Of a stretch of DNA of 64,000 nt, positions 1 to 64,000 are shown in pieces; the first letter of the stretch is position 1, and each line of letters opens with the position of its first letter. The stretch comes from Membranipora membranacea (taxonomy: Eukaryota > Bryozoa > Gymnolaemata > Cheilostomatida > Membraniporidae): the NCBI GenBank assembly GCA_914767715.1, contig OU612073.1, positions 21,576,001 through 21,640,000 on the forward strand. The letters run 5' to 3'. The notes under the pieces are model-generated. The model did no database searches, was not told where the DNA came from, and saw nothing but the letters and a program-made list of their open reading frames with translations. Position numbers and translations under genes: made by a program.

Positions 1-60
1 GAGTAACAGGTAAACTGAACATAGACAAGGTAACATGTAAATAAACAGCTGGAGTCTTAC

Positions 61-1480
61 CAGGGGCTGCGGGGCTCGGATAGCCATAACCTAATCAATA
101 AGCAAACGAAAGTAAATAAAGAGGAAAATACTATGAGGCTTAGGTAAGAGCGAGCGACAAGATAGCTCAATCTTACCACTATATGTGTGACTTATCTAGT
201 TGAAGTTTGAATAATTTAGGGTTCGAGAGAACATTGTACTGTCAAAGCTAAGGATCGAAATCAAAGAGCAACCAATAGACTCAACAATAATAACCTTTCT
301 CTCGCCCGGGGGGCCGTCGGACGAGGGGCAAAAGTCTGGGGGGCTCAGACTACAACCTTCATTGTTATTATGTGTATGATTATAATGTCTATGAATTAAT
401 CAAATATTCGAGGAGCGTATAGTCAAACCGTCTGCTCAACTTGTAACTGACATGAAAGAAACCATCACCTGGAGGTACTAACCAGAGATGTAAGCTTATG
501 AGGTGTCACTACACAACACTAGCATTAATGGCTAGAGAATATTTCCTGTTTCAGGCCTTCAGCTGTTACATATATAATGGTAGCCTTACAGTGTTACAGG
601 GAAGCACACCACAAGTGGTACACATAATACATGACTGTTGCATTGAAACACAAGCAAACACTGTCACATATGATCATGCGGAGGCGCCGACACATAACGT
701 GCTCTGAAGTACCAACACACTCATTCTCAAACAGCGATGATAGCGATAACTCAAGTGATGAGAGCAAACCTGACTCTATATGCAGCCTGTATAGACAAAG
801 TTTGTTTAGTGGGACTATGTAAATAGAAAGATTCACATATTAATTCTATAACGTTTTTTGAAAAGCTGTGAATAATAAAATGGTAGGGAGGTTGAAAAGA
901 TTTATCACATAATCACATAATGGTCAGGTTGACTCTTATCACTCAATTTGTGTAGAAGAAGCTAAAAGCTGTAACCTTTACCTGGTTGAGGTTGATAGTA
1001 ACCTGCCAAAACAAATCAAGTTATCAGTGTCATATACCCATCAGTGGGTTCTGTCATCACGCACTTATTCCTATCTGGCTATTCATATCATACAGAAATT
1101 ATAAATAAATCTCAGATAGCATAGGCACTGGATTAAATAGTGGCAACCTGCTTTCACATACTGGTATAGGCCTATCCAATTAGTCACATCAATGAGTTTG
1201 ACAACTTGGTCTTGTCAGAGATGCCCCAAAGCTCTTATGAAAAAGTGAAATGTCATTGCCTGTAAGTCTGCTTACCTGGAGGTGCACCTGGTTGTCCGGG
1301 TGGTGGGTATCCGGGCTGTCCGGGTGGTGGATATCCAGGCTGTCCGGGTGGTGGGTAACCGGGCTGACCGGGTGGTGGGTATCCAGGCTGTCCAGGTGGT
1401 GGGTATCCTGGCTGGCCGGGTGGTGGATACCCAGGTTGTCCTGCGCCATAATCAGGTGGTGGTTGCTTTTGGTCTGCCAT
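61..1480 (-). CDS. PGY-repeat protein, 5' exons only (gene runs off the left edge)
   Basis: Three exons are visible on the minus strand: 1480-1276 (start ATG at 1480), 1002-982 and 90-61. Each ends at a clear donor (GTAAGC, GTAAAG, GTAAGA) and the two internal exons follow CAG or TAG acceptors. All joins are phase 1, so the small exons (21 and 30 nt) are symmetric modules that can be skipped or added without breaking the frame. The protein begins MADQKQPPPDYG, then about six or seven copies of an eight-residue GQPGYPPP unit, then GYYQPQP and GYGYPSPAAPG. Such PGY/PPGY tails occur at the N-termini of scramblases, peflin-type EF-hand proteins and annexins A7/A11, and in small membrane proteins. 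The functional domain would lie beyond base 1, so no family is assigned. The next gene on the same strand is a scramblase, so a tandem paralogue with a longer N-terminal tail is one possibility. Confidence 0.7.
305..350. repeat. Short GC-rich dispersed element, copy 1
   Basis: About 46 bp, much richer in G+C than the surroundings, containing GGGGGGCCGTCGGAC and GTCTGGGGGGCTCAGAC. It matches 28921-28965 almost base for base, apart from a few differences near the middle. The flanks of the two copies are not alike. Nature unknown. Confidence 0.75.
1285..1445 (-). repeat. In-frame 24-bp coding minisatellite (GQPGYPPP units)
   Basis: Tandem 24-bp units, varying by single substitutions, encode GQPGYPPP on the minus strand. 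Because the unit is a multiple of three, other frames and the plus strand also stay open here; those ORFs are by-products of the repeat. Confidence 0.85.
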
Positions 1481-4022
1481 AGTCAGAGTTTCTAACAAAA
1501 TTGAAAAAAGTCAAGATTTGGATAGAAAAACCAGGAGCATTTCATTAGATAGAAGCTATTTTGTAGACAGTAACATGTCAAAATTTAATTATAATGAGGG
1601 TATATCGGTTGTAGGCCTAACCCAACTGAATGACTAGAAAAAGACATTGCTGCTCATCTTAACATGAGAAATAAAGAACAACTTGTAGGTAGTGTAGTCT
1701 ACATTATTCATTCTACTCTAGTAGTCTACCAGCTGCTAAGCTGGTGAGCGATACCTGCTAGGCTCTCGCTTTCAAATCGCTCAGTCATTGATGGAACTAT
1801 ATACATTCTGAGTGAGCGATTATTGAGTGATTTGGTGAAATTGAAAGCCCAAGTGAGTGATAATTTTGAGCGATGTTATAGTGATAACTTGCTTTAGTAA
1901 AGCATTGCTCATTCTAGTTGAAAGACCACCCTGACAACCATTATTATTTTCCTAGGGGCTAGAGGCCATTTTTGCAAAAGTGTAGATATTCTATGTCACC
2001 TATAACTTCAGCTCGGTCTCAATTCTGACAGTGACAATAGGCACAACAAAACCAGCTCCTCTGGCATATAATTATTTTATATGACCTCACTAACCCTTCT
2101 CTATATTAGAGCCTCTAGTCTTTGCAACAGGGAGAATTGCAGCAAGAAATGACTGCTGTGGTGTGGGACAGTTTTGTTTAGTTATTCTGCACATGGTTTT
2201 GCATGTCATGTCTCTCTCTAACACCACAGTCTTTGCCACTGGATGAGCATAGCAATGATATAACAATTAATTCACAAGTGAAGAATTAGAAAAGTACTCA
2301 CTGTTTCAAAATTGTATATAACCTAACTTCTCCTCTGTCTTGTCACAACCAGTTTCTCTTCTCCTCTCAAGTTTGTTTCCGGCTTGATCTCGATATATAT
2401 GTAGTGGTTTAATTTGTCGTGTGATTGTTGGACAATGTATAAGCTCTCAATGGATGGACACCGCCCACAAATTGTAATTGGGAGTTCTCACCACTTACAA
2501 TAAGAGGAGGCAACTATTTCAATTTCAACACATAATTGTAGATTTGATTGTATTTCATCAGGGAGGGTGATTAAATAAGATGTCTTCATCTGCATTAACA
2601 AAAGAGATAATATTGTTTGTCATTCCTATTATGGTTGTGGTCCGTATTAGAAAATTCAGCGGTATCGCTCAATTTACTAGACTTAGTCGCCAGTGATCAG
2701 GGTTTTCTATGACTATGGGATGCCAGAAAATTCAGCATACGCCAGCGCCAACTTGTTTATTTATGTATCCATGTATGTATATTATCATGTAATGTGTACA
2801 AGTACAAATTTCCCTAATTAATTCGTTACAGCTTTCGAAGAATAAAAATAACTCGAAATGATGCTGCATTGAGACGATTCTAGATCTGTCAACACTCTTC
2901 ATTCAATGTTCTATAAATATTGAATTGGAAGACACTATTAAATTATCTAGCTCTATTCACTGCAACAGGGCACTTAGGGATGTGGTTCATGCATATGTAG
3001 CCTTATCTCAGCGGCCTGTTTTTTTGTGTTTTTTGGGGAGATAAGGCTATGATTATGTGTATATGTGCTATGATTACCTGCTGTGGCCACTTCTTTGGTT
3101 GTGCCAGTTAGTCCATTGTAGTGCTGGGCCAGCAACATATCAACTGCTGATTTCAATTCCAGACCAACTTCCCACTACTACAATGTTTGTTCTGGCTTAT
3201 GGGAATCACACTTTTATTAGTAATATAACTTGAAGACAAAAGATGACAAAAGAAAAAATAGACAGAAAACGAGCACATAATGGACAAATTGTCCAGCTGA
3301 GCGGCGTGATGTGGATGTTCTTATCTGATGATAGATAAACTCTACAAGAGATTGAGCATAAGCTGGATGGGTCAGATTTCATCAGCCAAAGAAAAACCTT
3401 GAAATTATTTGTACTGTAACACTATAGAAAAAAAGTGAATCAGTGATGAACAAGGTAAAAATTAAATCAGAAACAGTAAAACAGGAAATCATGAATTGAA
3501 TACAAATATTGGAACAGCACTGTACCATAGAGATCTGTATTATTATCTAAAAAAAACATTTTTTTTATCACTCCCTGGATCAAATTGGAGATTGATGACA
3601 CAAGTGGGGGGAGGGGGGGAGTAATCAATAACTCTCAAACTGTAAATGTAAATATATGAAAAGAAAAGACAAACATTGAATTTTATTGGATAGTTGTTTG
3701 TGTAATCGGGGGGGGGGGGGGAGGTTATCAGCAGTATGAAGCTAGCAAAAACGAGCTAGTATATTACATAGAGATAACTCTATGGTATATTACATAGAGA
3801 TAACTCTATGGTATATTACATAGAGATAACTCTATGGTATATTATCACAGAAAATACTGATCAATCATATAAAATAGAGACATATCATCCTCTGAACCGA
3901 AGTATAAGAATATCATTTCAGTTAGGCGCAGCAACTATCACGCTGGATTTGGTTTTGTTACAATATGTGCATGTGCCATGTTAGGCTTATCACTGCTGCT
4001 CTCTGTACCATGGTGTTGAATC
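1481..4022. other. Intergenic region between the PGY-repeat gene and the scramblase gene
   Basis: No coding exon could be supported. It would hold the 5' flank of the gene at 1480 and the 3' UTR of the scramblase gene. It contains GAGCGAT-rich, partly inverted repeats around 1740-1880, poly-G runs near 3605 and 3708-3721, and a tandem hairpin repeat at 3760-3844. Confidence 0.6.
3760..3844. repeat. 26-bp tandem repeat, three identical copies, each a small hairpin
   Basis: Three identical 26-bp units at 3760-3785, 3786-3811 and 3812-3837, plus the first 7 bases of a fourth. Each unit holds the inverted repeat CATAGAG-ATAA-CTCTATG, so each can fold into a 7-bp stem. It lies just beyond the scramblase stop codon, possibly within its 3' UTR. 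Confidence 0.9.
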
Positions 4023-7000
4023 TTACTTGTTATTCTGTTCAAAGAACATATAATCCTGAAAAAGAGGAAGATTAACCAGCAAATTTAACCAGAGAAATAA
4101 CACAGAGATGCAGTAACAATTAGTCTGGTTTTGTTTGGAGGTTTTTTTCTTGCGAACATCATCGATTCTGTCATTGTTTCAAGCTTCTGAATCTTGAGTT
4201 TCACTGAATATGAAATCTTAACTCTAGTGACATCTTAACTCTGGTGACATCGAGTCAATAATATTATATCTAGGATTGACCTGAACTTCTTGAGAATTAC
4301 AGATTAAATCTATATTGTGTGAATGTTGTTAACATTTTGATTCACCCCCTCCCCCATAACTGTTACACTAGCCATGTTCACATGGCCGTGTGAACAGGGC
4401 TACTGTTACACATCATGCAAATGAGTCATACTCACAATAAGGAAGAGTGTTCCTATCATAGTAGCCTTCATTTTTACGTCTAAGTCCATGGGGAAGCTGA
4501 CGCCAAAGTTGGAGGCGTCAGTACACCCCCGCAGACAGCCAGCCCACTGCTTGTTAATCTTACCGACCTGGTGCTGCCCGTCAGCTGAATTAACCTATAA
4601 CATTTCAAACCATGTTAGGTTAACATTCATTTCGATAAAGGGCATATGGGGAACTTTGAAACATGGTCAGAATGCCGGGAACTTTTATCACCCAATAACC
4701 GTTATGACTAGGCCTTCATCATACTAAGATTCAATTCCGATTTAGACCCAATAGTGTAAAAGGAGTCTTTGCCGTTGCAGATGTTGTATGCCCTGAAGCT
4801 GGATTGGTCAGACAACTATTCCATTGATACAGGTTCTATATCTTTGATGAGACACCATTATTGTGTGTAGCTACTGAAATTCTAGTGCCACAACACTTTT
4901 CACGGTTGACTGAATTTTCAAATAAAAATAAAACTAAAAAAAACAAACAGATGGGTCTGTCAATTAGTATCGGCATGGCTTTTTGAACCAATCATTGCAA
5001 TCACTTAACTTGGAATCCTCGCTATTTTTGTCATCCAACTACGTTAATGCGATTGACCACTCAGAGAGATTTGGGAAGGAGGCTTCTAGCAGGTCTTGTT
5101 CATTCCGAAAATAAATAAGATTTGGCTATTTTCGAAAATTAAATATATTATAATATCTAATTACTTCAGAATAACATGTGTCATTTATTTTGTCAATATG
5201 TACAAATTCTACCATAGATGGATGATATGGTAATGGTTTGAGAAGAAGAAAGTTACCTGAAACTCGACATCGTCAGTGCAGCAGGGACCCTGACAACCGA
5301 TTCCACAACACCCATTACCGTCCACAACAAATATAACCTGTCCGGATGAATCCATCACCTGAAACTTGGGATAACAACATCCACTCTTTCTGTAACATAA
5401 GAGAGACAAACAGGTCTCAAGTCTTTATTCAACAGTGAGAGATCAAGGTTCATCAAGGTAGAGTATTTTGATTGTGTTTTACATTTTAAAATCTGTACTG
5501 TTTACACTCTAGATTCGGTCACAATCAAGCTCATTTAGTGTCGGAAGATTTAATTGTTTGCATACTTATCAAGACTAAAACATTATTAAATTAACGATTT
5601 AAAAAAATATATTTAAAAAAATTGATAACTTCTATGAAACAGAATTTTATCTGTAGTGCAATATTTTAGATATTTGTTACGACTCTTATTGTGATTTCTG
5701 TGCCGACAGAGCGGTGGCAGAGGTAAGAAAATCAAATTTTCTGAAATTCTTCCTCCCTTATAATATCAACGTCCCATCATTTCTGTGCGATAAAGTAAAA
5801 GCGCAAAAGGCTCAAGCTCATTTGAAATCCTGTCTTGCTCGAAATGAAATTACAGTGAGTTTTCAATAAGCAAACTTTATGATATCATTGATCACTAAAA
5901 GTGTAGGTATCTGATTTTGCTGACAAAAGGTAAGCTACCATGTTTACAAATAAAGGGCAAAATTACCAGGGAGAGTGGAGTATCAATTATTTACAAACCT
6001 AATTCAATCAACTTGGACAGGTAATGTGTTTTGACCATGGGTAGTTCTTTGCGAGCTAACTTTTAATATGATGGATATGTTATTGTACAAAATGGTTTTT
6101 CTTCCATATTAGTGTGGTTGGTTGGAAGCTCAAGTTCACACCTACAGTGTACTGACATATGTACTTACAGTGTACTTACATTTGTTTGATACTGCCCACG
6201 ACCTGACCTGGGGGAGCCTCGACAGTGATCTCACCAGCGCAGCAGTCCATCCCAGAGCAGCAGAAACAAGGAGCTACAGAGCAGAACTTAAACTCTCTGT
6301 TCAGTCTGATTACCTCCTGTTAACATAGAATAGCACTTGGGTACTGCGAGAGGCGGCCAGCGGAAAGACACTTACCATCGCTTTCCACATCCATACAAAC
6401 AAATGCTGATTTGTCCATTTCTTTTTAGAGAATTGACCCAGTAACCATGTACAGTAAGAGTTGTAATAATTTTGAAAATCAGTGGATCTATGGAAAAGTT
6501 AACACAATGACTTTGTGATAGATTTCCAATCCTTCCATGAAATACTTGTTTCACCATGTGACTGGGTTTCTGATTTATGTAATGAAGCATGTAATAAATA
6601 AAAAAGATGGAATTGATATACAGTATGATCACATCCTCTACGACAACCAGCACATTATGAAGTTTGTTTTGGCACTAACTGTAAAACAATGATTAAATAA
6701 AATATTAAAAATGAATACTGATACCTGTCCGAGATTGTCTGTGATGTGCATGACGAAAGCTCGAGCGTTGCCGCAGCACTGACGCGAACAGACATCAGAT
6801 TCCTCGGAGGCAAAGAAGACCTGCTGTCCAACTGAGTTTTTCACTACGTATCTATTACTAACCTCCCAACCCGTCAGCACTACAATATAAGTAAGACGTC
6901 AGATTCACTCATACCAAACAAACCAAAACCAGTGGCCACGTGATATACATAATTCTATAATACAAGGGAAAATAATGAAAATAATAAAAACTTTCAAATC

Positions 7001-8938
7001 TCTGGATTGGATCATGGCTTGCTTACATCGATATCTTCAAAAATTGTTGTTGTCAAAAGAAATATAAAAGTAAAATTCAGTCATCAAATTACAATTTTAT
7101 TAAAGAATTACGAATTAAGAAATTTGATGACAATGCAATATGATTTCTAAAGTTTGAGTCCATATGAAGTGAAGTTTTTCTATCTAAAGAGTTATCATTA
7201 TTCACATGTCAGCCAATCTATAGGGCTATTGCTAATCATTGTCTTATCTGTCAATAGAGGGGCAACTAATAACAAACACCAGCCAATCTGGTGGCATGTT
7301 TGGCCAGTCAGCGCACAAGTCTTTTTTTGCAGGCCACTTTTTCTATAAGTTAGGTGTTAGCGGTTGGGTCTTGAAGTTTGTAATAACTTTTGATAAAATG
7401 ACCTGCAGATAAAAAACATTCAGTTGCCGCTGGGACATATATTAATATTTGCTGATACTAAAACAAATTTAGCAAAGGAATTATTCATGACCCATGGGGC
7501 CAGATGTTTGAATTTGACAGCAGGTCTACTGGCAGTACCAAGACGACGAAATATCAGTTTTTGCTCAAATTTAATACCACATCGCTAATTCCACTCATAC
7601 AGCGTCATATATATATATATATATTTATACATAAAAAGATGCCAGCAACACTAGTTGCTAACTCAAATCTAGCTAAGACATACCTCTCCGTTCTAGCCTT
7701 ACCTACCTTTATGGTTTTTTAAAACTTAACAAAAAATGGGCCTTTGAAGGCTACTCCGTAAAGGTCTTCTGAAGGAAGGTATTATTTCGTTTTAATCATC
7801 TATTAACATTTTTGGCCCGCATCAATATTGACCTTATTTATGAAGTTGTTGGCTCTGCGAAGTTACAATCAATATAGAATAACATAGCAGACTGGTCTTA
7901 TGTTACATTACGGGATAATCAGCTTTGCCAATGACTATTTATAATCTTTGGCTTTGCTGTAGGAGACCTAGATAAGTTACGACATCACATGTTTATTACT
8001 TTCTTGGCTATAAATAACTGCCATTGGCCATTTCTCAATATTTGATTTAGAATCATAGTGAATGGAAACATAATAATCACACTCACAAATAATAGGTCAT
8101 GTGAGAGGTCTAGTTTTAGTACGACTCAAGACTATGATTCACAGTCACAACTAAATAATATAATGGATAATTAGCATTGCTGCTTGACAAAACAGCAAAC
8201 TCTGTAAGTGGGACAAAAACTAGGACAAAAATTAAAAATCAACTACTTAGTTGTAGCGCCTGTGCAACAAAAAGCAAGCAAGTCAAGCATGCAAATAAGT
8301 TATTATTGTCAGTCTCATCATTGAGTAAAGCTTTTTCATCGATTTAATTTAATGGAGCATCCCCAACAATTCCAGCAGCAGCCATAATATTTATATTGAA
8401 ATTTTGAGGTACTACCATCAGTATGAGTAAAAAAGTAAAACAAGGCTCTATACCTGTAAAGTAGGACTACCCGCACATAAGGTCAACAACGATCAAGTTA
8501 TATACTGTTGCATACTCTGCATACCTCTGATTATTGGAATGTGAATTCATTCATGTTCATTACATTACAGTACATTGTGAACCGTCTGATGGAATTAGGT
8601 TGAGGTCAAATATCTAGGTGGCATTTTATGGCTCTAAAGATCAGGATAAAAATCCTAATAGTGTAATCCATAGCGCATCAGTGCGCAATACCACAAAAAG
8701 ATAGCATATGTTTTAGTCGACAAAGTGTTGGATACTAGGAGAATAATGTATGTTATACCAGGGTTATATGTTATCCCTGGTTATACTAACCTTCAAACAG
8801 CTCAATCTGCTGATGAACAAGAATCTGATCAATCTGACTTAAATATTCTAGTCCAGGTGGGCACCCAGGTACAGGCTGAGGTTTAGCCATCCATACTACC
8901 TGCTGTCCTTCTCCCGGGGCTTGTGTTGTCGTCGCCAT
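4023..8938 (-). CDS. Phospholipid scramblase (PLSCR family)
   Basis: Six minus-strand exons: 8938-8791, 6879-6725, 6316-6180, 5389-5257, 4594-4436 and 4055-4023, total 765 nt, 254 aa. Phases agree at every join. The family mediates Ca2+-dependent, bidirectional lipid movement across the plasma membrane. Visible signatures: [20 protein letters not shown] near the N-terminus, the cysteine-rich stretch [16 protein letters not shown] (the palmitoylated region in mammalian members), then [18 protein letters not shown] (the EF-hand-like Ca2+ segment) followed by the C-terminal membrane helix [16 protein letters not shown]. Residues 1-49 are short compared with human PLSCR1; only a brief proline-rich head is present. 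The start is the ATG at 8938, in an exon that continues directly into the conserved domain. The next gene upstream is the divergent EEP gene, 2.25 kb away. Confidence 0.94.
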
Positions 8939-11190
8939 GATGTGTCTGAAGCTCACTGTCTATCTGCAACAGCAAGTATCCATGTTTTGTAAAAAATGAG
9001 TTGGTAAAGTTTCCTCGGCGCGTAAGAAGGCACACAAGACATTCAAGGAGCACAAACATTTTTTCTATGAACCGAGGCATGTGGAGTGTACTGACAACGC
9101 GCTGATCAATTTGAATTGGCTAAAGAGTTTATAGTATCGACCGCTGTAGGTTTTAATGGTATCAAACATTATTAAAGTTTGTGCGAAGCCACGCACTGTA
9201 TGAATTTCCATGTTTATCTGCTATGAGTAGCAAGTTTTTCCCGACATTTTTAAAAGACACTGCATTGGTGAGCGTGCCGGCAGCAGTCACATGAGAACAG
9301 AGTGCAATCTCAGTGACAGCACTTGATGAGAAAATACATTTGCTAACTACTGCTAACTAGAATGGGTTAAAGATGACAGTCATGCTGCACTGATAGGAAG
9401 GAAATTGTTGAATGTTTGGCAATCCCGTATTAATGATATGCCTGGCAACAAGCTGATGGTGTAGTTCATTCATGGTCAAGTGATACTTTGCATCTATCTA
9501 TCTATGCATAAACTATACACCCAAAATATGCATCATTGACAATATATATCAGTGTTTCTACAATCCAAATATTGGTATAACAGTGGAAGTTTACTTTCAA
9601 AAGTATGTTTCATGTATGTTTGCTAGCATATTCGTTGCCCACCTACAGTAACATCTATCAGACATAGTTCAAATTGTACTAACTAACTAAGCCCCAGGGT
9701 TTGGAGGAGGGAAGGGTCAATTGAAAGTAGTCATGTCATGTCTTGCATAGATAGTAGTAGCTAGATTAAAAATAGAGACACAAGACAAACATCAATCACA
9801 GAGTGTTGAGTAACCATAATCCTGTCTTGTATTGTAGTGCCCCCCCCCCCCCACAACAAACTCAAGTCAAAGCTGTCAAGACAGGATAAGGTAGAATCAG
9901 GGAATACATAGTGCAGTAAAGTGCACTATCTCTATAGAATAAACTTAGTAACACACAAATAACTTTGAGGATACACTGCTGCAAGTCAAAATAATGGTCA
10001 GCTACTGCCCCCGATTGGTTAAATGATAAATCATCTTACCTTGTGCTTGTACTAGTGCTATGTTAATTGGACCAGCCCTTATTTACAAATAAAAAGTGTG
10101 ACTTGGGTAGTTTCTGTTTAGAATTTGTTCAGCCCATAGAATTCAATGCCTGATCATTCGATTGAAATATTATCGGAAATAATCATAAAACATAATATAA
10201 ATATCCGAGGCTTCTTAGTAAATTGATGCACCAAAATCACTATATTTTACTGAAAGAGCAACTTGGTGCTATAGCAAGTCTGCACTCACAATAATCATTG
10301 GCTAAAAGGAAAACTAGCAGCTGAGTGAAAGTGCCCTAAAGACAAACTAGCCAAGGAGAATACTGGATTTAGTTGTGGATTGTGTCCAAGTGAGTCAACA
10401 CAGAGCATTTAAGCTAAACAAGTGAAACAAAAAGTAGTTGCTCGCATAAAAGAATATCAACCTTCTTAAGTTAGTGCAGCCCTAGAAGTAGAAGTGTGTG
10501 GTGGTGTGTATTTTCATGGTTTTCGTTGTTTTGTCTGGAAAAAACAGCTCAGCTGTTAGAGGTGCAGAAAGAAGTCAAGAAAACCTTTCATAACATGCCA
10601 ACCAGAGGTGAGAGCAGCCTGGTCTGTGTCACTCCACAAATCTTGTTGTTGGAGAAGTAAACAATCAATGTAATGACCAAATAGAATATAAATGAATATG
10701 ATTCAATTTATTCATTGGAAGTGGATTAAAATTGAACAGTTACGGTGGAGTGAGTAGACCCCCCTCCCCCCAGCCCGACACTAGCTAGGGACCACAACAT
10801 TCCCACTTGCATGGTATGAGCATGGGAAACTAAGCACATACCTCTGGAAGAAGAAGATGTAGGTGTTTAAACATGTATGTATAATTTGAAGCGCGAAGGG
10901 CGAGGCAAAGTGAGTGTTGGCTTTCCGACTCCAACCAAGTCCAATCTTTGTTTGCTAGGGTATTGGCTATTTGCAGTGAGCTCATATGACCCAGTAGGTA
11001 TGGGGAGGGCATGAAAGCCGCACGAAAACATCTGGATTATGTGCATAAAAGATTGTGTTCATTGTCGAGGCAATGATATAGTCTGCCTCTTTGATCATTT
11101 TATTACAAAGAAAGATACATTGTGGTCTGGTTTAGTAGGTATAAACATTTCTTTAAAAAAGTACATTTTGATTACAGATTGATATAAAGC
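8939..11190. other. Divergent intergenic region, scramblase / EEP gene
   Basis: This 2.25 kb stretch must contain both 5' flanks, since the genes on either side are transcribed away from each other. No supported exon, tRNA or conserved ORF was seen. A C-homopolymer lies at about 9841-9852. Short ORFs here have no family resemblance or splice context. Confidence 0.6.
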
Positions 11191-14100
11191 ATGCCTAAAA
11201 AGAAAACATCGCATCTGCCTCCAAATGATGCTGCGTCATCACAAGCTGTCAAGAGATTTAAGGCAGACCCTGGCTGTACATCATCAAACGGGGCGGAGCC
11301 TACTGCGACCAGAAGGTCTCTAAGAACGCGATCACAAGATGAGAATACTAATGTGGAAAATACAAACAGATCTACAAGGGCTGCTGGCAAACAGTTCACT
11401 GAAGAGGTAGGCCTATACACCCGCTTGCTCTTCCATTTGAATGGAGAAAAGAATAAAAAATAAATTAAAGTTTTAAAATGGGAATATACAACTGATTACA
11501 AGACTTTCTCCATTTACGCCCAACAGCATGCATCTTGTGGTGGCATACGTCCCCTTAATCCTAGAACATCTAGCCACCTATAGAGGTCTCTTCCTTATTC
11601 TCGCTTATCATTATTAGGTAACATCAAGCCGTCCCAAAAGAGCAGCCTTACAAACCACTCCTGAGCGCCGATCCACCCGAGGGGCAGGCTTTGTGGTGGC
11701 TAACCCGTCCCCAACTAAAGCATCACAAGCAGCTGAGACCACAGATAAATATAGTTCAGATTTATCACTGCAGGTCACACCTTGTGAACTATCTAAGCGC
11801 ATGGACCAAGGTAAGAAGTACTACATATCTGTGAATGTTATAAGTCTGATGTTAAAGTGTTAATGTGTAAAGTATTTTGTAGTGTAGAGGAAAGATTTCT
11901 GTTAACCTTAGGCAATTGCTCGAGCTGTCATAGATGTAATATTGGACCATATTTTTTTAACTCTATTGGCACAACTTTCATTTGATGAGAATGATTTTCT
12001 AAATCCGCCATTGAGAAAACAGGAAAAAAAAGCAAATTTCAATCAAGATGTAAAAAAGGTAATCAGAAAATGACGTTTGAATGATTTATGTTTGCTCGTA
12101 AATTAAATGGTATATGGTAGATGCTATAATACTATCAAAAAAGTTATTTTTAGAGAAGTTCTGGTGTTGCATTGCACAAATATAATGCTGTTGGGTCATG
12201 AAAACCCACAAGTGTGCTATAATGAATTATTCTAACTTATATTGCCATGAAACACAAAGCGATGCAGTACCATGGTTTGGAGGTCATTTATAAGGATCCC
12301 TTTATCAAGACTGTCTGATAAACTGAATGGTTCTGAGAGTGCAATCAGATTGGTGTATTTTGGGTTGAGATTCCAAATAAAAGCTCAGAGAATGTGGATG
12401 GAACATGAAAGCTGAGTAATTTGTGTGATTCTAGCTACAGTGACAGATACTGCCACGTCACGGAAAAGAAAAGTGAAATCCTCTCCTAATAAAACTACAG
12501 AAAAGAAGTCAAGAGCAGCGGTGAGTAAAAGGTCTTCCATATCCTGATAGGAATCTCATGTTTTATTGGTGTACTAAGCTGATTCTTGTTCTTATTCTAG
12601 TATTGTTGTTCGTTGACTATTGCATTGATGTGAGGTTGTCGCATGCCTTTCACAACCTACATTGCACTTATTTGGTGGAAAAGTTACAGTTATAAATGTT
12701 GTTAGCTATGACATTTCACACCCTTTGACAATTATGAGTTGTGGGGTGTGAGATTGGTTTAATAATTGATCATCAACATCTTTGAAGCAAAGAGATTTAT
12801 CCTCTCTTGGATACAGGTACTGGGCCCCATAATGCTCATACCGCACCCTATACCTATGCCCACCGGAAACCCGTCTACTCTTTATATCGAAGAGGCAGAG
12901 GATGTTCTTTTAACTCGAGTGGTATGAGCAAACACAGTTGACCTACGGTATTTTTAGTCCTGTTTCGCGAGAACCTGGCTAGGACGAATGGTATGCCAGT
13001 AACAAACCAGACATTGCTGCCAGTGCCGGGAATTGAACCTGGACTTCAAAGGTCCCAAGCTCGTTCCATTACCAATTAGACCACTCCAAACCTGAATTAT
13101 GAGTTGTGTGGGGTGTGAGGATGGTTTATTTTTTGATACTGTTGTAGGCGAGTAACTCCAGCTCACCGTCAGCTCAAAGTGCGCCTCAGTCTGAAGACGA
13201 CACTCCAGTAGTGGAGGCCAGCTCTCTAAGGGAGTGCTCTGTTAAACTAGACGTTAACCGATCTCTGTCCAGAACCAGCTCAACTGCAGATAAGGTTAGC
13301 CATCCCGCTACTGCACTTTTGACTAAAAGCATTCATTCAACATGAAATACGATATATGTAACACGGTGGTTCTACAAATAATTTCAAAAGGTTGATACAT
13401 TCTATTTTTTAAGTATAGATATGATTCAGCAGTCCCTAAGTTACTTATGAAGACTCGCTTGCTTTTAAATGTCATGAAGTCAGATGATGACAAGAGTGTG
13501 GTGACTTAATAATTACTGACTTGATGATTAATCATTTATTAAGCCTATTGGTGACTCATATGATGAGCTGAACTGGCTTCTTTTCGTAATGAAGCGTGCT
13601 GAGTGTGTATATGGCAACAGCCTGCTTACTCAAATGCTTCGTCTGACTCTCCACATCCTGCTAAGTTGAAATCCCGAAAATCATAATGATCATCACAGTC
13701 ATTGAGCTGTTTTCTTATAGCATTACTTAACCAAGGACCCTGAGAGTATAACAAGTCAAGAAGGGCTGCCTAAGAGCCTCCCCAGCACGAAAGAAGATCC
13801 ACTGTTCACTCGTCGTATCATACAGCTGGACAATGAAACAGTAAGTCTTATATTTTAGGACTGAAATTGAAAAATCTATATCGAAAAAATATAGGGATTA
13901 AGATGAAACCCACCAAATCAATAATGATAAACAAAGTACATTTGCTACTACAGTAGGCTTAGAAGTTGTGTAGTCGTTGCTTTTGGAGAATTCAAAATGT
14001 AGTCAGAACATTTTATCCATATTTATATCTACCCTCCCTGATCCACCATAGTCTCTGGTAAGAATTGCTAAGAGTTATCCTCCTTTGATCAATGTAAGAA

Positions 14101-16796
14101 CAACTCCAATTAATGTATCATTTCTATCCAATGAAATATCTAGAAAACATATTAGCTCAATTAAGCAATTCTGCAACAAAGAGCGGTAAAGTTGAAATTT
14201 AAAAAGTAACTCCAGTCATGCCTAATCGTTTCTATTTGTCTTCACTTCAGACAAATGTGGACCCTAGTTGTATATTCTCCGTACTCACGTATAACATACT
14301 GGCTGAGTGTCACAGACTACGTATGGATGCCTCGTATAACTATACGGACGATGTACACAAGGATATGGAGTACAGAGATTATAGAATATTAGAAGAGATT
14401 AAACATTTTGATTGTGATGTGGTTTGTATGCAGGAAGTGGAGGAGATATACTACAGACATAGCCTCATCAAATCTATGCAGATGTAAGGTCAACTCAACT
14501 CATTTATAGAGAAACGAAGGTAGAGATCGGGTGGTGGACAGGAGTTTGGGGTGGTCATACTAAGATAAACCTCAATACTGTGACTGTATACCACACTTAT
14601 ATCATATGCATATCCTCACTTTGTGATCTGAACATAAATAGCGTTTTGATAAAGACATTATTGACTAAACAAAATCTTTTTTTTTTCTGCATGACAGATT
14701 AATTTGCTCGGTTGTTATGGGGGAAATTTCTTTTGATTTGATCTGAATTATTATTATTGAGGTAGGAAAACTGCTATACATGACAGAATTTATTCTAGCC
14801 ATGGCATTTATTTTGAGGTTCATAAATTGTGTTTGTTTTTTAAATGATTCTAAATATGAATGACAATTGATGATCTGATTTTGCCTGCAGGCTCGGCTAT
14901 GAGGGCTTATTCCATAAGAGGGTAGGAGATAACTATCCTGAAGGAGCCGCCACATTTTATAAATCTAGTCAGTTCAAACTCAATCAACAAGAGAACTCCT
15001 CATATACACAACTAGCTCATGATGTAAGTCATAGGTTATATAAGTTTTGTTACTATAATCTCACAGCTGAGGCATTAGATCGGTCTTTTTGGTTAATTGG
15101 CCACATGTTCGATCGTGATATTTATTGCTAGTCCCATATTGTAAGTGTCTTTTTTTCCATAACTACAGTCTATATTTGCACCTGATATCTAAAAGACCTG
15201 TTTAACCCTTTTGATGAACAGTTAGGTATATAGATACTAATATATTGTATTATATTGACAGGATATCGATGTATCAGAACACACAGAGGAAGTGAAGCAG
15301 TGTTTAAAGCTTCATGTAGAAAAAGAGGCTGTAGTGACAGCCTGTAGATTGACTCATATAGCCTCTAATAAGCACATAGTTATTGGTAATACTCACCTCA
15401 CATGGGCTCAGTTCACTGACCTAGATATATCCACCCTACAGGTAAGCAATGTGGGAATCAGTGTCAATGAAATTCTCCTATTTGTAGTTTTTTTTCAGTC
15501 TTTAGTGTTGCTTCCTGACTTTCAGCTTCAGTTAGCATCAATTTTGAGTATTTGATAACGTTTTTAATCTTTTCAACCAACTTGTTACGTAAGTCACTAC
15601 TTGGAATATCTCTCTCGAGTGGCCTTCTTGCAACATTGCTGGCAAGTTAATAGTTTCTTTTTTTACCATAATGCCGTTATCGAAGTAGCAAAATTCAAAG
15701 TGGAACATAATCCTCATACTTTCTTATATCCACAATTTAAAGTAATTGTCTATGATGTTGATCTGTAGGCTGCCTACGCATTCAAACTCCTGGACAGACT
15801 CTCAGGACATGGCGAGACTCCCATTCTATTTGTCGGAGACTTCAACTCACTAAACACACATCCTGCCTATCAGCTGTGTACTGACGGATATCTCAATGAA
15901 GATAGCATTAAGACGTAAGTGACTTTGATTTCTCTTCAATAGCGGATCTGTTGAATGAACTCCACATCATCCAGTTGTCTCTCAAATATGAAATCCTATA
16001 TGCTTCTGAATTTGACATCAAGTTGGTTGCAAAACACCGAGCTTGTCAATACACAAGAGCGTTGAAAGAAGTCATGGAATGACCTTGTTATCGAATTGTC
16101 ACACCAAGAATTCCAACTCCTCTAAAACTATTATTGATCACCGAGCGAGCGTAATTTGATCTTGTGAGTTTTGTTGTTGACAGGTTACAAAAACTGAAGA
16201 CAGTTACATTACCAGATGGCAGTAAGAAAGCACTTGTTGATTTATTGTGGTGTGCATTCAAGCACCCTACTAGAGATGTCAGATCTACCTACCTCACTGT
16301 GCAGGTACCAGTATAGAGCAAACATTTATCTGTGTGTTCTCCTGAAGGTCTGAGGCCAAAAAAGTGCTACTGCTATAACTTTGCTTACTGTTGCTGTGAG
16401 AATGTCTTAATTGATCAGTTGAATCAGGAGATTACAATCATGTATAAATCATTTGGTGGACCCGCTCTGCTGCTATCCAGTTAATGCTAGATTAATTTTA
16501 GTAGCTTTAAAACTTCTAGATGGTCTTGTCCTCACTGTCTGTACTACATATGGGTTGTCTGATTCATGGGAAAACTCTGAATCTAACCAGTATATTATAT
16601 TGTTTCTTTATTACAGGGCTGTGAACCTGAGGTTACCAGTAGAAACTTTCTGATGAATCACTCAGTAGACTACATGTGGTATAATCAGATTAATCCTCTC
16701 TCCGTGGCTCAAGTGAACAAAATCGAACATAACATGCCTAATATTATCTACCCAAGTGACCATGTGTCACTGCAGGCCAAGTATACATTCCTGTGA
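11191..16796 (+). CDS. Endonuclease/exonuclease/phosphatase (EEP) family hydrolase, CCR4/ANGEL/nocturnin type
   Basis: Eleven plus-strand exons: 11191-11406, 11618-11810, 12435-12520, 13148-13294, 13721-13840, 14251-14483, 14891-15023, 15262-15441, 15769-15914, 16184-16304 and 16617-16796, total 1755 nt, 584 aa, phases consistent throughout. Residues 1-254 are a low-complexity Ser/Arg/Lys-rich region with basic clusters (KKKTSH, SRKRKVK, EKKSRAA) that could act as nuclear signals. The catalytic domain covers about 262-584. Recognisable Mg2+/active-site motifs are LTYNILAE (N269), MQEVE (E316), GNTHLTW (N419, H421), GDFNS (D460, N462) and the terminal SDHV (D573, H574), so the enzyme looks intact. 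Relatives are mostly mRNA deadenylases or 2'-phosphodiesterases; the sequence alone does not say which. A polyadenylation signal lies at 17073. It is convergent with the p53-family gene. Confidence 0.9.
12955..13090 (-). mobile_element. tRNA-derived SINE in an EEP-gene intron
   Basis: Read on the minus strand there is an RNA polymerase III A-box-like TGGTCTAATTGG followed about 45 bp later by the B-box-like GGTTCAATTCC, then a non-tRNA tail. It lies between exons 3 and 4 of the EEP gene. A ~34-bp near-identical sequence (beginning AATTATGAGTTGTG) occurs at about 730-763 and 1095-1128 within the 12000/13000 blocks (12730-12763 and 13095-13128), bracketing the element and extra sequence, like a duplicated insertion site. 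Confidence 0.75.
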
Positions 16797-17072
16797 CAAG
16801 AAATGAGAAGATAACAGACAGTGCACCTAATATAGAGGCGAGACCGTCTCCATAGAGACAGCATCTACAAATACTGCTGAACTTCTGCAGATTCAGTAGT
16901 GGTACTAAGTCTCGCATTCTGTATTTTGTCACTGAGATATACAATCGATGTAAAGTTGAATATATAAAGAGATAATTCCACATAACATTTATGTACATAA
17001 AAGCTCTGCTTCCGTGGCTATTAATGGTATAAAACATACAATATTTTCTTCCTTAATAGATCTGTCCATTTA

Positions 17073-17078
17073 AATAAA
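17073..17078 (+). promoter_or_regulatory. Polyadenylation signal AATAAA, EEP gene
   Basis: A canonical AATAAA occurs 277 bp after the stop codon at 16796, a plausible 3' UTR length. No transcript evidence is available. Confidence 0.5.
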
Positions 17079-18039
17079 GCATGAAAATATTCACTCTGTC
17101 CTAAAGACTCCTCCACTGAACCCTACCCAACAAGATTTTATTTGAGAAAATGCGAAACATGAAATGTCAATAATAAATTGCTGTGTTGAATAATTATTCA
17201 TTTTTTGTCTTATCTCAAATTCGTAACTTCATGGAGCCTCCTCAGAATCGGTGTAAGATAGTATCGCATGTATATGTACCTCTATAGTCCATGGAATACA
17301 ATGTTTTGCAACATTGTTGTTATAAAATTATATATGCATCAATAACAAAAAATGTTGTCAGTCAGAATTCTAGGCAACATCAACAGTTGAAGCATCGGTG
17401 TGTCACAATTTGGTTACATGGAATTTTTCAGCCCAATAAAGAAGGTGTGGGTTGTTGCTAGAATATTAGAGTTGCGAAAATACTTATTCATTACTTGACA
17501 TGCGCTGTCGTTGTAATATAGAAGAGCAGATATCTTACTGGCTACTGCTTATAATCATATATATTGCAATATATGTGTTTGACAGAAAGCAAGGATTCAA
17601 CTTGCCTTCGTTCAGATGTTCTTATCCATCGTGGTGGTCATCTTCTCATTAAAGTTGAAGAGACGATCCTGATTAATAAATTTGTTCTCTGCATCCATCA
17701 CCCATACCAATACAACATATTTGACCGATGTTAAGTTAAGCTTACTCATGTTGCTGTGATGGGAGGAAGTCGTGGCAGCTACCTGATAGTAGTATTAATC
17801 TTATTCGTAGTATTTTTCAGAAACTAATGTTGGTAGTGGACTGTAGTTGCCAATTTTACTTCCCATCTCGACAACTAGAAGGCCTAACCCATCAGAAGGC
17901 ACACTCACTATTGCAGGTCTGTGTTACAATTATGTGATGAGCCATGATTTGTATGTATGCAAGCATTTTTCCAGAATTTGAATGTTGGTTGTACCTGTAC
18001 ATGAAGGGCCATCATTGCACGGAGGATAGACAGCCATCC

Positions 18040-18360
18040 TAGTCAATGTGAACATGAAAATGACACAATCCCAGTCATTCTGGACCTGTCTGGGACAGTA
18101 TCTGGAAAGTTTGTAAGAGTCCAACTTTCCATATGCTGTTCCAGACGGACCCAGACTCATTTTACATCTGGGTGCTCAGTGAACCAAAACATTGGGATTA
18201 TCTGGGACGATCCTAGACAATATGAATATTATCCCAGGACTGACCCAGACAAAAACCTAATTGCTAGTCTGGGATGAGTTTTACAATGTGAACATAAAAC
18301 TGGGACCATCGGGGATGGCATCCCAATGTCATCTGGGACAATGTGAACCACTAGCATATT
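18040..18360. repeat. Probable interspersed repeat with recurring GTGAAC/CTGGGA words
   Basis: AATGTGAACATGAAAATG (about 18044) and AATGTGAACATAAAACTG (about 18284) are near copies, and GACAATGTGAACCAC closes the segment. CTGGGAC or its complement recurs several times. Clean terminal inverted repeats could not be defined by eye. Confidence 0.4.
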
Positions 18361-19120
18361 GACTCAACTACTCTTTCGAAAAGCAGTTCGAATATTACGG
18401 ACCATGATCAGCAACAAATACAGGTAAATGGTAATGCTTGAAAACTTTGTTAATAAGAAATAAACATTTTAATTAATGCATTATGTACATAATGAGATAA
18501 ACATAACACATATAATATACGAGTAAGAAAAAGATCAATGGCTTTAGAAAAATAACTATCTAGAACTGTACACATTACATCTCTTTTTACATGAGAAAAA
18601 AAGTAGAAAATACATAAGTATAGAACTGCATAATTTCATCACACAATTGTGAAATCAGACTTTTCATCCTAGCCCTATTTTACATTTATCGTTTCTGAAG
18701 TATTTTTACTTACTGTCTGGTAGATATAGCTATCTTAATTAATACTCGATTGCAGTAAAACCATAATTGGTTAGTACCAAAATGATGACCAAAATAATGA
18801 ATTGAAAATTTAACTTTTTGTATTTGGTGTATAATGAATTGTGAGGCATAGGTGACAAATTTGTGACTATGACAGAATTGAGTAGTAAGGGAATATACTG
18901 CAAAAATTACTTCATTCAAGACAATAGGTGGGTCGAGGGAGGAACCAGCTTTGATATAGTGAGAATAATAAATAACCTTTCACAGTCGGAGTAATCAGGG
19001 TTTTTCTTAATTATTAAGTCAGAAGTTTTGGATAATTTAGACGTACTACCAGCCAATAAAGCTGCAAAAGGGGTGGCAGTTGGTGGTGTGGGCTCAGCAG
19101 ATATACCAGATTATGTAATT

Positions 19121-22100
19121 TCACACACTTGAGCTGTCATTGTCGGCATCTTTGTCGGGGCGAGCTTTTTTACTTGAAGTTGTCTCATCTGTGCTGGAAG
19201 CAATCTCAGAGCTAGGGGAACGTCTCTTTGTTTTACGAGTTACAGTAAACTTCATTGAGCAACGAGTGATCTGAAAATGTTCAAAAAAAACTTAGGGTAA
19301 AAGTTGAAGCAAAAATATCGCAATGAAGTTGTGTGTTTTATTTAAAAACCTACTTGCCATGAATACCAGATCTTTTTACATTGGGATGGTGGTTAAGCCC
19401 ATTCCACACAGCCCTTTTTTCTGGTTCAGGGTTAATCATAGGTTCCATGCCCCTGAATAAATGATTCATCATGCCAAAGCCTTGATGTGTAATGTCTGTC
19501 TTCTCAAATTATGCATTACCGCATGATAAATTGTGTTTGTACATACCTCCATCAAACCAGGGTTAAAAAGTCCTGATGACGTTAGGCTAGTCCTGGAGCC
19601 CTGAGAGCTTACACCCTGGGATCCAACTCTCTGTGAGGGTGGTGATTTACTACCCTGACTGTCGGGCAGTGTGACAGTTTCTCGGGCTGCAGGCATTAGA
19701 GATACGACAGATGAAGCGGAGCCATCTCGAGAAGGCAGCGGGTTCACAGCTAGTCTGTAGCCCTTTAAACTGTTCCAGATCTGTGTGACTGTCGGCTTTG
19801 TTAACTTCATGTTTTCCAGATCCTAATCAACATACAAATCTACTGTGTTAATAAGAGCTTGGACTTTTGAAATAGGCTATAATGTTACACAGTGATGATG
19901 ATGTCATACTATGGAGTCCTGACATATTATTGGGGTAGTTTTGTTGCAATTGCAACTGTTTAGATCAAGTGTCACCCAATTTGCATTTTTATTTGGGGAG
20001 CAACATGGCATGCAGAGATATCCCAATCTTGTTGTCTGGTTGATTTATTTCCGATTGGTGTTACCTTAGTGAACCAACGGCATAACATGTTTATGTGTAG
20101 GCTCAAATTTAGCTCTCAAAATCGGGATGCTTTGACTGCATTTCAGGGCTTTATCAGGTACTTATTGAGCAGCTCTACAGAGAAGTCACAGTCTGTCTTC
20201 TTACCATGATAGTGAAATTTTGTTCTGACTTAAGTTGATCCATAGAGTGTATTCCGGCAGAGTGGAAATCATCTATATAGGCCCCGAGTCCAAGTGTCCT
20301 TAACCAGCTGTAAGACAAAAAACAATATTCTAGATACATGAGTGCACAGTAACAATGTCTCGAGATAACTTTGCAAGATCATGCAGGAACAGGATGTCAT
20401 CTTAAAATGCCAACTGAATTTATAATTCATGCCAGCTCATTATTGGTTCATGTGTCATCCGCTTATGGCATGCTGGGATACACAAGTTTGGTTTTGACCC
20501 CTTGATTTTACAGCCATTGGCATTACGCTATATGACTGACTGTGACAAGTAGCCAAGGGCCTGTTGGACATGTAGCAAAAACTCAACAAGTTGGGCATAT
20601 CAAGAATGTATCAAACATGTTTACTAGTGTAGCCTGAACAACAGGCATCAAGCAGTACAGCCATATTCTGATGTTGGAAATACAAATCAAATATCTAGGA
20701 CCAATCAGTATTACTTAATGTTGAAGCAGCATGGGAAAAGTTTGAGCATACTAAAGTTCTTACTCAGCAACAGAAGGTGAAGCGGGTGGTGGTGTAGGCC
20801 CCGCAGCACTATCAGTCATATCCGTCCCTCGATTGGTGCTGTCGATTAAGTCAGACTTAGGCTGTCTGGAGAACGGTCCGACGGAGGAGAATGTAAATCC
20901 TGACGAGATCCTGGGCAGGGGCTGATGCTGCTGCTGTAGAGGCTGATGTTGAGAGAACTGTAAGGGCTGACGCTGACTGTGGATCTGAGGCTGCTGAGGT
21001 AGCTGCTGAGGCTGCTGGGTATTAGCTCTGTGCTGGTGTTGAGCACTATAATAACAAACATAAGAAGGTAAGAACTAGTGCACTCATTAGGTTATCCTCT
21101 CCTAAACCCACCTCATCAACCTTCCACTCGGCTCAAAACCAGGGCTGGACTGAAGCAATGTACAACAAATCTAACACTTGCACATCAACTGATAGTTCAA
21201 GAAGCATAAGCAGCATTGCATGGATAGCCAAAAGAGGGGATGTACAAGTCAGTATGATTTAGAAGTGGATCGGCCGCTGGGTATTTAGCAGACACATGAG
21301 TGGCATTATGAGGTGATGAGTTAGGTTTATCTGGAGAGTAGAGAGTAAACCAGGCGAGCAAGAGAATGATGTGAAGAAGCCGCGGTAGTTGCAGAATCCT
21401 GACGACGACATAGCCATAGATAGCTGGTCACATGACTATCATGTGACCAACATTGCGCCTCGCAGACGTCAGTCATCTTCTGCCAGGCTTGAGACGCAAG
21501 ACAGAATCCTGACTGAGTCTGCTGGGGGTTACACTTGACTGTCTGTGTTTTATAGTAGTTCACACTCAGTCAGTCATCTTCCGTCGCAAATTTTGCTTGC
21601 AGAAAACACTCATGTATGTTTTAAAAATTTGGGACTTTGACTTGAGTTTAAAATTAACCAATCAGAAAACTATATTGTACAGAGTGTAATCTGCAGCATG
21701 TGGGCGACAGACAGGTTTAGTCAGAGGCCTTAACACAGTCTTAGACTGAGGAACACCGATCTTCCTCTAATTAGACTGATGTTGGCCCCCGGTCGACCTC
21801 TCGTAAGTCTGACCAGTCTGGTCCTGACTTGTCGCCGCGTCTCGCACATCTTTGTGTTATCTTATAGAATTTTTGTGTGACCACTTTTCATTCCACTAAT
21901 TGATGATTTAGTTTCATACCTTGATTGTGAGCTACAGCGCTACTAAAGTTCTGAAATTTTACTGATACCTGATATCCAAATCTTATCTGATATGCTGAGA
22001 GTTGCAGAACTAATAATTTCTACTCCAGCATGTTCAACAGCAGTGAAATATATCGTTCAGTTCAAATGCTTTTTATAAGTCTAAATATGCCAATCTATGT

Positions 22101-25100
22101 AGATAAATTTCTTGCTACATAATAAAGTAAAAGGTAAAGTACAAAATATAGATTCTAAACCAGTCTTAAAGAATGTTATAAAATGTGGGGAATAATTTTT
22201 TTGGTGGTTTTTTGGGGACTGTTAGTGTAAAAATATGGATTAGAGTTACTGGAGTAGTCAACTGAGTTTTTGCAGCAGTACTTTTGGATTACGGCTCTAA
22301 AAGTGAGACTATAGATAAGTTTGACAGAAGACTGAGATCAAACCGAGTTGACTCAGACTTGGTGTATGCTCGCCATGATGCAGAGTAACTAACTGAGATT
22401 ATTCTGTTATTCTGAGTGAGTGCCTGTATAGTGTGCGTATGTATGTATGTATGTACATGTAATATGGAGTACGTATATGTACTGATCCGGTTAAGCCGCC
22501 CATTTTTTAGGCGGGCCAGTGTGATTCCGGATCAGGAGTACTCCTCTCATTTTTCACAGGTGACGCTGTCGTCGACGATACATTGTTCATAGTCTCGCCG
22601 GTATTGTCACTAAAACATTCAGGCAGACAAAACTTATTCAGTCCCTTATACTGACAAGTCTTTGTCCTTCCCTAAAGCCTTTTCTTCTCTGATTCAGAAT
22701 TACTCTGTTCAATTGGTTCATCGAATGCAAACAGGAAATTCAAGGTAGGCTTCCTCACTTCAAGGTAGAAAACCTTATTTGCAATGGAATATTTGCAGTT
22801 CTAAGGATTAACATCCTAATATATGGCCGGAATGGTGTGTAAATTGTGCTGAAATGTGCTAAATGTGACAGTCAAGTGGTCAAGGAAATCCATAGATGTA
22901 TAAAGGCACTGTAAGTACACGCTGTCAAGCTTTGTAACTATACATTCATGATTATGGCGAGAGAGAGACAATCACTTACAAATCAATACGAGGACTAAAA
23001 CATGTCATTCCATACTGCGGGTCAGATTCCACACAGGCTATGAATTCACATTTATACGGAAGGGAGGGTTCAATCCCCATGTAGGGAGTTTGCAGTAACA
23101 TTGATTGACAAAACAGAGAGGAGATGAATCAAGTCTACTGAAGTCAAAGCTAAAAGGAAAAAGTGTTAGCAAATAAAGGTGCGGCAGCAAATACATATGG
23201 GGGACAGGGAGTCAAGGACATTATATCTGCAAATGGGTTAGCTTCGGAGAGTTAGGTAACATTACAAAGGAGGATTACAAGTTGTTGAGAATGCGGAAGC
23301 CGTACATTTCAAACTAAGACACCATTCACATCATAATATGTAAATAATAGGTCAATGATAGTGTTTGACAATAATATGAATAAGGCTTGTAGAAAGGGGG
23401 GGGGGGTAGGGGTAGAGGGGTATAGACATATACATACTCGTTCTGGCGTCTCTGCTGTACGTATCTATCACGTTCACCATGAGGTACGAGCTGTTCTGTC
23501 ATCTCTAGTGAATCTCTGATACGAGATAAGAGCTCGTAATTCTTCTTTCCTCTCACAGTCAGAGAGAATGTCTCACACGATGAATCATTCCGAGAGCGCT
23601 TCGATACAGCATACATCTCACGTTCACAAGCTGCAATCACCAACAAATTAGTAAGCGTCATGAGAGAAATTCAGCAAGCTGTAGTTTTTACATGGACGCT
23701 GTTGAACAAAACAGAGGAAAAAGTATTCAGGTACTTTTTTCCTAATGTGACAGTTCAATTTACGTGGAAAAAAGCAGTTATTATATAAGGTATAAAGGTA
23801 TAAATACTTCCTGGATGACCAGAAGGGAAAATTTCTGAGACTACACATAAAGTTTAGTCCGAAGTGTTATGAATCAGTTCAGTGTAAAAATATTACATAA
23901 CTACTTTCCAGATTATATATTGGGCATATTGCATTGGTCTTTTGGAAGGCTTTAACTCAGACTGGCTATCTCAATAACTCTATTAAAAATAAACAATGAG
24001 AAATGAATCGTTTCATCTGTAACTACCACCCCGATATGTTGTTTAGTTACCTGTATGATTGAGAGGCGTCGCAGGCTCGGTCTTATTAGTTTGTGAGTGA
24101 GTGGGACCGCTAGTAGACACGGGAGTGTTACTAGCTGAACTGTGGCCTGCTTGACTGGTCGTACTGGCAGGCGTTGTAGGTGTGGAGGCAGCAGTTGATG
24201 TATTCATTTTTTTCTCATCAGATTTACGATCTCTTCCTGGGCAGGCACATATCCGCAAGTCTACACACAATCTACCTAACACCTGGGCATTAGCGCTGCA
24301 ATACATGAGATCAGGCATATTACACATCTAATACAAAAGGAAGCATAGCATTGCTGTTGATAAAAATCATTCCTACTTACTAACATACAAATTAAGTACA
24401 GCGCAATTAGGTATAATTTACAAAAATTACACAAGCCAAAACCACATTATAGTTTTCAATTCTTTTCTGATCATAATAATCTTTATGATCTTTATTTTTT
24501 GGAAGATTATCTATGGTTAAATCAAGGAAACGGAGACTCCAATCATTTAGTTAGACTTACTCCTCAAGAGTGAAGATTATGGACATTTCTCTCCTGTTAG
24601 GTCCGCCTACACAGGAGTTGAGGCACTTGAATGAGAAGAGATAAGTGACCCATTCAGTACCAGCTGGTGGAGTGTCATACGGCATCACGGCAGCGTATCG
24701 GCCGGTCTGTTGGTCCTGTACATAGCTGGCACCCTGATTCTCACACCATATAAAGTGCTCGCGGTGAGGTATATTAGCTGGAGAAAGGATGGTAATGTTA
24801 TCATTTGAACAAGTTTACCTCATAAAAGTACTCTAACTAAACTGTGCTTACAATGTTTGTCGATCAAGATTTTGGTAGTTATGATGGTGCGTGACACGGC
24901 AAACATAACAGCACATATAATAATGGTAAAATTTGTTCCTCTAGTTAGAGATTGCGCAACGTTGATTAAATTTTGTGAAGTAATGTCAGAATTAGTCACT
25001 GAGTTTAGCAGCTCACCACTTTCAGGAGATTGTGAGTGGTAGGGGCATCGTTTGACTACATCAGACAGGTGTTCTGGTCGGCTGTATACCGGTAGAGCTC

Positions 25101-28100
25101 TGATAAACAGGCCATTAGCCACACCATCACATGCAATACTGAACCTGACGGGTACCATAGCGTCTTTCTGAGCGTACAGCTTGTTCATACCAGGTGAAAA
25201 CTACAGGATGTAGAAGAAAATTGAATTCTATTAAAATCATATTCACCATCAGAAGAGTCTCAAGGAGGTTGCCGCAAAAACCAACACCAAAATATAACAG
25301 GACGTTCCATTTGTGCAAAGGGATACCCATAGACATTTCAACTTATAAATGAGTATTTATATGTTTATGGGAATACCAGACCACTACACAATCCATAATA
25401 ACTCACTGTCCAAGCAGTCGCTTTAGTATCCTTCGTCTGTTTTCCAATGTCTAACTTAAAGTTGTAGCCTCCTGTGTAATGTGTACTGGAAAAAAGAAGG
25501 CAAGTCTTAACGAAGATGGTGAAGACTGTGATCAGTTTCATACTGGTGTCTGGTATGGCACTGACTAAGGATAGATGCTGATATGAGTGAGGAGATACAA
25601 ATAGCTCTATAATTTTTGACATCATCAACTGCAAACGTTTAGCTATTTTAAAGAATTTTGAGCTTCCGAAAATATTTGGAGCTACTATAGTAAACTCTGA
25701 TGTTCACTCGTATTGGGTCAATATAAGCTGTTACTGCTGATGTCATCATTTTGAAGCAGTTTTGACAGCAATATCAACATCACACTCGCTGTTATTGTAA
25801 ACAATAAGTAAAGTAGTTGAATCAAGACTATGGTGAGGCTTACTTGGAGGGTATTGCAGACATCGGGCTAGGTGACATTGAAGGCGGGGGAGGATGCATG
25901 ACTCCTGCACCACTGTCTGTGAAATTCATCTGAGCTGGGTTTAAGTGAGGCTCTGGAACTTGTCCCGAATAGTTTGTGAACTGAAAAAAAACAATCATAT
26001 TATCGATTAACTATTACACAAAAATGTAAATAATTTATTTATGATGTTGGTGGCCTATTTTGAGCCAGTGGCAAACTGATATTTGTCATATGGCTATGCA
26101 AGATGTTTGGTCCAACAATTTGGTCAATATTGTAATGAAGCCTCTTCTAGTGTGTCTTTTTCAAAGCTTCAATGACGTTTTAAAAAGCGTGTAAACTTGT
26201 ACCCTCTTAAACAGAACTTATCTAGCGCCCGTTTCAACCAACACCAAAACCAAAAATGGCCACGCTGCACGCTCTCAGCGGCGATCACCAACCCTAAGTC
26301 GGCACATGCTCGAGCAAGTTTGTGACAAAATTTTGACATAGTTTAATTTGTGGTATGAAATAAACCAATCATATTACAACTGTTGATGAAACATCGGAGG
26401 CTGTTTGGGCAGGCCCAGAGAACAAAGCAGTGAAGAGAGGCCAATATCCTATCAAGTCTTATCAATTACCATTCACATAAAGTAAACAGCCTTTGTAATG
26501 GTCTACCTTGAATAGAGTTACTCATCAATGCTATTTCATATACATTATTATGTATTTCGCAATTTCTCTAGACTGTGTTATAAAATGAAATTGCGCCATA
26601 CACTTCCATTTTACATTTTCAGGGGAGTAAATGTTAGCTTATGTTTAGTTCAGCTAGTTGAGTAGTCGAGGGGGGATGACTTGACGTTAGCCACCACTAA
26701 GTTTAGGGCAGCTGAAGGGGGAGTTTATATAGAGTAAAAAGGCTGAGTAAATGCTTGCTATTTCAAGCATGTGCATACAGCGAATTTTTCTTCTTGCGAA
26801 TCTTACTCCTCTATGGTACTAAATTACATAAAATGGTAAAATTTCTTTTCTCCCACAACCTCGTACATGTGAACTATTTTCCATTTTCGCTTGTGGCGAG
26901 AAACCTGACTTTGTCCAGTCAATTTGGAGCTATGAAATGCACCACTGGGGGTTGGACCCAAAAGGTTAGTTTTAGAAATTTCATGGTTAAAATATGATTA
27001 TGAGAATATATAATGCACAATATGCTGACTGACAACTATGCAATAAATGATGCACGCATCATCAGTATATCATACAAAAAGAGAAACTGAATACGAAATA
27101 ATCCAGACACTGTTACTGCAGACAAGCAGTCGGACCTCATGGAGTTGTTTAGTGCCTGATATGTAAACATGATGTAATATCCATCGTCTAAAATAAGATC
27201 TGAATATGAGCGATGTGACTGTAGTAGAATGTAAAGCCGAACCTACCCCAGTAGAGTTGGGAATCTGTTGAGAGTTCTTTCCTTCACACATGATAGAATA
27301 AGATTAAACAAATAAATAATATCACAGCTGATAGAGCACCAAGTTACCACCCTCACAAACGGGAGAGAATCAGAATACAGCACAACTAGATGGAATGGAA
27401 TATAGAGCACAAATGAAATCAATCCTGTCAAGCTCTGAACAATACAACATTCAAATACCATAAATAATCAACGGGCAAACATAGGCAGGTTCAATGACAG
27501 CGAATAACGCTGGCATGTTTGGACATGACTGAGCATAACCTGGTAATGTTGAATTAGCCAATCAGAGCGCAACATGTCACATGACAAAACTGAACATGCT
27601 CGGGCAGGATAGCGGCATGACATACAGCCTATTTTTCCTGCTTAGTGATTATAGAATTGATTGCTTAACATTAATACCAAGGGAGGAATGTGAAGCAATG
27701 ATATCAGCTGGAGCTGTGATATGGTCTGATCACTGAATTAGATTCTTCTCTTAGAATGGAAATAGTATCATAGCGTTATACGGTTAGGACACTAAACACA
27801 GGGACCCATCTGACTGTTATCTGATTGGCTGTCCCTAGTAGCATGAATAATTAGCCTGAGAAATTGTCTTGTTTACAAAATTGCAAACAGTAATTATACC
27901 CCATACAGTGCCGATGATTAGGGCATTTCTAGATTGCTACTGGGGACTGGCTATTTTTGCAAGCCCTTTGTTTTGCAAAAGAAAGCTAATGATGCTATTC
28001 CAGATATGGAATTCAATGGGTCTGATATAATGAGATATCCTGCAGCAGTATAAAGATACTGGTTAGTGATGTCAGAGGCTAGCGGCCTGTAGTGATCTGT

Positions 28101-31100
28101 CCAAACATGCCCAAACTACAAAACTGTGCTAACAAGTCTACAGTAACTAGATACTGGTAACTCCGGATGTTTCAGGGATGGTAGCAATGATTTCAGTCAG
28201 GAATGTGAGTTACGCTGCAGACTAATTTGATTTTTTAATTTGGTGGGATGTTTGCATAATAACATGCTCTGCAGAGTGAAATAATAAATAGCTGATAGAA
28301 AACCAGCTTCCGTTGCAAAATAAAGCAGTGTTGCAACACAAGTAAAAGTTCACTGTGTATGTATGTGTACCTTCTGAAAATAATCTAAAATCAAATATAG
28401 TTCAGCATACACATGCAGTGCTGCATTTGAATCAATCAACTAGCTTATTCCTAAAAGTTTACTATTTCTTTATTTTTTGGGACGTTTCTGTATGAATAAC
28501 AATCATTCAGGAAATCACTTGTGATAAAATAGTCTACCCACTGTGCAGGATTTGCTTGGATTTTTCCTCTCATTACTTCTACATTAATCTTACTTCATAT
28601 AGCCTAGGGTCCAATAATACACATTGTATGACCTTTTGTCAATGTCGTGAATGACCGCCCTTATTCAAAATGAAAGAAATTCTGGCTGACATTTTCTTCA
28701 CTACTTGGCAGTGAATATCTCTGCTCATGGGTATTTCCCAAACATGAGGCTACTTTTCCCAGAGTCTGACTGGAATACTCTCATACCTGGAGCAATATAG
28801 TAGGTGGCATGAATAGAAATCAATAGATATTGCAGTTTTAGTGCTCCCCTTGATTAACTTATAACACTCAAGAGCAGACAACTCCAGCAAAATCCTGCAT
28901 TGTTCTCAGACTTTTTCCCCTCCGGGGGGCCGTCGGACAGGGGGCAAAGTCTGGGGGGCTCAGACAAGTGATAAAACTATTTCTAATAATTTATACGAGT
29001 AGGAAATTTTTATATAGCAAGTTTCAAATGTTGAAGATATGAACATTTTATCATTAAGGCTGTTGCAAATTATTAATTGGTTGGCATCACTACTGACGGC
29101 TTACCCAAAAAAATAAATCAACTTATCGAGCATGGTGTTACGTGAAAATAAAATTTTGGCAAAATTTTCATTCTGGTAATTTAACTTCGAATGTGCCCTC
29201 AAATAATATAAACAATCAATAAACCTCACTTGTTGCATGCATTGGTGTGCTGCCAGTGCTCTTACTCTACAAATGTGCTCTAATATAATATATATCTTGT
29301 AATAAATGTGTTCTAATACATGCCGGAATTGCCCTAAATATTCATCCTAAAATCTTCTAAAACTATGATGGAAATAGATTGTTGTGCAAAAAAGGACCAC
29401 AGCAAACATTTTATATGCAGCTTGTACTCTGGCAAAGGATCCCAAGCTGCTGCTCCTCATAAGTTTTTTTATTTGGAGTTACGTGTTCATGCAAATGAAG
29501 AAAGTGGTATGATGTGACAAATTAATTGTCATTTCCACATTTCATTCATCAGGAAATATACTGGGTGTATTCCAAGACTTCGTCCAAGTTTTGCATCGAT
29601 AAAGGTTGGACATACATAGATAAACTTTTTTTGGTATTTCCAAAAATTTCTATTATATTATTTTATTATATAATAGTTTACATGGAGAAATATGAAATAT
29701 AATATTTTTATTTTTTCAATATCAACTATAAAATATTTCAATTTAACCCTCAGATACGAGAAGACATATTTTTTGCTTTCAAATATATTGCTTACAAAAT
29801 ATAAAACCTCAGATTTACGTCAACAATCCTTAGCCTATAGCATAGTTACACAGCAAATGTTTCAACTGAAAATTTCCAGTAAAATAATATCAAATATCTT
29901 TTAAGAAGGAATGGGACAGTGTTGAAGTTTGCCCAAAATAGATTTTATAATTCTAGTCGAGGCCAGAAGTTGTGTTCTTGTCATAAAAAAGAAGTCTTCT
30001 AGGAGGATTTAACTTACTTACTGGATACAAAATTGCCGGCAGGTTAGATATAATATAATACAATATGACTCATTATTAGAAGCAGATCTGACAAATATGA
30101 TTTGTAATTTTACTATGAAATCCAGATTCATACATTCCCAATAATATGATTCATCAACACTCAACAGTCATGAAAATATTGCCCGGCATGTATATCAAAA
30201 CAACAAAACATCTGGGTTGAACTCTACGGAACAGTGAGTGACAAATCAATACAAGATGGCGGTCAGAAACACTGAACCAAGAAGATGTGAAATTACCAAA
30301 TTTACCTATCTTTTTCTAAGCATGAAGCAACACGTCAGAGCCTAAACCAACCTACATAAAAGGACCACTCAAAATAAGAAGAGTAAAATCCGCTATCTTA
30401 TATGAATAATTTTATTGAACTCCTTTTACTCACGTACCTTGGCACATTGGATATATATATATATAATTGGACACCGTGCCACTCCCAAACCAGGGTTATC
30501 AACATCATACTATACCACATTCCAAACAAATTCAGCGAAAGAATACACACCCGGATGAAATTGATCAGAGACAGTCAGAAACAGAAATTGACTTAGCTGC
30601 CATTAGGCTAGCTCATCGGGTGTGAATTCTGAGACAGCAGTCGGAACACAACAGAGGATAAATCAAAACCTGACAAATTTTAACACGTTTTATCATATAA
30701 ATATCAGCAAACAACGAAAAATGAGAAGAAATATCAACAACCAGAAACACTGAAACAAACTTACAGTAAACACCGTCTGTTGAGTATTAGGCGAGGTGTT
30801 CTGTTGTTGTACTGATTGTAGGTTGAACTGATAGGCTTGTTGTTCTGATGTGACAGGTGAGCACTCCTGCTGACTTCCTATATACATATCAGTGTGCTGC
30901 TGCTCATTGCCCAAGTAGTAGCTCATATCAAACATTTGCAAGCTGAATACAGGCAATCGAGCAGAAATTAAGTAGATGAAAACTCTCTATTGGTAGCTGA
31001 CGGAAATCAGCACTGTGTACAACAAAGTCTTACGAGCAAATGATGAAATTTGTGATCATAAATTTGCAAGTCCAGACTTGTCCAAAACAACTGGATCCAT

Positions 31101-33025
31101 CACCATAGAAAAGGATTACTCATCATTTCGCAACATTTGGGCATGCCTAGACATGTTTCTTTCATAGGTGTGCACTACGGTCGATAATAACGCATCATTC
31201 ATAAGTCCCGCCCATTTATCAGATAATCAATCATCTTCCTTGTGCTTGTCTAAACTTGTTCATGTGTGACAGCTACGAAATAAAGGCACCTGTTGGTATA
31301 GTCATCCTGCATGCAAGTTCATACCCTAGCAGTGTAAGTATTTGCCGACAGACAGCCTAATATAGTGATATCAGTAGCTTGTTGACAACTAGTGATGTAA
31401 GCCTTAGAACAACTGTTGAAACTCTGGCAACCATCCAATGATCACAACAAAATTCTGAAATTGACATTATGTACAAATTATCTAGCACAAAGATATCAGA
31501 TCAGCACTGTTTGCAACATCGTTCTCGAAAATATAAACTGAATGTGAATTCAAACACTGGCAAAATAACGCAGTGGGTAGGCCAATATGCAAACTGAGTT
31601 GCAGTCATATTATTCAGAGAGAGTCAAGAGGCCAAGTATTCAAAATAAGATTGAGGGACACAAGAAAGGCAGACAAAAACTCACAATACTATTTTCAGAA
31701 GAAGAAAAGTCGCCTAGGTGGTGTCTGGGTGTTGTATTATGTTTCAGGAAAGCTAACCACTTTGTTGACCTCTTTTTTTCACTCTGCTCATGCCGAGAGT
31801 TGACCCACTGTACCAATAGTAAAAAATATCTGGAGCGTATTTCTGTTAGTGTGCTTTACCAACCCTAGAGATTTGGCTAGCGAGGGTGTGTTTTTACTCA
31901 GACCAAGTTGTATTTTCATGCGTAAGACTAATGATACTCTTACCATAGGAGTAGTGGGTATGATGAACTGATGCTGTGACAGCAGACCCTGTGACTGTAG
32001 AGATGACAGTCCTAGACTAGATTGCTGACTCTGCTGTGACATGTTCTGCTGACTTTGCTGTGACAGGAGAGTTGTAGGTATGAGTGTATCTATAGAGATC
32101 TCACATCTGGTAATTGTGTCCTCTCCACTCGTCTCGTATGTGTATGTAGGTTGGTGCTCAATTATTTTAGTGTACGTCCTGACAGATAAATGAATATTAA
32201 TGTACATTTATTATGAAAAGGCATACGGATGCAAAGTGATACGAAAAGCCAACATGGTTCTAACTTGAGCATTTGAGCCAATACTTGGTATGGGCACACA
32301 GTTGTTTTGATCCATATCTGACCCTGGTGGTTAATAGTTGTGCAGCTGTACCAGGCGGACTATGGGAACTGGAAAAACTAATAACTAATATTTGACAAAG
32401 TGACATTGCCCTTCAGGCGTATGATGTAATTCTAACAATGTCCGAATTTCAGTTGGCTATTTTTGGTCACTAGCGAGAGAGATGTGGTGATGTTTGATAT
32501 GAGGACTGCCTCATTAGCCATACACTATGTTTCCATATGTCGATGTCACATCGATTTGAGGGCTTATCGATACATGGGGATAGTATTTAGGTTAACTCAT
32601 GTTTGCATTGGTTCGCGTTTGTTCATTTGAATTGAGGCACAGCATTCAAACAAATTGGCAACATAGATGAATGGATAGCCACAAAGACTGCAACGCGGAT
32701 GGCCCGGGCCGCCCGGAGTTCTTTATCATTATGGAAATCCTAAGCATTATTCATTCAATTCGGGAGTGGACAACTCATTCGAAGCATTGGACCATAGTGC
32801 CTGTGTGAGCCCTCACCATAGACAAAGGACATAGCGTGTCTTCTCTATGGCGCTCACATTTAAATTGACTAGATTTAAATGTACTTACTCTCCGCCAGGC
32901 TCCTGTTTCAGTGTGTTGAATAGATGTGCGTAAGTATCCTGACTAAGCAGTTTGAGTGAGTCGTCAGCGTCACTATACTCATGCTGCTGCTGTGGGTTCT
33001 GTGAGTAAGAGGCCGAGGCAGCCAT
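19121..33025 (-). CDS. p53/p63/p73-family transcription factor with SAM domain (TA form)
   Basis: TA-form exons on the minus strand: 33025-32889, 32178-31944, 25980-25844, 25485-25407, 25200-25017, 24777-24561, 24295-24051, 23630-23438, 21045-20764, 20307-20205, 19822-19547 and 19270-19121, total 2238 nt, 745 aa, all phases consistent. Order of parts: acidic/hydrophobic activation motif [12 protein letters not shown] with LKQE after it; Gln-rich linker; DNA-binding domain about 170-355 ([13 protein letters not shown] to [11 protein letters not shown]); tetramerization core about 430-460 ([20 protein letters not shown]); Gln/Pro-rich linker; SAM domain about 570-630; basic Ser-rich tail. Zinc ligands equivalent to human C176, H179, C238 and C242 are present, as are R175, G245, R248, R249, R273 and R282. 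The cysteines equivalent to C135 and C141 are replaced ([12 protein letters not shown]). Architecture and best matches resemble p63/p73 rather than p53. Head-to-head with WRAP73. Confidence 0.95.
26730..26818. repeat. Dispersed repeat, copy A
   Basis: Shares diverged blocks with 45400-45513: AGTAAATG, GCTATTT..AGCATGTGCA, CAAAC/CGAATTTTTC..CTTGC, and CT.TATGGTA in the same order. It lies in a p53-family intron. Confidence 0.5.
28921..28965. repeat. Short GC-rich dispersed element, copy 2
   Basis: Near-identical to 305-350. Here the preceding bases (CAGACTTTTTCCCC) are partly complementary to the element's GGGGGCAAAGTCTG, so this copy could form a hairpin; copy 1 has a weaker version. Confidence 0.75.
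30765..30935 (-). CDS. Alternative, deltaN-like first coding exon of the p53-family gene
   Basis: An ORF starting at ATG 30935 ([20 protein letters not shown]) runs to a strong donor (ACT|GTAAGT) at 30765 in phase 0, so it can join the phase-0 exon at 25980 that carries the residues before the DNA-binding domain. It is Gln/Ser-rich and lacks the activation motif. Exon 2 (ends 31944) also finishes in phase 0, and joining exon 2 to the possible acceptor at 30942 would break the frame by one base. The exon therefore fits as an alternative start rather than an internal exon. The resulting protein would be 678 aa. The CAG before 30942 could accept an upstream non-coding exon. Vertebrate deltaNp63/p73 likewise start from an internal exon (established); transcription from here is inferred. 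Confidence 0.7.
31139..31158. promoter_or_regulatory. Perfect p53-family response element
   Basis: GGGCATGCCT AGACATGTTT: two decamers, each matching RRRCWWGYYY at all ten positions, with no spacer. It lies in the p53-family gene itself, about 203 bp upstream of ATG 30935. By base-probability arithmetic (equal base frequencies) a perfect spacerless 20-mer is expected about once per 17 Mb, so chance in this window is well under 1%. Binding is inferred. Confidence 0.75.
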
Positions 33026-33874
33026 ACTTCTATATATTTACTGTAACTCTCAAGCTGCTGGTGAATAAGAGAGAGAACAAGATCAACCCAGAGCCAAAGA
33101 AAGCAGTATCATTCATGTATGGCTTGTCCAATCATGCTCACAATGCCCTAAGTAAAAAAAGGCCAGTTTCAGCTTGAACTTGAGAATCATTTTATATATA
33201 GAGATACGATATAAATTATAATTATCCTGATTTTTACCAAGGTTGACTCACCCTAACAGCTAGAGACGTTATTGCAATATAATATTCAATAGTAGCCAGT
33301 TGAGTCTTAAAATAGTCTGAGTCTCACATTAGTGTACAGTTAATATATATTTATATCTAATATGTATATACATACATATGTGTTTATTTATATATTTGTG
33401 TTTGCAGAATTACCTATAAAAATAACAGGAGACAGGGATTAGCCCAAAACTGGACCTCTAATGATGATAAATCCATTTTCAATCGATCATTCGCTCAGAC
33501 ACAACCAGATTTGCACCGAAATAATTGTTGTAGAGCAGAAAAAAATTTTAGCTGGCAATTCAACACACCGTGCTGCGGTGTTGATTGCGGTGTGAGACAA
33601 AATTATCACGATGTAGCATGAATTATAATAGTGGTGAGTGGTGACCTTTTTGCGGTGATAACTACACAGGGTAAGGATATACTTACTCTGTGATAACTAC
33701 CTGCATAGACCTGAACTAAAACACAGCGACTAGAAAGAGAGCTGTCCATTACTGATCAAGGAAGTCAAGTAGAAGCTATGAGATGGCCTGTGACACTGGA
33801 GAAAATCCATCAATATTAGAGCCCATATATTTTAGCATACAAAGAACATGATTTGTATTTGTTGAACCCTGAAA

Positions 33875-33970
33875 ATGGCAGAGCTGAGTGATTTAAAGTA
33901 TTTACGGAGCATATGTGACCCTGATGTGCTGGGGAAAGTTCTCTTCTCTGCGCTTGGGCCTACATATCAG
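33875..33970 (+). CDS. Candidate orphan first exon in the divergent promoter
   Basis: ATG at 33875 opens 32 codons (begins MAELSDLKYLRSICDP, ends ALGPTYQ) running into CAG|GTGTGT at 33970 in phase 0. Composition looks protein-like. It does not match the start of WRAP73, whose conserved N-terminus begins at 36547, and the two cannot be joined in frame at the visible acceptor. No later exon was found. It may be a separate short gene, an alternative 5' exon or chance. Confidence 0.3.
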
Positions 33971-34522
33971 GTGTGTTAAACGCTGTATAACCATGCCCCC
34001 TTTCCACCAAGAGATTGGTTGTTCGACCAAGGTCTGATAGAATTGGTGTATTAAACAAAGTTATAGGAATTTAAATCACTATATATCCTTTAAATCAAGA
34101 TATACCCACCAAGTTCATTCAAGCAATATCTAGAGCATTGGTGTTCAATTACATGGGCAAATGAGGTGGAAGCGAACAGGTTGGGTTTGACCATGGTTGG
34201 CTTTTTTGTTGAGTTTAACTCATGGACTCAACTTTCTTACCCGATTTATTCCGAATAGATGCAATTACAAAACTGACCCAAAACAAAATCCAATAAAAAA
34301 TCTTATCTATATATATACTGTTTCGCTGGTGTTCAAGGGGAAAACTTATGAGAGAATTGTAACCACAGATCCAGAGCACAACCATGCATCAGAACCTTCC
34401 ATCCTATATACATCCCATATAGGCATAAATACATGGTGTTATTATGAACAAAACCAAAAAGCAAGAAAAAGTCAATTATTGTTGTTAATATTTTGGTACA
34501 CATTTTCAATAGTTTATTGGAA

Positions 34523-34555
34523 CAATGAACTCCCTCTAGAAGAGGGAGTTCATTG
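34523..34555. repeat. Perfect 15-bp-arm hairpin
   Basis: CAATGAACTCCCTCT, spacer AGA, then its exact reverse complement. ATTGGAACAA flanks it on both sides as a direct repeat, reminiscent of an insertion-site duplication. Confidence 0.85.
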
Positions 34556-35404
34556 ATTGGAACAAAACCAGCTGGCCGTTGAACAAAAAGTTCAGGACAA
34601 CCCTCGGTGCAAGCCATAAAGCATTTACGGCTAAGAGTTGTATTTCAAGATAGATATATGTTAGATTTGGGTTCACAGTGACTGATTCTTCAATATAATA
34701 ACATTTTACTTTGCTCTCAGTGGAAACTGTGTGAAAATTGAGCCAAGTATATTGCCTGTTTTACAGAGTGCCTCTCATTTGCTAACTTGTGATTTTTGAC
34801 AACTTTTATTGTATGTTTCAATAACAAAAATTTGAATTTACCTTTTTCCTAACATTTGCCTACTTCATTGTACAGTACAGTGTAACGTACAGTTCATAGT
34901 CTGTCGTGTCAGCCCAAGGTGTAAAAGTAAAGTGCCCTTTACTCTGCGGTCAAACCGATGAACTCCCTTTAATTGGTCAAGCAGACCAAGCATTATTATC
35001 GTAATGTGAACCTACAACTAGTTGATATATATACATCTTACACATCGATGCACATCCTATTTTGATTTTTGGGCCTGCTGGCTTGTATGAGTTGATACAA
35101 CTAGTTACCTAACCTTCATCGCGAGCAGCATAACACTCGTACAAAGCCATGTTAATGCATGTCGCAAGAACTATCTTGAGCCCCTCCCTACCCTAGACGG
35201 AACTATCCTGTCCAGTCCTTATTATCTGCATACTATAATTGAAAAGCTTAGCCCTTCACAAAACTGTGTAGGAGCACCACAAGGCAGGTTTCAAGTTCAA
35301 TTCTTGCGGTTCCAGTGGTCTATTTTTTTTTTAACTTTTATTTGCTATTCAATGCCCTTTCGGGCCAATGAGAATATGCTTACATAAGATTCATCACATC
35401 TATT

Positions 35405-35565
35405 TAGCGCACTCCTGTACAAGGTAGGAGTGGGCAAGCTAGGCTATTGTTCGGAAATCTCACCTCCTTTAGCAGAATGGGAAGTGACCGGAATTCGAGC
35501 CTGCAACTCTCAGATCGAGAAGCCCGAATCCTAACCACTACGCCACCATTTCTGGTCAACCGAGG
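35405..35565 (-). mobile_element. tRNA-derived SINE between the p53-family gene and WRAP73
   Basis: The minus strand reads GTGGCGTAGTGGTTAGGATT (A-box region) and, about 35 bp on, GGCTCGAATTCC (B-box-like), followed by a tail ending in an inverted repeat (CACTCCTAC..GTAGGAGTG type). The tRNA-like part resembles a class with the arm GGGCTTCTCGATCTGAG, but it lacks a convincing acceptor stem, so it is called a SINE and not a functional tRNA. Confidence 0.75.
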
Positions 35566-36546
35566 AACTTGACTACGGGACTTGTACAAACTACAGAAGG
35601 CTTGAAATGAGTGTGTACACACACACATATATATGTATTTGCCTGTTGGTTCAGTTGTTTTTTTTATATCCATTACATCAGATTAGTAGACATCCAGCCT
35701 GATGTTGCTGAGCTATACTACTATAGTTACTATAGCCTACTTATTAATCATTGTACAGTACAATTGATTAGTGCAGTAGCATCCAGACAGACAACCATCT
35801 CAGGTCGTGCTCTGTGCATATCTGCATCTACTTCTTTCTAGCAAAGTTTATCATGATTGAAATGAGTGGTGAGTTGAGTGGCTGATAGATAGATATATAT
35901 ATATATATAAATAAATAAGACTCAAAAGGATGGAGCTATGCAATTGAATTAATGAGTACCAAACTGCAGTGACTCACCGTTATGAAATAGCAAAAATCCC
36001 TAAGACCATTGACTCATTAGTTGGCCTGCTTCTCTGTGGCTTCCTTTAATCAGTTTCATTCATTTGACAGTGCTCTTGCCGCCTCTTGCTCTTGTTACTT
36101 TCTTCTTCTCCACAAGGTTACTTGTCTGGACTTGTCTGAACCGGAAATAACCAACACATGGAAATGAGTGGGTGGTGCTAAAAATGTAAACATAGGATCA
36201 TTACACAACATCAGGGAACTTATACTGTTTCTCACATCACTTATAACCACAAGTCTGATTTGACATAAATTAAATACACAACAAATTGCATACAATAAGT
36301 ACTTAATATATTAATGATGGTTCAACTAAGACATAAACCAAATTGTATTTTTAATGAGGAATAATATTGAATTTTAGGGAGTGATTAATTCCAAAGTGAA
36401 ACCAAAGCATCAAAGTGAAACTACATAAAGCTTGTGTTTTCAAAAAAATTATTTTTGCTAAGATTCTTTCAAATGCAACTGCTTACGAACCTTTAGTGGT
36501 GACCTTTTCTTGGATTTCTGCTAGTCTTTGGTCCAACCAAACTGCA

Positions 36547-39500
36547 ATGGACTTCTCAGAGTTGTTCAAACAATCAGGACAGATCTGCTCAATCTCTCCA
36601 AGTGGCAGCTTCTTGGTTAGTAAATAATAGAGTATTCACTTACACAATAATTTTTGTTGTAGCACACAAATTCTTTTCCTTCTTTGTAAATAACTACTGA
36701 GTCCATAGTCCTTGACAGACAGTTTACTAACACTTAAGTGAGTTATTGTGTGACTTTTGACACGGGTTAACTCCTTTCTTTTATTATCTCTGTGTCTGTT
36801 TGACAGCAACAACACCATATTCATTCAAAGAAGACTCCTTGGTTATACCAACAAATCTCTCCATTGCCACACAAAAGATTGTCTGCACCACATATTGTTT
36901 GCCTGATGGAAATAACCAACATGTATTTTCACCTTGCATAATTTCAGTACTCTTTTCTTCTCAGGCCAATGCCGTGCAGTACAAACTGATCGTCAGAGAT
37001 TTTAGCACACTACAGATTGTGAATCTATTCACTAATCTTGACGCTATCCAGGCTATCGAGGTGAGGCAGTCAGTAACACTATGTAAACAAAGTACCTGAA
37101 GACAGAGCACTTTTAATCCTTGTTAATGCCCTTAAGTGTTGAAGGAAACCCTAAAATATGCCAGGATATGATTGAAAAGCCTTGCATTTAGCCTAACTAT
37201 ATGACAATCATATCATCCCTGCTATCAAAGACTGTTAAGTTGTGCTAGAAGCACACTAATCAAGTTATCAGAGGATGAAAATTGGAAATATTTTTGATCA
37301 TTTACTGCAAATTATTTCTAAATAATGCCTGATTTTCCGACCAAATAACTTGTTGTGAGTGTCTCTCAGGTAACAGACACTGAAATGACTAGTCCTCAGT
37401 AGGACTGATTACTCCATCGATTGACTGAAGTCAATGTCTGCTAACTTCAATTTCTTGTCCGAGTGTTTTTATGTATGCCCCAAAGTTGTATTCTACTCCG
37501 GTTCTCAGAAAAAATAAAAGTAACTCCTCAATTTTGTTGCAGTGGTCATCGGATTCCCAGTTTATTATGTGTGTTATGAAGAAAAGAGGGCTCATACAGG
37601 TGAGATTCTATCAACGGCCATAAGCCTTTCATTTATCATGAACATGTCCATATGTTTAAAATGCGGCATTATGGCTTGTTCTTATCTAAACACAGTCACG
37701 TTTATAATCCCTTTCATTTTGGACAAATAGTCAAAACTACATTGTATAACAGATTGCAGTTTGACTTTTAGCTCAGTAAATTTAAAAAAAAGAAAGGTCT
37801 CAGTTCCTGATGCTGAGGGTGAGAACCAACAGATTTTTGGAGAGTTTTGTGCCACAGAGTATAAAGATTCTTGATAGTATTAAATGACAGAGCCTTGTAT
37901 CCACAGTACGTTGTAATTTGTCTTTGACAAAATACCAAAATCTATCTATGATTATATGATCACACCTATCGATGATGGTTTGTAGGTTTGGTCTCTAGAA
38001 GAGCCTGACTGGACATGTAAGATAGATGAAGGCTCAGCTGGTCTCCACTCAGCTCGATGGAGTCCCGATGGTCGACATATACTCACTACCTCACAGTTCC
38101 ATGTGAGTAGCTTTGCTGACAACTACCTGTATAATACTCTCATGGAAACATATCCTATTTTGCATTCATTTCACGTTGACGCCACACATAAATTATCTCC
38201 ACCATGACTCAAACAGACATTAAATATACAATAGGAGAAAGAGAATTGTATCTTTAATAACCAAATATTATAAGTTTGTCATGTACATATGCTTTTATAT
38301 TGATGGAAATGGTAAGACAGCTTTAGTCAACTAACTGGTGACTGTTTGAGTTCCCCTAAATCACTGTTAGCATGTCAGCTACTGACCGGCTCGTGCTAAA
38401 ATGTTTTGATCAGAAGTGTCCTGAAAAGCTCTGACTATCCACTAACCTAATCTATATCACAGAAAAAAGTTCGCTCATTCTGTATTGTAGTTACGGATGA
38501 CTGTGTGGTCGTTAGTGGATAAAAGTGTATCATATATAAAATATCCAAAAGACTGTCAACATGGCGTAGATTTCTCTCACAATGGTAAATACATGGCGCT
38601 CGCTGAACGTCGAGACTGTAAAGACTGTATCAGTGTCTTCACATGCAGCTCATGGCAACTTCTCAAGGTGAGTAAGATTATCTGTACCGTAGTATCCTAT
38701 CCAGTCTCAATAAATAGCCATCAAGTCCTATCTTAAATTAATATTTAGGAAGTGGATCTGGAACTAAATTGACAGATTCTCTCCACTCTTTAGTTTTCCA
38801 CAGCTAGAGCTGTCTTGAGTCGTGAGACCAGGGAGGCTGGGACAGCCCAAACTCCCTGGTGGGACGCCTTGACTGTTTCTTGTAGTTATTTTCTCATAGA
38901 ACCGATATAGTCATGGGGATGCAACTTCAAGGTCATTTAGGCACTTGTATCTAGCCTGGAAGCAGGGAGTCTGTCCCAAACTCTCTGAGTGGTGTTGCTT
39001 TCATGAAGCCATGATTGATCCAACCTATAATAATATATATTATAGCATTTTGAAGTGGATACCGATGACTTAGCAGGCGTGCGATGGTCCCCTGATGGTG
39101 AGGTGTTGTGCGTGTGGGAGTCTAGCCTATGTTATAAAGTTTTGCTATATTCATTGGATGGTCGATTGATATCCACTTACAGTGCCTATGAACATGCTCT
39201 GGGTATAAAGAGCTTATGCTGGTCACCATCTGGTCAGTTTCTTGGAGTAGGAAGCTATGATCAAAAGGTATGTAATGTGGATGAGAGATATTGTAGTTGA
39301 TGCGCTCATACTGTGCCGAGAACGCTACCACCAGCAATCCCACCACAATGCTTACACTAGTGATCTTGTGGTTGTGGTGCATCTACACATCAATCATTGT
39401 ACATCAAATAGTATTGTTGACTGGTAGACTCTAGCTCTCACTTATGTTTGGACAGTCCCAAACCTCCTTAAACAAATAAAGTCAAGCAAGGCTGCAGCTC

Positions 39501-42500
39501 CAGTCTTTAAAAACTGAAACTAGAGCAGCCTCTATTGACATCGTTTTGCTCACAAATGCTATATAACCTAAAATTGCACACTTTTTTTTGTGTAGCTGAG
39601 GATTCTTAATCACATGACCTGGCGGTGTGTAACGGCATTCCACCACCCCTCCCGTGTTGAACGAAAGAAGAAGCTCATAGTCTACAGTGAGAAAGAGGAG
39701 ATAACTCAAGCTCACACCGATGAAAGATATCCAGATGGACCTTTCTTCAATACCATGTCTAAATGTGAGTTAGTCATATAGAATCTCATAGAGTCTCATA
39801 GAATCTCATAAAGTCTCATAGAGTATATAACATCTCTATGGTTAGTCTTTTTCATTGGCTTATAGCTGTCAGCAAGCGGACTTTTCATGTAAATGGTGTC
39901 AACATATAAACACTACTAATCTCAAGTTATTCTTAGTAGACACCTGGATCATGACGAACAAGTCAAATATAGTTATTCTGAATCATCAGCCTATCAGGTG
40001 TGATATTGGAGATACAATACGTCATAGCTCTTTTTGAAAGATCTTCTACATTATATTTCTTGTCTGGGAATAGGTACTAAGCTGACCACCTTTGATAAGG
40101 GATTTGGTAAGCAAGTACACTGAATAAAATACAGAAAAGCACATGATGTGGGTCAGGCCAGCAGACGATACCGATCTCACAAAGGAAGTTTTTATATAAG
40201 TATAGCTGGCTAAGAAGAGAATGACGCATCTCATTATAAGTTATGTTAGGTTTGGGTTATAAAACTTTTCTATACCCAAGCTGATTGAAGTGATGATGAA
40301 TATGTTTTATTATGTAGATGATTTATGTCGAGATGATACAGTTAGCCTCACTGATGTTAAGCCAGATGCTAAGAAGGCCAATCCAAAAGTCGGGCCTAGT
40401 CAGATCGCCTTCAGTCCTGATAACAGATTCATCTACTCTAGAAACGGTAATATACAGTGTATATGGTGTATACTAGACCAAGTATGGTACGGTAATATAC
40501 AGTGTATATGGTGTATGTTAGACCGAGTATGGAACGGTAATATACAGTGTATATGGTGTATGTTAGACCGAGTATGGTACGGTAATATACAGAGTATATG
40601 GTGTATGTTAGACTGAGTATGGTACGGTAATATACAGTGTATATGGTGTATGTTAGACCGAGTATGGTACGGTAATATACAGTGTATATGGTGTGTGTTA
40701 GACTGAGTATGGTACGGTAATATACAGTGTATATGGTGTATGTTAGACCGAGTATGGTACGGTAATATACAGTGTATATGGTGTATGTTAGATCGAGTAT
40801 GGTACGGTAATATACAGTGTATATGGTGTATGTTAGACCGAGTATGGTACGGTAATATACAGTGTATATGGTGTATGTTAGACCGAGTATGGTACGGTAA
40901 TATACAGTGTATATGGTGTATGTTAGACCGAGTATGGTACGGTAATATACAGTGTATATGGTGTATGTTAGACCGAGTATGGTACGGTAATATACAGTGT
41001 ATATGGTGTGTGTTAGACTGAGTATGGTACGGTAATATACAGTGTATATGGTGTATGTTAGACCGAGTATGGTACGGTAATATACAGTGTATATGGTGTA
41101 TGTTAGACCGAGTATGGTACGGTAATATACAGTGTATATGGTGTATGTTAGACCGAGTATGGTACGGTAGTATACAGTGTATATGGTGTATGTTAGACCG
41201 AGTATGGTACGGTAATATACAGTGTATATGGTGTATGTTAGACTGAGTATGGTACGGTAATATACAGTGTATATGGTGTATGTTAGACCGAGTATGGTAC
41301 GGTAATATACAGTGTATATGGTGTATGTTAGACCGAGTATGGTACGGTAATATACAGTGTATATGGTGTATACTAGACCGAGTATGGTACGGTAATATAC
41401 AGAGTATATGGTGTATGTTAGACCGAGTATGGTACGGTAATATACAGTGTATATGGTGTGTGTTAGACTGAGTATGGTACGGTAATATACAGTGTATATG
41501 GTGTATGTTAGACTGAGTATGGTACGGTAATATACAGTGTATATGGTGTATACTAGACCGAGTATGGTACGGTAATATACAGTGTATATGGTGTATGTTA
41601 GACCGAGTATGGTACGGTAATATACAGTGTATATGGTGTATGTTAGACCGAGTATGGTACGGTAATATACAGTGTATATGGTGTATGTTAGACCGAGTAT
41701 GGTACGGTAATATACAGTGTATATAGTGTATGTTAGACCGAGTATGGTACGGTAATATACAGTGTATATGGTGTGTGTTAGACTGAGTATGGTACGGTAA
41801 TATACAGAGTATATGGTGTATGTTAGACTGAGTATGGTACGGTAATATACAGTGTATATGGTGTATACTAGACCGAGTATGGTACGGTAATATACAGTGT
41901 ATATGGTGTATGTTAGACTGAGTATGGTACGGTAATATACAGTGTATATGGTGTATGTTAGACTGAGTATGGTACGGTAATATACAGTGTATATGGTGTA
42001 TGTTAGACGGAGTATGGTACGGTAATATACAGTGTATATGGTGTATGTTAGACCGAGTATGGTACGGTAATATACAGTGTATATGGTGTATGTTAGACGG
42101 AGTATGGTACTGTAATATACAGTGTATATGGTGTATGTTAGACCGAGTATGGTACGGTAATATACAGTGTATATGGTGTGTGTTAGACTGAGTATGGTAC
42201 GGTAATATACAGTGTATATGGTGTATGTTAGACCGAGTATGGTACGGTAATATACAGTGTATATGGTGTATGTTAGACTGAGTATGGTACGGTAATATAC
42301 AGTGTATATGGTGTATTTTAGACCGAGTATGGTACGGTAATATACAGTGTATATGGTGTATACTAGACCAAGTATGGTACGGTATTATACAGTGTATATG
42401 GTGTATGTTAGACCGAGTATGGTACGGTAATATACAGTGTATATGGTGTGTGTTAGACTGAGTATGGTACGGTAATATACAGTGTATATGGTGTATGTTA

Positions 42501-44145
42501 GACTGAGTATGGTACGGTAATATACAGTGTATATGGTGTATGTTAGACCGAGTATGGTACGGTAATATACAGTGTATATGGTGTGTGTTAGACCGAGTAT
42601 GGTACGGTAATATACAGTGTATATGGTGTGTGTTAGACTGAGTATGGTACGGTAATATACAGTGTATATGGTGTATACTAGACCGAGTATGGTACGGTAA
42701 TATACAGTGTATATGGTGTATGTTAGACTGAGTATGGTCCAGTTTGTCTGCATTCAGAATTTCTACCCCTCACTGCTCCAAACCGGCTGAACTGGATCTA
42801 ATTTGATCTTGGTGTGCTTGTGCTTGTTGTCTATCAATGACTCTACGTTGCGTTTAAAGTAGAAGACAACACTGGCACCACTAAATACATATCAAAATGC
42901 AATTAACCTTCACCAGTAGGCAATATACTCAACAATAGAAATCCAAGGTATAAACTTTGGATCTGCACCACAGGACAGTCAGTAGCCCCTCCACCACTAA
43001 GTTTCTATTTGTAGACAACATACCGAATGCGTTATGGATTTGGGATATAGAAAATATTCGACAGACATCTCTACTAATTAACCTGTCACCGATAAAATGT
43101 GAGTAGCCAGTTTATCTCAAGCTTATGTGAAAATAGAGCATCAACACGCTACATAAAAGCAGCTCTTCTCAGATACCTTATTTTTCATGCAAGCAACGCT
43201 TATTTAAGACACTGCTACCTTTAAATTTTGTGATATCAATTTCTTTGATGTCCATTAAGTTACAGCATAGGCTCAACTAGATTTGAGCTATGTGGCCAAG
43301 CTGCAAATCTAACTAGTTTTTATTAAAATAATGAATTAGAAGTTATCTGTACATTTATGAAGAGGGCATAACCCTAAGATTAGGTGCATTGTTGATGGTT
43401 TCTTGCTTTTATGTGAAGTGTCCTGATGATTTCCGATGGCTGACAGATGGTTTAATAATTTACAGGTGTAAGGTGGGACCCTACACAGTCTAGATTAGCT
43501 TTCTGTACTGGTAATAGAAAAGTATACATGTGGTCGCCCTCAGGTGCCTTGGTGGTGGAGATTCCTATGGATAGTAAGTTTTAATAATGATTAATACTTA
43601 GCCGCAACTAATGGTTGCAAATCATCTCATCAATTTATTTTTTGTTGATGCAAATAATTTCCATTGATCAGAACAGAAGTTACATTGGAAGATGTATAAT
43701 TCCCCCTGCTGTAACGGTGACAAGATACTGTTATTCACACACTCCATTTCTTATGTACAGACATGATGGAAGGTATTGGTTAGCTTGCTTCGGTTTATCT
43801 CTGTTTACAGTCATCTAAGCTGTTGATGTAGCCAGGGAGTTAGAGTCTCTAACTCCTTGATGTAGGACACCATTGATATACCCAACTCACCACTTGTCGT
43901 TGTCTATGTAAATTTAAATGTCAATTTTTTATTTGGCTGTATTTGAATGACCGGTTTTGTACAATGGATATGACACATGAATACATTACATGTAAGTTAT
44001 GTGTGATTTCATGCATTAATTCATAAGTTGTTATTTTTTTGTTACAGCTGATTTTAATGTGACTTCACTAGAATGGCACAGGGACGGTAAGTCCCTACTA
44101 CTGATGGGTAAGGATGATATGTGCATCTGCTACCTACAGGAGTAA
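36547..44145 (+). CDS. WRAP73: WRAP73 (WDR8), WD-repeat protein
   Basis: Eleven plus-strand exons: 36547-36615, 36965-37060, 37543-37599, 37986-38102, 38491-38667, 39046-39267, 39596-39764, 40318-40446, 43015-43098, 43466-43573 and 44048-44145, total 1326 nt, 441 aa, close to the human length of about 460. All phases agree. The start MDFSELFK matches the family N-terminus; upstream in-frame codons are not conserved. Diagnostic blocks: [81 protein letters not shown] and [14 protein letters not shown]. In vertebrates the protein acts at centriolar satellites and spindle poles with SSX2IP (established). The intron after 40446 is filled by a minisatellite. Polyadenylation signals at 44904 and about 45100 are possible. 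It is divergent from the p53-family gene and convergent with LSG1. Confidence 0.95.
39781..39820. repeat. 10-bp tandem repeat in a WRAP73 intron
   Basis: Four units of GAATCTCATA with A/G variation at two positions, beginning 17 bp after the donor of the exon ending at 39764. Confidence 0.85.
40446..42738. repeat. 45-bp minisatellite, about 51 copies, starting at a WRAP73 splice donor
   Basis: Unit length is 45 bp, starting GGTAATATACAGTGTATATG and containing GTTAGACCGAGTATGGTAC. Variants recur: ACC or ACT before GAG, GTATG or GTGTG, TGTTA or TACTA. The GTGTG form is nearly always followed by ACTGAG, showing linked variants. The first unit begins with the last exonic base (40446), so the true donor is also the first unit's GGTAATAT and each later unit repeats that donor sequence. 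Units are 15 codons long, so several frames on both strands remain open over long stretches. Those ORFs are artefacts of the repeat. The far end leaves the array at about 42738, 276 bp before the next exon. Confidence 0.97.
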
Positions 44146-46949
44146 CCGCACACACAAGCACACAATCTAATTCTACCTAGGCAATAGTGTGTGGGTCCTG
44201 ATGTTGCCATGCATTATAGAGTGCACATATAGACAGTCTGTTCCATGCTGCTTGCGCTGTGTTCTCCCAATGCTTGGATGAAATGATGTTAGAAGCTCTA
44301 GAACCAGGGATCAGGGGTCTACTGCTAGAACTATTCCAGACAGTGTTACTCATGGTTCAATAATTTCTACATCAGCACCCTGCCATTTTCTAAGTGGTAT
44401 TGGCTCTGCTAGCCTAGATCCAAAGATCGTTTTGATAAATGTAAGCTCGGAGCCATAAATATGGTAATCCTCTCTGAAGCTAGGAAGGTGAATGGTTGAT
44501 TTCAGTCTGATATTCAACCAATCACATTACAGCGCTCTCATCATTGTGACGATTTACTGTCCTGTACATTATTATTTATTATGATTGATGATTTTTTGAA
44601 TGTGACAATCTACCCACTTATTATACCTTGCAGTGGCTCATCATCGTATGATTGACAGTCAGACGTAGTTATAGTCTTTTAGAGACTTTCACTGTATGTA
44701 GTATATTGTACCAGTAATGTATATAGAAATACAATCTCTCATAACCATTACTCCGTCCATAGGTTGTCTTTTGAAAATATTAAATACTACTTCTTGTTAC
44801 TGTTCACACCAGACCATCAAACTGATTTTCACCTTGTTCTTTAATTTCTTTTTATGCTTGCAGTGATATTTCCATTTAATACGTTTTTTTTAAAACAATA
44901 GTCAATAAACCATTTGTTTATATTTAGATGTAAAATACACACTTCATGATGCCGACCTGATGATAGGAAGCTAGAATAGTATTGGGTTTGCCTCAGATTT
45001 TCAAATTGTGGCGCTAATAATTATAGATTTGGGCTGATGGTAGGCTAAGTATGTAGCACTGCTTGGCCCAGTTTTGTCATCTGATTAGTATAAAAAACAA
45101 TAAACATTTTTAAACAACATTAAATTTGAGTTCCAAAAGCTTTGCGTTGCAAAATTTATGGAACAGTCAGATTGGCCTTAACCTGCTCATTTACCTGGCC
45201 CTCCTCTGTGGTTTTGTGTAATATGCACAATATACTCCATGATCAACATGTTACTCTCACATTTACCCGTTACATTAGTGTGCCCTTTCTAACGCAGCAA
45301 ATTACCTTTGAAGACTGGCTGGCCGAAAGGTCGCTAGAGTTTAGTTTATATTATTTAGCTAGCAACTGATGTTTGCTAGTTGAGGTTGGAGTCTTCATAA
45401 AATAGAGAGGGAGAGTAAATGTAAGCTAGCTCTAAAATCAGCTATTTTGAGCATGTGCAAAATAGCAAACTTTTCCTCCTGCAAATATGCTTAACTTCTT
45501 TCTATATGGTAGCTTGAATATTGGTGTCTAAACGCCCAAAGTCTTGCAGCATTTAATTAATCTCTTGTGACATCACAGTTTCCTGTTAACTAGTAGAGGG
45601 TTGTATGAAATACTATTAATCTGACATTACTGCTGCAAATGTTTCCTGGTACTATTATTAGCAGTTGTCACTTTCATTCAACGGCTTATTTATTATAATT
45701 TCCGAGGCCTGACATAGATAACTTCCTTCTCCCGTTACCGATCCACCATAAGATTGTAATTTTGAGAGTACCCATATTGGGCTGCTATGATAGAATAAAA
45801 CGCAAAATTGCAATTTGAAGTATAAATGAAGTAAGTTGATGAAGAAAAGGGGTTAGTTTGGGTACAGCCGTATTGCACAAGGTTTTATCAGTGTGTCAAA
45901 AGCCAATGACACTATTTTGCGACAAGAAGGTCAGTCCAAACTCCAAGCTCCTTGTTCTCGATGTAATGTTTCATTGGTAGCAGTAATGTGTTCATGAGTA
46001 ACAGCTCACCATCAGTACAGCCACCATCTCATCATCTTTGGAACTGATTGGCAAATTGCTGTGGAAAACTTTCATCATTGATGGAGCCTGGTGGTTTCAA
46101 TGGCTACAATTTACTTCCAGAAAAGCTTTGTTATAACTTCTACACTTACTTTATTATATACAGGTAATATTCGCTCCTGGTGCAGCCAATGCTGTCATTA
46201 GATGTAGTAAACAGGAGTGAGTTTTTATGCAGGACATTCAGATACTGCCTGGCTTCTGGTGAGCAAAAAACGCTACAGTTGGATTTCCTGTGGAGTTAGT
46301 TAGCAAAAAAATAATAAAATGACAAGTTATATTTAACATTGCTGGTAATATTACATGGGTTTTCAGCAGTGCTGGACATCTATCATTATTTTAGAGTTTA
46401 TTGCTCACCACTGGCATGCTAAGGAAACTGTGTTTTAAAATTAGAATAAATATTGAATGTTTGTGACGTTACAATTTTATTCAAACTGGTGTTTTTGCCT
46501 GAAACAAAGCAAAATTGTCAAATCATTCACCAATGCCAACCCATCATACCAGCTATAGACGAATCACTCAATATTAAAAAGCAACATTTCCAGGTTGTGT
46601 GTTTGAGTAGATCAATATAGAGCAAAGGTAGCTTAGCCCTAGGACATAATTACTAATTATTTAATTATCATTCATTTATATATGGTGGGTTGAAGCAGGG
46701 AGAATTCTCCCTGGTAGAAGTGGAACCATGCCCTTCACTGAATTAATTGCTCATTTAGTGTTAATTTTTCATGTAATGTTGTGTATGTGACTGGAGTTGT
46801 CACCCTCACATAGTATTTCTGTAAACGTGAGACGGGTATAACTCTGCGTGAGGCTAACAGCAGATCAAAGTGACCACACGACGAGCCGACCTCGGCAAGG
46901 TTAACATGAGACGACGCGATCCTCACTGACTAGTCCATTGTATAGTCTA
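44146..46949. other. Convergent intergenic region, WRAP73 / LSG1
   Basis: 3' UTRs of two converging genes are expected. There is no supported exon. It holds dispersed repeat copy B (45400-45513); a near-perfect hairpin sequence GGAGTTAGAGTCTCTAACTCC lies just outside it at about 43836, inside the last WRAP73 intron. Confidence 0.6.
45400..45513. repeat. Dispersed repeat, copy B
   Basis: Diverged relative of 26730-26818 (shared ordered blocks AGTAAATG, GCTATTT, AGCATGTGCA, TTTTC.TC.TGC, TATATGGTA). Confidence 0.5.
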
Positions 46950-49900
46950 TCAGTAGTTATCATGCTGATCGAGGTGACCGTATAGCCGACGAGCTTTCTC
47001 TTTCTTGTTTTTATTATTATGTCTCTTTGAATGTTTGCCACCTTCTGGGTCGACTACTACCCGCTTCCCTTTGGCGTGGACCGTTGACGAGGTCTGAAAA
47101 AAAGATGGTGGTTAAAAACAATCGTCATAAGGATATTTAAAAATAGTGTTTATTATGATAGAAATTAATACTTTTCCTGAAAGTCGATACACAACATTGA
47201 TGTCATCTTTTTGAAAGACAGATTATGCATAAACATGCCTACTGTTAAAAGCGTACTAATGATGGATATATTTCCTTAACAGCTTGATATACTGCCGACA
47301 ATGATCAAGGGTATATCTTTAATGAGAAAAAAATGGATCTCAGAGGAAAAAACATCCATTACTATGTTCAAATTATTTGCAGTTTCATCTCATAGTAACC
47401 TTTGTCTCAACTCATATTGATTTCACCCAATATTTTGGCCAGATTGAAATCACAGAAATTCTGAGATCCTACCATTTTCTAACGACGTGTCAAAAAATTG
47501 GTTTATGAAAGGATAGTTTGAGGAAATTAAACACTCTCATTATGAAGTTTATGGTCTGTTTAATTTTCTAAAAAAATGTCCGAAGGAGAAAAGGAAACAA
47601 CCTCTCAGCCAATGAATGCCTTCGGTTCTGATTACCACTTCTTCAAATTACCGCCTATCCTCATAGCAAGGATGTAAAGAATTTCTCAGACGTTCAATAA
47701 CAATGAAGTTGAAAGTTAAATATTTCATATGCCAATTTCTAAAAGAAATACCGTTAAGTTGGGCAGCATGATAAAAAATTACAAACTCGTTTTGCTGAGA
47801 AAACCTTTGGCCGAGCTATTATTGTACCAAAAAATATGAGGGCATTCTTTCAGTCTGCCTGTTAACCCATGAAAAATAACAGAACTTTAACCGCCCAGCT
47901 CTAAATAAAGAGATAACAGTTTAATTCCACAGGATGATTTACCATGGCAACATGATTTTATCGGTATCCTACCGAGGCTGGTAATCCTAAACGTCAAAAA
48001 CATCACATCGTATGCACCAGAGCATGAAATAGTTTTCTGGTGAGGACACAAGCAAAAGTTATGTGATCATGATTCTAACACACGAGTTGGGGACACTTCA
48101 GAGTAACACATGTAACAGCTGTGTATTGGATAGTAACTTGTATTCATAATATCAAAACTTAGTGAAGTTGGTAAGTTTTAACTTCTCTCTGACCTCTGTA
48201 ATGTTCTCAGCTCTGCCATAGAATGATTTTCTATGATTTATTGTGAAATTGTTGAAGTTTATTAAGGGAGTAGAGAGAATAGAGTTACTATATAAACTCT
48301 ACCCATAATAACTCTGTGGGAGCAGGGAGAATGGTGGGAGAGATATGAGAAGTCCTTTATATTTTATTAGCAGCTGTATCAAAAATAAACCAGGCCTGAC
48401 CAAGAGGACTAATTGGGACCATAGGATAGGAGTAACTCCTTCACCAAGTTTAGCTTGCTTACAAGTTAGAGCATTGATGAAGAACAAGCATAAACATCTA
48501 AAATATATACTTTGTTTTTAAGTTTTAGAGTAGATCTGATATTCTATTACATTTGCACAGATGCAATATCTGGACATCTATCTGCAGGTAGATCACTGCA
48601 GTAAAACTAACCATATCAAGTATCTCCTATTTTCAGGTACCCTATACAGAGATCAGGATATTTGTCTTTGTTTACCACTTGGAGCGGATCTGAAGGACAA
48701 GTATTTATATAGAGTGTTTCCTGTAACACCTGATACTGTATGGGAGCTGGTCCCAGCAGTATATCATCTGATCCAGGGATGAAAAGGTCACACAGTCACC
48801 CACCTAATAAATTATCTATACAACATCGTCCACTACCGGATACACCGATTCCAGAGAGTGCACCACCACTTCCACCAGCACGTACCAATAGGGTCCAGTC
48901 AGCACCCAACCTACAATATGGAAGGCCGAGAAACACAAAGCCAGAAGCCCCGAAGTCAAACCCACTGCTTAAGTTAATTCCAGGATTGCTGGATCTGGAT
49001 GAAGTTGTCAAGCCTCTGCAGGCTCACCAATATTTTGAGGATATATATATTCGTGGAATTAGAATTCTTGGGGAAAATCCTGATCCACAGCATGCAAATA
49101 ACTACAACAATCATAAAACTGACACTGTCAAAAAGGGCTCCTATGTTCGATTCGAAGAATTTCTTGAGAATGTCCATGTCAAGCCAGACGATGTAGAATT
49201 ATCACAAGATTACCTGCCTCGCCTTAGTACACCAAACAGACACTGTCCCTCAGACAATATATACACATCAGACTCCGTGGACAACACACTAATGATGATG
49301 TTAAATCGGTTACCGAGTTACTCCGATCAAAACTACAGACCTTGTCCTCTGGGTATGAGTAGACAAGAGAGAGAGAAATTCTGCCTTCGACTTGACTTTA
49401 CCGGCAATAGCGTAATGATCGGGCGTGGATGGAAACTCCTAGCTCAGAAAGTTATAGACATAGACACAGATGATATGTCACTAATAGAGAACTTTAGCTA
49501 CCAGTACCGATATCCAGTAGTAGAAGTATTATTAGAGCATTGGTATAAACTGTACACTCTACCATCACCTAAGTGTCTCCTTCCAGCTACCAGACAAACC
49601 ATCATAGACATTCTCACCCAGGAAAAAGACTGGACTGTTGTCCTAGAACAATCATTCATTCTAACGTAACCCCAATACTCTCAGTCTCAACCCCAGTACC
49701 ACCAAACTACACTACTTTACAACAGCATAATCTCATTACCTGCTTATCTGAAATATAACAAATCAAGCTTAAAATATATACTCATCCTCATCGTATAACT
49801 ACTAAGGTCACGGGCAGGGGCAGGGGGAGGGGGAGGGGCAGGGGGGATAAGTTGTAAGAAACAATCAACAGTCAGTGGTCCCAAGCTGCATCTTGTAGTT

Positions 49901-52900
49901 CTATTTTAGCCTTCGTGTTTTCCTCATAGGAGAAGACAGATTTGAATGAATTAATGAGATTTGAAGCTCTATAGGCTACTACCATGAAAACAGGACAGAG
50001 GCTTTGCAGTGACGGTATATAAATCTTCTCGCTGATAGAGAGCCAAGTGAATGCTTGTTAAACAACATGTGGTGACAATCGGATCACTTGGCTCCCTAGT
50101 AAATTGATGATGCAATGATTGATATCGGTGATTTAAAGTGATTTCACTTCTACAGACCATTACTCTTGAGTAGTAGTAAGCTGGAACTTTGTAGGCGGCA
50201 GATGATAAAACAACAGGAATAACCCATATCCTATAAGTAAGCTACCACCCAATGATTTATTGCATCACATTGTTGTGTCATGGTACTTACTGCAAGTGTC
50301 TGATTTGTTTCATTGGATTTCTGACTGAAGTCTCAGATTTTACACCCTTTTATAAAGCAGACAGTATATTTTGACACAGACAGCCAGTACGCCTTTTATT
50401 AATGACAAACAGAACTTTCAGTCAGAACTAACTGTATTTTTGTATATTCGATTTCATTCCTTGATCACTTAGCCTGTATATAAATAAATTTTCATGTTTG
50501 CCTCAAAAGTGCCTATTTCAACTACTGAAATCATAATTTGAAGAGGAACGATACATTTTATGGACACTAGCTGTCAATAATGGTAATTTGAGTGGTCTCA
50601 GCAGAATTATGCAGATCTATTCATAACAACACCAATAACAGCAGTGAACTCAAGTTTTTACAGTGCCCATAGCACTCGTACTGCACTCTACACCTATGTA
50701 CCTTTCTGCAAAGGACTGCCTGGAATGAATGGTGCACCAGTGCTATATTTAGAATGACTACCATCACTGGAAATCAAACCAGTGTCAATGAACCTCCCCT
50801 TGATCGTAAACCCTTCCAGACTCCCTATACTAGCAACAGAGTTAAGACTAGGTTGGGTAGGTAAAGCCCCGGCTGTGGCACATAAAACCAAAACTAAAAT
50901 GGCAAGATCATTCTACTTCAAATTTTCTTACCCCACTAAAAGTTCAGTAAGCTAACATTTAAATCACCTTAAAATGCTATCTCCATTTTATCTTCTGGGG
51001 GAATGACAGTTTTAAAATGCCTTCACACATGAATGATTGAGATTCAACCATAACATGCCTGGGGTTGGTTAGTTATCCTGGTTGGACATTTAAACCAAAA
51101 GAATCTGCACGTTTTCTATTCTGTGGTCTACAGCAGTCTTAATGGCTGGGGATGATCCTTCACACAGTTATTTGTTATCCAAAGAAAATTTGAGACCCAA
51201 AATCGTTGGGACCAGTTTATTCAGCAGTTTCACATTGATGAGTAATCCATAGTCTGAGTTGTGTAACTCTTACGTGTTATTTCACTACTGAAGCTAATTC
51301 CACTTGCCTTGGAGTGTCAAGTCATGACTAATGGGTTTAGAGTTTTACCTAATGATCTCTAGATCAAGATTGATCCAGTTTACCTCCACTTCAGTTGCTC
51401 TCCTCCATTGCTAAGCCCCCCTGGTTTATAGATGGATGAGATCAACTGTAAACGCTGGCAAAATGGATCAAACTTGGTCTATGTAGTCCCAGAACTCTGT
51501 CAGCTGGCTCCCTGAGTAGAATTATTTAGTTGAAGTGAATTTATATAGTTTGTTAATTTTCAAATCATCTACTCTCAGCTTCCTGTACAATAGAGTGCAA
51601 TGTGAGACTATTACAAACAACCATCATCACTCCAAGTAACAGCCAAACCATCCATCTGTCCAACAACTACAAACCTTTTTGAAGAAGTCGCGGTCCATTT
51701 TACGACTGGCTGAGTTATCTATTAGGATTTCCATATCCTCAATCTCAGCAGACTCATCTCCCCCCTCGGTTACGCTCTGACCTTGGCCTGATGACATCAC
51801 TGTACGGCCTGCGTGTGTGATCGCAGGTGTGGATACATAATCTGATGTGTCTACACCAGGGGGAGGCTCAGCGTATAATAACTTCCCCTATAAACAAATA
51901 AATCATGTGATGTTTGGCAAGTAATGATCATAGCTTATCTCTGCCTGTCAACTTGTACCGATGTGACTCTCTGAAATAACACTCCCAGAACGTCCTCATG
52001 CTTCAAAAGCCTCAAAGTTATCACTCAAAGAAAAGGTTGTGAATTTTGGGCCTTGGCATCATTCAAATTAATATACTTAAAATTGATGATTAATTATAAT
52101 ATGACCTTCCTTTTTATGATATTATTATAAAAGTTGCATCTACAGTTGGTACAGTAAAGCTGTTGCATGCTGTGTTCATGATTCTGTCTAATTGGATTAT
52201 GTTAATCCTGCTTATCTGTTAATCTGCAACTATGACATTGACTTACATTGACATAATCCTTGAGTAGAATTCTGGCAGATCTGGGGCAATCTGGTACTCC
52301 ACTAGCAGTCATAAAACCTCTCATAGCTACAAAATATGAACATTAACTCATTAGAGCTGATCAAACAACCAAATATGAACACACTATGGTGTTTAGGCAG
52401 AAAGCGAGGCTGCTCAAACAACCACAGGAGTGTCATATAAAAATACAGAGTGTCAACTTCTATAACAAAAAAAACCTACAAAGTTTAGTTTAGTAGTATT
52501 TTTGAGAGGGGTTTCTGAACCATGTAATGGTAGACTTTTCCGTTGGCTTTAAGGAATGAAAGATAGCTCATTACTGATGACTGATGAAATTCCTAATTCA
52601 TAGCTTTATAGGTTTCCACTGCCAATAGATTGAAGATGTTAACAAGCAACAACCAATCATATTGCTTGTATCAAGATCCTGGACCAAATAACAAAGTGCA
52701 TAACCGGTGATTAGATAAGTTTCAGGCAAAACCAGGACACACTGGTAATATTGTGTTCTAAAGGAATCCCCATTTACAAAACCAATCAATCATTCTGTGG
52801 GAAAATGCCAATTTTGAAGGTTGTTTATTGCATAAGCCTTGTTAGTTGAAACGTTTGGAAACCTGCTAGAAGGAAGTTTAAATTCAGACTTTGGAATTCC

Positions 52901-55900
52901 CCATTCAGCTGATTAATAAACAAATCCAACTACCAACATCTGAAGAAGCAATACGCTTATTTGATCGATAAATGCACCTAAAGTGTGAAAACTGTAACAT
53001 TCCTTGGCTTGTCATGTTATCTCTCAAAAATTATGTGGTCACTAATCCTTTGAACCCAGAGTATAAGGAATTGTCCTCTCCCCAACTAAGATGAGACAAC
53101 TTCCTTGATGATTTGTCTAGGTTGGTATTTGTCTACCAAAAGCCTTGTGTGACTTGTAAGTGTATAAATTAATCACAGAGATTATGTCTTTGAAATGGTT
53201 CATAAGTGGTTTTCGTTTAGGTGTGTGGCGACTTAAAAGTGAGTGTGGCGACATGTAAATTTGAAATCTTTTTCTTTTTTTTAAACTCAGCAATTCAAAT
53301 GTCCAAAGTCTGGTGATTTTATAGTGAGACTTTACTGTTTACAGGTTGAGTGTAGATATAAGTGACAAACTTACAAACATAGTGATAACATTAAGTTTTG
53401 AACAGTAGAGATTGTCCAATAACAACATTTTGATATGTCAGTGACACTGTTACTAAATAAAACATGAAATATGTCCTTCTCTCCCAATATAATTACTTAC
53501 CACCATAAGCATTCAATATTTCAAGGTCAGTCGGAGGCCGATGTGGGTCCTCCCCTTCTTTAGGTTTACGTATCGATATGGCATATGTCACCTCCAGTGT
53601 TTGCCTGAAGGAAAATAGAAAAACTGAAATAAAGTGATCACAAATGGTGCCGGTGCTCGAAGCTCCAACATTATTTTCACCATTTTGTTGTCTTTGCCAT
53701 AACATTTATATCCCAAACCCATGCGGCAGTCTCGGATACGATAATAATAAATTATTACTAATACATGAATCCTCTTGCTGGGATCAAAATCTCAGAACCA
53801 AGCATAGATAAGCAACATTGTGTGTTGTTGAATAAGTCAGATAATGAGGATTTCCAATCATTCTGTTGGACAACCTTATATTACACATTGTACAAGATAT
53901 ACATACTCTTATTCAGTCCCTATCACCTCTACAGATGCAAATGTGACTGAAATTTCACCATTTTTTGTGAGTAATAGCCTCTATGAATTTGTGTGGGCAT
54001 GGCTTATATTATAGTCAAAGTAAATACCTGGGTATTTTGTGAGACATGGCTTTTGTAGCAGGGCTAAGATTATGACCTAAGGCCACTCCAAATTAATACC
54101 TAGATGACAATAGGCAGATTTGTAGGTGAAGAGAGGAGTTTTTTTATTTAATAATTTCATCCCTATAAAACAGCTGGAGTTAGAATATTCTTTTATTTTA
54201 TCTATATACCCTGAACTCAAGTGGAGGAAAAATGCTATTTTAATTTCTCTTTTTGACCAGGAGGTAGAATGTTTTTTTTCCAGCTGGCGTCTCGCGTTAT
54301 TTTAATTTTATCAGGGCTCTGACAAGATGACGGGCGTTCATCTAGATCAAGGAGCTAGATCAATGTATTGAAGTGGCCAAAGTAAATACCTGGGTATTCT
54401 GTGAGACATAGCGTTAGTAGCAGGGCGATGATCTCTCATCTGATCAATAGGTAATATCCCATTTAGTATCATCTCAGCCTTAGTCGTTACAAACGAGGGC
54501 ATAACCAAACCTGCAAAAAAGAAACGAAGCATGTAGGAAGAGAAATATGAAGATAAATCCCGGTGCTTCTTCTGAAGAGAGGGCCAATTCATAACATAAC
54601 TGGCCAAGCCGCAATTTTACTCCAACTAACAAAATTATGTTCCAACTAGCGTACTTTTATGTTAGCAAAAACAAGCTCTAGAGAACACAAGCTCTTCTAC
54701 AGTATGATACCGTAGTAAAACATAATATTTATAATAATAAAACAAGCCTATGAACACAGGCTATTAGCTTAGATTTGGCTAGCTTTTCTATAGTGCTATA
54801 TTACTTAGCCTATGAACTCAGACTATATTGATAAAGGCGATATGATATGCTGTTGACAAACCTGGGCAGTCACAGAGCATCGTGTCGCTGTCGATATATA
54901 GTGTCTGGAAATGTTTAGTTCTTCCTGGTGTGGCAGATACAGGACACTTCTTAGCTTGTAATATAGCATTTATAGTAGAACTTTTACCCACGTTAGGATA
55001 TCCAACCTTAAAAGCCCAAATAATGTTATTGAGACAGCACAAAATGAGTGAACATCTATCTCTAACAAGATATTATTGGTGACATAGAAACTTAACTCGT
55101 AACTTCACTCAGTTAATTCAAGCGTTTAAAATCAAGAACTGCAAAAATAGCTGCTAGCATAGTATAGTATAGTATAGTATATCATAGTATAGCATATTAA
55201 AGTATAGTATATTACAGCTCACGTTCAGGTAATTATTAATTTCACAACACAGAACAGTTTTGCTAGTCTGAGAAATCTCACCAAGCCTATAGTGAGTAAA
55301 CCATCCATCTGCGTCTTCTCTGGTCTGAGTGCCTTGAGCTGTTCCACTAGTTCTGTAGCCGAGTACAAAGTGGGACTGTTCTGTATATCTGAACTTTGAC
55401 CTTCAGCATTAACCTCTGACTGCTGCTGGCCCTCGGCACACGCATCACAACTCTGTAAAAAGTAGGTATGGTTAAAACTAGCTTGTCTTTACGAGCTTGT
55501 CAAGGCAGGTTAGCTTAAAATAGAAGCTATACAGCAGCATAAAATTTTCTATAAATAAAGTCCGAACTATTGCAATTGAACTGAAGATAAAGCTATGCAT
55601 TTTCATAAATCTGAAAAAATATTTAGCATCAACAGATTTTGAGGATTTCTTTTCATTCCTATTATAAATTAACAAGTTTGACATCAGCATTATTACTTAT
55701 CAACAATTCAGACAGCAGTGCTACATCAACAGACCTGGTCAGTTTCCATATTTGCCATGTCTTCTTGTTGTACATCTGCTGGCATATTGGATTTCTCTTC
55801 TTCTTGAGCATCAGTTGGTTCCTGCTCTGTTTCTTCCTCATCACTGGACTCATCATCGCCCTCCTCCTCTGTGACTTGGGCATCTTCAGCCTCATCAGCC

Positions 55901-58147
55901 TCATCAGTATCAAGCTCCTCTTGACGCTCAGCCTCAAGCTTTGCAGACCAGAAGAAAACTCGGATTCCCTCTCCATTGAAATAATCACACCAATACTCTC
56001 TATAAAGTCAGTAAAACTTATATGTCAGGGTTGTGTCAGTGAAGGACTGGGGTAGAAGCTTGAATTAAATCTATGAGTTATGAATGGAGATATTCCTGTA
56101 CAATGTACTTGTATAATATACTGAATAGATGTTCTAACATGACTAGAACTCAATGTAGGTAAATGTCGGATCATGTATGATCCAATTAACCTGCATTTTT
56201 AGTTGCTCCCTTCAAGCCAGCAGACCAGTATAATGGGAAAAACCGGAATGTAGGTAATTTGGATCAAACTTGATCTAGGTATAAGTCACCTTTGTTCTGG
56301 AGTGAGGAAATCACTTTTATTGATTAGTATGGCGTTGACCTTGTTTTTATCCACCTCACTAACATACGCTTCAAGATCCTCACATCTAAACAGTAGAGGA
56401 TTACGGCTATCCACTATCTGTACCACGATATCACTGAAATATAAATAATGATAACATCAGTAAAATCATAAATATCATTGTTATATCAGGAGTTGTCTTT
56501 TCATTTCATGATTTCTTACGGGAAAAGAGTACTCTGGTTTCCATAGAAGACTGCAGTCAGTGAATATGATTCAATCTATCCATCAAGTAAAACATTATAC
56601 ACAGATAATAGGATAGGACAGAACGTTGAAGAGATAAAGATCTTTTCTTAGATATGACAGGACATTTACATCAATAATTTTAAAACTGAATTGACTAAAA
56701 TGACAATACCTCCAACTTGTGAGTCATCACCTACCTTCTCTCTATAACTCTCCATAATTGTCTCCAAAAGTCAAGATTTCTCTCAAACGGTGTTATAGTA
56801 ATTTTGTCTATCTCCTGTAGTTCAGCTAAGCTACGCCTCCACTCCAGAAAGTCCTGCCTCTCCAAAGCCTGCAGCTCCTCAGCTGACATTCCACCGTGCC
56901 AGTTTGGTCTGAAAATAGTCGAGACATAGCTTTACCTCATTTTACCGTTTTATCGTAGCAGATAGGGTCACCTGTCTTTATACCTAAGATCTAAAAAAGC
57001 TAAAGCAGTTATGTTCATTTTGAGACCCTTTGATTATTGAGTACATATTGTATAAAAAATAGTCTACAGAAGGTACAAATTAATCTTTAAATTACAAAAA
57101 ACCATTAGTACACGTGGTAAACAAACCTTCGGGGAATTCTGAGGTGTGTTTTGTGTTGGTCCTGCACTTCATGGATATCCTTCAATTCTGCTTCTGTTAA
57201 TAATCCAGGCGCTGCTATGGGACCTGAGGAAACTATCTACAAACACATCAAATTGACTATGAAGTACCAGGTTGAGATCTAACACACACTCAACAGATAA
57301 TAAATAATAAGGATAAAAAATCACGATTCAGGAATTCTGCAGCATGAAATCAAAACCAGGGTTCTGCACGCTGGCCCTAAACCTACATTACAGCTGAGTC
57401 TGATCACCGTGTCTGACATATTATGTTGACTGCTCGAGACTATTAATATTGACACCTACCTCTATGTTTAGTTTTTCAGCAGTGAATTCTGTACCGGCTA
57501 GTTCTGCAGTAGCTAGGAAGTCATCGAGTTGGTTTTGCTCAGTGCACGACTGAAGATTCAGCCGTCCCCAATCATAACCATCATCAAGTTCGCTTGTGTG
57601 TAACTGAAATTAATCGAGCAATTATTAATCACATTTATACAGTGTGATGTCAATTCGAATGAAGATTTGCCAGAAAAACCAAAATATTCTCCATGCATGC
57701 AAAGGAGTAGATAAAAACCTCGGATATCCTCATGTCAAAATATTTGCGTTTATTATTTTTGGATGGTGCTCCAGCAAATCATGTCAGTCAATCAAATTAT
57801 GAGTGAGTGAAAACGTACAATAATAATTATTATCGCATATAATCAGGCCGAGGTAAAACTATTGAGTTCGATATCTCAATCAATAAAACCAACTTAAACT
57901 CCCCATTCATCCGTTACAATTTGGCCACTGTTACTGTTACTTACTCTACTCACTGAGTAACCTAACTCTAACTTACTCCCTACTCTACTGGTCTGCTTAA
58001 AGATGAGTTAGTTAGGTACCCTGGCACAAATATGTACACACTACTCCACTACTACCTAGAGAAGAGAGTGACCAGGGGACATCATGGTTACATAATATAT
58101 ATGTAAACATGATGCCCCTGGTCACTCTCTTTTCTAGTAGGTATGTT

Positions 58148-58178
<31 letters not shown>

Positions 58179-58385
58179 CATCATCATTATCTATTTATTT
58201 ATTCACTTCAGTTCAGTGGACTCAATCAGTCAGTGAGAGTGAAGCAAGTAAGTTACTCTATTCTACTACTCTACTGTACTTACAAATGAGTCAGCTGATT
58301 TGTGTGGATTTTTCTTGGCAAATCTGTCTTTGATGATGCCAGCAGCAAGGCTTGGTCCCTTTCCCTTTTTCTTGTTTTTGCCCAT
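46950..58385 (-). CDS. LSG1: LSG1, large-subunit GTPase 1 (60S ribosome biogenesis)
   Basis: Thirteen minus-strand exons: 58385-58284, 57603-57460, 57236-57127, 56908-56735, 56433-56290, 55999-55735, 55452-55282, 55006-54862, 54510-54390, 53604-53501, 52326-52247, 51887-51675 and 47093-46950, total 1917 nt, 638 aa (human about 658). All phases fit. The family GTPase releases NMD3 from cytoplasmic pre-60S subunits. Its circularly permuted GTPase order is clear: G4 NKSD at about 215, G5 SAK at about 233, an Asp/Glu-rich insert, then G1 GYPNVGKSS at about 372 and G3 DCPG at about 417. Other signatures are SELDDGYDWGRLNLQS, PFERNLDFWRQLWRVIERSD, GILPIDQMRDH, EDPHRPPT and the basic C-terminus NKKEKARRLYGHLDQ. 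N-terminus MGKNKKKGKG is basic as expected. The last intron (4.6 kb) contains an antisense death-domain ORF. It shares a short divergent promoter with YJU2. Confidence 0.97.
48637..48782 (+). CDS. Protein-like reading frame just upstream of, and overlapping, the death-domain ORF
   Basis: After CTATTTTCAG at 48627-48636 an exon-like ORF reads TLYRDQDICLCLPLGADL, then KDKYLYRVFPVTPDTVWELV, and stops at 48782. It overlaps the start of the death-domain ORF by 43 bp in a frame that would need a -1 shift to continue into it. A 49-bp GT..AG segment (48588-48636) precedes it. Possible readings: 5' part of the same gene with a frameshift (real, programmed or a sequencing error), a missed intron, or an unrelated ORF. 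Confidence 0.35.
48740..49669 (+). CDS. Death-domain protein ORF nested antisense in the last LSG1 intron
   Basis: Uninterrupted 309-codon ORF from ATG 48740 (MGAGPSSISSDPGMKR). Residues 20-75 are Pro/Ser-rich (RPLPDTPIPESAPPLPPAR, a possible SH3 ligand). The middle contains LLKLIPGLLDLDEVVKPLQ. The C-terminal ~95 residues (from SRQEREKFCLRLDF through GRGWKLLAQKV, YPVVEVLLEHWYKL and LPATRQTIIDILTQ) have the pattern of a death domain like those of UNC5 netrin receptors and NF-kB precursors. It is longer than any other intact ORF in the window. It may be a single-exon gene, the last exon of a longer gene or a retroposed copy. An overlapping upstream ORF in another frame (48637-48782) also looks coding. 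A G-rich tract follows 142 bp after the stop. Confidence 0.75.
   Translation: MGAGPSSISSDPGMKRSHSHPPNKLSIQHRPLPDTPIPESAPPLPPARTNRVQSAPNLQYGRPRNTKPEAPKSNPLLKLIPGLLDLDEVVKPLQAHQYFEDIYIRGIRILGENPDPQHANNYNNHKTDTVKKGSYVRFEEFLENVHVKPDDVELSQDYLPRLSTPNRHCPSDNIYTSDSVDNTLMMMLNRLPSYSDQNYRPCPLGMSRQEREKFCLRLDFTGNSVMIGRGWKLLAQKVIDIDTDDMSLIENFSYQYRYPVVEVLLEHWYKLYTLPSPKCLLPATRQTIIDILTQEKDWTVVLEQSFILT
49812..49846 (+). repeat. G-run tract with quadruplex potential
   Basis: A purine/G tract with at least six runs of three or more G separated by one or two bases (GGGCAGGGGCAGGGGGAGGG and onward). It lies 142 bp after the stop of the death-domain ORF, on its coding strand. Confidence 0.8.
50702..50872 (-). CDS. 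Orphan exon-like ORF in the last LSG1 intron
   Basis: A 171-nt open segment on the minus strand is bounded by GTGCCACAG| at 50873 and AAAG|GTACAT at 50702. It is phase 1 at both ends and encodes a Ser/Gly-rich peptide (GALPTQPSLNSVASIGSLEG, then FTIKGRFIDTG). The LSG1 intron around it is phase 0, so it cannot be an LSG1 cassette exon. No partner exons were found. Confidence 0.35.
54016..54063 (-). pseudogene. Duplicated LSG1 exon 9 3' end and splice donor
   Basis: 48 bp match 54378-54425 at 44 of 48 positions. On the minus strand the block encodes PATKAMSHKIPR in place of PATNAMSHRIPR and keeps the same AG|GTATTT donor. The upstream two thirds of the exon are not duplicated. It lies in the intron after the original, probably a decaying partial duplicate. 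Confidence 0.7.
58056..58137. repeat. Long near-perfect hairpin in LSG1 intron 1
   Basis: Arms of roughly 38 bp, including AGAGAGTGACCAGGGG and its complement CCCCTGGTCACTCTCT, with only a few mismatches and a one-base bulge, around a short AT-rich centre. A (TA)n tract follows at 58150-58178. It could be a small inverted-repeat element or a transcribed hairpin. Confidence 0.85.
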
Positions 58386-58900
58386 TTTACTGGTATCACT
58401 GTGTGCAGTGAGTATAGAACCCTAGAAAAGACTACAAGTTTGCTATCAATGTAATGTTTATCTCCAGTCCAGCACAAGACAATGTGTTTCCTGCGTAGCC
58501 AGATTAAAGCTGTCATAAATGAGGAAATACTGCTTCATTTCTTTGAGACTTATTGTGATATTAGAGAGTCTTTGTTAGGTCTATGAAAAAATACTATCAC
58601 TCCATTCACAGCTCACTTAACAAAAACGATTATCCAATCAACATAACGCTTAGAATTTAATAACATAGCCTAGAGATGTGAGTCCATAACTGGGTACAAA
58701 TGTATAAGGGAGGCTTGAGTAGCACCCTTCACACATATAAGACCCAAACTATTGAGAAAGTGTTGATTTTCTATGAAGAACTCAGAAATCCTAAGAAAAA
58801 TTTGTCACCAATAAGGACAATTGTTGGTCCTCTCCTCATTACCAGTACTGTGAACTTTTGTTATAAATACCTGGAGGTCTTGTACAATTCATATTAAGAG
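58386..58900. promoter_or_regulatory. Short divergent promoter region, LSG1 / YJU2
   Basis: Only 515 bp separate the two start codons of oppositely transcribed housekeeping genes (ribosome biogenesis and splicing). A shared bidirectional promoter is the simplest reading. No CpG-rich or TATA signature stands out. Confidence 0.6.
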
Positions 58901-61900
58901 ATGACTGAGAGGAAGACCCTCAATGTAAGTGTCTTCTTTCTTTCTGCTACCTTCCTTCCTAGCTAGTAGTAGTAGTAGGTAGTAGTACCAAAGGGCTAAG
59001 GGGTGTTACCTCTACTATTTCATTATATATCTATTATTCTCTTCTTATATCCAACATAAGTCCTTTGAGTTATGTATACAAGAATGATAATGTTTCTTGC
59101 TATTCTCCATATTCATGTCTATCTGCATTACTTGACTAAACCAATCAATTCCATTGTTGTAGTCTGTCCAGTGTTGTGTGGCTTAGTAGTAGATTGTCTT
59201 AATGGCCAAATGGACTTTCCAAATCAACTCAATACCATCACACTATCAACTCTTTTGTAGAACTTCATGTAGGCGGTGAGACATTTGCTATCCATTTGAG
59301 TTAGGTTTATTTATGTACGCTGATTGCTGACGATCATTTAATGCTGATGATATATCTGCCATTTCTGTTATTCAGCGGTACTACCCAGTCGACTATGATC
59401 CTGCTAAAATACCGAAGCTCAAACAGAAGCAAAAGGAACAGAATAGATTATGGGGAATCAGAGTTATGGCTCCATTCAACATGAGGTAGGACCCCTCACA
59501 TGGCATAATACGTTAATTGGCCTGCTCAAGGGCCCAGAATTGAACCAGTTAAGGACAAAACTCATCAAATGGCCGTCAGAAGACTGGTATTAAAATGACC
59601 AAAGTTTGGTCTGGTTTGGCACTGGATGTATTCAATAATCACCCAGGTGGGCGGTGACTGATCAGAATCATGACAAGGCCCGTGTACTTGTATAAGCGTA
59701 TACAGCCCTAGCTCGCATACTGAACCAATGAAGCTACCTAAACAGTGAACACTGTATCACACCACAAGATCGGAAGTTTCTTCACTGTTTCAGATGTAAT
59801 ACGTGTGGAGATTATATCTACAAAGGTAAGAAGTTCAACTCGAGGATGGAGAAAGTGAGAGATAAAGATTACCTGGGTATACAGATTCATAGATTCTACA
59901 TCAGGTGTCCCAAGTGTGTCGGTGTCATAGCCTTCAAGGTTAGTTTGTTTACATTCTGTTTGATGTATTTGCTGTAGTAGAATTCTGAGACCATTTTTGT
60001 CCAGGTTCTCATCAATATCTATGTCTCTCAGTTCAGTCATGCCAACGTTCCCAGAATGCAATTTTAAACTGGAGATCCCAGTAGGATGAGTTCATTGTTG
60101 TCATTGCCCCTTAGATTTAATAACGATATAGTCTATGGGCCAGACTGAATTCAGAAAGTTGCATTGTGGGGTACTCACTGTTCTGCCTTTTTACGTATGC
60201 AATATGTTTGGTTATGTTATGATAATAGATGAGTATTATTGTATAACTTGATCGTAACTGGTTACTCAAATATTAGATGTATTTCTGATCTCAGACAGAC
60301 CCAGAGAATGTAGATTATGAGCTGGAGTCAGGAGCTACTCGTAACTTTGAGGCAGCAAAGACACTCGCTGCCATGGAGAAGAAGAAACAAGACGACCTAG
60401 AAGCAGAGGAGGCTGCTAACCCTATGAAAGTTTGTATATTTTAAATATCTCTGATGATATCACATAGGTGCTGATTTTGCAGGGCTCAAACTGATATCTT
60501 CGATAGATCTCCTTAATTTATATTATGTTTTGTTTTATTTGGTATAATTAGCTTGTTAATCAAGATATTTGGCTTGTTGTAAGGTAGCTCAATCTCTCAC
60601 TTCTCACTTCTTTTTGGATGACAAAAACCTGTGGAAGCAAAAATTAACTTGGTATATTATATGTCTCCTGGGCAAGACAGGTAAACTTTGCATATGCATT
60701 AGTTATGATCTGAGTATGAAAGAAAAGTTAGAAGTTCAAATGAGAGACTTTGATGTAACCTTCTAAAATGCGTTTTCAGTACACTAGTTGTGTTTGTGTG
60801 TGCAGGTGTTGGAGAATCGTACTAAGCAGAGTAGGAATGAGATGGACACGATGGAGGCTCTGAATGAGCTACGAGAGATCAACGCTCGTAACGAGAAGAT
60901 CGATCACGAGGGTATGATAAAGAAAGGTCATCTCTATCAGCAGGAGCTGGAGAGGCTACAGAAGGAGGAGGAAGACCGTATAGTCAGGTTTGTATTAATA
61001 ATCATGTCCAATGCGAGGCACTTTGCTATTGAGAAAATCCGGAAGCATATGTCCTTCCTGTAACTTATCAATTGCTTTTCTGATACCACCATACTTATAC
61101 ATACACTCACATTTATACATCGGCATGTAATGTGGGAGATTTAATCATATTGAATCGATTTCTGATTTTATCTTCTCTACCTAACAGATCTAGTGCAAAT
61201 AAAAATTTGATGCTTTTGCATGATCTCAGTAACTAACATAGATAACGCTCAATTGATGAACTAAATCAGATATAATGATTTTGTATCGGCAAATGTGATT
61301 GTTTGTCAAGAAAATCTACCAAATAATACCACAAATACATCTTTAAAAAATTTCACATACATGTATTAGGAGTTACCTAGGAGTGATTCTTATTATTCAG
61401 AGAGTTATTTGGAGGTTCAAAGGAGGAAATGAATGGAGAGACAATTAGGCGACTCGACTCTGACGACTCGGAGGATGATGATTGGACGATTCCTGCTAAG
61501 CGTGCTCGACCTACATCTGATGACAGTCCATCTACCTCCTCTGACAAAGTATCAACATCTGGTGTGTCCACAGCTGGAGAGGAGATAGAGAGTAGACCCA
61601 CGGACCTTCTCACCAGCTCTGAGGTGAGTTTGGTGACAATTATGTGTTTGTGGAGTCGTTTTGTTTTATGCGAAATATCTCACTCGAGCTAATATCTATC
61701 AGTTAGTGTTATCATGTTATCAGGTGACCAAAGTACAATGTACCATTTCCCCCATACAGTACTGTGATAGGGTTTTTTTATGACAATTGAACAAACATAT
61801 TCTATGGAATTGGAGTTGTGTCTCCTATGATTACGGGTGCACAACTCCAAAATATCTTTAAAATATATCAGAGGGCTTTAATCAGCGAGGATGGGAACTC

Positions 61901-62332
61901 CCCTCTATAATTAAACACTGTTGGATGCTAATTCATTATTTTCAAATACCTTTGCTGTATAATAACTGGTTTATTTGATTCCTCTCTTTTTAGAGTACAA
62001 AAGAAGTAAAGAAACCTAAACCTCTTCCTCACAAGAAGCCGACATCGACAAAAGCTCTGATGTCCAATCTGGTAAAAATCAAAAAATCTACACCAACAGA
62101 TAAAAGTGACACCAATAAAGCTAAGAGAACCTCAGCCTCAGCAGACATCAGTAAATCTGATAAAACAGCGAATAAGGACAGTGCATCGATAGATAGTAAA
62201 TCAGATATAAATAAAACGGGACAGAATGTATCTTCAGCTACTAGTAACACTTCTAATAATGAACAGGCAAATAAAGGCGCGCTGGGCATGCTTGGTAACT
62301 ACAGCTTCAGCAGTGACTCGGATAGTAACTGA
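58901..62332 (+). CDS. YJU2: YJU2 (CCDC94), spliceosome first-step factor
   Basis: Seven plus-strand exons: 58901-58924, 59376-59485, 59794-59938, 60295-60429, 60806-60987, 61401-61623 and 61994-62332, total 1158 nt, 385 aa (human about 323); all phases agree. The start exon codes only MTERKTLN, which matches the family start. Signatures: [36 protein letters not shown], two CxxC pairs (CNTC, CPKC) forming the zinc-binding site, FKTDPENVDYELESGATRNF, NPMKVLENRTK and a Glu/Lys-rich coiled coil. The acidic Ser-rich tail ends LGNYSFSSDSDSN, like other YJU2 proteins. In yeast and human the protein joins the PRP19-associated spliceosome and promotes first-step catalysis; zebrafish ccdc94 has been linked to restraint of p53 (established). 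A polyadenylation signal lies at 62486. Confidence 0.96.
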
Positions 62333-64000
62333 TACTAACTTTGTACCCAAACTGTATATACTTGAGATAAATTTATGTATTATTGTCTGTATAAAACATT
62401 CTTCACAAAGAATACAATATTACTGAGTACTTTTCTGTTATACACATCCCAAACCCTTCTAAGAAGTCATTCTTGCAACAACAAAAATAAAATAAGGAGT
62501 TTTGTTTCTTGATGTGATGTATTTATAATTATCAATGCAAACAAGGAGTACTCCTTGATGCAAATAAGGTTAAAATTTTTTTTTATGAATTTTTAGAGAA
62601 TCAGAGTAGTCCATAAACTTGGTATTCTAAGGCAGTCTTGTCTCTCCACCTTATTGCTAGGCTATCCTCATGTCTAGCATTGTTACTGAGATATATCTGG
62701 TCACTATATTCACATATTTTGTAATGAGACAACCGAAAGTAAAATATTGAAGTTCATTTCTGTGGCATTTCAGCTTGTAAATTTTGTTGCAATTTCATTC
62801 CCTATCCTACAATCAGAAAGTAAAAGAACATAGGGTGACATTGTATTACATACCTTGCAGATTTTATTTGAGGTAAAATTATTATGAACTTAACCTATTC
62901 TGAAAAGGGATTAAGGTTATCCACCAAAGGGCACAAAGCTGAAAATATTTTTATAGATGAACATAAATCTGCTTGTTATACTTGTTTGCGTTCTTTGATT
63001 TGCATGCTTTTTTGTTTGTTGTCTACCTTATCCAATCTTGCTACCTTCTCATTATCGCATATCAATTTTCCTGACTAATACTACCCTTACAAGTGTCCAT
63101 GTCTGCTTCTCATGTCAGAGTGTATACTTACACTTAGCTTGCCACAAAATACAAAATCTCAATATCGTAAATAATCAAACAAATGATCCGCCTACTGCCT
63201 ACTACAATTCAAAGCAATAATCGCTATGACGTATAGCACCAAGTTACTCCTTGCTAACACTAACATAGGTTTAACTTCGACAATGTATACCATTAATTTT
63301 CTAACGAATCTCTATTAGCCTGGGGATTTCCCTGATAAAACCAAGATGGTAATTTTATGACCAACTGAGGTATGTTGGAATAATAATATATAACTACAAA
63401 GTTTTACATATCAGTGTTATAACCCACCCATTTGCGGAATTGTCTGCTCAGGTATTTTGTAAAAACAGGCCATTCTATTTGCTATTAAGAGGGGTGGACA
63501 CATAACTGTTACGTGGTGAGGATGGATTGTGACCCAAGAATACTCCATATTCAAAAATATCTAAGGTTTATTTTATCATATCTACAGTTGAGTTGATATT
63601 TGGTTTTATAATAACTGTTTATAAAATCTGAACTCAACACTGAGAGATATTGAAATTCCCTTGACCTTGAAAGTTAAGGTCGAGGACTTGCTAGTTATAG
63701 CTTCTCCTGTGTTACTGAAAAATCCCAGGTTCTGACAGTTCATTACAGTTCCTCTGCCTATATACTCCCTCGGAATGATGAGATTTGATATCAAGTGACT
63801 ACTGTGACATGGAATTACTCTGAGAGAGTAACTGGGAACTGTCTATATCTTGCTGTAAGCATATTTAGGCCTATTTTCCTTTGTTTAGTTGTCTTGTTCA
63901 TATTCAACCTCATAACTGTGTGCTCTCTAGGGAACACAACTCCATAGATAGGTTTGTCATGTACACTAAGATCATCCTCTAATAAGGTAACCAGAATATT
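62333..64000. other. YJU2 3' flank, no further gene seen
   Basis: AATAAA at 62486-62491 probably ends the YJU2 transcript. From there to the edge only short ORFs without splice context or family resemblance were found. Confidence 0.6.

Follow-up and report, generated by a model that had tools for sequence, protein, structure and literature searches.

A cluster of p53-type sites beside a candidate deltaN start exon in an invertebrate p53-family gene

Internal promoters in the p53 family

In vertebrates, TA forms act on TP53 and TP73 by activating their P2 promoters (PMC3191818, PMC5187841), and the TP53 P2 internal promoter, that of delta133p53, contains p53 response elements (PMC9264937). According to the relevant passages of one review, feedback of the P2 type has not been described for p63, and human deltaN'p73 is a P1 product with an additional exon 3' (PMC3191818). 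A TAD-less isoform of shrimp, LvDeltaNp53, has been ascribed to an internal promoter in a paper whose main text contains 0 occurrences of 'response element' or 'autoregulat' (PMC5374463). Molluscan members have been reported to carry TAD, DNA-binding, oligomerization, and SAM domains (PMC4803236); sponges have been described as lacking a p53-family gene, and cnidarians as having one without TAD and SAM (PMC5543598). The domain set of the gene studied here would hint at a bilaterian or a placozoan. Feedback in vertebrates and deltaN forms in invertebrates have each been described, and a limited literature search found no invertebrate case joining the two. DeltaN forms also occur in molluscan p63/p73.

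The locus described here lies in a 64 kb window (the whole stretch of DNA analyzed) and comprises a p53-family gene with a candidate internal start exon, designated X. It resembles TP73 in having a p53-type site 5' of that exon and in encoding DNA-binding, tetramerization, and SAM domains. Human TP73 also shares with this locus the phase-0 junction of its deltaN exon with the common exon, and the head-to-head position of WRAP73 next door. The human deltaN exon has approximately 13 codons, whereas X has 57; the TP73 locus differs further in that the sites here are spread across 10 kb of the gene and that X could take the place of exon 2 without breaking the frame. When aligned to TAp63 and TAp73, exons 1-3 gave no clear placement of the intron relative to theirs. 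Similar to TP53 P2 with its p53 response elements, p53-type sites are found at an internal promoter, here a candidate one; the TP53 promoter, however, lies in another intron (intron 4). The delta133p53 truncation extends into the DNA-binding domain. With shrimp LvDeltaNp53 and Drosophila p53, the locus would have a TAD-less isoform in common.

The gene, its neighbor, and exon X

The gene is encoded on the minus strand, and the matched pieces of the WRAP73 orthologue extend over 36547-44139 on the plus strand. From its ATG, TA exon 1 (32889-33025) encodes a transactivation-domain-like segment and ends in phase 2; it is followed by the Q/S-rich exon 2 (31944-32178; 235 nt, phase 2 to 0) and by the common exon 3 (25844-25980), to which either exon 2 or X connects in phase 0 and which ends at AIPSN. 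The p53 DNA-binding domain is encoded by exons 4-7 (25485-25407, 25200-25017, 24777-24561, and 24295-24051), the tetramerization domain by exon 8 (23438-23630), and the remainder, with the SAM domain, by exons 9-12 (21045-20764, 20307-20205, 19822-19547, and 19270-19121; stop codon 19123-19121). The Pfam P53 match (E 2.9e-59), together with P53_tetramer (35.5 bits) and SAM_2 (28.2 bits), both exceeding the cut-off, bore out the original prediction of a p53-family gene. In the alignment to TP63, CPxH, SC, and NRR were retained, and the zinc and DNA-contact motifs matched; since the DNA-contact motifs match, the encoded protein should bind p53-type sites.

As judged from alignment scores against the human segments, exon 1 appears to resemble the transactivation segments of TAp63 and p53, and that of TAp73 less, its scores being reached by 11, 33, and 176 of 2000 shuffles for TAp63, p53, and TAp73, respectively; X, for which the corresponding numbers were 1959, 1441, and 1529 of 2000, does not resemble them. 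Against solved structures (PDB), the TA N-terminus gave one match only, at E 1 and to an unrelated protein, and X gave none. Rfam yielded no match at gathering scores over 19000-45000, and none of the pattern matches of the exon 6 peptide in genomic and viral contig collections (23 and 5, respectively) was confirmed as a relative.

Exon X, read from its ATG (30765-30935, minus strand), is the candidate start of a deltaN coding sequence; it comprises 171 nt and ends in phase 0 at a good donor, GTAAGTTT. The exon model agreed with the earlier claim of a phase-0 end joinable to the exon at 25980: the TA and deltaN models sum to 2238 and 2037 nt, both in frame, and X as a candidate first exon would bypass the TAD-like exon 1 and meet the common exon in frame. 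Its in-frame codon-usage score of 0.31 bits per codon was reached by 0 of 340 stop-free non-exon stretches (minus strand, 19-36.3 kb), which overlap and are therefore not independent. Between 30935 and 31158, no TATAA-type box was found, TTTAT at 31284 and at 31062 being all that resembled one; nor was there a CpG peak.

p53-type sites and their controls

The response element GGGCATGCCTAGACATGTTT at 31139-31158 has CATG in both cores and showed 0 mismatches to the consensus RRRCWWGYYYRRRCWWGYYY, with no spacer; this rescan, and the 203 bases counted between the site and the ATG at 30935, confirmed the predicted 20/20 fit and distance of about 203 bp. No other 0-mismatch match exists in the 64 kb, and admitting spacers of 0-13 adds none. 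With a second site, GTGCTTGTCTAAACTTGTTC, at 31242-31261 (1 mismatch) and a third, TTGCAAGTCCAGACTTGTCC, at 31064-31083 (2 mismatches, one half perfect), it forms a cluster of three sites inside 200 bp, approximately 130-330 bases 5' of the X ATG. A p53-family response element, in the sense of a motif match and not of binding, is present in the candidate internal promoter region.

All eight spacer-free sites with ≤2 mismatches in the window are located at 25956-36137, within or adjoining the p53-family gene. They include a 1-mismatch site at 26302-26321, in the intron separating X from exon 3, and the first two of three tandem intronic half-sites at 27511-27540, which make a 2-mismatch site with CATG cores. 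Further 2-mismatch sites were found at 33120-33139, 94 bases 5' of the TA ATG, and at 36118-36137, between the p53-family gene and WRAP73, 409 bases from the WRAP73 ATG. The tightest and best-matching cluster adjoins X, not the TA or WRAP73 starts.

In 300 simulated 64 kb windows (first-order Markov), a perfect site occurred somewhere in approximately 1%, and a cluster of three sites with ≤2 mismatches within 200 bp in none. Of the three sites with ≤2 mismatches in the 500 bp 5' of the X ATG, two have ≤1 and one has 0; these counts were reached by 0 of 5000 dinucleotide shuffles. For the region 25981-36546, which runs from exon 3 to the WRAP73 ATG and was picked after the sites were seen, seven sites with ≤2 mismatches were counted versus 0.30 in shuffles, none of 500 reaching seven (maximum 4); the rest of the window, the minisatellite excluded, holds one. 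Perfect half-sites displayed a mild excess only over the whole window (23 versus 17.3, sd 4.3), and the nine found in 25981-36546 (versus 3.1) were also attained by at least one of 500 shuffles. When 319 permuted motifs of equal degeneracy were scored with the minisatellite masked, the three-site cluster, the ≤1-mismatch count, and the count in 25.9-36.2 kb were each matched by one motif, and the perfect-site and ≤2-mismatch counts by two each; the only motif to match the cluster, perfect site, and count together was WGYYYRRRCW, a shifted register of the p53 motif itself. Chance and local composition were ruled out as the origin of the sites by these three types of control (simulation, permuted motifs, and shuffles). 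A tandem or dispersed repeat was likewise ruled out within 25900-36600, where none of the reported repeats of ≥24 nt overlaps the cluster, and TRF on 25000-45000 listed no array at it. The p53-type site cluster 5' of X is strongly non-random.

Readings of the cluster and their meaning

On balance, we lean toward 31064-31261 being a self-bound cis-regulatory element, which most probably serves a deltaN start at X. The gene's own product would bind the element, with the perfect site as its core, and the element would most likely drive transcripts starting in or just 5' of X. Such transcripts would make a deltaN protein without the exon 1 transactivation segment, which, since it would retain the DNA-binding and tetramerization domains, could attenuate the TA form in the manner of TP73. 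The originally predicted dual-start, self-regulating design receives partial support from the p53-family gene, the coding-like deltaN-capable exon, and the site cluster; against it stand the missing TATAA-type box and CpG peak, the no more than mild excess of perfect half-sites over the whole window, the review's remark on p63 (PMC3191818), and a possible acceptor of X that permits splicing instead.

This acceptor gives rise to another explanation, rather unlikely in our estimation, in which transcripts from the upstream promoter include X as an alternative internal exon and the cluster acts as an intronic enhancer. A pyrimidine-rich stretch precedes an AG at 30944-30943, and the 7 nt between it and the ATG (30936-30942) make X 178 nt, phase 2 to 0. 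Read from 30942, X has phases identical to those of exon 2, and therefore exon 1 could splice into X in frame, so that splicing, not an internal promoter, could account for X. Exon 1-X-exon 3 without exon 2 amounts to 2181 nt and is open for a TA protein of 726 aa. The claim that the TA total is divisible by three only without X thus held for X added to exons 1 and 2, but not for this combination. With its score of 3.9, the acceptor falls among the 11 used in the gene model, which score from -1.9 to 12.5 (leave-one-out); however, 369 of the 3871 AGs on this strand score equally high or higher, and the phase would fit by chance in one of three cases. Donor candidates are present 5' of X at 31324 (7.8) and 31033 (5.9), the gene's own donors scoring 4.8 to 9.0, and exon 1, too, may be preceded by an acceptor, one that scores 6.4 and lies a short way 5' of its ATG (first exon base 33057). 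Either exon 1 would join X at 30942, skipping exon 2, and the 726-aa TA protein would have a different linker, or the exon joined to 30942 would be non-coding, and the deltaN protein would result from splicing. As a mutually exclusive pair, exon 2 and X belong to the same phase class, and the frame is open in both versions; no alignment between them was obtained at E ≤ 100. The idea that X arose by duplication of exon 2 was rejected on this ground, such similarity being usual in exclusive pairs but not obligatory. As with deltaN'p73, X has a possible acceptor and, when included after exon 2, interrupts the frame with a stop as codon 129, ahead of the deltaN ATG; here, in contrast, the exon 1-X junction stays open, so the TA protein could use X.

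Less probable still is that the sites serve the upstream TA promoter and/or the head-to-head WRAP73, X being incidental, as the sites at 33120 and 36118, plus the intronic ones at 26302 and 27511, might suggest; the best and tightest cluster sits by X instead. Chance resemblance or repeat-borne sites, for which the degenerate consensus, the 1-mismatch spaced sites at 54669 (spacer 6) and 55475 (spacer 8), and the frequency of perfect sites in simulated windows could be adduced, is very improbable in view of the shuffles, simulations, and repeat listing above.

The favored reading, a self-bound element at a deltaN start, points to a possibly ancient origin for the self-regulating design with two starts known from human p73; a perfect self-binding site and two more within 200 bp by a deltaN-type exon would suggest a loop older than the vertebrate duplications. 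More tentatively, the whole TP73 regulatory layout might already exist in this invertebrate gene: the intergenic region in common with WRAP73, a TA start farther 5', a self-bound deltaN start within the gene, and a deltaN exon spliceable from the upstream promoter. If this were true, deltaN negative feedback would be ancestral to the family, not a vertebrate refinement.

The p53-family gene and its neighbours

The minus strand of the window was found to carry a complete p53-family gene model of 12 exons with GT-AG borders and a total of 2238 nt, encoding a TA protein of 745 aa; exon borders, phases and sum were as given in the original prediction. The deltaN version (678 aa) matched Pfam P53 (E 2.9e-59), as well as P53_tetramer and SAM above their cut-offs. 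Among the best 60 of 110 sequences matched in the PDB, the top match was 7pc6, labelled only "DNA-binding domain", followed by TP63, p73 and p53 chains. Since alignment to TP63 revealed retention of the motifs that we take to be responsible for zinc binding and DNA contact, the encoded protein should read the usual p53 consensus. Exon 1 bears [13 protein letters not shown], akin to human p63 and p53 transactivation segments; the score was reached by 11/2000 shuffles for p63 and 33/2000 for p53, the resemblance to TAp73 being weaker (176/2000). Downstream of exon 8, a candidate for an alternative last exon (22507-22609, minus strand) is in frame and would yield a 509-aa protein without SAM, ending in [11 protein letters not shown]. 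No AATAAA or ATTAAA occurs on the minus strand between it and 20049, which counts against this exon; read-through of exon 8 gives 512 aa.

Tblastn pieces obtained with a human probe placed a WRAP73 orthologue at 36547-44139 (plus strand, ATG 36547), and the joined pieces matched a WRAP73-like PDB chain (E 2.7e-54). It runs opposite to the p53-family gene (19121-33025, minus strand) in the head-to-head order that human TP73 and WRAP73 also show, and p53-type sites at 33120 and 36118 fall between the two start codons. The pair possibly represents a very old microsynteny with a shared regulatory region; the main text of PMC5543598 makes no mention of WRAP73 or WDR8. Within the WRAP73 gene lies a minisatellite in which a 45-bp unit is repeated 51 times (40444-42738; 96% matches), with a CpG observed/expected ratio of about 1.5 in a CpG-poor window. 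Outside it, the ratio across 18001-48000 was low (about 0.2-0.8 in 500-base steps), which may be a sign of a broadly methylated genome. Other neighbours were phosphodiesterase-like pieces (14248-15888, plus; best PDB match 2',5'-phosphodiesterase 12, E 5e-06), an LSG1-like GTPase piece (54878-54997, minus) and YJU2-like splicing factor pieces (59373-60979, plus).

Clustering of p53-type sites

Recomputation reproduced the perfect p53-type site at 31139-31158 and its distance to the ATG of exon X, the candidate deltaN first coding exon (30935-30765, minus strand). This site proved to be one of three spacer-free sites within 31064-31261 (2, 0 and 1 mismatches), its companions having been absent from the original prediction. 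All 8 spacer-free sites with ≤2 mismatches in the window fall in 25956-36137. Because the site at 25956 lies inside coding exon 3, it is best set aside, leaving 7 in 25981-36546, compared with a mean of 0.30 in dinucleotide shuffles (7 reached in 0/500, largest 4); these bounds are gene features, chosen post hoc with the sites already known. In the rest of the window, minisatellite left out, only the exon 3 site appeared at this threshold. Independently of region choice, a perfect site occurred in 1% of simulated 64-kb sequences and a three-site cluster anywhere in 0/300.

When 319 permuted motifs served as controls, 2 equalled the number of perfect sites, 2 the number at ≤2 mismatches, and 1 motif each reached the other three measures; all measures were combined only by WGYYYRRRCW, which is the same motif in shifted register. 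At ≤3 mismatches, the whole window held 29 sites against 15.7 expected, a number attained by 1/100 shuffles. Perfect half-sites were only mildly frequent over the window (23 vs 17.3, sd 4.3), and 9 vs 3.1 in 25981-36546, where the largest shuffle value was also 9. A second, looser half-site group, including three tandem half-sites (27511-27540), was observed at 27473-27611 in the large intron.

Coding status of exon X and possible splicing into it

From its ATG, exon X spans 57 codons. Its codon-usage score resembled those of the gene's own exons and was unequalled among 340 overlapping same-length stop-free non-exon stretches, and its donor scored 5.8 (gene's donors, 4.8 to 9.0); on the strength of these two scores, X is very likely to be a genuine coding exon. 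Its status as a first exon is another matter. An AG overlooked in the original prediction sits 7 nt ahead of the ATG (30944-30943), with an acceptor score of 3.9 within the range of the gene's own acceptors (-1.9 to 12.5), a score attained by 369 of 3871 AGs. From this candidate acceptor, exon X would measure 178 nt and, exactly as exon 2, run from phase 2 to 0, so that exon 1 could be spliced through X to exon 3 with the frame open over 726 aa. Thus, the claim that the 2238-nt total is divisible by three only without X does not demonstrate an internal promoter. The original prediction named as a refutation one more exon with a length of 2 mod 3; exon 1 (137 nt) already fits that description, provided that exon 2 is skipped. 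When X is placed after exon 2, the frame closes with a stop at codon 129, and the deltaN ATG comes next; this layout resembles human deltaN'p73, described in PMC3191818 as a product of the upstream promoter P1 containing an extra exon 3'. Donor candidates upstream of X (31324 and 31033) would also permit a first exon that is non-coding; the perfect site might then fall in a first intron. Splicing into X, the main rival to an internal start, is considered less likely than that start.

Proposed role of the cluster

Molluscan p63/p73 has a deltaN form. In PMC5374463, a shrimp deltaN isoform is ascribed to an internal promoter, with Drosophila cited alongside. In the passages covered by a narrow literature search on autoregulation, no p53 element was reported for a deltaN promoter of any invertebrate, which gives only slender grounds for novelty. 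According to PMC3191818, PMC5187841 and PMC9264937, TA forms activate the internal promoters of TP53 and TP73; PMC3191818 also states that an analogous loop had not been described for p63.

The most plausible account of the cluster is that it forms an element to which the gene's own protein binds. The cluster lies directly upstream of an exon of deltaN type, and TA forms are known to switch on the internal promoters of TP53 and TP73; on these grounds its most likely role, favoured modestly on balance, is a self-regulated deltaN start, which the gene's own protein would drive by binding these sites. This internal start and splicing into X are not mutually exclusive, and both are present in TP73.
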